From Protonemura montana (Eukaryota > Arthropoda > Insecta > Plecoptera > Nemouridae): a stretch of DNA of 64,000 nt. This document shows positions 1-64,000 of the stretch, piece after piece (position 1 is the stretch's first letter; every line of letters starts with the position of its first letter). The position numbers were made by a program, and so were the translations under genes. The stretch spans positions 31,468,242 through 31,532,241 of the forward strand of contig OX387602.1 in assembly GCA_947568835.1 (NCBI GenBank). The letters run 5' to 3'. The notes under the pieces were generated by a model, which worked only from the letters and a program-made list of their open reading frames with translations, ran no database searches and had not been told where the DNA came from.

Positions 1-3000
1 AATCACCCAGTAAAATTGTGGTTAGGGTGGCCCAGAATTTTTCCACGTATTCGTGTGGCTTTCTTGTAAAGCTTTTAGCTTTTAGTGTAAATACTGGTTG
101 GTGCGTACTTGGATAATGTCCGTCTTTGATCTTCTGGCAGATTTTTTCCATGGTCGTGTCGCGGTAAAGTACGCCACGAAACTCAAACGTGGTCAGCAAC
201 GGCAGGTCATCGAGAGCCTTCAGCAAAATACCGTCGAGGAGCTCTCGGTTGTGCCACAGGTGGATAATCACTGTCTCTAAAAAGTGAGCACAGATCCGTG
301 GTTTTAATAGCAATCGGTCTAATAAAACTAAACAAGGGATTGTGCAAAACCAGGGCTTCATGGACGATGGGCTTCATAAGATGAGAAGAGCGATATTTTG
401 GGATGATAAATATGTATCATATGTGATATGAAGGTAATAAAAAAAGTGCCCAAAACCAAGGAAATATCCGAGACAATCCATTGTATTTATCAAAGCAAAT
501 ATTCACAAAATTAAGTAGGAAATTTATGAATAAAAAGAGAAAGAAAGGAAATACGGGATCAAAAACTTCACAACTTGTTAATTGTGATTTATTTCACATC
601 TTTGCAAAGTTTGATGAAGAAATTTCGAAAGTTTTGCCAGTACAACTCCCAAATGTTTATAAAAAATCGGTAATTCTTTGTAAATTTCAAATAGCTACAA
701 AACTGTTGGTTTTTAGACTCATGTCTACTTGATGTAAACTTAGCACTAGTTTTAACAAAAACTATTTCAACTGGGTTTTCAATGCTAAGTAAAGGGCTAC
801 TAAATTACAAAACTATTTGATTGATTTTTCTGAAAAATGCTGAGGGTCTTAGTTGAGAAAACAAAAATATGTCAAGCAAGTTTTGTTTCAGTTAGAGAAG
901 GCATATGACCGCTAGAGCACAAACAAAAATGTGAAAAATGAAAAAAACTGCGATAAGTGAAATTGAATATATTTTTGCTCGTTCATCGATTAGCGTGTTG
1001 TGACCGACCCAGAGTGTCGCTGTACCACTTGATGATGGTCTTCAGAATGCAATCAACGTGCAACTCCTTCGTACATCGAGCCACTTGGATCCCCGATGAA
1101 ACGTAGAGCTTGCCGAGCGGAATCATCGGGCTCATGAACGCAGTTGCGTGTTCGTACAGCGCCACCGCCACTGCAATCAACCACCGCCACTGCAATCAAC
1201 CACCGTTACTGTCTCAAAGTATCCACGCTTTGACAGACAGATTTCAGAAATCCCAGAAATCCCCAAAAGATCAGTTTCAAATTATGGGTTTTAGACTCAT
1301 GTCTACTTGATGTAAACTTAGTACTAGTTTTAACAAAAACTATTTCAACTGGGTTTTGAATGCTAAGTGAAGAACAACTAAATTTCCCAACGTTTCGTAA
1401 CATGTACCTGTTACTTTATCAAGGGTAAGAGCAGTCCTGACAATTTTCCAATAACAAAAGAACCACATAAAATTATAACAATTACCAAGTTCAAGCTTCA
1501 TAAATGCATCTAGCTTCAATAATAAAGGTCCATCAACTTCAATTAAAAATGTATCGTAATTTATATTTTCGAAAATATGACTCCGAACAAATTGTGATTT
1601 TTACAAATGAACTAAAATTATGTCTGTAAAAAAGTACTCGAATTTTTCGAGGTTGTCCTAACGTTATGTGATACAATCAAAATTTTCTTATTCCTTACAC
1701 TAAGTTCTTAATCTACCTGTCAACATATTTTCTTCTGGATTCTTTGTGCTGATTTCTTCTGTCTCCTCACTGATATTCTCTATTCTATTTCTCTCTTGTA
1801 AAATTGTTCCCCAAGCTCTATCAAGTTGAAAACTATCATCTCTGTTGAAGTTATTGGGCTATTTTTTTTTTTTTTAATTCTATTGCTTCTCTGACTTTTC
1901 TAGTGAATTACCTATCACCTCGACATAACATTCTTACCGTGTCTATTTTAATGTGGTGTTGAAACTCATTCCTGTGTTCTGCACAAGCTGATTTATTTGA
2001 GTATCTTTGTTTTTCCCCAACACTGCTAGGCTGCTTTGCTATTTTTTTCTAGAAGGAACACTGTTTTCAAAAATTGATTTAATTTTTTCAATAATTGAAA
2101 CTAGATTTCATATGCCTTGCTATAAAAGTTAAGTGTCTTTCGTGTTCTTTGGTAAGGATGGTATGATTGTTTGTTGTTCTCAAGTTAGTACATCAAAGAA
2201 TTTAATTTCAAATAAATCAAGAGTATTGCTTGTACCCAGCACCATGTGAACCTTCAGCGATGGGCAGTACTGAAGCGCAACTTCCCACGAAGTGTCCGGG
2301 ATTTTGAACCGGCCGTCAAAGTCGTTGGCCCGGCTGGGATAGGGACTGACCCGCTCCTCGCATAGTAGCTTGAGCTCCTTGAGCCGTCCTTTAAGAATGC
2401 ACCCCAGCATGCAAAGCGTGTGCCCGTTGGCATCTGACAAGTAGTTGTAGTTGATGGCCAGCGTGGTCAAGTGCTGGAACCTGACCAACGACCGCCAAAA
2501 CGTAATCTTGCAAGTGGAGCTCGCTTTGAACGCCCCCTTGTCTGGAAATATGCAAATGAGCAGCCGTCCGATTATTATTATTATTATTTGTGGTGTTTAA
2601 CGACGCACTGTTTTTACATCTGGCAATGCGGCACTGGTCTAATGGCGTCGGTGAATGAGTGGATGATGATGAACCTAACCTAGCCTAGAAGGGAAGAGGG
2701 GAAACCTGGTGCCGGCACGTAGCCTACTCCTGTCGAAGACCAAGGGGACCACCGGCTTAACGTTCCTTCCGAAGGACGGTACAACGCGAACAACAGGATT
2801 CCTCCACAAATCCATGCTGTCGAGAGGTTGATAAGCAAGGCGAGTGAAGTTGCTGTACTAACTTTCATCCCTCCAACCTCTCTCCCGAACAGAACTGGTC
2901 ATGTGTATGATGGTCACCCATCCAATACCTGACTCAGCGCAGTGTTGCTTAGCTTCGGTGATCTAACAAGAACCGGTGTTACCAACACGCCAAACCGTTC

Positions 3001-4109
3001 GGTAGCAGGTGCCCGAGAACAATTGTTTACCAGCGATTGATTGGATCAAGATTACCCCTGTATTTGCAGAAAGTTGTGTCGAGGAGGACGGGATTCTCGT
3101 CGCGGTGGAACATGCGCCAGACGTAGAGCTGCGTTAAAGTTTTCGCAGATTGATCGCCGAGAGCCATGAGGACTTGCGTACCTTCCTTCCGTTTCAACTG
3201 AGCGTTCTCAAAGTTTGCGACAGACAAACCTGTCTGCAAACTGTCAACAAAGCATCGAAGGTAATCTTTTTATAAGTAGAAGAAATGTTTTATATTTCGG
3301 CGCTTCATTTTATAACAGACGCCGCTCAGGCTCAAAAATCCATAATTAAGCAGAACGAGTTTTAATAACGAAGCAAAGCATTATTAAATAACACATTGTT
3401 TTTAAAGTATTGATGAATTCTTCGAATAAAAGGAATACACGTGCGACGTGTGACGACCGGTGTAAAAATGATAGAATGTGGTGAATTTGTATTTTAATTT
3501 TGACGTGTTTTAGTTTTTAGCATTATGACAATTTTCAACGCTTGCGAAAATTACTGCTGTTTTTGTTTTTACCAAAGAGCATAGACCGGCATACGGTACA
3601 AAGAAATGTATAAATATAAATAAATAAAGAAAAAACAATAGTTTTACATTGACACAAGTACCTAACAAAAGAATGTCAAGTTATTACATCAAAACTTAAA
3701 GGTACCTGAGAAAATCCCCCAAATTTTCCAGAAAGCTCTTCCGCGAGGCATAGTCAAGCCACTCTAGGTCCATTAAGATATCGCACAGAATAAACTGCTC
3801 AACTTGTTGTTGTTGAAGAGTGATCTTGCGCAACGTGTAGCCAACACACTGTGACAGTTGGCGAATTACTTCTTGGCTTGGTCGCACGGACTTCTGCTGG
3901 AAGTGCCAGAGTATGCAGGCAATCTCGGAGGGAAGTGACAGCGTGGGGTAAGCATTAGGAAAGATGAGGGCATCGCAGTGGGCGAGGAGGGTCCAGTGAC
4001 GACGAACATCTTCTAGCTCCCACACCTCCGGCAGCTCTTCTGCCGAGCTGGAGTCGCTGCCTTCGTCCCAGCTCGCGAGCGACGATCCACTTTCAACGTC
4101 GCACAACAT
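1..4109 (-). CDS. F-box/LRR-type protein (FBXO33/FBXO39-like), 3' end beyond window
   Basis: Four exons chain with matching phases on the minus strand: 4109-3706, 3240-3056, 2541-2236, and 270 to the window edge (the end of this last exon is uncertain; a possible donor lies near residue text GHYPS). The start ATG at 4109 has an in-frame TGA a few codons upstream. Exon 1 ends in an acidic/serine N-terminus plus about 110 residues containing LPSEIACILWHF, which could be a divergent F-box start but is not a clear one. Exons 2-4 carry leucine-rich text (LTQLYVWRMFHRDENP, ITFWRSLVRFQHLTTL, YCPSLKVHMVL) like the LRR part of FBXO33/FBXO39 substrate receptors of SCF ubiquitin ligases. The intron between exons 2 and 3 is almost wholly a SINE. 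Family assignment is from pattern memory and tentative; the exon chain itself is well supported by phase. Confidence 0.6.
271..2235. other. Intron of the F-box gene; repeat fragments
   Basis: No exon seen. Two partial copies of the hammerhead-bearing repeat family (about 703-830 and 1288-1545, family minus orientation) and a short tandem of CCACTGCAATCAACCACCG near 1165-1205. The rest is AT-rich with no recognisable content. Confidence 0.6.
2569..3012 (-). mobile_element. 5S rRNA-derived SINE, near full length
   Basis: Read on the minus strand, the head near 3000-2900 matches the 5S rRNA internal promoter: GATCACCGAAGCTAAGCAAC, then GTATTGGATGGGTGACCATC (A-box/IE and C-box region). A body of about 300 bp follows and ends in CGTCGTTAAACACCACAAAT with a (TAA)n tail at 2571-2588. 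This is the single-headed form; other copies in the window have several heads. It fills nearly all of a 514-bp intron. Confidence 0.85.
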
Positions 4110-6726
4110 TGCATTGGCTCAAACTCGGGATATTTAGATTTGGGTTTAAAACAAAAATTTTGACTAGCTCACTAAAATTTGGACCTAAACTGAAAAAAAA
4201 TGTGAAGTTGTAATGAAATTTGAAAATGGTTTCCATGGATCTTGTCAACTGTTAAAAAATGCATTAAATTTTTTTCAATTTTTCACAAGTATCAGGCTGT
4301 AAATGATCCTGATTTGTGGAAGAATTACATATGGGACAAACAACTGCAGTTCTTTTCAAAGAAATTCTCTAGTTAAGTTTCAAATCACACCTTAGATTGA
4401 TTATCAATTTACCATCCATCTATGGTTGGTACCTATCTATTATCTATTCATTCTATAAGGATCTACAAATGACTTAAAATAGATTTCTCATTACTGAGGA
4501 ATGTCTTTGGGCTGATTCTTTAGTCATTCTTACTCATTAATTTTATTCTTCACCTTCGTTTTGTTTGTATTCTTCTCCTCTTTGAAAATAAAACATATCC
4601 CATATCAAGAGACTTTTTTTATTTTGATGCAACTGGCTGCAACATAATTAACAATTTTATTTTTATATAAAATGTTGCTTTCTGTCTAAGAATGCTTTTG
4701 AAAATCAAAACTGTTTAGGTTTCTAGTCATAAAGGCAGTAATTTTAAAATGTTAGTACCTAGGTCCCAGACTGCATTGTGGTACCATGGAATATCACATG
4801 GAATAACTGTACCTATGGGGATGACTGATTGCACAAACGGGCCATAAGAATGTTTACCAAGGCTCGTAAGGGGTGCAAATGTAAAAAAAATATTTGTGAA
4901 AGAAATAATGTTGACAATTCCATGTATTTTTATATTAGAGGCTTTATGTTTTGTTTTTGCAAATGGGCATTTTTTTAAAGAAAACTGTAAGTATAATTTT
5001 TATAAAACAAGACATGGTAATAAACTTTTAATACCTAAACACAAATTGTCAACTTATGAACGCTATATAGAAATTAAGCTTTTTAATCATTAACCCCTTG
5101 ACTGGACAACAGGAGCCAATTTAAAAACATTCAAGACAAATGTAACACAGGTTTTATTTGACAATCTTCTCTATCGAGTGGAGAAATTATTTGAGATGTC
5201 TTTTAAACATTAGTTAGTATGTTTTTATCTTATTATCTTATTATTTTTGTTATTGCATTATGCATTATTAATTATGCATTATTAATATTGTAATATGTAT
5301 TTTAATGTGTTTTTTTATAAACGGTACAATATTACCAAGTTACCTACATTTAAAAATCTTTACTAGAATAGGCCCATACAACTACAATGTAATTTTCAGT
5401 AGCCAATAAACAAATAAACAAATAACATTGTACAAGAACTGACGAGTTCATTATCCAGCTACCAGTTTGTGATTTACACGGGCATTAAATAAATAAATAA
5501 ATAAAGATTGCTCAATAGTGGATACTATTTTTCAGTTCAGTATTTTTTTATGATATTTTTGTCTCGGCCTATAAGAACTATGTGAATTCTAGAATTATAG
5601 TCGACTATTTTCCAATCAGGTCATTGTAATTTTTCAAATTATTTAAAAAAATTTGGGTTTCCGACGTACAACCAGACAGTTTGTAATGACCCCATGTCCT
5701 CAAAAATCTACTCGATGTTTTTTTTTTTAAATAAAAGGAGATTTTGAAAAAAGGAGTGGTATCAGGTGATGTGATGGTGGGGAGGGGAAAGGCAAGGGTA
5801 CATAATTTCACTCGTTGAGAAAAAAAAGAGTGAACGATACAAAATTCATTAAATTAGCCATCAAATCATTATGTTTCTTGTATATCTCTTTCTTAGGAAT
5901 CAGTTTCGTACAAACAACGCTTTTCGTACACGTCGAATAGAGCACAATTTAGTTAAATTCGAATCGAAGCGGCAAAAAAGATGCCGCTAGCGACGCCAAC
6001 GTTCAACGAACATCGAAGTGCATGCCGGTCGCCATTTTACGTAGGCTGTGTTACCAGAGTATGATGATTACGTCTGTATTCGCTCAACTTTATACCGTTT
6101 TTGAAATTTTTCGAACTGGTCGTATTGATTGATAATACGATAATAAGGTAATTAAGTTCTGTTGCTACTATAAAAGTACCACATTTCTGTCATTGCTTGT
6201 CAAGACATTGCTATCAAATGGGCGCGAAAGGGTAGGCCCAGCGATAGCGCCAAAGAACTTCGCTAACAACACTGACTGACTGATCCTATTTTGACAACTG
6301 CCCAGATAAATCAGCGAATTGAACTAATTTCATGTTCTGATTAGTGTATTACGCTTATACACATACAATATTCTTGGAATTCTTCCTGGGTAATTGTCTG
6401 GTGTTAGCGAGCTGTTTGAGGTAGGCAATCTCGATATCAGCAGTTGGTGGGCAGGGCACATTCTAATGCTAGCACGGTTGACTCGTAAACAGTTCGTTTG
6501 TAAAAGCGTTTCAGGTTGAATCGGATTTTTTTCCCTCAAATGGAGGGGTTCGAAAAAACAAAGATGAATCACTTCTTTAATCTGTTCCATTTTTTGACTG
6601 CCAAGCTTAAAGAATAGCCGTTACAATGAAATGGGATTATTTCTTTCAGTTGGTTCTCCGTGGAATTGGAGTGGTCGCCTTGCGCGGCTCGTTCAGTGTG
6701 AAAACATTCTCCACTGTTAAAGCAAG
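4110..6726. other. Intergenic spacer between F-box gene and RAD21
   Basis: Divergent promoters must lie here, as the two genes point away from each other. AT-rich throughout, with one LINE relic (4896-5450). The 3' end, about 6640-6726, is probably RAD21 5' leader or promoter. I see no CpG-rich block or clear TATA box. Confidence 0.5.
4896..5450 (+). pseudogene. LINE (non-LTR retrotransposon) 3' relic
   Basis: Frame-broken text such as YKTRHGNKLLIPKHKL, YERYIEIKLFNHL and FKTNVTQVLFDNLL matches the region after the reverse-transcriptase domain that is common in CR1/Jockey-like LINE proteins. An AT-rich 3' UTR follows, ending in repeated AATAAACAAATAAACAAAT near 5405-5425. The 3' end resembles the relic at 34576-35330. 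Only the tail is present (5' truncated), as is typical of LINE insertions. Confidence 0.6.
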
Positions 6727-9700
6727 ATGTTTTACGCACATTTCGTTTTGGCGAAGAAAGGGCCCTTGGCCCGGATTTGGTTGGCTGCTCACTGGGACAA
6801 GAAACTTACAAAAGCTCATGTGTTTGAAACGAACATCGAGAAGTCCGTGGATGGCATTCTTCAACCGAAGGTATGTCACAAGATTTAGTTCTGAATGTTC
6901 TGTTCTTGTTCTGTTACTGTTATACAAATCAGTCGAATCAATAACATTCAGTTTAGGGCCAAGATTTCTAAGTTCGATATTTTGGTAATATCGTAGACGA
7001 AAGATTAGCTTTGATAAAACTATTCTAGCCTAAGTAATTTGTAATTTGTAATTTATTTGCGTCCTCTTACAATTGTACAAGGTAGTACCGTGGTAAGGTA
7101 TGATTAAAAATATCAAGCAATAATGTGTAACGTAATGAGAGTGCATAAATATACACAAGTCATCTACTCAGAAGTGGAACAAAGCACAAAAATGTATTCA
7201 AATTCCAAGAAACCTCAACAGTTTTTAGATGATTAAATTAGTTAGATTTAAATGGATTTAAAAATGACCAAATGAGTCCACCTGGATTGAAAATATACAA
7301 ATATACACTCAAATTAAAATACTAGACTAAGAGGTGAACACAGAATGTGTACAAATATCACATTGATTTACCCTTGGTTTGAAACTAAAAGCAAAATAAA
7401 CTTCCCATGCAAACTTTGACAATGAGATAACCATTTGGTCATTTTCCCCAAACTGGTAGCAGTGAGGTCATAGGGGTGGAACTGAGTGTTGCAACAAGAT
7501 GCTTACGTACAAACGGTAATCCTGCAATGTCACTTTATCCTGTAGGTGAAAATGGCGCTGAGAACTTCAGGCCACCTTCTGCTCGGCGTGGTGAGAATTT
7601 ATTCTCGGAAAGCCAAGTACCTGCTCGCCGACTGCAATGAAGCGTTCGTCAAGATCAAGATGGCGTTCCGCCCGGGCATGGTCGATCTACCGGAAGAACA
7701 CCGTGAAGCCGCTGTCAACGCCATCACTCTGCCAGAAGTGTTCCATGACTTCGATTCTGCAATGCCAGAACTCAAGTCAGTATTCGTTTCTATGTGCATA
7801 TACACTTACATCCAATTAGCTGACACAGTATTATCATTGAGTGCAGGTTCTAGGTAGAGAAACAACGTCAATGTTACAGTCTCTGCGTGAAAGATGGCCG
7901 CCAAATGACTACCTTACCGACAAAAATGCAGAGTACCGGAACATCACGTTAAGTGGAGCCACTGTCGTATGAAATTTAATTTCGATATTTCTCGTAGGTT
8001 ACTCGCTTTTTAATATCGTTACGTGTATATTAATCGTTGAGGTAAACATTGATGTAGATTTTTTGAGCATGAAAAGTCTCAAAAGCGAGTTAACCTACGA
8101 GAAATATTGAAACTAAATCTACGGCGCTACATGACAAACATCTGTCTGCACTCGTTCCTGGGTAACGAGTCCTGTAGAGAAGATGGAGACCTGAGATCTG
8201 ATAGAGAAGACCTGATGCTTCTCAATTAGAGATCATACTCTCTACTAGCGGCAGGTTCTATTCAATGACCTCCCTCTGGCGTTGAAAAACAAACATGATA
8301 CGAGTCAATTCAAAAATGACCTGAAGGAATTACTCTGTGAGCTTTGCCCGAACTCACTTGAAGAATACCACACCCATAAGGTCGTCTGACACTAAAAATG
8401 TTATTGAATTACTATCATCCTGTAAAATTTTCTTTTATAATTATAACTGACTTATTCCATAACAATATTAACCTTATATAAAAGCCTTAAATCTGCGATG
8501 TTCAACTTTTTAGTTTGTATCTGACCAGCTGGGGTAACATTTTTCTGTACATGTTGATTTAAATTGCGAAATTTGGTTAAAAACGTGTGCAATTGGGTTA
8601 TATTTGTTCAAAATTCAAATCTCTATCCTATTGTGACACTTTGAGGGTGATTTGAAAATTGTGTTTGCATCGTGGCTGGCGAGGCGATTTAAAGCCATGT
8701 CTTACAGCTCGATTTTTATTCGAATCAAAACTTGCCTTTAAATGACCTGCAGCATCTCGGTAATACTGTTCATGCATGCCCATGGAAGTTGTTGAAGAAA
8801 TTGAGCCCAAACGCTGTTATTTAAGCGCGTTTTACGTGAAATATAAATAATTTTGCAAAAAATTTGACAGATGCATTCATTTGTTTGGTTTTTTGACCAC
8901 TGCAGGGTGAACGAATTCTTAAACTTATCTTTGTAGCAGTGCATTCAGGATATTCAAACGTCAATGTCAATGTCAACGTCAATGTCAAATTCTTTTCAAA
9001 ATCTCTAGAACTGAAGGGAAATAAATGACAGAACTGAAATATTGTTGGTGTCTTGGCCAGCAAGATTGGCTAGCCAAGATTATAAAAGGTATTTCACAAG
9101 TTTCATTCTCTAAGAAAAATTTCAAGAAATCATGCACGAAAATCTTTTGACAGCCAACGTCGTTTGTTTTCGAAATTGTCATCGTGGTCACTTTGGAATT
9201 CACAGAGTTTCCACAATGCAGTGACCCCGAGTGACATAAGCGGCAAATTTCAAATTCAATAAATGGGGGTACTGTATGGTATTGCATGGTATTGCATGGT
9301 AGGCTTTACATTTAAACCAAAATGCACACTTTCTCAAAATATAAAGCGGCCGTAGGCAGCGGGTACTGCTAGTTAACCTTATATAAAAGCCTTAAATTGC
9401 GATGTTCAACTTTTTTAGTTTGTCTCTGGCTGCTGGCTGGGGTAACATTTTTCTGTACATGTCGTTTTAAATTGCGAAATTTGGTTAAAAACGTGTGCAA
9501 TTGGGTTATATTTGTTCAAAATTCAAATCCCTATCCTATTGTGACACTTTGAGGGTGATTTGAAAGCGTTTTTTTGGTGAAATATTGATAATTATGTTTG
9601 AAATTTCCAGCCTAGGAAAATTGGAGCCATGTCTCACAGTTCGATTTTTATTTGATTCAAAACTTGCCTATTATTCACTCGCAGCAGCTCGGTAATACTC

Positions 9701-12700
9701 TTCATGCATGCCTATGAAAGTTATTGAAGAAATTGAGCCCAAACGCTGTTAATTAAGTTCGTTTTACGTGAAATAGAAATGATTTTGCAAAAAGAGTGAC
9801 AGATGCATTCATTTGTTTGGTTTTTTGACCACTGCAGGGTGAACGAATTCTTAAACTTATCTTTGTGGCAGTGCATTCAGGATATTAAAACGTCAATGTC
9901 AATGTCAACGTCAATGTCAAATTCTTTTCAATATCTCTAAAACTGAAGGGAAATAAATGACAAAACTGATATATTGTTGGTGTCTTGGCTAGCAAGATTG
10001 GTAAGCCCAGATTCTAAAAGGTATTTCACAAGTTTCACTCTCTAAAAAATATTTCAAGAAATCATACACGGAAATCTTTTGACAGCCAACTTCGTTTGTT
10101 TTCGAAATTGTCATCGTGGTCACTTTGGAATTCACAGAGTTTCCACAATGCAGTGACCCCAAGTGAAATAAGCGGCAAATTTCAAATAAAATAAATGGGG
10201 GTACTTTTGGTTGTGGTCCCATTAGAGGCTTTACATTAAAACCAAAATGCACAATCCCTCAAAATCTTAAGGTGCCGTTAGGCATCGGGTTCTGCTAGTT
10301 TATGTATATATTTTTGTATGTGTATTTTGTTCCCAGAATAAAAAACTATTATTATTATTATTATTACTTGACCATTGTATTGACAATGTCTTCATGCCTA
10401 AGCTGAATAACCGTAATAAATATTAAAAAATATCTGTCTGCCGTTGCAGTGACGTCGACATCGAGGCCCAGTTCAGCCTGAACCAGTCGCGAGCGGAGGA
10501 GATAACGATGCGGGAAGACTACGGCACGATGACGCTTGCCCCCAACGAGGAGGGATTCGGTGACATGGGCTTCGACTCTGAGCCATCGGACGTCATGCGA
10601 AACATGCCAAGTTTCGAGCCGTTGTTGGAGCACTCGGCGATGTTGTTCAGCGACGGGCCAGGAGGAGAGCGGCTGGCCGCGGACAAGGACCCGCAGCCGA
10701 GCACGTCGGGCGGACAATCTTCACGGATGCCGCTCGATCTTGACACGCCTATGAAGGACGACGGGTTCGGCGGCCACCTCGGCCAAGACATCATGGACTG
10801 TAAGTGGCGATGCGTTTTATACTTATTGGCATTTTCCGTCGGTTCCCTGCTAGAAGCTCGTGGTGTTTGCAAGAGACTGAGGTTTTTTCCCTTGTGTCAT
10901 GTGTATGATGGTCACCCATCCAATACCTGACTCAACGCAGTGTTGCTTAACTTTCATCCCTCCAACCTCTCTCCCGAACAGAACTGGTCATGTGTATGAT
11001 GGTCACCCATCCAATACCTGACCCAGCACAGTGTTGCTTAACTTTCATCCCTCCAACCTCTCTCCCAAACAGAACTGGTCATGTGTATGATGGTCACCCA
11101 TCCAATACCTGACCCAGTGCAGGTTGCTAAACTTCGGTGGTCTGACGAGAACCGGTCTTTCCAACACGCTGAACCGTTTGGTTTTTTCCCATGTTTCAGC
11201 CGGAGGTCTGTTCGAGGGCGGCCTCTTCGACGACGCCCCCATGTTGCCCGGCAACGACTCCCACAAGGTGCTGGACCGCGTGCCTGACCAGGACGACAGC
11301 GACGATGACATGGACCACTTCGGGGGACCGCCATCTGTTGGCGGACACAGGTAACACTTCGGTCTAAGAAGATGAACAACAACAGTTTGCTATAGGGCAT
11401 CAAAACGATGTTAAAGTGTGATATCAGCGGGAAACTAATCTGAACTCGTGCACTTCTGACGTTTATTTTGTGAGCCAACAAAGTTGTTAGCTGTGAAACC
11501 TAAAAATAAGGCAAGCCTGTTGAACATATCCATGCCATGCATCCACCTGTTGCTATAGCAACCATCTTCAATTGAACTGTCAGCTTTCTATTGACCATCA
11601 TACCAATTTATAATATGACGACTTCATTTGATTTGTTGTCGTGTCCCGATCCATATCAAAGAATCCTCGAAACGTAGCTCCTTCAATTCGAACCTTCGAA
11701 ACTTCCTTCTCCAGAACATTTTCTACAGCCTCGAAGAATACCTCACCACAACATCTCACTAACCATCTCTCCTTTGACCCCAAACTCCAAACATTCCCCC
11801 ATAATCATGACCTGCATGACCTGCATGACCTGCTAATTACTATTGTCACTTCATTGTTAACAAGTTATCGTAAAAAGCACATACAAATACAATGTACTTG
11901 TCCGACGCTTCAAATAAATACAAATAGCATTAATAAACTTCTTCTTCTTGTCTCGTTGGTGGTTTCATGCTATGTCTCAAGCGTTCTAACTCGTCTGTCT
12001 GTCTGCCGCAGCATGGACGGAGACTCTCCCGTGCCGAGCCCGCTGCCGATGTCGCAGCCGCTGCTGCTCGCGCCAGCTACGGACGCCGCCGCCGCGTACG
12101 CAGACCCGGCAGACGACGCGGTGGCCGAGACGCAGGCCGGCCAATCCGAGCACCATGAGCAGACAACGTTGCTCCAGAACGAGGACGAGAGCTTCGCGCT
12201 TGCGCCGGTCGACGCTTCGGCGCTCAGAGGTACGCTTGCGCTTGCGCTGCTTGGCGGCAGCCGAGGATTCGGCGTGGGAAGTTATTCCCACACGAGTTAT
12301 TCGAGTTTGACAGGTTGTGACGTGGTATAGCGCCACTAGAATCAGAGTGACTGTGAGTATTCACAGCCTCTTGGTTCTACTCTTTGGAGATCCGTCATTC
12401 TCATCAAATACACTAAAATCATCTCAAAAAGCCAGTGTCCAAGTAGCTCAATTGGTTTGAGCAACACCCGCGACAGGTGGAGATCGGGGTTCTAGAGCCC
12501 ATTTGGGCATCAACTTTTGAGTAGGTAGAAGTGTTCCCAATAATAAAATGCCAGGTGCTAACGATTCCACTTTGATCGCCAGGCTTCACGAAGACGAAAC
12601 GCAAGCGCAAACTGATTGTGGACGAAGTGAAGAACATCTCGGGCGAGGAGATGAAAGCTCAGCTGTCAGACACGAGCGACATCGTCACCACCCTGGACCT

Positions 12701-15700
12701 GGCTCCGCCCACCAAGCGACTCATGCACTGGAAGGAGACCGGCGGAGTTGAAAAGTTGTTTGCGTTACCGGGACGACCAATCCCTGCGAGGGCACTCTCC
12801 AAGGTGTGTACAACATGAGTCAAATAAACGTAGGGAAGTCAGCGGACAATTGACTTAGCAATCAGCACAAGCATAGCACACAAGGATCTTAAAACTTGGT
12901 TATCATATGGGACTGCACACAATTGACATAGCAATAAGTACAAGCATAGCGCACAAGGATCTTAAAACTTGGTTATCATATGGGACTGCACACAATTAAC
13001 ATAGCAATCAGCACAAGCGTAGCACACAAGGATCTTAAAACTTGGTTATCATATGGGACTGCACACAATTGACATAGCAATAAGCACAAGCATAGCACAC
13101 AAGGATCTTAAAACTTGGTTATCATATGGGACTGCACACAATTGACATAGCAATAAGCACAAGCATAGCAAACAAGGATCTTAAAACTTGGTTATCATAT
13201 GGGACTGCACACAATTGACATAGCAATAAGCACAAGCATAGCACACAAGGATCTTAAAACTTGGTTATCATATGGGACTGCACACAATTGACATAGCAAT
13301 AAGCACAAGCATAGCACACAAGGATCTTAAAACTTGGTTATCATATGGGACTGCACACAATTGACATAGCAATAAGCACAAGCATAGCACACAAGGATCT
13401 TAAAACTTGGTTATCATATGGGACTGCACACAATTGACATAGCAATAAGCACAAGCATAGCACACAAGGATCTTAAAACTTGGTTATCATATGGGACTGC
13501 ACACAATTGACATAGCAATAAGCACAAGCATAGCACACAAGGATCTTAAAACTTGGTTATCATATGGGACTGCACACAATTGACATAGCAATAAGCACAA
13601 GGATTATAAAACTTGGTTATCATATGGGACTGCACACAATTGACATAGCAATAAGCACAAGGATTATAAAACTTGGTTATCATATGGGACTGCACTGAGT
13701 GTAACTGTAACCTGGACTTTATGTTGCAGAACTACCAGCGACACCTGACCAGTAAAGCAGCCGAGAACCTGGACTTTGGCACCGTGGGAGACGAGGCCGA
13801 GGAAGATCTCGCTCTCGAGCTGGTTCCCGGCGAGGCGGAGGAGGCGGGGCCAGCCGGGACAAAGCGTGCTCCGCGTAAACGCAAGCTGCAAGAAGCCGAG
13901 GACTTTCAGGTGAGTGCCTGACCTTGACCTTGTCTGCATCAAGCTGTTGCACGAGGAAAGCGGTGGGGAAAATGTTTGCTCCCGTGTTTGTGATTCGTTT
14001 TTGAAGATCATTTTCCACCGTTGTCATTTCCCGTATAAGCACAAAGAACCTGTCAGCTGAATGTCGTTTTAAGACGTCTCCAGAGAGATTTCAAGACAAA
14101 CACCCAGCCACTTGGATCACCCTCTCCTCGCTCACTAAAGAGCTTGTAAAGTATAATTTGAATTACAACGGCTTGCTGGGTGCAAGGTGATTAATTTAAA
14201 GAACAGCTCTCAAAAATTGGTGCCCAATCGGGGACTTTTTCCCGTCAAATTGGAGTTATTCGAGTTTGACAGATTGTGACGTGATATAGCGTCACTAGAA
14301 TCAGAGTGACTGTGAGTATTCACAGCCTCTTGGATCTACTCCTTGGAGAACTGTCATTCTCATCAAATAAACTAAAATCATCTCTAAAAGCCAGTGTCCA
14401 AGTAGCTCAATTGGTTAGAGCAACACCCGCGACAGGTGGAGATCGGGGTTCGAGTCCCCGTTCGGCCACACATTTTTTAGAGGTTATTAGTGTTCCCAAA
14501 AATAAAAAATCTAAGGAGCCTGATCATCGTCTTGGTTGCTGTCACCAGGCCAACAAGCGTCTGGCCGAACAACTCGCAGAGATGCCCGGCTCGGTGCCTG
14601 GGGGCGTGTCCGGGAGTGTGGGGGCGGAGCACGTGGACGCGTTCGCTGCATACCTCGGAGGGTCGGGGGCGGCAGACGTGTCGGACCTGCGGCTAGACGA
14701 CGACGTGCCTCAACCGACCCCGGCCGCCACCGCTGCCGCCTCCCATTCTCCGCTGCCGCTCGACCTTGCCGAGATGCCGCAGATCACTCCCGATCAGGTG
14801 CGTACTTCAACCTCGTCACTTACCTTACCTCGTTGTGTCGAACAAATGTCGATACCTGCTGCGTTTAAAACTAGTGCTAAGTTTAGATTAAGTAGACATG
14901 AGTCTAAAAACAATAAAAATGTAACTGTCTCTACAACGTACTAGATTCCTAGGAATTATCTGCTAAAATCAGTCTGCAATCTCCTCCCTGCGTTAGGTCA
15001 GGTAACGCGGGTAGATTTCTGCGATGGCAGCAGGTTTTTCTACGCCCAGCAACTGGTGTGTTCACGAATCGGTTCCAGTAAACACTTCGCATTGCCACGG
15101 TAACTCGGCAGGTACCAGCATTTAAATTGACGTGATATCATGACGCTAAGTTGTGCGCGGTGCTTTGCAGGTTCACTCCCTCCTGAAGCAGCACGACCAG
15201 GCGATGCTCCACGATCAGTCGCAAGCTCCGCCCACACCGGCGTCCATGCACCCAATCGAAGGGGAACAGATGCCGCCCATGGAAAACATGGGATACGATC
15301 TCGTAAGTGTAGCTCTAGTGGTCTCGGTCTCCTCCAGACATCGATACATCCTGCACTCAGTGTCAATTGTGTGCAGTCCCATATGATAACCAAGTTTTAA
15401 GATCCTTTTACTGGATCTCAAACACACATAACCTGTGTGATTGGTGATCACCGACTCCACCAGACCCGTGACACAAGGCTTGTTGTCAAAACAAATGGGC
15501 CAAGCCATTTGTAATTACAAATTGTGATAAACAAACTGTTTGGGTTAAAGCACGATGAGCCCAGAAAATGCATCAGTGATGCACATAAAGGTGAAACTGT
15601 GATGTTTTAATGTCCCCTTGAGTCTGTAGAGAGAATAAAAAACCCTGGCCCGTTGGTCCAGCCTCGATGTTTCCCAGCCGACTGGGCCTCCTTTGTGGCA

Positions 15701-17938
15701 CAGAGGTTTGTTTTTTCGAGGACGGCGGTTCTATGTCCCGTGTGGTTTGCATTTCAGAACAACGCGCTGCTGGCCAACATGGGCTACGACGAACAGCACG
15801 CACCTGCCCACACTCCGGGGGCGGTGTCAGAGAGGGGCGTGCCCACACCCTGGCACGACGACTACGAGTTCCCCCCCTCCGTCGGCCCGGTGAGTCACCT
15901 CCCCTACCCAGAGAGAGCATGGGATCCAGTCAGCTGATCTCAAATAACCTTGATAGAGCATAGGATCCAGTCAGCTGATATCAAATAACCAAGATAGAAC
16001 ATAGGATCCAGTCAGCTGATCTCAAATAACATGGATACAGCTTAGGATCCAGCCAGCTGATCTCAAATAACCTGGATAGAGCATAGGATCCAGCCAGCTG
16101 ATCTCAAATAACCTGGATAGAGCATAGGATCCAGCCAGCTGATCTCAAATAACCTGGATAGAGCATAGGATCCAGCCAGCTGATCTCAAATAACCTGGAT
16201 AGAGCATAGGATCCAGCCAGCTGATCTCAAATAACCTGGATAGAGCATAGGATCCAGCCAGCTGATCTCAAATAACCTGGATAGAGCATAGGATCCAACC
16301 AGCTGATCTCAAATAACCTGGATAGAGCATAGGATCCAGCCAGCTGATCTCAAATAACCTGGATAGAGCATAGGATCCAGCCAGCTGATCTGGCTGGATG
16401 TTATCAAGATTCCTGAAATCCATGTCTCTGTGATTTTAGTGCTTATATTAGAGCTTTTGACACAAGTTTTCTTCTAATTTTGACAATTTAAACGGTGAAA
16501 ACTACTGTTTAGTACTAGAATTAGCTCAAGTCATTTTAGAGAACTCAAAGTTAGGGCCTCAAGACAGCAACCGTGGCTTCAAATTCTCTCCATGGAAACT
16601 GCTGTGCAGGTTATTTGAGATCAATGATAGAGCAAAGAGTGATAGTGGTATTCCATTACGGGAAGTATTGATGCCTAAGGTTATCTAGTTGTATGATTGG
16701 GTGATCACCTGCTGCTGTCTCTGGAGCGCCGTTAGGTCCCTGACCTCGGTCTTGTGTTTGCTTTTGCAGCTGGAGGAGCAACAGTTGGACGAGACGTACG
16801 AGCAATTCGAAGAGCGCGTGCTTAACAAACGAGCCGGTCACATGTACCACATCGTCAAGAGCAAGATGTCCCGCGAAGACAAGCTCTACTTCTCCGAGAT
16901 GGTTCACCGAAACAGCCGCAAACAGGTAAACAAATCAACGGGTTTCATGGGCTATCGTCACTTCCAAGCTGTTTTCTTTTACTATCATAGCTTGACGTAA
17001 TTCCGTTCGAGCTGACGGCTTGAAATGCCTGTCATTTTGATTTTACTTTGGTTTTTTATCATTTCGACGCTGATAGTAGTTTTAAAAAGTTGTTGTTTTC
17101 TTCGAGCTGTATCCCGTGGCAGGCTGGTTCCTAGCCAAGGTAGTACTGTGTTCTTCTGTGACTACTTAAATGGGCTTTTGTAGGAATCTCTTGCGTTCGA
17201 CTTCTTGAGTTTGCTGTTGAGTAGCAAAGAAGACGTGCAAACTTGCAAGAGGAACTTGTAAACATTGCACAAGTGAAGTGTCACGAGGGAAATGTGTCAT
17301 GGCGACTGGCGACTGGTTTGTCATCATAGTTGGGGAAGATCGTTTTGAAATTGATCTTTTAAAAAGATCAAAGTTCGCGATCGTTTTATTAATTTTTTAT
17401 TTTTTTAAGTTCAAATCAAATTTGTTTCAATAAAAGATCAAGTTCATTTAAAAGATTGTTTTCGAAAAAAAATTGTGAGATCTCTGGAAAAAAACCTACT
17501 TTTTAGCAAGAATACAAGAATAAAATGAACAGCCTTTTAACACTTAACAGGAACAAAAATGCCTTACATGTTGAAAAACGATCGAAACGATTGAAAGATC
17601 GTGGAAAATCCGATCGCGATCGAATAAAAAGATTGTGATCAGATCGAAGATCACTAAAAAAAGATCCTTCTCCAACTATGTTTGTCAGTAATGATGTTTA
17701 GTTAGCAGCAGTTACACCACATATCATTACGTCTGTGATTCTTCGCCCCACGATGCCGTCAATGACCTGTCTCTAGGCGTACGTACCTAACTGTTAACCC
17801 AACACTTTGCAGGCCGCGCAGAAGTTCTACACGCTGTTGGTCCTGAAGAAACACTGCGTGCTGGAGCTAACGCAGGAGAACTCGTACGACGAGATCCTCA
17901 TCTCGCGGGGCGAAAAGTTCGAGAACCCAGCGCTGTAA
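6727..17938 (+). CDS. RAD21: RAD21 cohesin subunit (alpha-kleisin), complete, 12 exons
   Basis: Exons: 6727-6870, 7546-7775, 10450-10799, 11200-11350, 12012-12229, 12583-12803, 13730-13909, 14549-14797, 15171-15302, 15758-15889, 16770-16925, 17813-17938. The total is 2289 nt, i.e. 762 residues plus stop, with every phase consistent. Residues 1-48 begin [20 protein letters not shown] and run into [20 protein letters not shown], the kleisin N-domain that binds the SMC3 head. Exon 6 (about 365-438) has basic TKTKRKRKL followed by the conserved [20 protein letters not shown] stretch, which in the family contributes to STAG binding. The last two exons (670-762) form the C-terminal winged helix that binds SMC1. 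Cohesin holds sister chromatids together and shapes loops; RAD21 is cleaved by separase. At 762 residues it is longer than the human protein (631), mainly through acidic and Ala/Pro/Gly-rich linker in exons 3-10. The donor after exon 2 is GTCAGT, supported by phase. Confidence 0.97.
7835..8150 (+). mobile_element. Partial copy of the TTAA-type foldback MITE (RAD21 intron 2)
   Basis: From GAGTGCAGGTTCTAGGTAGA to about 8150 this matches the left arm and centre of the element at 56811-57239, including the internal inverted stretch CTCGTAGGTTACTCGC / GAGTTAACCTACGAG. The outer part of the right arm is missing. Confidence 0.75.
8240..8460 (+). pseudogene. LINE 3' coding relic (RAD21 intron 2)
   Basis: The text [20 protein letters not shown], then [16 protein letters not shown], is typical of the C-terminus of non-LTR retrotransposon proteins (FN.LP ... 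FK..LK..L ... SLEEY). Only the tail is present; it joins the Helitron-like repeat that follows. Confidence 0.55.
8468..10298. mobile_element. Tandem pair of Helitron-like repeats
   Basis: Two direct copies, 8468-9372 (905 bp) and 9373-10298 (926 bp), are nearly identical along their length with small indels. Each starts TTAACCTTATATAAAAGCC and ends with a GC-rich segment then CTGCTAG. A CTAG end before T, after a GC-rich hairpin-like segment, is the usual 3' end of Helitron elements. Internal GTCAATGTCAATGTCAACGT micro-repeats are in both. No transposase was seen, so they would be non-autonomous. Confidence 0.5.
10890..11190 (-). mobile_element. Multi-headed fragment of the 5S-derived SINE (RAD21 intron 3)
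   Basis: Three 91-bp head units on the minus strand (C-box region at about 10920, 11011 and 11102) fill most of the 400-bp intron. The SINE 5' end lies about 20 bp before the acceptor of exon 4. The body and tail are absent. Confidence 0.8.
11640..11945 (+). repeat. LINE-tail-like repeat shared with 54365-54490
   Basis: The end of this segment (GACCTGCATGACC..., GTTAACAAGTTATCGTAAAA, then AAATAAATACAAATA) recurs in inverted form at 54365-54490 inside the FSTL gene. The short in-frame text and AAATAAATA tail suggest a LINE 3' end, but no diagnostic motif is present. Confidence 0.4.
12290..12550 (+). mobile_element. tRNA-derived SINE, long 5' form (RAD21 intron 5)
   Basis: About 130 bp of upstream sequence (GAGTTATTCGAGTTTGACAG ... 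CATTCTCATCAAATA) precedes a tRNA-like head with A-box text TAGCTCAATTGGTTTGAGCA and a mutated B-box (GGTTCTAGAGC). The 3' part (GGGCATCAACTTTTGAG, then AATAAAATG) leads into exon 6. The same 260-bp composite recurs at 14250-14515. Confidence 0.75.
12858..13690 (+). repeat. 73-bp minisatellite in RAD21 intron 6
   Basis: Twelve copies of a unit holding ACTTGGTTATCATATGGGAC. The first units are 73 bp; the last two are 60 bp after an internal deletion. The array ends about 40 bp before exon 7. A single inverted copy lies at about 15362-15405 in intron 9, so the unit also exists as a dispersed sequence. Confidence 0.95.
14250..14515 (+). mobile_element. tRNA-derived SINE with intact A and B boxes (RAD21 intron 7)
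   Basis: Second copy of the composite at 12290-12550. The head (14398-14470) keeps TAGCTCAATTGGTTAGAGCA and GGTTCGAGTCC, so a pol III internal promoter could still form. The anticodon-arm region has no standard U33 loop (loop CGCGACA), which argues against a functional tRNA gene. It ends just before exon 8. Confidence 0.8.
15930..16392 (+). repeat. 41-bp minisatellite in RAD21 intron 10
   Basis: About eleven copies of a unit built around GATAGAGCATAGGATCCAGC followed by CAGCTGATCTCAAATAACCT. Each holds a GGATCC palindrome and a CAGCTG E-box-type hexamer. Two more copies occur at 53555-53640 in an intron of the FSTL gene. Confidence 0.95.
17325..17680 (+). mobile_element. hAT-like, GATC-rich MITE (RAD21 intron 11)
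   Basis: 356 bp with terminal inverted repeats CATAGTTGGGGAAGATC / GATCCTTCTCCAACTATG, flanked by near-matching 8-bp direct repeats TTTGTCAT (17317-17324) and TTTGTCAG (17681-17688). An 8-bp duplication is the hAT hallmark. The interior is AT-rich with many GATC words. No transposase is present. Confidence 0.7.
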
Positions 17939-18547
17939 TTAACTGCGATGTCACAATCGCGGCCGAACATTTGTACAGTTGCTACGTAAGCTCACGCCTC
18001 GGTTACGATTCCCTTCGACACGGGATCGGCACACGAGCCACGCCGCACAACTCTGCGTAGGATTCGCTGCGGCTTGCGGTTTTTTCTAATATTTTTAGTA
18101 AAGTTTTTTTTATGCCTTTACAATTTATAGTTTATTATACCACGAGGATTTTTTTGTATGGATGCTTTAATTTTTTTCGCCTCGCTAATTTATTTGCGAT
18201 AGTTTCGTGAGTGAACGAACAGTGTACAGGGTTTCGATTCTCCGAGGATATATTTGTGAATATTTAGGAAGTTTTGGTTGCAGTAGACGACTTGCAGCCG
18301 CAAGATTCTCTGTGCGACAATCGTAGCCGATCCTGGAGGCGTTGCATTTTTCAGTGCAGACTTTGTACAAAAATTGGACCACTTTTTGTGGCACCAGACG
18401 AACACTAGGTCAAGAATCGACAAATATTGTGTGATGCATCGACCGTTTCACAAAATCAACGTCGTCGTCTGGGTTCATTTTACTCTAAGACCTTTATTTG
18501 AAGAAAAAAAAAGTATTTTTCCCATTTGCACACCGACCGGTTGTGAA

Positions 18548-18553
18548 AATAAA
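18548..18553 (+). promoter_or_regulatory. Poly(A) signal AATAAA for RAD21
   Basis: AATAAA lies about 610 bp after the RAD21 stop codon in AT-rich sequence, with no earlier canonical hexamer noticed. This implies a 3' UTR of about 0.6 kb. Confidence 0.55.
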
Positions 18554-20565
18554 TATTTGGTAATGAGACTTTGGCTTCAATCTGCTTCGATTTTATGGTA
18601 TTTTTAACAAATATCTCTTTGAAACATTAAAGTCAATTTAAGAACAACTCATCTATTTCAAGTGGTAAACAATTTGTCATCATATCGCCATGGAACACGT
18701 TCTACACTCGAGAATTATCTGATTTTCAGACCAAGTTTTCTCTTATTTGCAAACGCATTGAAAGTATACATTATTAACATGTTTGCAACTTTCAAAGATG
18801 ATTTCAATTGTTAAAAAAAAAGTCAATTACGTTTACTTGCCAGAGTCACAGAGATAAATCTTGATAGCAAGTGTTTTAATGCCATCAACGTTTGGACCAT
18901 CGTTTCGTGAAAATTTGGTGTTTTTTTATATGAAATGTTTTTCGTATTTAAATCTACCTAGAATTGTTAGTAACGAGCAGTACAAGTTCAAAGAGATATG
19001 TAAATGATAAGTCAATGCGTGAAGTGCATATTAAATGGGATTAATATGTTTAATTAATGATTATTGATAAGATTGACAATTGTACTATTTCTTTACACAC
19101 TTTTTATTTTAATCATGAAAAGATGCTGTTATTGTAAAGGAAGGATTCAAAATTTGCAAATGGTTTGTGGTAACAACTTTGCAATTAGTCTCTCAATGCC
19201 TGAAAGTGGCTCTCATTATTTCTGCCTCACATTCAAGAAACATCGGATTGGGGGACCAAATGCAAGCAAATACTGTGGGCAAACCTACGAGAATTTTGAA
19301 TTGATTCCAGTTATTGAAAGAAAAATTGATTTTTTCTGTATTTATTTTCCAATAAATCCATTGCTTGGTAAACAAGGTGAAAATAGTAGGTATGTGCTTT
19401 GTTCTGGCAGCGGAAGCCATGTGAGTGGCTCAAGAAGGTCTGTCCTGGCAGATGCTGTCCAACCATTGCCTTGCATTTGACAGCACCGTGACTGGACCGC
19501 CCTTCCGATGCAACTATCGTCAGCAACTCCTTGGAAACGCTGGACCCACTCCGTGCTTATGCACTCGTCGCAATGTTTTCGGAAACCAAATGTTTAATTT
19601 CAGACAAGTGAATAAAATATGTTGTACCATAAATCATAATTGAAATGACTGTTGATTTGTTTCGTATTTACAATTGTATCCCAATCGTTATTCGATGTCA
19701 AGGATTTCAGGCAAAAAGGCTCGAGAGAAATATTTCAATGCATGGACGTCGCTGCTATCTTAGCACGGATATTAGCTACCGAATCGTTCGTTGTTAGTTC
19801 AGGTCTGCAATTTGAATCTCTAAGTTTCGACGAGATAGGAGTGTGTAACCCTTTTGGGGCCCTGTTTTAGCCCCAAACCTTAACATAGATCAATACAGTA
19901 CAACACATCTGAACTTATGTAAAATCGAAATTATAAATGTGATAAGAATCAATCCAAGGTGGAAAATCAAAGAAAATATTGAAGAAAGTAAAGCAGTATG
20001 GAATAGAGGAATAGGTAAGGCACTCAGAAGAAGTATGACAGAGGGACAGAACAAAGACAACGGACGGTTTTTCTGGTCAAGAATAGAGTGGAGGAAATTG
20101 CAAAATTAGGGTAAGAGTTGCCAGAAAAAGTGGTGAAGATGATGATAAAAAATAATGAAATATAAAGGTAAGAATTAGAAAAGGTAAATAGCAAATAAAA
20201 TAGGAAGTAAAACGCAAATAATTCAAACTGGCGCTTTATTACACACACAAATCACAAATATTTCCGTTGAAGTATTTAGGCAATGGAAGTTACCATGAAG
20301 TTTCATCCCAATAAAGAGTGATGATAAAGAGTGATTAAGAGTGAAGAAACTAGGAAACTAAACTCTCTTGCTCCTGATTATCTTGGCTTTTACTATTTGA
20401 ATTCCGGACGCAATCTTTCAGAACCTTTCAGAACGCACACCTAGCGGAGAATAACGGAGCGTTCTTCACTTCCCCTTAAATCCCTTTTAAAGCTCCCCAC
20501 CACAGATCACCCCAACCTTGTGCGGCCATTCGTTTGTTTCAGAGCGACGGATTTCTTTGTGAAAA
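18554..20565. other. Intergenic spacer between RAD21 and CCT1
   Basis: AT-rich, without recognisable genes. A 138-codon frame at 19064-19480 has no convincing family features and is left out. The last 100 bp before 20566 should hold the CCT1 promoter and leader; no distinctive box was recognised. Confidence 0.5.
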
Positions 20566-23500
20566 ATGTCAACTCTTGCAAGTGCTTTGTCTGTCGCCGG
20601 AACACGGACGACTGGAGCACCAGTGAGAACTCAAAATGGTAATTTTCTATTTCGTGAATCCGTTTGCACCTTATTTAGAATGTTTCTCTAAGTTCAAAGT
20701 TTATGAAACGCATAGACCGGAGCACGCGGTGTCTGTGCACACACCCTTCAGTTCGTATCCATATTAGGTTATGGATAGACACCCACGTATTTGTATGATT
20801 CATTCGGCGTTATAGCTTTGCTGAAATTAGAAAAAATAAGGCATATTTATGTTCTCAACGAATCATTTTCACGGATCCGTTAAGAATTCATTAACTCATG
20901 AGTTGACGTTGTTTCAGTTATGGCAGCATGTTCCATCGCCAACATTGTCAAAAGCTCGTTGGGGCCCGTTGGACTCGACAAGATGCTTGTAGATGATATT
21001 GGGGTAAGTCCTGGTTTCTTTTATTTATTATCAACTTGGATTTCAAACTTGTCAAGGTTATCAGTGGGGATCAACAAACATTTCTGCTTGATTTGGTTTG
21101 TGTGTGTTTTTTCTCTGAAAGCAGGTTCATCTGTTTGTTTATTTTGGCTGCTGACAATCACATAGCAATTGTATGGGCCTTATTTAACGCGATTTAGAGA
21201 AAGTATAAGTATAACAATACTCATGGTGGCATTAAGGGTGCCGTCATTCTGGGCCGAGTAAAGTCGGTCTCTAATTCATTCCACGTCAAACCGCTTTTCT
21301 TAACGAACCAATAGGTCTGTGAGGTCTGTGTTGCTAAGGAAACCTGTTCCAGGATGTGACGGTTACCAACGATGGCGCCACCATCCTGCGCCTGCTCGAG
21401 GTGGAGCATCCTGCTGCCCGAGTGCTGGTGGAACTTGCACAACTGCAAGATGAAGAGGTTGGCGACGGAACCACCTCGGTGGTCATCATCGCTGCCGAGC
21501 TCCTGAGGAATGCTGACGAGCTAGTCAAACAAAAGATTCACCCTACCTCCATCATCAGTGGCTACCGCCTAGCTTGCAAGTAGGTTCCGGCATGGCAACT
21601 AACTTCAACTCTCAAATGAACGTATGGCATGTATGTGATCCTAATGCGTTTGTTTTCACCGATCCAGAGAAGCGTGCAAATACATCCAGGAACACCTGAC
21701 AGTTGGTGTGGAGGAACTGGGAAGAGATTGCCTTGTGAACGTTGCCAAGACTTCCATGTCCAGCAAGTTGATTGGAGCGTATCCTTTGCAAATATACTTC
21801 TTTGAGAGGGAACAAAGGATCAACTTTCCTTCCTCAAACATGAGCTTGGAATTCAATGCTTGCACGGTGCCTTTTTTTTTAATTTTGACTGCCAATTTTG
21901 TGTTGGCTTCAGGCAAGAAGGTTTGATAATCAGTAAAGAGGTTAACAAGAACAACATGTTGATCATCTCGAAATGAGAATAGTAAAATCTCTCCTTACAA
22001 AGTTGCTGGCTGTCTAAGTTATAAGCTACAAAAAGTTCATTTATTAAATACAAAAATTTGTGTAAATTCTGTTTAGTTCCACAACTTTTTTATTATTATT
22101 AACACTTTTATTGATGGCATCATTTTTTGAGATGGTTTTAGTGTTCATAATAATAAAATACCCCGTGCATTGCAAGCGTTTGCAATTTAAATCAGATTTC
22201 GGTTAAAAGTTCTACAACTATTAGACCGATTTTTTTCAAAAACGCAGTGGGTCTAGGTTGAGAACACAACAATGTGCTCTGCAAATTTGGTTCAAATCAG
22301 AGCAGGCTTTGGGCTGCTGACGCGCAAACGAACCAAAAAACACATTTTTTTTCTGGCATACTTGAAATCAAAGATTTTGCATAGAAAAACCGGTCGCTGG
22401 CGATGCAAAGTTTGAAAGAAAATGTTGTGTTGTGGTACACAACAGTGTCCACCCCATTATTTTCAAAGGTTGATTAAAAAAAAAAAGTTTGTTATAAGTT
22501 ACTTAGCTCAGTAAGTCATAATCGATAGGCAGTTTCCAAACAGACTTTTTGCACGTAGTTTTCTTTTGGGCGTTGATGGGTTAAAATTAAATCTCTTGGA
22601 AATTATGGCAGGTCCTCTCATCCCAAGTATTTGTGGTTTGTTATGTTTGGAAACTTAACAGCAACAAAAAGGGTCTGAAGCACAGATGTAATTATTTATC
22701 AAGTGACTAAATTACTAGCTCAAGTGAAACGTTCAAGTGTTCGTTGTTTAATAACTAATTCCTATATGGCAAGGCTCGAGTTGTGGTACAGGTTTTCATA
22801 TCTAAATCTTGCCCTCGTTGAAATCTTGAAAGTCCCTTGACTCGTGGCTCAGTGACTCTGACTTCTTCGCGAACATGGTTGTGGACGCAGCCCAGGCTGT
22901 GAAAGTGAAAGACGGCAAGGGCGGCGCCATCTACCCAATCAAGGCAGTAAATATCTTGAAGGCTCACGGACGAAGCGCTCGCGAGAGCGTGCTGGTCAAC
23001 GGTTACGCCCTCAACTGCACCGTTGCGTCTCAGGCCATGCACAAGAAGGTGCTCAATGCAAAGATCGCCTGCCTTGACTTCTCCCTGCAGAAAGCCAAGA
23101 TGAAGCTGGGAGTTCAGGTAAAACTCAGCCCGACACCACAGACATCCACCGCTAATCAGTTGGTTAAAATTACTGTATTTATTTATTTATTCTTTAATTA
23201 CAATCTTTTAATTTTTTTAAAATACAGTTTAGGTTTTTTATTAATTATTATTAACAACACTATAGGTGGAGATCAGGGTTCGAGTCCGCGTTTGGGCATC
23301 AATTTTTGAGACGGTTAAAGTGTTGTTAATAATAAAATACCCCGCGCATTGCAAGCGTTTGCAATTTAAATAAGATCTCATCCTAATACAGTTTAGATTG
23401 TTTTTAGACTCGTGTCTACTTGATTTAACCTTAACACTAGTTTTGACAAAAACTATTTCAACTGGGTTTTGAATGCTGAGTGAAGAACAACTAAATTTCC

Positions 23501-26500
23501 CAACGTTTCGTAACTTGTACCTGTTACTTTATCAAGGGGTAAGAGCATTCAAAAACCAGTTCAAATAGTTTTTGTTACAGTTTAGGTTCATATAAAGCAA
23601 ACAAAAATGAAGTTGTGAAAATTCCCACATAAGCTACACTTGTGCGTGGGCGTGTTACAAAATATATATCCATGCAACGAGCTGCTAACATTTAAGTACT
23701 TGCAAGGTTAGGTAATCTACTAACAGATGATTAAAAATTGAGAGAATTATTTCCTTTTTTGATAATCAATTTGTTAAAGTTAGTTTTGAATATATTCCAG
23801 TCTTTTACATTCCTGACTTGGACCACCACTCTGTACTCTGTCTTGAGGTGTAATAATATGTTTACTGTCCATGATTGATCAAAGAAAATGATATACAGAC
23901 GTCAATATGTTAAATCATAAATTACTATCAAATGTAAAGTGAAAAAATGAACCAAAAGTGGGATGGTAACATTAACTGTTGTTAGCCAGTCCCTAAAAAT
24001 CCTGTAATACTACAGTAACATTTTTAGTTAGTTAATGCGTCGTTTGTCTGTAATGTCTAGTTAGTACATGTAACATGTGTCTAAAAATCATAATTGATCT
24101 ATCATCTAATGGCAAACACATGCACTCTTCACCTTGGTAACTGTCTTACTTCCCGTCTGAGAAGTAGGTAGGAGGCAAGTTTTGTGCTCTGAGAGTCCCG
24201 TGCTTGTCCCCGGTGGCCACTTTCTGCAGTGCCTTGTTCCCAACGCTGACTGTCGACTCTGTTCTGCCACCAGGTGCTTGTGGACGACCCCGAGAAGTTG
24301 GACGGCATCCGACAGCGTGAGTCCGACATCACCAAGGAGAGGATCCAGAAGATCTTGGCCGTGGGAACAAACGTGATCCTCTGCTCGGGAGGAATCGATG
24401 ATTTGTGCCTTAAGGTATTTTCGTATTTATTGTTTCCTCGTACAATTGTTCATTATTGCACTGTGGTAAGGTAATACATTTAATTTAATATTTAATTGGA
24501 GGTTTACATACATCGTTAGTCTTAGGGTTCCATTAATTAGTAGGTACTGGGAACTTATTTAACTTAGTCATTATCAGTTATACTTAGTATTTATCAGTTT
24601 TTAGTCTTGTAACACTCGATACGATTTCATCTGCACACCGTTTGGTTCCGAACATTTGGAGCCACGATACTGTATCATATTCATAAGCAAATGCAAATAG
24701 GGTGCCAAGAGGCTGGATGTTGATTAGATGTGAAAGCTAAGAAAGAGGAAGCCCGACTAACCAAAGCACGGGTGGTGCACTTGTCTAGAAATCTCTGGAA
24801 GTTGCACCAAAATGTATAATTTCTCAGGATTTTTCGGACCCAGTAAGAACCGGTGAGCGTCTTTGATGTTCTGTCTCTGTAATTAATTATGTTTTAAGAA
24901 TATCATATCTTTTGTATTACATGTGGTAAAAATGCTTGTTGCATATTGGTATTCATGTATTACCATCCCATAGACAGGGGTGGTGATAAAAATTGGATAA
25001 ACATATTTTTGTATTTGCCATTCAAAAAAACAGTGAGCTAACTTTAAAGTATAAGTTAACAAAGCTCTGTCTTTAAGAGTTTTGACCCAAAAAGCCGCAT
25101 TAGATGGATTTTATTCGTCGGCAAGATCTGAGCAAGACACTTTTTGTCCGCAGTACTTTGTTGAGGCTGGAGCGATGGCAGTGAGACGTGTGAAGAAGTC
25201 GGACTTGAAGCGTATCGCCAAGGCGACCGGGGCAACGTTCCTCACCTCGCTGTCGAATCTCGAGGGAGAGGAGAGCTTCGAGGCCAACTTCGTCGGAGAG
25301 GCGGCGGAGGTCGTGCAGGAGACAGTCTGCGATGACGAGCTCATCCTCATCAAGAAGTACGTGCCAAAGCATTAGCTGGAGTCAGAAGCTCTGTACGCAA
25401 ATATGCAAGGAGTGGGCTAGGTCTGCGTGTCCTGGGGTCGTGGGATATACCTAGCGCAGGTCCCTACTGACATGGATAGCAGTTGCAAATTATGCCGTAT
25501 TGTCGTGGGGTTTAGCTAGCTATTGCAGTAGAAAAAACGTAGGTGGATCGAGACCCAAACGTCTCTCGCAAGACGAGAGCTTGATTCGTATTCGTAATGC
25601 TCTGCTTTTAAGTGCAGGCGAAACAGAATCCAGTAATTAGTCAAAGATGGATTTGGTAAATTATCTTCTAGTCAAGTCAGAAACCATAAATTGTGCAACG
25701 AAATAGAATTCGGCGAAATAGAACGATATTTTAGATGATCTTGCACACATACCGCTCTAGATTTGAATAATTAGTAAAGTAAAACACACAAGATTTAGTC
25801 ATTCTTAATATGGAAATAAACTCAGGCAAGACTGAAGGATAGCTAGGTAGGTGCAAAAAAGAAATGGCTCGAATAGGAAAGATATAAAATTAGAATTGAG
25901 CCGGGAAATGGCAGGAAAACTTTATAAGCACGACAGATTGCGTGAAGGGTGTGATCTCTATTCCATCGCGCTGACCGCACGTATTTCCACCGACAGCCCG
26001 AAAGCCCGGACTGCGAGCTCGATAATCTTGCGTGGTCCCAACGACTTCTACTGCGACGAGATGGAGCGCTCCGTGCACGACGCTCTCTGCGTAATCAAGC
26101 GCGTGCTGGAGAGCAAGAGCGTGGTCGCCGGCGGAGGATGCGTGGAGGCGGCACTCTCCATATACCTCGAGAACTTTGCCACATCTCTAGTAAGTCTCCG
26201 TTTGCTCTTGATATGACTGGAGAACTTTGCCACCTCTCCGGAACGACTGTTGGCCAGATGCCCAAACTATGGGTCCTGATTCAAGTGCATGTGTACAGTC
26301 GTGTCAACCTAACCTTGCCACATCCTGGTTGACTCTGATGTCCCTAAATACACGTTGCCAACTTTACAATGCAAAATAAAGCCTTAATAAAGTCTTCACC
26401 GGGGAGTTTGAAAATTAACCAGGAAATTATAAAGGAACAATAAGTCTCGCATTTTAATTCTTCTGTGAATTTATCGGTTTATTTACGGGAAACTAAATCT

Positions 26501-27675
26501 ACTGAAAACTAAGTTCTTAAATACAAAACTAAAAGTGCTGGTGACTTTCTGCTAAATACCTACCGTACACTAGCGGATTCTAGCAATGGCTGCCGTAGAG
26601 CGGTTTGCAAGCTTGGGTGCATGCCAACCTGATAAAAGTTACCCAAAATTTATTAATTTGAACTTTGGTTTACTGAAATTATGAAATTTAACCAGTTTTA
26701 ACCAAAGAAACACATTATTTTGTTGCTTTTAAATCAGATGGTTAACAGTAACATGATGGTATCATGTTTTCTAGGTTGGTATGAGCAGCCCAGAAAGTAG
26801 CGAACTCAAATTAATTCTAGTGTACTTGGTCCATGGATCTCCTGCTGATCTTTGTTGCGTCGTGTTTTGCAGAGCTCTCGCGAGCAGCTGGCGATTGCAG
26901 AGTTTGCACGATCGTTGTTGGTGATCCCCAAGACGCTGGGAGTTAACGCAGCTCAGGACTCTACCGATCTTGTGGCTAAACTGCGTGCGTACCACAACTC
27001 TAGCCAGACCAAGCTCGAACATGCAGAGCTCAAGTGGTAAGAATGTCAATCCCTGGATTCAATGCAAATAAATTGCAAACAGACTTGGTAATTTATTATT
27101 ATCAACAATATAACCGTCTCAAAAATTGATGCCCAAACGGGGACTCGAACCCCGATCTCCACCTGTCGCGGGTGTTGCTCTAACCAATTGAGCTACTTGA
27201 ACCCCAATCTCCACCTGTCGCGGGTGTTGCTCTGAACCATTGAGCTACTTGGACACTGGCTTTTTGAGACGATTTTAGTGTATTTGATGAGAATAACGGA
27301 TCTCCTAAGAGTAGAACTGAATGGAGTAGACTGGACTTGTTGTGGTGAAGTAAGAAAAAAAGACAGAGTCTCCAACAAGTAATGATGGGCACGGTAACGG
27401 AGGTTGGGGCTGGACCGTGGTATCAGCCGGTGCTTGATGTTGACTTTCGATCGTGTGTTCACAGGTACGGACTTGACTTGTACGCGGGCGTCGTCCGTGA
27501 CAACAAGGCCGCGGGCGTGCTGGAGCCGGCTATGTCCAAGATCAAGTCGCTGAAGTTTGCCACGGAGGCTGCGATCACGATCCTGCGCATCGACGACATG
27601 ATCCGTCTCGATCCCGAGCGCAAGCAGGAGAACTCTTACCGCAACGCGTATGAGTCGGGACAGCTCGACGGATGA
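20566..27675 (+). CDS. TCP1: CCT1 / TCP-1 alpha, chaperonin-containing TCP1 subunit 1, complete
   Basis: Exons: 20566-20638, 20918-21003, 21353-21579, 21668-21778, 22853-23117, 24274-24414, 25154-25356, 25997-26189, 26873-27036, 27465-27675. The total is 1674 nt, i.e. 557 residues, against 556 in human; all phases agree. The group II chaperonin ATP-site motifs are visible: TNDGATI (about 58-64), GDGTT (90-94) and AGGG (413-416). The apical-domain text [15 protein letters not shown] and the CCT1-type [20 protein letters not shown] are in exons 5 and 7. The product is one of eight paralogues in the cytosolic TRiC ring that folds actin, tubulin and WD40 proteins. The donor ending exon 7 (GTACGT, inside a longer open frame) and the start of exon 8 were chosen because they restore [14 protein letters not shown]. 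Confidence 0.98.
22100..22500 (+). repeat. tRNA-SINE 3' tail and extension (CCT1 intron 4)
   Basis: TTTTTGAGATGGTTTTAGTG ... GCATTGCAAGCGTTTGCAAT is the common 3' part of the tRNA-derived SINE. Here it continues through ATTAGACCGATTTTTTTCAA for about 200 bp more. The head is missing, so this may be the 3' end of a partner LINE rather than of the SINE. Confidence 0.5.
23265..23580. repeat. tRNA-SINE 3' half followed by hammerhead-family repeat (CCT1 intron 5)
   Basis: GGTGGAGATCAGGGTTCGAG to about 23390 is the B-box half and tail of the tRNA SINE on the plus strand. From TTTTTAGACTCGTGTCTACT to 23580 is a copy of the hammerhead-bearing repeat in minus orientation. Confidence 0.7.
27080..27310 (-). 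mobile_element. tRNA-derived SINE with two heads (CCT1 intron 9)
   Basis: On the minus strand two tRNA-like heads follow each other at a spacing of about 52 bp (TTGAGCTACTTGAACC and TTGAGCTACTTGGACACTGG on the plus strand), then the SINE body toward 27080. One head has an intact B-box GGTTCGAGTCC. Confidence 0.8.
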
Positions 27676-27781
27676 TAGTAGCACATCCCGACGTACACTT
27701 CCGAATTCCTTGCAATCCGCACTTCATATTCTGTGTTGAAATAATGTATCTCATGGTCTGCTTGCACGCTTACGGTATTAA

Positions 27782-27787
27782 AATAAA
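27782..27787 (+). promoter_or_regulatory. Poly(A) signal AATAAA for CCT1
   Basis: AATAAA about 107 bp after the CCT1 stop codon, giving a short 3' UTR. Confidence 0.75.
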
Positions 27788-29063
27788 CAAGCACCCGGTT
27801 CTTTTCGAGTTGAGCTTTTATTAACGATGTCTTTATAAATGAATACCTGTCTTCTGTGACTAACTCATCCACTTCCATCATCCAGTTCCATGTCGACTTA
27901 TTGTAGTTGCATTTCATTTGTAGAATGAAAACTCAAATATCAAATCCATGGATAGTCTGAAAGTCCTTGACTGGTATCAAGGTGGCTGGGACAGGAATCT
28001 TTTTTGAAGCTAGAATTAAACGTGGTTTAATGACAAATGTCATCGACATCCAAGGCAAGTATTGACAGAAAATGTTGATAACTTTCAAAACTAGGGAAGG
28101 ACTATATCAAGCAGCTATATTTGTGTAAACTGACAAAACAATTAGAAATGAGAAATGCTTTGGTGAATTCAGGCATGAATCGATTATGTAGCATAAGTAA
28201 AACTAGTTGAGTTGGAAGCAGAACTTGCTCCACAGAAAGAAATCAATCTGCTTCTAGTCTCTGGTTACTCTACAGAACAAATTTAAGTACTTTATGTACG
28301 TATTTATGCATTAAGTACGAGAATAATATTAATAACTGGAATAGTAAGACATTGCTTCTCAGAACAGTGAGGGTGTGCAAACTTCTGTCTCGAAGAGAAA
28401 GGAAGGTGCTTGAGACAAGGACAGCAAAATGCCAGTCGCTGCTTGGAATTAAACTACGGGTGCCAATCCACAGAGGGTGTCACATACAAGCAACTCCGAT
28501 GTATGATGGTTTTTAGACTCGTGTCTACTTGATTTATCCTTAGCACTAGTTTTAAGAAAAACTATTTCAACTGGGTTTTGAATTATATATATGTGGTTTA
28601 GCATTCAAAACCCAGTTCAAATAGTTTTTCTTAACTCCGATGTAGTTTTTAAATGACCATCGCTTCAAATTTGGACCGAAGGATGCAGCATGAAGACATC
28701 AGGAATACAGGGGGCCGTTGTTAAGCCCAGAATGCTGTGAATCAGGAAGCTTTCATTGTCTTCGAAGCTTCCACTGCCATTCCTTCCCATCTCAACTGCA
28801 AGGAAACAAAGCTGGCAGGAATCCTAAAGTAATGGCTATATCACAGATATCTTAAAATTTACAAATCTCGGCCTATTTTCTGCTGCTTTCGGAAATACCT
28901 ACTGTAATGAGAAATAAGTAAAAAGTGAGAATGAGTAATTGAAAAGTAAATTTGTAAATGTTTGGTGGCTAGGCTAACTGAAGCAGTTCATGCTATGAAA
29001 GAAAAAAGAAAAAATCTCCCGCTGCAGTGGATTGCCAAGTCGGGTTTGAAATCACGTTGAAAT

Positions 29064-29437
29064 ATGGCAGATTTGTACCAGGCTAGCATAAGTCAGAAGA
29101 GTCACGGCTACACGGTGTACTTGATGTTCGTCCCCCACTACTCTGACGCCTTAGTAACAAAAATGGCTGCATTCTCTCCACAGCCGTCGGACGATAAGTA
29201 TTCTGAAAAGTTCGCCAAATACATCGAAATAAAGTCACTACGTGTTGAGGAAGGCTGGACTATTATTCAGAATGTTCAGAAACCATGTGTGAACAGGTAA
29301 TCCAATTGGATATGTCTGAATCCCGCCACGCTAAAGGAATGCCGACTTGATTCCTTCTGCACGTGGCCACTACATTTTCTCATAAGTCATGAAATGTATT
29401 TTCTTTACTTTACAGTGCATCTGTAGAAGCGTAGGAG
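29064..29437 (+). CDS. Possible small orphan gene, two exons
   Basis: An ATG frame from 29064 (MADLYQASISQKSHGYTVYL...) reaches a donor-like AG|GTAATC near 29297. An acceptor TTTACAG near 29416 would continue for only six codons to a stop, giving about 84 residues. A following stretch at 29515-29596 (PSQRFLLAKYRWTHQNQRDL, ending in a good GTAAGA donor) also looks exon-like but does not join in frame. No family recognised. It may be a decayed gene or chance. Confidence 0.2.
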
Positions 29438-30209
29438 ACAGCAGTGTTTGATGATGATAATCGAGTTGTGCAGACTATAGCCCAGGTATATGAACTGTGC
29501 CTGTCGATATCATGACAATGAGCCATCGCAGCGGTTTCTCTTGGCAAAGTATCGTTGGACCCACCAGAATCAACGTGACTTGCAGGAGTTTGTCAAGGTA
29601 AGACTAAGGAATTTTATCATATTTTACAAGGGAAAAAGCTTCCCTTGATGAACTATTGTTACATGTTCAAGTTTATTTTCGTACCTTCCAATAGACTGCA
29701 CTGTGTCAGGTAAGATAATGTGATCTTATAGCCTAGAGTTTACTAAAATTGTTCTACTTAAGTGCATTAAAGTGTATTAAAATTGTAGAAGTGCCTGCAA
29801 GTTTGATTATTCTGAGAGGAAGGTTACAGAAAGCTCTGTACACCGAATGTCAAGAAATTGTTCCGCGGCCTCTAAGCTTTAGTTTGGTTGATGTAAGTCC
29901 CATGTTTTGAAGCCTGACTCCCTTTTTCTGCATTGCAGGTCTTGCTGTTTACTGGTCTCATGGTGATCTGTGGGAAGCAAACATCATCTTGGTCTTGTCA
30001 GGAACATGAAGGTATTTATCTCCGTCTATCCAAGCGTTATCATTGAACGTCTGAAATCCTGGCGCAGACTTCACTAAAATTAGACTATTTATTTATTAAA
30101 ACAAATTTGCAAGTACATAAATTGCGGTGTCTGAGTATTCAGCATAACTATTTTAAACTTATTTTATTCCTAATACTAAATTCTACCATAGTTTTTGGAT
30201 ATTATTCAG

Positions 30210-30750
30210 TCATATTATTAAGTCTAAATTTAAATTCTTTGATACTCGGGAAGGGATTGCACACAACTGTCCCTCTTCCAATTGTTGATTGGCTGCCTTG
30301 TTTCCTTTCCTTGTTTCCTTTCCTTGTTCGTCCTTTCTTATTCCTCTTGCTATTTCCTGCCATGGCGTGTATCCGGTTGTTGCCTCATACATTTTAATTA
30401 GTCTTGCGATTTTTCTTCTTTCTTTTAGTGATTTCAATTTTAAGTTTTTGACCAGTTCAGTTACGCTCTTAAACTCATACTCAGTTGTTGTAATATGCTC
30501 CATATCTATTCCTTTGGGTCTTCAAATTTCTTTGTATCAGGTTTCCTTCTCATTTCTGTTTGATAGTTCTGCTTTAAACTCCCCTACCTTAAGGTCTCCT
30601 ATCTGAATGGTTTTTATCTCCTTTTTTGCTAGTATTTTGCACCCCATTACGTATAGGGATGCTCTTTTCTCTACTTTTTCCACCTTTTGGTTGTCTCCGT
30701 CATTTGATGTGTCCCAATCATCTTCAGCATACGCTAGCAGTGGTCTCACT
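30210..30750 (-). pseudogene. LINE reverse-transcriptase C-terminal relic
   Basis: Minus-strand text MRPLLAYAEDDWDT ... VEKRASLYV, then after a stop LKSLKERRKIARLIKMYEAT, matches the post-RT region of LINE proteins (RPLLEYA..WDP; L.ER....RLI.MYK). It is interrupted by stops and has no 5' RT core. Confidence 0.6.
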
Positions 30751-32469
30751 AGCGTAGTGTATGCCTTTTCTTTGGCCCTTTTACTACTATTTGTCTACTA
30801 TTTTGACTAAACTTTGTCAACAAGAACAATATAAATAACAAGTCTAAAAACAATCATAATGAATCTCTATGGGGAGAGACGTGGGAAGTTGGAAGATGGA
30901 TTGGCAAGACTCTGAGAGAAGAGAACCACTGGAGTTTGTAGATTACATTTTAGGTAATTGATATAATTATTTTGGTTCTTTTGTTATCGGAAAATTGTCA
31001 TGACTGCTCTTACCCTTGATAAAGTAACAGGTACAAGTTATGAAATGTTGGGAAATTTAGTTGCTCTTCACTTAGCATTGAAAACCCAGTTGAAATAGTT
31101 TTTGTTAAAACTAGTGCTAAGTTTACATCAAGTAGACATGAGTCTAAAAACAATCGTAGTTTCAATTCACTATTTTCTTTGAGTGTGAAATCTCCGTTGG
31201 CTTAGATCCAAATACTACAATATTTATTACAATTATTATAATAAATATCACAGAACGAGAAAATATTTCTGGCTTCAGAATGAAATTTGGCTGCGATAAA
31301 AAACTTTTAACATTTTAATGAACAAAATCTTTTTTGTTTTGCACTTGAGTAATGATCTTGTTTAAAACCTTGGAACTGAATTAGAGACGGTCACTTAGCA
31401 CAGTTGGCTATCCTGGTTTGTCTAAATGCTTCCCTCATTTTGCAGGTTGGTATTCCCTCCTCGCTTGACCCAGGACTTCGACCGGCAGCACCCAGCGACA
31501 TCGACAATCAACATCGACTCAGGAAACTTCATTCTACGTCGATAGAAGATCAGGAAAACCATCCGCGGCGTACACTTTCCGTCACTCGGGGAGAAAAGCA
31601 AGGTTGTTACTTCATAATCGAGATCGATTCTTGGCTGCAACGAACAAAACACGACGCATTGTTAGGAATTAAACAAGCGCAGGATGTGAATCAAAGTCTC
31701 CACTGGGACAGAGCCTTCTGGAAACAGTCGGCTGTCAAAATAAAATGTTTCTTCCAATCAAAAGCACCACACAACTGGTAAAACTACTTTCGATTGTCTT
31801 CATTGTTCGTAGCCACCCAATAACTTCCAGGGCCGTCTGGAATCTGTTTTGTCTTCTGCTTGTAACTTGACATCTGATTCTTGGTGTTGCTTCGTGGCTT
31901 TTATTTTTATTTTTAAATGCAGTTAAATTCTTTCCAATGTACCTACATATATATTTATACCAACAAAGAAAAGGAATTAGATGTAAGAACAGGAATGAAG
32001 CCCACAAAAGACAAAGCTGCATTAAAAAAAATATAGCATAAAATAATTTCTTCCACGATAAGCTATAAATTTAAGGATAAATAAATTATAATTTCTTATT
32101 CATGACGCCATAGAAATGTCTTTCATTCTTACAAAGCCAGCCTTTTATTACTTTCTTTTGTCGGTGTTCCTTTTTTTGTGAGGTCATTTGTTGGCGTGGG
32201 ATGTCATGAAATTGTGGAGCTAAAAGTCTGCCTGGCTTTGCCAGAGGCAATTGTTTTCAAACGGTGATTTGTGTTCATGCCTCAAGGCGTAGCCTGCATA
32301 TTTTATTTTCCTATCAAATTGTGTTTTGTTATCGAGCAGTTTATTGAGAGAAGAGTTTTCAAGTTAAGTTGACGGATATCAAGAACAATTGCTTCTGGAA
32401 ATACAAGTTCTGATGAATATCAACTTTTATTCATTTTTAGACCAACTTTTAGTATTAGGATGAAATCTT

Positions 32470-32645
32470 AATTAAATTGCAAACGCTTGCAATGCGCGGG
32501 GTATTTTATTATTATCAACATAATAACCGTTTCAAAAATTGATGCCCAAACGCAAAAGATCCCAAAAGTCTCAAAAGATCGGGGTTCGAGTCCGCGTTTG
32601 GGGATCAATTTTTGAGACGGTTTTAATGTTGTTATTAATAAAAAA
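32470..32645. repeat. Head-to-head inverted tRNA-SINE halves
   Basis: A minus-oriented 3' half (GCAAACGCTTGCAATGCGCG ... CAAAAATTGATGCCCAAACG) is followed about 25 bp later by a plus-oriented copy from GGGGTTCGAGTCCGCGTTTG. The result is an imperfect palindrome of about 170 bp. Confidence 0.75.
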
Positions 32646-33135
32646 ACTTAAAGCATTCTTTTTGTGCCCCTAATATTGTTGAGATTATATTTTTGCTACG
32701 TCCACCCAACCAATTGTGTCATATTGAAGTTAAGCTCGTGTCATTGCTTTGCACAAAGTTCTAATACGTGTATTATTTTCGATATTACTTAAACTGTCAA
32801 CATTGAACATAAGGAATGTAGCTTTTCAGAGAAGTTGATCAACACAGATTTATTCCATTTAAAGTTTTCCTCCATTATAACAGCAACTGGGACAAGATGT
32901 CAAGTCCCTGGTGTTGTGTATTGTGAGGGATAGGGTCAATAAAGTCCAACAATGACCCCCCCCTCTCTGCACACATTCCATCTTGTGTTGGGAGGGCAAA
33001 GATTTAATCTAGAACATATGACTTTGTTGCTGCTCGTGATTATGACATGTATTGCAATGACTTACAATAAAAACTATTATTCACTTACACAATTGTTTAA
33101 ATATCAGAAAACGTTTATCCCTTATTTTGTCCGCG

Positions 33136-33178
<43 letters not shown>

Positions 33179-33179
33179 A

Positions 33180-34125
33180 AGCCTGTCCAAAAAGAGTTCT
33201 TGTGAGTGGATTCGAACCCGGGAATATTATTCCTCGTCCAGCCACGAAGCTAGCACGTTACCACCGGGCTGCGCTGCCCTGATAGTAATCATGTGGTTTA
33301 GGTCGTATCTGTACCATCGATTTTGGACTTAGTAAAAAAAATTTCAAAAAATACTTTGAAATATTTTTTCGCCATCCCTTCAACAGGTTTATATTTCGGG
33401 TGGATAACTTCGACTCTCAAAATATTACGGCGCCGGGGATCGAACTGCAGACCTCACTCACCGGAGATCCCGACCATCACACTGAGCCACTTGGACTCAC
33501 TAATGTTCAATGAGTAATTATCAAACAGGTGATTTCATTTGTTTCTTATAATGCATTGCAGTCGCCACTTTCTGAAGAACAAAAATCAGTTTACTCGGGA
33601 TTCGAACCCGAACTCGGAGGATACTGTTCAACGTACTTTCTAACCAGCCGTGAAGACGAGGTAACAGTTGATTGAATTATTTGACACTTGCATAGCAACG
33701 AGACGATCTGGGGCTGTTGCTAGGGGCGCTCTGCATAGCAACGAGGCGCTCTGGGGCCGTTGCTAGGGGTGATCTGCATAGCAACGAGCTGGGACTGACC
33801 TGAAGATATCATACGAACATTAGACAGTCAAGTTATTAATCCCAAGATATGTTAGCATCGTACTCACCTCATTGCTGTTCCAATCCTTGCATGCGACGAG
33901 GATCGAACCTGGGACCCCTCGGACTGAAGTACTTGATCATTCAACTGAGCCACATGGACCCATGCATTGTTCGTGGATTTCCAGACAAACAGGTGATGTT
34001 ATTCGTCACAATACATTCCAGTTGCAACTCTGATAAACAAAAAGTGATCCGGTCGGGAATCGAACCCGATCTGTCTGTTCGACATAGGTACGAACTCTCC
34101 AACCAGCCGTAGAGACATGTATATA
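33180..34125 (-). repeat. Cluster of five tRNA-like sequences, dimeric SINE copies
   Basis: On the minus strand, tRNA-like segments with B-box-like GGTTCGAATCC or GTTCGAT variants lie near 34045-34120, 33890-33965, 33595-33655, 33430-33500 and 33195-33280. Two kinds alternate (heads GTGGCTCAGT and ACGGCTGGTTAGA). A similar spacer (AACAGGTGAT ... GATAAACAAAAA) separates them in two copies, so the unit appears to be a two-head SINE rather than five tRNA genes. Confidence 0.6.
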
Positions 34126-34575
34126 AGAGCGTGCTAATAACAAATAATTCAAAGCAGAGAATTGCGACTTTGCATTGCCGCTTATTTTCACACCACAAGG
34201 GGTGCTAATCGGGGTTAAATTTTACGTAGAGTTGAGTGAACCCACATTCTTCATTCTCTAATTATAAATGGGGAAGTTAATAACGTTTAAATCCGGTTTG
34301 TACTGTAAAAAAGTCTACAAATGTATGTACCTGTGTACATTTGTATGTGTTGAGTGGTTGTTTTCAGAGCCATGGTTTGATGTTACGATGTGTTTTTCGG
34401 ATTTGCTCTGCGTTGAAGAGGTTTGCAGCCCTCGAAAGGGTCTCACGTCTCATCTCTTCTTGTCACTTCTTCATCTTCAGGAGAATGAATTCTAAAGGAG
34501 AATTCTCCTGAAGACGACTTCGAGACATGAGACCTATTAGGCCATGTATGTATGTATGTAGGCCATGAGGCCTAC

Positions 34576-35330
34576 ATATAGGCCAAGCGCATCTTCACTT
34601 CTCAAAAACAAGCCATCCGCATAATGGCAGGAATCTCCAGGAAAAAAATCCTGCAAACCCCACTTCCCTGCACTCAAAATCCTAACCCTTGCATCCACCC
34701 TCATCCAAATCGCCTGCACCTACGTCCGAAGCCACCCCAAACAATTCCCCCTAAACTCTTCCAAGCATCCATACGCCACTAGAAACAGACACGAAATCCA
34801 ATCAACCACCCACTCCCACTCCCTCTTCGAACACAGCCCACACTACCTCTGCACCAAAATTTATAACCATCTCCCGTCATGTATTACCGACTCGCAAACT
34901 CGCCCCTCTTTCGACGCCAAACTCAAAGCATTCCTAATCCAGAACCCCTACTATTCTTTAGAGGAATACTTAAACACAAACAAAACTAATACTTAAGGAA
35001 TATAAGACTGTAATTCTCAGATCTCAAGATGGGTACCTTACCTTAACCATCTATACCATTATTACCTTATATATTCACCATTGTTATTTTCTCTTTATTA
35101 TCTACCACTTTTACTTCTAGTATTTTACCACTATTATTATTCTTATTTTCATTTCTACTATTATCTCATTTTATCATTATTATTACTTTTATCCCTAGTT
35201 ATAATTCATTGTTAAAATTTTATATTCCTTTTTTCTATCTTTATGGACGAAGTTCCTACTACTTAGGCTCACACAACTACCTTGTAATTGTACGAAGCAC
35301 AAACAAATAAATAAATAAAATAAATATTCG
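34576..35330 (+). pseudogene. LINE 3' relic flanked by inverted repeats
   Basis: Coding remnant: ISRKKSCKPHF..., ILTLASTLIQIACTYVR, HPYATRNR, LCTKIYNHLPSCITD and FDAKLKAFLIQNPYYSLEEY, the C-terminus of a CR1/Jockey-like LINE protein. An AT-rich 3' UTR ends in AAATAAATAAATAAA near 35310. The element is 5' truncated. About 55 bp at 34380-34440 recur inverted at 35328-35395. Confidence 0.7.
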
Positions 35331-35756
35331 AGGGCCACACACCTCTTCAACGCAGAGCATATCCGAAAAACACATCATGACATTTGTACGTAAGATATTT
35401 GAAAGATCAGCTTTAAAATTTATTTCATCGTTTATGCCAACCAGATTAAATTGCAAGTTTAAAATCGACGCAGCTGCCTTTTTGATGAGTTTTCATTCAA
35501 CCAAATAAACATGTTTATGGGGAAACTTGATTTTCAAAGCCGTAATCCCAACTTCAACCAAGCTTCTTGTAGTCGATGTCTACTGCCAGGTCTATGTGGT
35601 CTTCAATCTCACACTGGAAATATCTTGGTGGAGTCTTACCTTATGATCCACACTACTTGTTGAAAGAAAACAAACACTAGTAAATAAATACTACTAAAAA
35701 CATTCAAGTTGGATTGGTACCAGATAAGAAAATTCTTGCAAGAGTGAAAAAAAATA

Positions 35757-36846
35757 ATGTTGCAATCTTCACTCGATGTCACTGTATTTCCCCCTCGTAA
35801 TACACGGGTCGTAAGTTCCAATATTTTATACACAAAAAACAACAGAAATAAAACTGACAAGGTTCAAGATAATGCTGATCACGTTCCCTCACGGAATGGT
35901 TTAAAAAATAAAGGAGCAACCATCTCTGCATTACTGTTCATCCTTTTTACCAACAATCTCACCAAAACAATCACAAATGAAACCCTTATGACAGATGCTG
36001 ATGATATCACCCAACTTATCTGTGAGAATAACACATACATAAACATTCAATGTAAAGAGGCTTTATCACAAATGTTCAATTGGAGTTCATCTAACAGACT
36101 GAAACTAACTGTGATAGTTAATTTTAAATCAAAAGTAAACTCCTCTGACAATTACCTAAAATGCCCTCAACTTATTCTAGATGGGAAAAGCATTCAAGTG
36201 GTCAATTTTACAAAATTCCTTGGTGTGTGAATAGATGACAAGCTAAAATGGGATGCACAAATTAATCAAACTGCTTTTGCAATTGCATCAGGTTGTTTTC
36301 TTGTAAACAGAATCATAAACATTTGTGATTTCAATTCAATCAAGACTGTTTACTTTGCATGTATCCCTTCACAATTAAACTAAGTCATTGACCTTTGGGG
36401 TCACTCCCCACATGCATTAAAACTATTCACTCTCTAAAATCAAGCAGTCCAACACCTGGCACAGACAAACTATGACCCGACCAGTCTGGGGTTTTATTAC
36501 CAAGACTCATGCAGGCCTCTGTTTAGCAAATATAATATCCAGGCATTACCCTGCATGTATATTTCTATAAAGTTGTCAACTTGCGTGTAGAAACCTGTGA
36601 TGATATTTCAAGAAGGAATGACGTGACCAATCAGTAACGACTAAAGACCGGTGGCAATTGGTGTACAAATGTTCAATAAACTTCCAAGCACATTCAAATC
36701 AAGGGTCGGAGAAAATAGCTAAAATGGAGCTGACAAGATTTTTATCAAAAAACAGCTTTTACTCTGAACATGAATTTGTCAACAACCCACTTAACCAATA
36801 TTTCAATAATGTCATCAATCTGGTTCTAATGAAAAAATTAAATTAA
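35757..36846 (+). pseudogene. LINE reverse-transcriptase relic
   Basis: Text ISALLFILFTNNLTKT (for the usual GPLLFLLYINDL), DADDITQL (for YADDT), FNWSSSNRLKLT, ILDGKSIQVVNFTKFLGV then DKLKWDAQINQ marks the RT thumb and palm region of a non-LTR retrotransposon. Downstream frames carry IDLWGHSPHALKLFT and FNKLPSTFKSRV. The catalytic FADD-type motif is altered and there are several stops, so it is dead. Confidence 0.75.
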
Positions 36847-37071
36847 GTTAATCTCGGTAGATTTTAGGACAAACTTCAAGACAGGTAACAAAACTTTGTA
36901 GAACTTGCAGATTAACTTTGTATAACTCCAGAATTACTTAAGACAATGTATTTATATTTGTATTTCTACAGATGACACCAGCTTGTGTACCCTGTTGACC
37001 TCTGGGAGCAAACAACAGCACGTGCCCATCGAATGGAGACCGATGCAAACTTCAATCAAAGAACAAAGCTT

Positions 37072-37252
37072 CGTATGCATCCAAGTCGGCTCGCTCTGAG
37101 AGCGACCGAAGACTGGAATTCGAGTCGGACATCGAGGCGAGGTCGTCGTTCCCGGCGCCGTCATCATCGTCCTTACCATCGTCTTTGTCCTCGTCTTCAT
37201 CAGCGCTGGCCGCGTTGTCGTTGGCAACAAGGAAGCAGTCTAGGTCAGTGGC
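37072..37252 (-). CDS. Candidate acidic terminal exon, gene unknown
   Basis: On the minus strand an acceptor-like TTACGTTGCTTGCAG at about 37253 opens a frame of about 60 codons: NATDLDCFLVANDNAASADE, an Asp/Glu/Lys-rich run, then SDSNSSLRSLSERADLDAYE and a stop. GC content and codon use are above the spacer. No upstream exon could be joined with confidence; a 37620-37680 segment (VDGTVNKSIDVISLQ) is a guess. Confidence 0.3.
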
Positions 37253-40200
37253 GTTGTCTGCAAGCAACGTAAGACTGAGCATCGTAACGTCCCAGCACTG
37301 CATGTCACGGGTCTACAGGTGTCAGACCTGCATGTCACGGGTCTACAGGTGTCAGATCTGCCCGAGCTTGGATCAAAGTTAACCTGGAAAACTCTTTGCG
37401 CACCTGACATTTGTGGGACAACAATCCGAGAGGGTTTGTAAAGAGCTGGCAAATCTGGTTAATCTGTGAACTTTTATTCCAACTTGCAACAAATCCAGCC
37501 TACAATTGTATTTCAAGTGTTACCTACGTACTATCATTGAGTGGTACCAATGCAAGGGCCGTGATGTCACTGAACTAGAAGCCAGCAGGTGACTTCACGC
37601 TATGTGTTGATGTTGCAGGGAGATCACGTCGATGCTCTTGTTGACAGTTCCATCGACCTGCGCTAGCGACATAGAAACAAATCAAACCTTCACAACGCTC
37701 CGTGTCAAATGCTGGTGCATCTGACTAATTAACAAAACAAAAAGTTGGAGCAAAATCTTTAATTACTAAATTAAACTGAAATCTTAAAAGTGAATCACTA
37801 AATTTTCCTTAAAAAGTGTTGACCAATGATTGATTTATAAAGAGTTTTAATAAGGTAACTTTCAAGTTTCAATGCACAGGCCTAAAGCAACTTTTGATTT
37901 ACTGAAAAGGGAATAATAAGCAGTAAAATAAATGGCTGACATTTACTTCTTTTCTAATCTCTCCATAAATTATTTAAAAACCACCTGCAATTTATTACCA
38001 ACGCAATTGTGGTGGAGAGAGTGATGCACCACTTAAAAAATTTGCATCAAACTTCAGTACCTTCATTCCTTTCATAAGAACTGTTGATCCCAATGAAATC
38101 GAAAGCTGGGCAAACCGAATTTGATTGCAAAAGAGAAACCAAAAGGTTTAAAAATGGGGTCAGCTGATATCAGGCAACAGTTTTTGTATGGGACTTCTTC
38201 TTGAGCTGCCCATCATGCTGTCTGCATTGCAAAATTGTTTTAAATACAAAATATGCAACACATTGCCAATCTGCAGATTGCTTCTGCCCTTCGACTACGT
38301 ACGTCAGAGTCAATCACAATCTACCACATACCTAACAGAAATCATGAAACATTTTTCAATCCAAACAAACCTCAACAAATCCTAACAAAAAACAAAATTA
38401 CATACCGCAGAGCTTTGTGAATTTCCCGTGTTTTTCTTACGGTGTCTGTGAGCTTCAAATTGTTCTCTTGGGCAGCAACCTTCGAAGAAGGATATCATGG
38501 AATCAAGCTAAACAAGCCGCTCGAGGTTGGATTGAATCGTCTTCCTAATGCCGACATCGAACATTCAGCTCAGAGAGTCAACACTTGCCTTGGATGAGAT
38601 CTTGGACCTAGTCACTACAAGGTTGGTCCCACCTAATGCTGCTTCCTCGTTGAATGCTAAGACAAGAGCAGGTGTCCTGGTGAGGAGAACAAATGAGTTT
38701 ATAAACATTTTTTATAAATTTAATTACAAATGAGGCTCGATGACTTTAAATGACAGGTAGCCACGACAGACAAAAAAGAAAGAAATCATGATCTCAAAGC
38801 TACAGATAATACTTGTGGTCAAAAGTCAAGTGTGCATTTCTTAGCACACCATGGATTTGATGTTACTATTGTGATCATAATCTTGGAGTCAACAAACATC
38901 TTATATTAAGATACCTAACGCTTGCCGCCGACTTTCAGACAAAGGCTGAGGAGACCATTTCTCAACAAGTCAACCAAATCACCAAGACAAGATCGTTGAC
39001 TATCAGGTGTAGTGAAATCATGAACCTTGGTAGGTGGAACCACATTGAATCCTTGTGGCCAGGTTTTCTGGTGATGTAATTAAACAATACAATAAAATTC
39101 ACCAAATTGAAATCGGCCCAACACAACCTCAACAATTTCGTCCACTTTGCATTCAAAACCAACCTGCACAAAGACAACTGAACCAAGCCTCAACTGAATC
39201 CAAGTTTTCGGAACATGTCAATATATTTTCTTCTTGAAGCTGTCGCGGATATCGGCGAATTTTCCATTTTCCAACACCACCTGTCTCCACCCTCGATCGG
39301 AATTTGCACAGCTGACAGCGAACTGAATGGCGGCCAACAGCTCATGCTGTATGTTCTTTCTCTCTCTAGCTTACTACTTATAGCATACCTTCTCTCTCTA
39401 GCTACTACTGGATAATCTGTCTCTCTCTTGCATCTTTTCGCTCTCTCTGCCCCCCAAAAATCTGTCTCTCTCTTACCTTCTACTCGTAGCATAGTTTCTC
39501 TCTCTCTGCTCGCGAGCTACTAAATGCTACACCAACTTCTGCTCGCCTGGTACAAGACGGGCATTTCGAAGCTAGTTTTAGCTGTGTTTTCAGCTGGAAC
39601 ACCCGAGGCCGTGCCAGCCCGTGAGATTGTTTCACTCGTTTAGAGATGGTTTTCACACCACAAGGGGTGCTAATCGGGGTTAAACTTTACGTAGAGTTGA
39701 GTGAACTCACATTCTTCATTCTTTAATCAAGACAGGAGGAGTTAAATAAAGTTTTGAAATGAAATATCTGCAAATATATCTGAAATATATGAAATATATT
39801 AGTGGTTAAGTGACTAATCCATTGTACCTCAACACTAATGCCTTCAATTTATTACAGCGCAATGCCACAGAATGTGGCCATCACCCTGAGAATGAACGAC
39901 TCCAATGCCACGGCTTAAAGCCGGTAATTAAAATGACTTCTATTAATTTTACTGTACTAATTATCATAATTCAAACAACCACTCGTACAGGAAACGTTGT
40001 GTTTTTGTTACTCGACAGTGGTGAATTCAGCCTCGTTGTCCCGACACTGTCTCTGAATATTCGGCCTAACATTTGGGGCATGATGATCTCGATTGTCGTT
40101 GACAGTGCTTTGCTGCAATTTGGAAGAGTTCTACAGTTGGTTCAATCCAGATTGTTTGTCCTAGAATGGGACACATTAAATCTGTTGTTTTTAAATTCAA

Positions 40201-40978
40201 TGAAATGTAGTAGGCACGAGCTTTCGTAAATAAGCTACAAATCACCAAGCAGCACTGCTTTTTCTTTTCTAGCCCCCAAATGACCCCAGCAACTCTTAAA
40301 AGTACGAGGATTGACATAAGAAATTAAAAAAGGAGAAGGTTTATTCATATTTACATGTTTTCTTTTCAAATTTGGCATCAACAGTTATAAATACAAAGTT
40401 ACAAAAAGTACTAACTAATAATTGAAGTCTTGATAAAATATATAAAATTATACTAACTACACGGTAATTAGTAATTACGTAATAAAATGCTTATCACTTG
40501 CTTAGCAGTAGAAAAGCTAATCGATGTGAATATACCTGAATACGTTAATTTGCAGTGAATGATAATTGCTATTGCTCTCGTGGAATTGCTTGAGTTTGGC
40601 CTCGGATTTGTTTCACGAAGACTTGCACGTATCAAACAGAACGGTTGATTTATCACAACGGCAGAACAAGTCTGCTTGGTATCGGAGATCATTTCACAAC
40701 TGATTCCACTCGGTTGCCACGATATTCGCTCGAGAGCTAATATACTTTGGTTGGCTGTGAAAGGAGCAAGGGACGTTTGTTTTTACCTGTACCAGAGCCG
40801 ATTTGAGCTTCTAAAGTATTTACACAATACAATAGTAACTACTTAATAGGTCACATTATAATTCATTGCACTATAGCCAAAGTTAAGTTAATGGACTCGC
40901 CCAATCTGGTAAAAAAATTATGCTTCATTCACGCTGTGAAATCTGATTCAAATTGCAAATGCAATATTATTACAAAAT

Positions 40979-40984
40979 TTTATT
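40979..40984 (-). promoter_or_regulatory. Poly(A) signal for the PAG-like gene
   Basis: AATAAA on the minus strand about 63 bp after the stop codon at 41047. Confidence 0.65.
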
Positions 40985-41046
40985 AGTCATTCCATTTAAA
41001 CTATTTTGTGCCGGCTAGTTTCCAAGTTAACCACTCATTCGGACGT

Positions 41047-44000
41047 TTAGTTCACTCTGACGTCTTCGTAGTCTGTGTCCGTGGACAAGGACTGTCGTTC
41101 GTACTCCAGGCTGGAATCGCGTCGCGCTGAAGGGGAAACGTCGCTGCTCGAGTCTCGGCTGTTGTTGAGTCGTTCGTACGGTGGCTCGCCCGGTAGACTG
41201 GCGTAGTCCACACTCTCGTAGTTGGGGCCTGGGCTAGCGACACTTTCATAGTTCGGGTCTAAGCTAGCGACAGTCTCGTAGTTGGGGCCAAGGCTAGCCA
41301 CACTCTCGTAGTTGGGGTCTAAGCTAGCCACGCTGTCGTAGTTGGGGCCTGGGCTAGCCACGCTGTCGTAGTTGGGGCCTGGGCTAGCGACACTTTCATA
41401 GTTGGGGCCAAGGCTAGCCACGCTCTCGTAGTTCGGGTCAATCTCGCCACTGAACGTCGAGCCGGCTTCGTCACCTGGCCGATGAACCCTGGCGTAGCCC
41501 AGTTCTTCGCCGACAGAACTCTTCGGCCGCCGGCTCTTGTCGATCTTCGCATAGCTCGGCTCGACCACGCTCTTGGAACGCACTTTCTCGTAGCCTCGCT
41601 CGGCCAAACTTTTACCGTCGACTTTCTCGTACGCCGGTCCGGCCAGACTTTTCGCCCTTTTTTTATAGCTCGTCTCGGTCGAGCTTTTGCCTTTGAACTT
41701 TTCGTAGCCCGAGTCCAGGCTCCCTATGCTGGCGTAGCCCGGCTCGTCGCTCGCGGACGCTATCTCCGTGACTTGAGGTCGGAGCTCTTCGTAGTTTGGG
41801 TCGGCCGAAGGTCTCTCCACCACCTCGTAGTCTAGGTTCACGGCCGACAACCTCGGTTCCGTCAACCTCTGGACCTCTTCGTAGTTGGGGTCCATCATAG
41901 AACGTCGTATATCCTCGTAATCGGCGTCCGAGGAGCGTTGCACAACTTCATATCCGGGATCCACGTAGCTCGTCGCCGGAACCAAGGAAGATAAACTGGG
42001 TTCCTCTTCCCGATAGGGCTGCCGCACTTCGTTGCCACGCCCCTCGGGGTCAACGCTGCTCGGCGATTGGCCGTCAGTAGGCGGTGGTTCTGCGGTGGCG
42101 ACAGATTCGTCCGGCCCCGGCTCGGATTCGGTGGAATGCGACCGTGAATCGGTGGACAGACGCCGTGTGGTGGGATCCTCGGACCCTTTCGCTCGCTGCG
42201 TGCGCTTCATCACCTGGTGGTAAAGAGAGGAGTTACACTTGAGACACAATCGCTGCATTGATTTCTCAAACCACTTTCTTTACTGGATCATAAAGTTGTC
42301 TTTATTGACAAAATTTTATCAGAATTTACTTCAGAATTTTACTACAAAGACTCTTGCAGGCCAATTTTTAAACGATTTTAAAATTATGACAATCCCGTGC
42401 CTTTATATATATAATACTATTTTATATAAAATAGACGATTTACCAAACGATGATAATGATTTAAACTGTAAGACAAGGACAAAGGGAAATTTTAAACTAA
42501 AGAAAATAAAACTAGAAATAACAAAGAAAGACCCAGATCTGCAGGTGCAAAACTGCAATGCAATGCTCTAGCTAATTATATCAAGGAAAAAAAAGGATAG
42601 GCGCTCAGAAATATCATAAAAGAGTTTTTAATTGAGAGATGTTTTTATACTGTCAAAGAATATTGTACCATTTAATTTAAAAAAAATGACTGTCAAATAA
42701 CGTGTATATGTTCTAAATGACAATAAACAAATTATTATTATTATTATTGTGTATAAAGTCCACCTCTATGCCAGGATGTTGGGCAATGTTTAGAGGTACC
42801 TTGGTGCTAAGACTTACCTTAGCATACATCTCTTCGAGGGTGCGTTCTGTGGCTGCTGCTGCCGCTGCCGATGACTTCTTGTCGACGGTGGCGTAGAGTT
42901 CGGAAGCGGGGCCGGCGGGGGGCGGCGGGGGCAGAGGGGAGTTGGCCTGTCTCTTCTCCGGCTTGGGAGACCCAAGGTTAGCCACCGAGCTGGCTGCGCT
43001 AGAAGAAGATGCTGCAAGGAACGACAGACAAACTGTCAATTCTAGTTTACATTGCAAGCACCTGTCAAACATTTCTCCTAAAAATGTCCTTCAGCAAGGG
43101 GACAAAACGGGCATCAGTTTAATTGTAAAGAGAAACAGCACATAATTGTTCTTAGACTCATGTCTACTTGATGTAAACTTAGCACTTGTTTTAACAAAAA
43201 CTATTTCAACTGGGTTTTGAATGCTAAGTAAAGAACAACTGAATTTCCCAACGTTTCGTAACTTGTACCTGTTACTTTATCAAGGGTAAGAGCAGTGTAT
43301 CCAACACGGTAAGGTGAGCCTAACGTATCAGGATGAAATATCTGTGTCTATCGCACGTGGGTTTCCATGACGACCTGACAGTTACCTTGCCGCGAATGCG
43401 CCTGCGCCACGTGTTTCAGGCTGTCGACACTAGGTGGCGGTGGCGCGCTCGGGTCGTCTCGTGGCGGCTGCATTTGTTCGGGCGGCGGCAGGATTTGCGC
43501 GTACGTCTCACTGCCGCTGGTGTACACTCCTTGCGCGTCCTCGATGTCTGCGTAGACCTCCTCTGTTGGGAACAAAGCAGAGACTAGTGATGGAGCATTC
43601 CGAGGAAAATTCCCGGGAATATTCCCGAATAAGTAATAGATTCCCAAAACTACGGTTTATTCCTAGGTTTTTCCTAGGTCTAAGGTGTATTTTTATTTAT
43701 TGACTTCTAACTTAGGTACAAGTATACCGGTGGTTAGTGCTAGTAGGCAATCTGGCCTATGCTGGTTCCTAGGTCTAAGGTGTATTTTTATTTATTTATT
43801 TCTAACTTAGGTACAAGTATACTGGTGGTTAGTGCTAGTAGGCAATCTGGCCTATGCTAGTTCCTAGGTCTGAGGTGTATTTTTATTTATTTATTTATTG
43901 ATTTCTAACTTAGGTACAAGTATACCGGTGGTTAGTGCTAGTAGGCAATCTGACCTATGCTAGTTCCTAGGTCTAAGGTGTATTTTTATTTATTTATTTA

Positions 44001-47000
44001 TTGATTTCTAACTTAGGTACAAGTATACCGGTGGTTAGTGCTAGTAGGCAATCTAGCCTATGCTGGTTCCTAGGTCTGAGGTGTATTTTTATTTATTTAT
44101 TTATTGATTTCTAACTTAGGTACAAGTATACCGGTGGTTAGTGCTAGTAGGCAATCTGGCCTATGCTAGTTCCTAGGTCTAAGGTGTATTTTTATTTATT
44201 TATTTATTGATTTCTAACTTAGGTACAAGTATACCGGTGGTTAGTGCTGGTAGGCAATCTGGCCGATGCTGGTTCCTAGGTCTGAGGTGTATTTTTATTT
44301 ATTTATTTATTGATTTCTAACTTAGGTACAAGTATACCGGTGGTTAGTGCTAGTAGGCAATCTGGCCTATGCTAGTTCCTAGGTCTAAGGTGTATTTTTA
44401 TTTATTTATTTATTGATTTCTAACTTAGGTACAAGTATACCGGTGGTTAGTGCTAGTAGGCAATCTGGCCTATGCTAGTTCCTAGGTCTGAGGTGTATTT
44501 TTATTTATTTATTTATTGACTTCTAACTTAGGTACAAGTATACCGGTGGTTAGTGCTAGTAGGCAATCTGGCCTATGCTAGTTCCTAGGTCTAGGGTGTA
44601 TTTTTGGCACCACGTATGATTACATACGACTGCAATGTTTTTCTTGTTAGTAACAAATCGTTGCCCCCCGGAACGACCGATGCACTCTGGCTGTCAACTT
44701 TTAAACACACTTCCCATGAGATTCTCAACAGAAACTGTCATAATTTCAAAACCAAACTAAACGCCTTTTGACGTGACTACGTTTTAAAGCGCATTATATA
44801 GGAAGGCATGTACGGATTTGCTCTACAAAATAGCAAATGTGTAACAAGCCCTACAGCCTACAGGACACAAAGGACAGAATGCAATTTATTATCATTCAAT
44901 AGTTCAGATAATTCTCTAGAGTTACTTTTTTTTTGATTTTCGATTAACTAAATATTGGAGGCGCTAGAGGGGTTGGCGTTTTTAATTCTCTCCATCAGAC
45001 CAAATGAAGATCAGATGAAGATCTTTTATGATTTTCTGGTTTCTTGCATGTGAAGTTTGGTCGGTACTGTAGTTGACCTACGTGCCTACGCGGTAGTTGA
45101 ACGTAGTCACGCTTAAATATCGGCCGTATCAATAAGATACAGCTACACCCGGTTTTTTCACTCGAATATTCACCCTCATCGAATTTTATCTTAAATTTAA
45201 TCAACTCTGACATCGATCAAGCTGAACTTTACTTGCACGATGATGGTTTTTATATCAATAGGTCAAATTGACAATAAACTTATTATTATTATTATTAAAC
45301 AACATGTGTGAGGTCTTCAAGTGGAGAAAGCAAGGAATGGCACGGCCAGAATCAATTGGTTAGAGCAACACCTGCGACAGCTGGAGACCGGGGTTCGAGT
45401 CCCCGTTTGGGCAACAATTGTTGAGATGTTACTACAACTAAAACTCACCGGAATCATCGGAGACCGTCGTGTAGACATCTTCTCCGATCGGTCTGCGTTG
45501 TCCACGTTGCTGGGCCTTGATGTTGGCCAACGGCTCACGTACGCTGATGCTGGTATAACCTTCTGAAGGACAAAACACAGTCGTCAGTTTCTTTATCCTT
45601 CTGAAGGACGTATCAAAATTGTCAGTGAAATCTGATTTAAATTGCAAACGCTTGCAATGCGCGGGGTATTTTATTATTATCAACACTAGAACCGTCTCAA
45701 AAATTGATGCCCAAACGGAGACTCGAATGCAACTTACTGCTGGAGTCTTGCGAGTCTCCGCTAAAGTGCGCCTGTCCCTCCGCCGCCGCGGCCACCGGAG
45801 GCGGGACAATGGGCGGAGTCATGTACGGCAGCTCCTGATTGGCCGAGACGTGTCCGGAGATGGCGGTGGCGGCAGCGATGGTTTCCGTCTCGGTCGTCGT
45901 CGTCTCCGCGTGGAACGAGTTTGTCTTGCGCTGTCGCGGTGGCGCCACTGGACTGGACACGCCCACCGCCGCCGGCGCTGACGAGCGCGGTCGACGCGAC
46001 GTAGCTCCTCCCACTTGCGAATATGGATGCTCGCCTGCGGGAACGATGCACGATTATAACACAAATCTCAGTCCATTCTTCATAATTCACAAAACTACAT
46101 AAAATTATAACAATTACCAAGTTCAAGCTTCCTAAATGCATCTAAACAAAATAATCAGGGTCAATAACTAAAAAACTAATGTATTATGTATTTTCTGAAA
46201 TAAATATCATATGAAATTTTGTTATTGGAAAATTGTCAGGACTGCTCAAACCTCTGAAGAAGTAACTAGTATATGTTGCGAAACGTCGGGAAATTTAGTA
46301 GCCCTTTACTTAGCATTCAAAACCTATTTCAAATAGTTTTTCTTAAAACTAACGTATTTTGTATTTGTGGAAATGTCGCCGGGAACAAATGGGCGTTATT
46401 TTGATCAGCTTACTTTTACGCAGCTTGTCGTACGGATGTTCTCCCTTGAGCTGCGCGTACGGAGCGAAGGCGTCGTCGTTCTGGCTCAACGAGCTGTAAG
46501 CACTTCCCTTCCCGTCGTCCGAAGCACCTGTCGCTCGACCACCTGCGACCAGCTCGCCTGCGGGCAAAACACGGCTCACTCAAAGTCTTGTCAGTTTCTT
46601 TACAAATGCACGAGCCTTCCTGGAATCCAAAGTAGGGATCCAAGTAGCTCAATTGGTTAGAGCAACACCCGTGACAGGTGGAGATCGGGGTCCAAGTAGC
46701 TCAATTGGTTAGAGCAACACCCGTGACAGGTGGAGATCGGGGTCCAAGTAGCTCAATTGGTTAGAGCAACACCCGCGACAGGTGGCGATCGGGGTCCAAG
46801 TAGCTCAATTGGTTAGAGCAACACCCGCGACAGGTGGCGATCCCGGTGCCACATGGCTTGTTATCAAAACTGTAAAGAACAATTTTTTTTTTTTGCAAAT
46901 GCATTGCAAGCATTTGCAATTTAAATAAGATTTCATCTCGGTATAAAGCAATCTTAATGGAATGAGACTTGTAAAGAACTAGTAAAGCCCGGGTGTTGGT

Positions 47001-49390
47001 AGTTTAGTGCTAGGGTTGGCATACCTGCAGCAGCTAGGAGATGAGCTGCCTCCTTGTTCTCGGTGACAGTGGCGTAGAGGGCCGAGCAAGCATCGCTATG
47101 AGGTTCGCTTGCCTCCCAGACCGTGTCTGGGCCGTTGGAAGTTCTCATGCGCTCCTGATCCACTGGCAGGTCAGGCAGACTTCGATTGGCTGTCGAGGTG
47201 GCAACCCTGCAAACACACCAACAACGTTCGTTCCGATCACGCTGCCGTTCCGTTCTGGTAACTTCATATGTACCAACTTGAGACACTTAAGTCAATTATT
47301 ATTATTTGTGGTGTTTAACGACGCACTGTTTTGACATCTGGCCATGCGGCACTGGTCTAATGGCGTCGGTGAATGAGTGGACGATGATGAGGATGATGAT
47401 GAACCTAACCTAGTCTAGAAGGGAGGAGGGGAAACCCGGTGCCGGCACGTAGCCTACTCCTGTCGAAGACCAAGGGGACCACTGGCTTAACGTCCCTTCC
47501 GAAGGACGGTACAACGTGAACAACAGGATTCCTCCACAAATCCATGCTGTCGAGAGGTTGATAAGCAAGGCGAGTGAAGTTGCTGTACTAACTTTCATCC
47601 CTCTAACCTCTCTCCCGAACAGAACTGGTCATGTGTATGATGGTCACCCATCCAATACCTGACCTAGCGCAGTGTTGCTTAACTTTCATCCCTCCAACCT
47701 CTCACCCGAACAGAACTGGTCATGTGTATGATGGTCACCCATCCAATACCTGACCTAGCGCAGTGTTGCTTAACTTTCATCCCTCCAACCTCTCACCCGA
47801 ACAGAACTGGTCATGTGTATGATGGTCACCCATCCAATACCTGACCTAGCGCAGTGTTGCTTAACTTTCATCCCTCCAACCTCTCTCCCGAACAGAACTG
47901 GTCATGTGTATGATGGTCACCCATCCAATACCTGACCCAGCACAGTGTTGCTTAACTTTCATCCCTCCAACCTCTCACCCGAACAGAACTGACTTAAGTC
48001 AATAAATACTGCGTTAGCACCAATATAACGCAACCTTCATATTTGGACCAGGATTAAAAGGAAAAATGCATCTATAAAAACCCAGAACGTAATGCAAATG
48101 TTGCTTTTAGTAGACTATTTCCAGTAAAATATATCGCATCGTATTTTGGCTAATGCATTGATCATCAAAAAACCTACTTGGATTAAATCCCAACATTTCT
48201 ATTCCAGGTTTCCTTTTTTGAAATAATCCTCTATATTGTAATTGCAATAATTTTAATAAAAATGGTTTACCTTCTGTGAGCCTCGGCTGAATCCGCAGAC
48301 GTACGGTTATTGTCGACAATCGCTGGACTTCCATTTTCGCAGTGATAGTTCGTATCGAGGTTTTCTTCTGGGTTTGTGATTTTCACCAAACCAGCGAGTC
48401 CCATCAGTTCATTCCTAGGACAGACGTAGAAAGTAATTTCAAGCTTATCACAAGTTAATGGGATAATATTATTTGCCATACAGGTGGAATGAAAGTAGCG
48501 TAGGATTTGGAATGGGTGCGCATGGGTAAAACGCAAAACATTCGTGCTGGCATTGCAACCATTTGCAAATTTTATATTCCAAGCCAGACAGTTCAAATCA
48601 TTTATGTCAATATCATTATTATCATCATTATTATATATTATTATCATTCAAATCAAATCAAGCCAGACAAATCATTTATGCCCTAATGAAAGCAGATCTG
48701 TTGTGAGTTGATTTATATCAGAAAGTTTATGTTGCTCTCCATGGCACGAACTAGAGACTGTTTCCACGTTTATTTATGGACGTTCTGATGAGATAAGTTT
48801 AGGCATTCAACCGATGAGTTTCATAGCCAACAAGGTATTGTTTTATTGATTGATTCTGTTTAACGACGAACTGTTTTGACATCTGGTCATGCGGCACTGG
48901 TCTAATGGCGTTCGGTGAATGAGTAGATGATGATGAACCTAACATAGAATAGAAGGGAGGAGGGGAAACCCAGTGCCTACTGAGCACCAAGGTGACCACT
49001 GGCTTAACGTCCCTTCCGAAGGACGGTACAAGGCGAACAACAGGATTCCTCCACAAATCCATGCTGTTGAGAGGTTGATAAGCAAGGCGAATGAAGTCGC
49101 TTTACTAACTTTCATCCCTCCAATCTCTCTCCCAAACAGATCTGGTTATGTGTATGATGGTTACCCATCAAATACTCAGTGCAGTGTCGCTAAACTTTGG
49201 TAATCTCATGAGAACCGGTGTTTGCAACACACCAAACCGTTCGGTCCTCATTTTTATTTCTCAGGTTTTGAAGGTTAGGTACTTACTTTGGCGCTTTCTT
49301 TCTGCAGCCACAGATGCAGGCAAACAATACGACAAGTAGAGCAACTACTACCGCGGCTGAGACAAGCCAGTGCTCAACATTGCTCAACAT
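41047..49390 (-). CDS. PAG1/Cbp-like transmembrane adaptor with about 40 tyrosine sites
   Basis: Nine exons: 49390-49287, 48414-48271, 47206-47025, 46557-46414, 46034-45738, 45562-45449, 43562-43386, 43011-42818, 42213-41047. The sum is 2523 nt, i.e. 840 residues, all phases matching. The start ATG at 49390 has an in-frame TGA upstream. Exon 1 gives a short outside segment (MLSNVEHW), one membrane span (about 9-27) and a juxtamembrane CICGCRKK, like the palmitoylated Cys motifs of LAT, PAG and NTAL. The rest is predicted cytoplasmic, disordered and Pro/Ser-rich, with repeated Yxx[ILVF]: LYATV, YAQL, YDKL, YSQV, YTTV, YADI, YAQI, YAKV, then 26 tyrosines in the last exon including a run of PNYESV/PNYDSV. 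LYATV and DYESI-type sites and a LPDLP motif recall vertebrate PAG1, which recruits Csk to Src-family kinases in lipid rafts. Human PAG1 is about half this length; its C-terminal PDZ ligand (TRL) is absent here (ends DVRVN). Homology is inferred from architecture and motifs. Confidence 0.8.
41213..41443 (-). repeat. In-frame tandem repeat coding PNYESVAS(L/P)G
   Basis: Eight near-identical 30-bp units in the last exon of the PAG-like gene encode consecutive PN-Y-(E/D)-(S/T)-V peptides separated by four residues. DNA identity between units is high (CTCGTAGTTGGGGCC recurs), pointing to recent slippage or unequal exchange while the frame and the tyrosine are kept. Confidence 0.95.
43148..43300 (-). 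repeat. Hammerhead-family repeat, partial copy
   Basis: From TTAGACTCATGTCTACTTGA to CAAGGGTAAGAGCAG; same family as 63405-63690, inverted, inside the intron between exons 8 and 7 of the PAG-like gene. Confidence 0.85.
43665..44610 (+). repeat. About 103-bp minisatellite in PAG-like intron 6
   Basis: About nine to ten units each with CCTAGGTCT(A/G)AGGTGTATTT, a run of TTTA, then AACTTAGGTACAAGTATACC and GGTGGTTAGTGCTAGTAGGC. The spacing of CCTAGGTCT is 103 bp in the later units and shorter in the first ones, where TTTA repeats are fewer. Confidence 0.95.
44615..45300 (+). repeat. Probable LINE tail with (TTA)n end (PAG-like intron 6)
   Basis: Frame text LWLSTFKHTSHEILNRNCHN followed by FKTKLNAF near 44690-44770 looks like the LINE C-terminal FK..LK..L motif. 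Sequence to ACAATAAACTTATTATTATT at 45275-45300 would be its 3' end. Weak but consistent. Confidence 0.4.
45340..45730. repeat. tRNA-SINE head (+) and SINE tail (-) around exon 6
   Basis: 45350-45425 is a plus-strand tRNA-like head ending GGTTCGAGTCCCCGTTTGGG just before the donor side of exon 6. 45640-45735 is a minus-oriented 3' part (GCAAACGCTTGCAATGCGCG ... GATGCCCAAACGG) touching the donor side of exon 5. Confidence 0.75.
46080..46350 (+). repeat. Hammerhead-family repeat with intact core-like motif
   Basis: An inverted composite of the family: 46098-46190 is in minus and 46215-46350 in plus orientation. The plus part has CTGAAGA (46254-46260), a 5-bp pairable arm GTAAC / GTTGC, then GAAACGTC (46280-46287) followed by GGG, which can pair with CCT before CTGAAGA. 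Confidence 0.7.
46638..46850 (+). mobile_element. tRNA-SINE with four tandem heads (PAG-like intron 3)
   Basis: Four direct 52-bp units start at 46639, 46691, 46743 and 46795, each with TAGCTCAATTGGTTAGAGCA (A-box) and truncated before the B-box. A SINE tail fragment (GCATTGCAAGCATTTGCAAT) follows at 46900-46940. Confidence 0.9.
47297..47995 (-). mobile_element. 5S-derived SINE with four tandem heads (PAG-like intron 2)
   Basis: Minus orientation. Head units have their C-box region at 47652, 47743, 47834 and 47925 (exact 91-bp period). The body runs to a 3' end CGTCGTTAAACACCACAAAT with short (TAA)n at 47297-47310. Confidence 0.9.
48842..49255 (-). mobile_element. 5S-derived SINE, single head, diverged (PAG-like intron 1)
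   Basis: Same structure as 2569-3012 with more substitutions (head GGTTACCCATCAAATACTCA on plus strand). The 3' end (GTTCGTCGTTAAACAGAATC on minus) differs from the other copies and lacks the TAA tail. Confidence 0.85.
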
Positions 49391-51688
49391 TCTTGTTCAT
49401 TCCATGTCAATCAAGTCGCGGATGTCCCGATTGCTGCTTCGCAACCTTAATTTAGAACAAAATTTGAATCTTGCAGAAAGCAAGTGTTGTCAGCCATTTC
49501 GTCGCGCCTGGCGACTTGTTCTTGATGTAAGAAGAAAATAAAAAAAAATCTAAGTAAAGATAGCAAGAGAAAATGTGTACGAATTAGTTATAATGTGGCA
49601 TAACCATAGTGCCATGACAAACTAAACTGATTTTGAAAAGGCAGAAGAGAATCACCCTTCTTACTGATCGATGCTGCATTTTGAGTCGCCTTTCTTTCAG
49701 CCAACATCTCAGAATTCTAGGCACTACATCACAATCGGCTGCAATGTGAACTTTATCGCAGTTCCAGATTTTCAGATTAGTATTAAAGTGGCGACTTGAC
49801 AGACTGACAAGCGGTATGAAAAATCCCATCCAAGATCTCATTAGCATTGCGTGACCTCGCCAGCTGTTCTTGACACTAGTGGATGCTTAGCTCGCAAAAT
49901 CTACAACGACATCTAAAGGCACCAACTCAACATAGCGCATCGACAAAAGAGCCTACAAAACCCATAAGCGCTAGCCTTCAGCTAGCGAAAATGAAGAAGT
50001 GGTACTCCCTTGAAATTTTCATAGATGATAGAGTACGTGACGGGCTTTCGACCCACGATAGTCTAAATTTTTGGCCCAGCCCTGGACAAAAAAAGGCTAA
50101 CTTGCACTAAAATTTGCCTTTCATTTATTTGCACGAAAATGAAGGGGGGCTACTTCCTTGAAATTTTCACAGATGATAGAGTACGTGATGGGCTTTCGAT
50201 CCGTGATAGTCTAAATTTTTGGCCCAGCCCTGGACAAAAAAAGGCTAACTTTTACCAAAATTTGCCTTTCATTTATTTCACTATTCATGTGAAACAGCGA
50301 TTACAAAAAATAACACGTTGTTCCAGGAGCGTGCACACTATTGCAAGGTGACTTTGTCGTTTTATATAGATATTTGGGCGCCTTGCTGGTCAATTATTTC
50401 TATACTTCTTGTGGTTTCATAGCTCCTAGCTCCTGAATGTACATCCAGGACTCCAGTTAGCATCTGTCAGTCGAATTAGGGCACATGAAATCATTTACTG
50501 AAAAACTTAATAAAACACTGATGACTGAACATTTTACAAAAAATTACCTTTATTGTGTACATAATATAAAGGAATCACACAACACGTTAGCAAGACTAGA
50601 TAATGGTTTGTTATTGTTTGACGTATTACATTCAGTCACATGCTCAATACAAATGTGTTCATGTCAAACCGCTCGCACATGGGCTTTGTCCTTAGACCCA
50701 AGCAAGCATTTTAGCAGCTGAAATTTACATCCTCTCAGACATAGCAAAACCATCAGTACAAGGACCACTACACAGCACTTTGCACTAGAAAACTGTCCCA
50801 ATCTTCTGCAACCTGAAACCAGCTGGCATCTGTCATCCAAATCTAACCTAACCTGGTCTACTGCCAGAGGTCTGGAATTGTTCTGGAAAGTTGAAGGGCT
50901 GCATGCACAGACGCAGAGGATGGAATGGAGTGAAGATTGAACAGCTGCAGGAAAGATCACCGAGGATGGAATGGAGTGAAGATTGAAGGGCTACAGAGTG
51001 ACAAGATGTTAGGCTAGCAGGAAGCCCATTGCAGATGAAGGAATCTTGACAATTTCATACCATCGGTACCAACTGTGGAGGTCAGGGAAATTTGTGCGCA
51101 AAGCAGACAGTTGACATTGAGCCCGGCAGGTCGAGGGTGAGTTGTGCGTCATGGGGGGCAGGAACATACCACACACTAAAAGTTTACTAAAGCCAATACG
51201 TTGCAGGCGACTGGAGGCATTAAGCTCTGTTTAGAGCCGATCAGAGCAATTGATTTAAGGGAAATATCTGTTCAAGACAAGAATCACTCAGCGTTTCTCA
51301 CGACTACCATCCTTATCTCGTTACGTTCAACATGCTTACGATAAAAGTATGGAAAAATAATACTGTACGACACGCTAAGCTGTATTAAAACGGGGATTTA
51401 CAAAAAGCTAATATTTCACAGAGAACTTCCTTTGCGTACGGCTGGAACGAACTTATGCACCTATTTTGATCAGATAAATAAATAAATTTATGATTTGATA
51501 GTATTGAAGAGTACAACTTATACTAGAGAAATAGTCCTATCATTATTTACACAGCGTCCACTGATTATGTGATTCACAAAACATCATCAACCGCATGAAT
51601 GCCGCATCGTTATTACTCTTTTAAAAATTATTTCCATCTCTCGTGTCAACGCCATCGCATGCCGAGGCATGTCCACGAAACTGCATCA
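49391..51688. other. Spacer between the PAG-like and FSTL genes
   Basis: Must hold the promoter of the PAG-like gene and the 3' UTR of the FSTL gene. It contains a direct duplication of about 145 bp (49988-50130 and 50138-50280; shared GATGATAGAGTACGTGA and TTTTTGGCCCAGCCCTGGAC) and a short repeat of AGGATGGAATGGAGTGAAGA near 50918 and 50963. No gene recognised. Confidence 0.6.
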
Positions 51689-54600
51689 TCACTGAAGCTG
51701 CATCGTAACCCAGACAACGTTCCTCGGATGGACCAGGCCGCCGATCTCACAGTTCACCGTCCGCGACTCTCCGTTGACGACGAAGAGGGCCTCGTTGGCG
51801 GGGGTCACCATGTAGTGGCCGAACACGCCCGACGCCGCAATCGGTCTGTTGGGCGTGCCCCACTGCGCTATCGACGGCTGCATTGCCTTGCCAACGCCAG
51901 TGATCATCTCCACCTTGCCTGCAAGACGGGACACAGTCAGCAAGCTCTGCCCAGTCACACAATCTTACCAAACGTTAGGCGTGTGGGAAACACTGGTCCT
52001 TGTGAGATCACCGAAGTTAAGCAACACAGCGCTGAGTCAGGTATTGGATGGGTGACCATCATACACATGACCAGTTCTGTTCGGGAGAGAGGTTGGAGGG
52101 ATGAAAGTTAAGCAACACTGTGCTGGGTCAGGTATTGGATGAGTGACCATCATACACATGACCAGTTCTGTTCGGGAGAGAGATTGGAGGGATGAAAGTT
52201 AAGCAACACTGCGCTGAGTCAGGTATTGAATGGGTGACCATCATACACATGACCAGTTCTGTTCGGGAGAGAGGTTGGAGGGATGAAAGTTAAGCAACAC
52301 TGCGCTGGGTCAGGTATTGAATGGGTGACCATCATACACATGACCAGTTCTGTTCGGGAGAGAGGTTGAAGGGATGAAAGCTAAGCAACACTGCGCTGAG
52401 TCAGGTATTGGATGGGTGATCATCATACACAAGACCAGTTCTGTTCGGGAGAAAGGTTGGAGGGATGAAAGTTAGTACAGCAACTTCACTTGCCTTGCTT
52501 ATCAACCTCTCGACAGCATGGATTTGTGGAGGAATCCTGTTGTTCGCATTTTACTGTCCTTGGGAAGGGACGTGAAACCGGTGGTCCCCTTGGTCTTCGA
52601 CAGGAGTAGGCTACGTGCCGGCACCGGGTTTCCCCTCCTCCCTTCTATGCTAGGTTAGGTTCCTCATCATCAACTCATTCACCGACGCCATTAGACCAGT
52701 GCCGCATGGCCAGAAGTCAAAACAACGCGTCGTTACACACCACAAATAAATAAATATTACAAATTATTTCAATCCTATCAGAAGTACTTGTCTTTTGATT
52801 TATCAGTGTTTTCAGGGTCAATTAGTTATTCCTACCTTTTTCTTGCCCATTCCACAAAGATATGCCGGTAAACGCTGCCAGGAAAGTGGGAGGAGACTCA
52901 CCTGACACAAGGTTGAGGAAGAGAATGTCCTCCTTGTCAGAGGCACTGGCGTAGAGGTCGTAGCCGTGGGTGGTCTGCGACGGATAGAACGCAATGTCGC
53001 TGATGTTTAGCGTAGTCTTCACGTCGAACGAGAACTTGAGTCCACCCGCTGAGGGGCAAAACAAACGCTTGTAGCCCAGGTATATCATGGTCTAGCATAG
53101 GAGGTTCAATGGTAGATTCAACGTTTGGTAGCCATGGAGATGCTGAGATCGCCTGACAGAGCTTCTCAATTCTGCTATCTTATGTTACCACGGGTATATC
53201 ATGGCCTAGCATAGGAGGTTCAATGTTTGATTCAACGTTTGGTGGCCATGGAGCCATGGAATTTAGTAACATTCCGCTAAACGAAACGATAGGAATCTGA
53301 AAGACAAATAGTATGAAGTTTAGATTGTGAAACTAAGTGTTGACTGACCTGCGACCTCCTGTACGACGAGCGTGACCCCGCGATGGTCTCGATCCAGTGT
53401 GACCACGCTGCGGCTGTTGGGAGAAACATGCGGTCGCCCGAACAGACCGGCCTTGTGGCTGACCACCGTGTCTGTCAGGTAGTCCAGCAGTAGCTGGCCC
53501 GTAGCACGCCCAGTTACAGGCTCCTCACACTCCAACACCACAAACCCATCTGTAAGAATAACATGGATAGAGCATAGGATCCAGCCAGCTGATCTCAAAT
53601 AACCTGGATAGAACATAGGATCCAGCCAGCTGATCTCAATGCTAATTTTAGAGTTTTTAAATGTGTTTTTTTGTTTATTCAAGTGATGAAAGCTACAAAA
53701 ACCAAGAAAGCTACTGATGAAAACACATGAAATAGCACGGTCTCTTTGAAAGAACTAAAAATCAGGGCCTTGACTTTTTTATGACAGCTGCTAACCAGGT
53801 TTAGAAGATCATTGCTTGAGAGTTGCAAGCGGTAAAACAGAGGAAGACATGGGAAAATATCGAAAGTGATAGTTTTTAGACTCATGTCTACATGATTTAT
53901 CCTTAGCACTAGTTTTAACAAAAACTATTTGAACTGGGTTTTGAATGCTAAGTGAATCAGCTGATTCGGCAACAAGCCCAGTGACAACTCACAGAGTGCG
54001 GAGAATCGAACGTGTCTTGGGACGCAGTTGTATGGCGTGAGGTCCACGCTACGTATGTACCGCATGTTGGCCAAGTCCAGCTTGTAGAGTCCACGCTGAT
54101 TCGTATGAGTCACATAACCGTACTTGAACGCGTGGCTCATGTCCTGCGCCGGCGGGATGAACAGTCCGCGCACGAGATCGAACTGCCCGTCTATCGGCTC
54201 GGGATGGACCGTGTGGTGTTTGCGCTTCTGTGCCCCGTCGCGGATGACCTGGATTGTCTTGACGCCGGCGTCGTGTTCGCTGCGCCAGTTCAACACCCAG
54301 ACCTGGTCCAGGTGCGGCACGTAGTGGAGCTCGACCGGGTACTTGTCCGTCACAACGACCTGCGAGATTTTATTTATTTATTTAAAGCGGCGGACAAGTA
54401 CATAGTATTTGTTTGTGCTTTTTACGATAACTTGTTAACAATAAAGTGACAATAGTAATTACTAGGTCATGCAGGCCAAGTGGTCATGAAATGGGGGAAC
54501 CAAAATCAAAAGATGCATTCAAGCAGTCAACCTTACAAAGTGCATGCCTGTCAAACATGGGCAACACTTAAAATAATTACCAACAAATTACTATCTATCT

Positions 54601-57600
54601 AAATAAAACAATCAGAAAATGTAATCTACAATCTAAGGTTAGATGCATTTAGGAAGCTTGAACTAGGTAATTGTTATAATTTTATGTGGTTCTTTTGTTA
54701 TTGGAAAATTGTCAGGACTGCTCTTACCCTTGATAAAGTAACAGGTACAAGTTACGAAACGTTGGGAAATTTAGTTGTTCTTTACTTCGCATTCAAAACC
54801 CAGTTGAAATAGTTTTTTTTATTACTTTATTGCATTTTGTATTGGACATGTTCATATTCAGGAGGATCAATCGAACAATCAAATAAAGGTATCCAAGATG
54901 TACTCACGTCAACGACGACCATCTGAATCTTGCTGATGACCAGTATCCGATCCTTGTGGGGCTGAGCCACGTACACGTAACGATTGGCCACGTTGATCGC
55001 TTGGCCCCAGCTGCAGTTCACTCCTTTGTCTCCGCAAACGTACTCCTGCGCAGAGAGACACGAAGTTAACAAACCTGTAGCCATCGTGGGCAACGTTACG
55101 ATCAGCATACTTCGCAAGCCAAACATAAGGCAACTTATAACTGCATGCCTGGGATGATGATGAGGATCTTTTAAAAAATGTGAAATACTTATGTAAATTA
55201 GTATTTACATTCGCTTCACCCGATTTTTACCCGAATATTTACCCTACATTTACTTTACATTTACTACATTTACCCGACCATTCGCTTCGAGCAAGGAACA
55301 AAACACGCGGAAGAAGTCGATGATGAAAAAAAGAGGATATACCAGCCCTGCATCGTAGACTTGTCCAGACGATATCATATCCCTGTCGGAAAATGGGAGG
55401 TAGTGGACGCCTGCTGGTCGGTGCTCGGGGAGGAATACCGATGTTTTTCATTAACTTCCTCAAGCATTTCATCATCTCCCTCTCAATATTAGATTCAATA
55501 GTTCCTGCCGTTCTTAAATCATCAATTTGCATCTTACACAACCATTTATACAACAACAATTCATAATTACAATGTGTTCATTTCATAACCATAATCATAA
55601 ATAATATTAGTAACAAATTGTTAGCAGTAAGTGATTAGTAAGCTTGACCTTAATGGTCAACCATATCTATGGAAAGCTGTTGATTTTTAAATAAATTGAT
55701 TTTCTCTCTCAAACTAACAACAAAGTTGTATGTAATTGTATTGTAAATTCTATAAACACTATTGTAATTCTATTAGCCTCAGGTGATTATTGTCATACCA
55801 AAGCTATTAATAAATAAATAAATACACTTTGAGACTGATAGACTTTGATACCTGCATGCCGGGGATGATGTCTGTTGACTGGATTTGATGGTAAAGTCGA
55901 CACGCTGTAGGTTCGTAGACGGAGATGCCCCAGTCGTGGAAAGAGAAGAAACGCCGCTCTTCATTGGGTGCCGCTGAAAGCAAACAGTGAGGTTAGGGTT
56001 GACATGAAGTCAAGCCATCAAGCAGCATCTTTTACAACTTTTTAGATGAAATCTGATTTAAATTGCAAACGCTTGAAATGCGCGGGGTATTTTATTATTA
56101 TCAACACTATGACCGTCTCAAAAATTGATGCCCAAACGGGGACTTGAACCCCGATCGCCACCTGTCGCGGGTGTTGCTCTAACCAATTGAGCTACTTGGA
56201 CACTGGCTTTTTGTGACGATTTGAGTGTATTTGATGAGAATGACAGATAAGCTGGTCAAAGCTTATGGTAACGTACACTAGAAAATCAAAAAAATTGTAC
56301 AGGCCGTTTAAAAATGACAAAAAAGCAGCAAGACAGATTGTTGGGTCGGGACTCACTTGGCGTTGGGTCTTCCTGCACGATGAGGGAGGAGATGTCCCGC
56401 GTGACTCCTCCCACGTTGGTTGCCTGGCACATGTACGCCCCCGTGTCTGCGTAGCCGATGTTGTGCAGCTGCAGTTCCGTCCCGTTGCCGATGATCTCGT
56501 ACTTCGCGTTGCCCGCCTCCAGCCGCAGCGGCTCGTCATTCTTCAGCCACTCAACCTGAAACATAACCGCATTAAACAACGACCGAGCTCTTTTATTATT
56601 AACAACACTAGAACCGTCTCAAAAATTAATGCACAAACGCGGACTCGAACCCCGATCTCCACCTGTCGCGGGTGTTGCTCTAACCAATTGAGCTACTTGG
56701 ACACTGGCTTTTTGAGACGATTTTAGTGTATTTGATGAGAATCGTAAAAAAAACCACATCGAGTCTCACAAATATTGTACAAATTAAACCATGAATGAAT
56801 GAATAGTTAAACCGTTGAGTGTGCAAGTTCTAGGTAGAGAAACAACGTCAATGTTACAGTCTCTGCGTGAAAGATGGCCGCCAAATGACTACCTTACCGA
56901 CAAAAATGCAGAGTACCGGAACATCACGTTAAGTGGAGCCACTGTCGTATGAAATTTAATTTCGATATTTCTCGTAGGTTACTCGCTTTTTAATATCGTC
57001 ACGTGTTTATCAATTGTTGAGGTAAACATTGATGGAGATTTTTTGAGCATGAAAAGTCTCAAAAGTGAGTTAACCTACGAGAAATATCGAAATAAAATTT
57101 CATACGACAGTGGCTCCACTTAACGTGACGTTCCGGTACTCTGCATTTTTGTCGGTAAGGTAGTCATTTGGCGGCCATCTTTCACGCAGAGACTGTAACA
57201 TTGACGTTCTGTCTCTACCTAGAACCTGCACTCAACGGTTTAACCAATCATTGCTACATCTTTATGGGGTCTTGCAAGGCCGACGCCCACCAACGCTGTC
57301 GGGAGCGGCTCACCTTGGGAAACGGCTCTCCGACCACGTGGCAAAGCATCGATCCCTCCTCTCCAGGCCTCCTGGACTGGATCCGTGGAGTCACCTTCAC
57401 TTCCGGAATCGCTGTAACAGGAGACATGACACATGACTAGGGTTGCCATAACAAACATTTCGGAAGGCAAGACAAATTTTAACGAACGAAAAGTAGTTAG
57501 GCCGGAGGCTCGGGGGAGAGACAGAGCTCCCCAAAAAATAAGGGTGTCGATGTGGGAACAGGATTTGAGGGCCATTTTCAGCAAATTTACGTGTTTTAGA

Positions 57601-60600
57601 TATATTAAGGTTTTTCTTGGCACTTGAAATCCTGAGTCATATTTATGCATCAACTTTCAATTTATCAGCAGGAAATTTAGATAAAATTTGTATAACTATT
57701 AAAAAAAAATATATATATATTTAAACATAGATTTTAAAATTTGTTTATGGGTGACAGTTCACGTACAATCATAATGTCATTGGCGCAATTAGAGGAACAA
57801 TTAGCTATTTATAAGGAAAAATGCAAATGTAATGTTCGATTTCACAATTTTTTTAAAAGAAAATTATGATCGAGCGGGACATTCGCGGGACTTTTGAGTG
57901 AAAAGCGGGACAACGGGACTTTGCAAATAACTTAGCATGTAACGACTCACTATGAACTGTAAGTACGTGGGTTTGAACAACATCCTTGTTTCGCTGGGCG
58001 TGGCAAGAATAGTTCCCCGCGTGAATCAACTGTATGCGCGTCAAGTACAACGACCCGTCGCTGAATACGCGGACCTCCTCCTCGTTGAGCGCAGCGAGGT
58101 CAGCGTCGTTGCGTCGCCATACGATTGGAGGGGGCGGAGTCCCGGTCACGTCGCACTTTATCTCCACGTTGTCACCAACACGAGCTGACAGGTGATTCAC
58201 TTCCAGCGCTTTGTCCAGCGACACGACCGACACACCTGCAGGTTCCGTGGGGTGTTGAGACAGGGGCTTAGATAACAGATTGTTAACTTATAACAGATCG
58301 GTAACTTTTAACAGCTTGTTAACTTTTAACAGCTTGTTAACTTAAACAGCTTGTTAACTTGTAACAGCTTGTTAACTTATAACAGCTTGTTAACTAATAA
58401 CAGCTCGTTAACTAATAACAGCTCGTTAGCTAGCTTAACGACTGGTTAACTTAGCTAAGGTAGGCGTGCACTACTACAACATTACTGGGTGTTTATGATT
58501 GTTTTTAGACTCAAGTCTACTTGATGTAAACTTAGCACTTGTTTTAACAAAAACTATTTCAACTGGGTTTTCAATGCTAAGTGAAGAACAACTGAATTTC
58601 CCAACGTTTCGTAACTTGTACCTGTTACTTTATCAATCAAGGGTAAGAAATATTGGAAAATTGTCAGGACTGCTCTTACCCTTGATAAAGTAACAGGTAC
58701 AAGTTACGAAACGTTGGGAAATTCAGTTGTTCTTCACTTGGCATTCAAAACCCAGTTGAAATAGTTTTTGTTATTACTTGGTGTTGTCTTCGACAGGGAC
58801 CGGAATTTTTATGTTTTTCAGTTCCGTTTCCACGACACACAAAATTTAAATTTCGATTTTGATTCCTGAAAGCTCATATGAAAACTTCTGATTCCAGGAA
58901 TCGCACAATGAAAATTTTGATTTTGATTTTAATTTTTCTGTTCGGTCTCTTGCAAAACACAAATGATAAAATTAGCCGCCTCCAAGAATGAAACTGTAGC
59001 GTTATCACTTCGAAAAGTCGACGGCTTAAAGAATGGATTCGCAGTGGAACAAAAATACTACAATTAATCTTGATTCATGATAAAACAAAGTGACATATTT
59101 ATCAACCTTCACCTGTTTTATTCGCAGCTAGTTCAATTGACAGACCACACGGACAAAATGTTCATTTTCAATTGAATTTTTTCTGTAAAATCAAGAATTC
59201 TGATTTAGTAAAAATTCTAATTCTAATTCCAATTCCGGTCCCTGGTGGTCGGATTAATTAAAGGTTACGTGCAAGATTCGATCTCCGTGCTACATCGAGC
59301 TACACTGTTATAAAATCACTGACGGCAAGACAAGATAGTAAAGCGAATAGTAAATTAGTAAAATAAAAATTTCCGATTCTAATTCCAATTCCGGTCCCTG
59401 GTCCTCAGTTACATGCATGGTTCGATCTCCCTGCTATATTGAGCTACATCTCTGATGGCAAGACAAGATAGTAAAGCGGTTGTAAAGCCGGTGGAAGCAA
59501 CTTACTGTATAACTTACTAAACGCCAAATAAAACTCGTTGATGTTCAGTTTCCCGTCTTTGTCGGCGTCGTCGTAGTTCAGCATGTGACCAAGACTGCAA
59601 TCCTTGGCCAGTTGGTTCAACTGCTCACGACTGGCAATCTGGGAACAAAAGACAAATCGTGACAGCTCTTGACAGCTCATCACGGCTAGTGACAGCTGAC
59701 AGCTAGTGACAGCTCTTGACAGCTCATCACGGCTAGTGACAGCTGACAGCTAGTGACAGCTCTTGACAGCTCTTGACAGCTCTTGACAGCTAGTGACAGC
59801 TCATCACGGCTAGTGACAGCTGACAGCTGACAGCTAGTGACAGCTCTTGACAGCTCATGACAGCTCATCACGGCTAGTGACAGCTGACAGCTTGTGACCT
59901 TGTTACCTGGTCCAGTTCTTCTCGCTCGAGGAATCCGTTGTTGTTCTGGTCGTAATGGCTGAACATGATGCTCACGAGGTACTCTTTGCCCGAATTGCGG
60001 TTGTCTTCTGCCATCACCTTGGCGTGGTTGTAGAGCAGCAAGTTGTCCTGCAAACATAGACCATCATCAGCCCAACATCAGACCATCAGACCATCAGACC
60101 ATCAGACCATCATACACATGAGACCATCAGACCATCATACACATGAGACCATCAGACCATCATACACATGAGACCATCATCAGCCCACCATCAGACCATC
60201 ATACACATGAGACCATCAGACCATCATACACATGAGACCATCAGACCATCATACACATGAGACCATCATCAGCCCACCATCAGACCATCATACACATGAG
60301 ACCATCAGACCATCATACACATGAGACCATCAGACCATCATACACATGAGACCATCAGACCATCATACACATGAGACCATCAGACCATCATACACATGAG
60401 ACCATCAGACCATCATACACATGAGACCATCAGACCATCATACACATGAGACCATCAGACCATCATACACATGAGACCATCAGACCATCATACACATGAG
60501 ACCATCAGACCATCATACACATGAGACCATCAGACCATCAGACCATCATACACATGAGACCATCAGACCATCATACACATGAGACCATCAGACCATCATC

Positions 60601-63229
60601 AGCCCACCATCAGACCATCATACACATGAGACCATCAGACCATCATACACATGACCAGTTCTGTTCGGGTGAGAGGTTGGAGGGATTAAAGTTAAGCAAC
60701 ACTGCGCTGAGTCAGGTATTGGATGGGTGACCATCATACACATGACCAGTTCTGTTCGGGAGAGAGGTTGGAGGGATTAAAGTTAAGCAACACTGCGCTG
60801 AGTCAGGTATTGGATGGGTGACCATCATACACATGACCAGTTCTGTTCAGGAGAGAGGTTGGAGGGATTAAAGTTAAGCAACACTGCGCTGAGTCAGGTA
60901 TTGGATGGGTGACCATCATACACATGACCAGTTCTGTTCGGGAGAGAGGTTGGAGGGATGAAAGTTTAGCAACACTGCGCTGGGTCAGGTATTGGATGGG
61001 TGACCATCATACACATGACCAGTTCTGTTCGGGAGAGAGGTTGGAGGGATGAAAGTTTAGCAACACTGCGCTGGGTCAGGTATTGGATGGGTGACCATCA
61101 TACACATGACCAGTTCTGTTCGGGAGAGAGGTTGGAGGGATGAAAGTTAAGCAACACTGCGCTGGGTCAGGTATTGGATGGGTGACCATCATACACATGA
61201 CCAGTTCTGTTCGGGAGAGAGGTTGGAGGGATGAAAGTTAAGCAACACTGCGCTGGATCAGGTATTGAATGGGTGACCATCATACACATGACCAGTTCTG
61301 TTTGGGAGAGAGGTTGGAGGGATGAAAGTCAAGCAACACTGTGCTGGATCAGGTATTGGATGAGTGACCATCATACACATGACCAGTTCTGTTTGGGAGA
61401 GAGGTTGGAGGGATGAAAGTTAAGCAACACTGCGCTAGATCAGGTATTGGATGGGTGACCATCATACACATGACCAGTTCTGTTCGGGAGAGAGGTTGGA
61501 GGGATGAAAGTTAGTACAGCAACTTCACTCGCCTTGCTTATCAACCTCTCGACTGCATGGATTTGTGGAGGAATCCTGCTGTTGACTTACGTGGACTTCG
61601 GTTTCATCGACACTATTTGTCTGATCGAGTTGAGGCCAACATTTCTGAAATCGTCGTGCTTTTGAAAACATAGTAACAGGTGATCGCCATCAAAATTGTA
61701 TTTCCTGGCGAGATTTCGGCGTTGAAACACAGGCGGAGTTTTTTATTCAATTTAAATCTATTATAAACAATAGTTTTATTTGTAATTAGATAAGTAAAAT
61801 GTCTGAAAACTTTTTATTTACTCAAAATTATTTTTCTTGATGTAATAAAGAAATTACGAATCACTCAACTCTATTACTTCTTGGAAAACCGAAAGCGACA
61901 ACAAGAAGTTTGTTTTCCCGAGTTTCCCACAAATTTCCCGCAGAATAATTTGTTGAGTGGTATTTTATTAGTGACTCAACAATACGCGAGAATAAAACCA
62001 AGCAAACAAATTCGCTCTGATGTCGATTGTGTCACGGTCCGTATGAACCTTCTTGACGCTAATTTCAAACAATTGCTAGTTTACCGTAAAAAATGGACGA
62101 TGCTAACTGTCACTTCAAGTTTGAAGAAATTTCGTTTCGTTATTTCTCGCAGATTACTCGCATTTGAGACTGATTTACACTCAATTAATCTTGATTAATG
62201 CTAACCCCAACGATTGACAAACACGTATCGATATTTTGAATTATGTAATTTTAACGGTTTTTTTAAAAAGGACGACCGCAAGCGCCATCGGGTGGCAGCC
62301 CCCGTTACTACGTGTTGCCGGCCTCGTTTGCTCAGCGGTAAGTTTAATTTAAATACTGGTTCTTTAATTAAAAAAAAAAATGACAGTTGGGGAAGGATTT
62401 TTTTTTTGTGATCTTCGAACTGATCGCGATCTTTTGTGTATTTCACGATCTTTTTATTCGATCGCAAAAAGATTTTCCACGATATTTTAAAAAATATTGT
62501 TTTTCAACATGCAAGGCATTTCTGTTCCTGTTAAGTGTTAACAGACTGTTAATATTCTTCTTGTATTCTTGTCAATAAGTCATTGACCTCGTCGCATTGT
62601 CTTCCAACTGTTTCTATTTCAATATTGCATTTCCCAGCGCCTATTGGTGCTAGAAAAACACATTTTTTTTCAGAGATCACACGATTTTTTTACGAAAACA
62701 ATCTTTTAAATGAACTTGATCTTTTACTGAAACGAATTTGAATTTAAACTTAAAAAAAAAAGATCGCAAACTTTGATCTTTTTAAAATACTGTTTTTCGA
62801 CGACGATCTTCATCTTTTTTCAAAACGATTGTTTTTAGACTCATGTCTACTTGATGTAAACTTAGCACTTGTTTTAACAAAAACTAAATTTAGGCTACTA
62901 AATTTCCCTAAGAAATAATAATACTATAATAAATAATAATAATAATACTAAATTGGGAAATTTAGTAGCCCTTTACTAAGCATTCAAAACCCAGTTGAAA
63001 TATTTTTTTTTAATTGAAAACGATCTCCCCCAACTATGTCGGTAATTCATGTCGCGTTATGGCAGACAAACCTTCATAATCTCATACTCCTGGATGGAGC
63101 AATCTTCCTTCTCGAAGTACGTGTCAGCGTCGATGTCGGCCAGATTCTCCTCAATCCTCTCACCTCCGTGGTACACCTGCGTCACGTTCACTTGTGAAGG
63201 CGACGTGACAGCTTTGTGCAGAGCGTCAT
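51689..63229 (-). CDS. FSTL4/5: Follistatin-like 4/5 protein, 12 exons, 5' end beyond window
   Basis: Exons: 63229-63072, 60047-59907, 59638-59506, 58235-57951, 57411-57314, 56555-56357, 55973-55852, 55045-54908, 54359-53993, 53549-53349, 53048-52902, 51918-51689. Phases agree throughout. In order: a post-Kazal segment (EDCSIQEYEIMK), EF-hands DQNNNGFLEREEL and DADKDGKLNINEF, Ig domain 1 (VEIKCDVTG ... HAGNYSCHAQ), Ig domain 2 (EWLKNDEPL ... DTGAYMCQATNVGG), then a long C-terminal region with QVWVLNW, FGRPHVSPNSRSVVTL and GVFGHYMVTPANEALFVVNG, the propeller-like part of FSTL4/FSTL5. It stops shortly after NVVWV, as the vertebrate proteins do. These are secreted glycoproteins; the signal peptide and Kazal domain should lie right of 64000. 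I cannot tell whether it is the FSTL4 or FSTL5 type, as it may predate their split. Confidence 0.93.
51985..52757 (+). mobile_element. 5S-derived SINE with five tandem heads (FSTL intron 11)
   Basis: Plus orientation. It begins with the 5S-like GAGATCACCGAAGTTAAGCA; C-box regions lie at 52041, 52132, 52223, 52314 and 52405 (91-bp period). A full body follows and ends near CACACCACAAATAAATAAAT. Confidence 0.9.
53555..53640 (+). repeat. Two copies of the 41-bp unit
   Basis: CATGGATAGAGCATAGGATC and the following copy match the RAD21 intron 10 minisatellite about 37 kb away. Confidence 0.9.
53868..53955 (-). repeat. Hammerhead-family repeat, short fragment
   Basis: TTTTTAGACTCATGTCTACA to GAATGCTAAGTGAA, inside the intron just downstream of exon 9 (53993) of the FSTL gene. 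Confidence 0.8.
54640..54822 (+). repeat. Hammerhead-family repeat copy
   Basis: GCATTTAGGAAGCTTGAACT to AACCCAGTTGAAATAG. The core is TTGATAA with arms GTAAC/GTTAC, then GAAACGTTGGG, so the core is partly decayed. Confidence 0.85.
56050..56260 (-). mobile_element. tRNA-derived SINE, full (FSTL intron)
   Basis: Minus orientation: 5' flank, head with A- and B-box text (GGACTTGAACCCCGATCGCC on plus strand), then body and the tail GCGCGGGGTATTTTATTATT. Confidence 0.85.
56590..56745 (-). mobile_element. tRNA-derived SINE, second copy
   Basis: Same family as 56050-56260, shorter tail, separated from it by a single FSTL exon (56357-56555). Confidence 0.85.
56811..57239. mobile_element. TTAA-flanked foldback MITE with about 200-bp arms
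   Basis: 429 bp. Arms start ACCGTTGAGTG(TG)CA..TTCTAGGTAGAG and are near-perfect inverted copies. TTAA lies at both ends (56807-56810 and 57240-57243), the piggyBac-type target duplication. The central loop is about 50 bp. No coding sequence. Confidence 0.75.
58270..58450 (+). repeat. Short minisatellite, CAGCTTGTTAACTT unit
   Basis: About ten imperfect 17-20-bp units between exons 58235 and 59506 of the FSTL gene. Confidence 0.9.
58497..58775. repeat. Inverted pair of hammerhead-family repeats
   Basis: 58497-58645 is minus oriented and 58648-58775 plus oriented, forming a long imperfect hairpin centred near 58646. Confidence 0.85.
59639..59906 (+). repeat. Intron made largely of GACAGCT-based repeats
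   Basis: The short intron between the two EF-hand exons is mostly degenerate 10-16-bp units of CTAGTGACAGCT, CTTGACAGCT and CATCACGGCT. Confidence 0.9.
60056..60655 (+). repeat. 25-bp minisatellite abutting an FSTL splice acceptor
   Basis: More than twenty units of ACCATCAGACCATCATACAC + ATGAG. ACCATCATACACATGA is also the sequence after the C-box of the 5S SINE that follows directly at 60645. The array begins within 10 bp of the acceptor of exon 60047-59907. Confidence 0.95.
60645..61600 (+). mobile_element. 5S-derived SINE with nine tandem heads
   Basis: C-box regions from 60716 to 61444 at exact 91-bp steps (nine units), then a body truncated near GGAGGAATCCTGCTGTTG. This is the largest head array in the window. 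Confidence 0.92.
62386..63037 (-). mobile_element. hAT-like GATC-rich MITE, inverted copy with nested insertion
   Basis: Reverse-complement match to 17325-17680 (CACTTAACAGGAACAAAAAT and TGCATGTTGAAAAAC regions). Ends CAGTTGGGGAAGGAT and GATCTCCCCCAACTATG are preserved. It is split by a rearranged hammerhead-family repeat at 62826-63010 and extra sequence near 62580-62680. Confidence 0.7.
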
Positions 63230-63404
63230 CTGCAAGAACCACAACCATTTCATCTGATTTTAAGTCCGAATACCGTAACAATTCATCTCCTATAACCAGG
63301 ACGTAGAGTCGACCACATTCTGGGCAAATAATTGGGCGCTGTACACATACACGTAATTGGTTAGTTAGTAAAAAAAAAGGCCAATTTGTTCGGGATTTTA
63401 TTTC

Positions 63405-63690
63405 AGAAAATACAAAATACGTTAGTTTTTAAGTTATTGACCCTGATTATTTTATTTAGATGCATTTAGGAAGCTTGAACTTGGTAATTGTTATAATTTT
63501 ATGTGGTTCTTTTGTTATTGGAAAATTGTCAGGACTGCTCTTACCCTTGATAAAGTAACAGGTACAAGTTACGAAACGTTGGGAAATTCAGTTGTTCTTC
63601 ACTTAGCATTGAAAACCCAGTTGAAATAGTTTTTGTTAAAACTAGTGCTAAGTTTACATCAAGTAGACATGAATCTAAAAACAATCGAGT
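63405..63690 (+). repeat. Longest copy of the hammerhead-bearing repeat family
   Basis: From about TTCAGAAAATACAAAATACG through GATGCATTTAGGAAGCTTGA, CTTGATAAAGTAACAGG, ACGAAACGTTGGGAAATTC to AAGTAGACATGAATCTAAAA. It serves as the reference for the fragments elsewhere in the window. No open frame. Confidence 0.85.
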
Positions 63691-64000
63691 GGGCAATTGC
63701 AGTGGTTAATTTGTAATGAAACAGTAGGCTACGCTCTCAATTGAATTCAGGTGCTGTTCTAGATCGTGTGTTTTCTTGGGAAGGGAACAAGGAAGCTGTG
63801 CTTTAAGGTGAAAAACATTGAAAAAATTTCTATACTCTCGCTATGCTTTGTCGGCGCTGCCTGACAAAGGCTAGCGTTGCCTGAGCTTAGCTAAGCTTAG
63901 CCTTGCTATCGCTTTGCGTTGTCATCATTATGAGCTTGTGTATTTGCCAATTATTTTTCAGAATGATAAGATTCTGTGAATATACCTACGTTCTGTTGAA

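Follow-up and report, generated by a model that had tools for sequence, protein, structure and literature searches.

The window, by which we mean the whole stretch of 64,000 nucleotides analysed here, carries on its minus strand a gene for a predicted membrane adaptor with a tail rich in tyrosine motifs. Nine exons between positions 41047 and 49390 were rebuilt from the sequence and joined to one frame of 2523 bases with an 840-residue product. All eight introns are of the GT-AG type and their phases (2,2,1,1,1,1,1,0) are mutually consistent. The sole stop of the joined frame is located at its end (41047-41049), 21 and 30 stops interrupt the two alternative frames of the spliced exons, and an in-frame stop is present three codons 5' of the ATG. 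The GC content amounts to 0.48-0.67 in the exons versus 0.30-0.47 in the introns. Because of the splice sites and phases, the contrast in GC content between exons and introns, the stops in the other frames and the excess of tyrosine motifs described below, we take the nine-exon adaptor gene to be real in the form of a predicted model, the start codon of which is likewise predicted. Its features are as follows.

49287..49390, minus strand: exon 1, with start codon, 8-residue ectodomain, membrane span and Cys motif; the only match in the genome
49310..49369, minus strand: predicted membrane span, residues about 8-27 (19-residue mean hydrophobicity 3.1)
49304..49318, minus strand: juxtamembrane CICGC, then RKK; putative palmitoylation site, judged from the sequence
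48271..48414, minus strand: exon 2, rebuilt from the sequence
47025..47206, minus strand: exon 3, with RSLPDLP (class I SH3-type) and the first LYATV site
47164..47184, minus strand: RSLPDLP, residues 91-97, from the motif scan; compare RELPRIP of PAG1
46414..46557, minus strand: exon 4, with YSSL, YAQL and YDKL sites
45738..46034, minus strand: exon 5, with a YSQV site and a class II SH3-type motif
45934..45951, minus strand: PVAPPR, residues 220-225, class II SH3-type motif, from the motif scan
45449..45562, minus strand: exon 6, with YTSI and YTTV sites
43386..43562, minus strand: exon 7, with the sites YADI and YAQI and, at residue 363, the second match to the class I SH3-type pattern
42818..43011, minus strand: exon 8, with the second LYATV and with MYAKV, which fits the Csk SH2 consensus
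41047..42213, minus strand: exon 9, the C-terminal expansion; it covers residues 453-840, contains 26 of the 40 tyrosines and includes the stop codon
41208..41437, minus strand: 30-bp in-frame tandem array, [DG]PNY[ED][ST]VAS[LP], 7.7 copies by Tandem Repeats Finder

Surroundings of the gene and search of the genome

Elsewhere in the window a RAD21-like part was found near 10.4 kb and a chaperonin of the TCP-1/cpn60 family at 22.8-26.2 kb. Upstream of the adaptor and on the same strand lies an Ig-domain gene, the later exons of which we take to be FSTL4/5-like; the frame of this gene is closed by a stop of its own at 51689-51691, and some 2.3 kb separate that stop from the adaptor start codon. 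Three elements similar to 5S rRNA score at or above the Rfam gathering threshold within the 64 kb (2883-3003 and 11064-11181 on the minus strand, 51968-52085 on the plus strand) and are probably 5S-derived interspersed elements. The four tRNA-Ser(CGA)-like genes in the same 64 kb (14396-14469 on the plus strand; 27130-27202, 56127-56202 and 56629-56703 on the minus strand) probably represent the heads of tRNA-derived SINEs. Within the introns of the adaptor gene, a 91-bp array of 4.4 copies (47589-47991, intron 2) looks like a repeated 5S 3' half, a 52-bp array of 4 copies (46635-46842, intron 3) looks like a repeated tRNA-Ser(CGA)-like head, and nine copies of a 103-bp unit with 95% matches (43692-44605) fill about half of intron 6.

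The genome searched is a 258-Mb assembly of 34 contigs, with the window on contig C1. A whole-genome search with the adaptor protein returned 58 rows: the window's nine exons account for nine of them and matches to the array region (residues 693-792) for the other 49, and no second copy of the adaptor was found genome-wide, with 54 of the 114 first-look candidates scored. A gene family was considered and rejected, as the matches outside the window are confined to the array region and the two best places are taken for minisatellites. One of them (L057) is a low-complexity repeat with a unit of about GPIWANL; the other (L053 1039-1953; G000:C11, about 2.865 Mb) has a 304-residue open frame of GPSYVSTVLL units and looks like a minisatellite that is open by chance.

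Possible binding partners were sought with the SH2 profile, which gave 35 exon matches genome-wide; 30 loci were compared with human CSK and SRC. A locus on C4 (L015) is Csk-like, with 60% identity to CSK in the SH2 part and 52% at the kinase start, compared with 40% and 33% to SRC. On C2, L028 and L038 form one place that is Src-like (SH3 69%, SH2 pieces 55-60%, kinase piece 65%), and L014 on C11 is Src-like as well (pieces 43-69%), both assignments being relative to CSK and SRC only.

In a contig of 15,885 bases (C34) the cox1 frame reads through TGA, and we regard this contig as the mitochondrial genome. Its gene order is nad2-cox1-cox2-atp6-cox3-nad3 and, when read as a circle, continues with nad4 and nad4L on the opposite strand and then with nad6-cytb (atp8, nad1 and nad5 were not identified in it). 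This order, which fits the arthropod ground pattern, agrees with the earlier assignment of the gene to an invertebrate. Copies of cox1 are also present on the 25.9-Mb contig C4 (G000:C4:5760925-5762262 and 5776811-5777755; L003 and L005), the first of which has the same score as the mitochondrial contig; they reflect either a recent nuclear copy of mitochondrial DNA or an assembly join.

Anatomy of the protein and its tyrosine motifs

The adaptor has an ectodomain of 8 residues ahead of a single span, followed by a long tail without an enzymatic domain. Only this one hydrophobic span is prominent, with a 19-residue Kyte-Doolittle mean of 3.1 versus 0.77 for the next best segment beyond residue 50. 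From the RKK past the span we infer that the latter serves as a plasma-membrane anchor and that almost nothing of the protein is exposed outside. No Pfam family was above cut-off in a Pfam profile search of the adaptor protein; side matches to Lysostaphin_N, WBP-1 and GAPT were all far below the cut-off and were dismissed, as were the matches in the PDB (best E 1.9).

The protein contains 40 tyrosines, 33 of which stand in a Yxx[ILVFM] context; when the tail was shuffled 5000 times with its composition kept, such contexts numbered 6.0 on average and never more than 15. Each of these 33 Yxxphi sites has E, D, S, T or A at position +1, so that they split into 19 Y[ED]xphi and 14 Y[STA]xphi sites. 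The remaining contexts that were counted are YxN (0), YxxM (0), YxxP (2) and YxxQ (1); the absence of YxN is by itself a weak point since the shuffles average 1.6. The 14 Y[STA]x[ILVM]-type sites are of the kind of the human Y317 (YSSV) Csk site and are candidate sites for Csk. Five sites (YSQV, YAQI, YAKV, YAKI and YARV) fit the strict Csk SH2 consensus, which is vertebrate-derived, but PAG1 has no fit to it and the strict consensus is therefore not diagnostic of PAG. Four of the 40 tyrosines are in strict ITIMs. Candidate SH3-type patterns were detected at residues 91 and 363 (class I) and at residue 220 (class II), and PxxP occurs 10 times in the tail versus a shuffle mean of 7.4, which is no enrichment. 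The adaptor ends with VRVN, and a C-terminal PDZ ligand ([IV]TRL) is absent. An earlier note on this DNA had described nine exons with consistent phases and 840 residues, one membrane span without any other domain and about 40 tyrosines, mostly in Yxx[ILVF] context, and all of this was recovered in the present analysis.

Exon 9 deserves separate consideration. Eight units of its 30-bp array contain a tyrosine; seven of these read [DG]PNY[ED][ST]VAS[LP] and the eighth diverges after V. Among the eight units the synonymous differences (pS) amount to 0.50 and the non-synonymous differences (pN) to 0.13 per site, values that come from pairs which are not independent and carry no formal test. In the core NYESVAS the corresponding values are 0.56 versus 0.08. 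Two more motif series of exon 9, of five and three units, are more diverged and gave 0.84 versus 0.27 and 0.74 versus 0.35. With synonymous differences exceeding non-synonymous ones, and with the two further series in agreement, the codons of the array indicate that the tyrosine motif was presumably preserved in all copies as the silent sites drifted.

Comparison with PAG1/Cbp and other adaptors

In mammalian cells, PAG/Cbp acts in rafts as the adaptor through which Csk reaches the Src kinases (PMC3968143, PMC10312003 and PMC4861716). The last of these articles defines a TRAP by a short ectodomain, a single span and an extended tail that bears tyrosine motifs, and ascribes to PAG ten tyrosines, two proline-rich SH3-binding parts and a Y317 that is needed for Csk (PMC4861716). 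According to the other two, phosphorylated Cbp binds c-Src via its SH2 domain and is anchored in rafts by palmitoylation (PMC3968143), and Csk is activated and brought to rafts by the binding of Cbp (PMC10312003). The predicted adaptor presents the plan of a TRAP, with an ectodomain of few residues, one span, a tyrosine-motif tail and no enzymatic domain.

With vertebrate PAG1/Cbp (PF15347) it has in common the tiny ectodomain, the single span, the juxtamembrane cysteines and the long tail without a known domain. In both proteins the Yxxphi sites are all of the Y[ED]xphi or Y[STA]xphi class (5 + 4 of the 10 tyrosines in PAG1, 33 of 40 in the adaptor), LYATV sites are present, and YxN and YxxM do not occur. 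In both, a single tyrosine precedes a class I SH3-type motif, which in turn stands before the main run of sites (RSLPDLP at residue 91 of the adaptor, RELPRIP at residue 131 of PAG1), and after the first run comes a motif of class II (PVAPPR at 220 and PPVPVK at 258, respectively). The adaptor differs from PAG1 in its length (840 versus 432 residues, so that PAG1 is indeed about half as long, as had been stated), in the second class I match at residue 363, in the 388-residue C-terminal tyrosine expansion of exon 9, and in lacking the C-terminal PDZ ligand, a match to PF15347 and a TPD52 gene on its own contig. The plan of PAG1 that had been attributed to the adaptor stands as regards ectodomain, span, cysteines, LYATV and motif classes, but the distal sites read YESV and not YESI, and the Cys motif is CICGC and not the CSSC of PAG1. 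LAT, NTAL/LAT2 and LAX1 are likewise built on the transmembrane adaptor plan; in contrast to the adaptor, which has none, they contain five Grb2-type YxN motifs each. Certain transmembrane proteins of choanoflagellates carry YxxP motifs in their cytosolic portion (PMC5043372), and these resemble the adaptor as membrane proteins with repeated cytosolic tyrosine motifs. However, the YxxP motif described there is for Crk, whereas only two of the 40 tyrosines of the adaptor are in a YxxP context.

A profile search against the PAG family and synteny near vertebrate PAG1, both proposed earlier as checks of homology, came out negative. PF15347 was listed neither for the whole adaptor nor for any of four pieces up to an E of 10, a range in which the HMMER filters drop most matches above 0.1 and for a profile that may not reach invertebrates; human PAG1, as a positive control, gave 752 bits. 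The sole PF15347 match genome-wide (C12, E 3.5) is at chance level, lies elsewhere than the adaptor locus and was discarded. TPD52, a neighbour of PAG1 in vertebrates, was found on C16 and the adaptor gene on C1, so that a PAG1-like synteny was not found, although lost synteny would not exclude orthology.

Pairwise alignment gave a more differentiated picture. Exons 1-8 reached a Smith-Waterman score of 113 against PAG1, compared with 60 ± 10 for in-place inter-motif shuffles and 54 ± 10 for shuffles in 15-residue windows, and this score was attained by 0 of 400 shuffles in either case. Without the span the score was 107 versus 60 ± 11 (0 of 400). The full adaptor also scored 113, with shuffles at 78 ± 10 and 2 of 400 reaching it. 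With LAX1, LAT or NTAL in place of PAG1, every comparison had 27 or more of 400 shuffles reaching the score, which is no clear excess. With free motif shuffles, the PAG1 score of exons 1-8 was attained by 0 of 500 and that of exons 2-8 by 2 of 500; when blocks of 20-60 residues were permuted, 0-1 of 500 permutations of the adaptor and 1-4 of 500 of the PAG tail equalled or exceeded the score. The respective scores were reached by motif shuffles in 19 of 500 cases for the whole tail, in 36 of 500 for exon 3 alone and in 373 of 500 for exon 9 alone, and when PAG1 was shuffled within windows of 5 or 8 residues the maxima were 123 and 134 and surpassed 113. In BLAST the match of residues 77-378 to PAG1 had an E of 1.9e-8 as long as composition was left unadjusted; with the adjustment, E was 0.15 for exons 1-8 and 0.13 for the whole protein, there within the array. 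The phmmer score of the adaptor versus PAG1 was -1.1 bits. At gap costs of 12/2 the PAG1 score was 65 with a maximum of 66 in 500 shuffles, and at 15/3 it was 47 versus 41 ± 5, which is no excess. The alignment itself is long, gappy and about 21% identical. Taken together, the collinear similarity of exons 1-8 to PAG1 is suggestive, a weak hint of common ancestry and not proof of it.

Proposed mechanism and competing explanations

On balance we lean slightly towards a mode of action like that of PAG/Cbp, in which the adaptor would be a transmembrane protein that is phosphorylated by Src-family kinases and docks Src and Csk; descent from PAG is a separate question. The span would anchor the adaptor in the plasma membrane with the tail inside, and the cysteines beside it may be palmitoylated. 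Src-family kinases would bind to the SH3-type motifs and phosphorylate tyrosines of the tail. The phosphorylated Y[ED]xphi sites could then serve as docking places for Src-type SH2 domains, and those of the Y[STA]xphi class (YAKV, YAKI and YARV, for example) for Csk, which once docked would phosphorylate and shut off the gathered Src kinases. The C-terminal array of exon 9 would multiply the docking sites and could in this way increase the capacity of the scaffold. Such a mechanism is suggested by the TRAP plan, the classes of tyrosine motifs, the order of the SH3-type motifs, the constraint on the array, the Csk- and Src-like exons in the genome and the similarity of exons 1-8. It is weakened by the ITIMs, the lack of PxxP enrichment, the two class I matches, the missing PDZ ligand and PF15347 match, and by the fact that Yxxphi is also an AP-2 endocytic signal. 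The SH2 preferences used are those from vertebrate work. Of the Src/Csk scaffold that had been proposed for this locus, the Csk- and Src-like exons and the PAG-type motif classes remain, but homology to PAG was not established.

Since disordered tails readily gain and multiply tyrosine motifs, the likeness to PAG may equally be convergent, and we give an even chance to an independently evolved transmembrane phosphotyrosine adaptor that is unrelated to PAG. Such a protein may dock Src, Csk, SHP2 or others and would be compatible with a PAG-like mechanism. The silent PF15347 profile, the composition-adjusted BLAST result for exons 1-8, the lost excess at gap costs of 15/3 and the motif shuffles that reach the PAG1 score with exon 9 alone or the whole tail are in favour of a separate origin, as are the cytosolic YxxP motifs of choanoflagellate transmembrane proteins (PMC5043372). 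However, the collinear excess of exons 1-8 is specific to PAG1, and the order of SH3-type motifs and the classes of tyrosine motifs are common to both proteins. The opposite view, according to which the adaptor is a true arthropod orthologue of PAG/Cbp, the membrane-anchored Csk-Src brake is older than the protostome-deuterostome split and the tail was enlarged by tandem duplication of a selected tyrosine unit, appears doubtful to us.

Other functions may be considered for the same tail. Tandem ITIM-like sites could recruit the tandem SH2 domains of the SHP2/Corkscrew phosphatase and make the adaptor an inhibitory scaffold, a role that the four strict ITIM matches and the YADI and YAQI cores would suit; since the strict ITIM fits just four of the 40 sites, we consider it improbable. 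The 33 Yxxphi motifs could also form an endocytic cargo tail that binds AP-2 and needs no tyrosine phosphorylation. AP-2, however, would not require E, D, S, T or A at +1, as is found in all 33 sites, and 33 copies seem to be beyond the needs of sorting, and this function is in our view very unlikely. It is hardly credible, finally, that the adaptor exons supply membrane span and tail to a receptor whose ectodomain is encoded by the upstream FSTL4/5-like gene. The two genes are close together on the same strand, but a fusion was rejected on account of the own stop of the FSTL-like frame, and the adaptor has its own ATG, preceded by the in-frame stop mentioned above.

The predicted anatomy of the adaptor is PAG-like and makes it a good candidate for a transmembrane Src/Csk adaptor of an arthropod. 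Among the matches listed in the open-access literature there was none that reports a PAG from an invertebrate, and 'Cbp' has no match in the main text of the Drosophila Csk paper PMC4764653. If the assignment is true, an arthropod transmembrane Csk/Src scaffold would provide a membrane anchor for Csk in animals with well-studied Csk and Src. The tandem array would represent a natural test of how a scaffold is tuned by the number of its phosphotyrosine sites and, should the adaptor be a true orthologue of PAG, the capacity of this scaffold would be evolving like a minisatellite.
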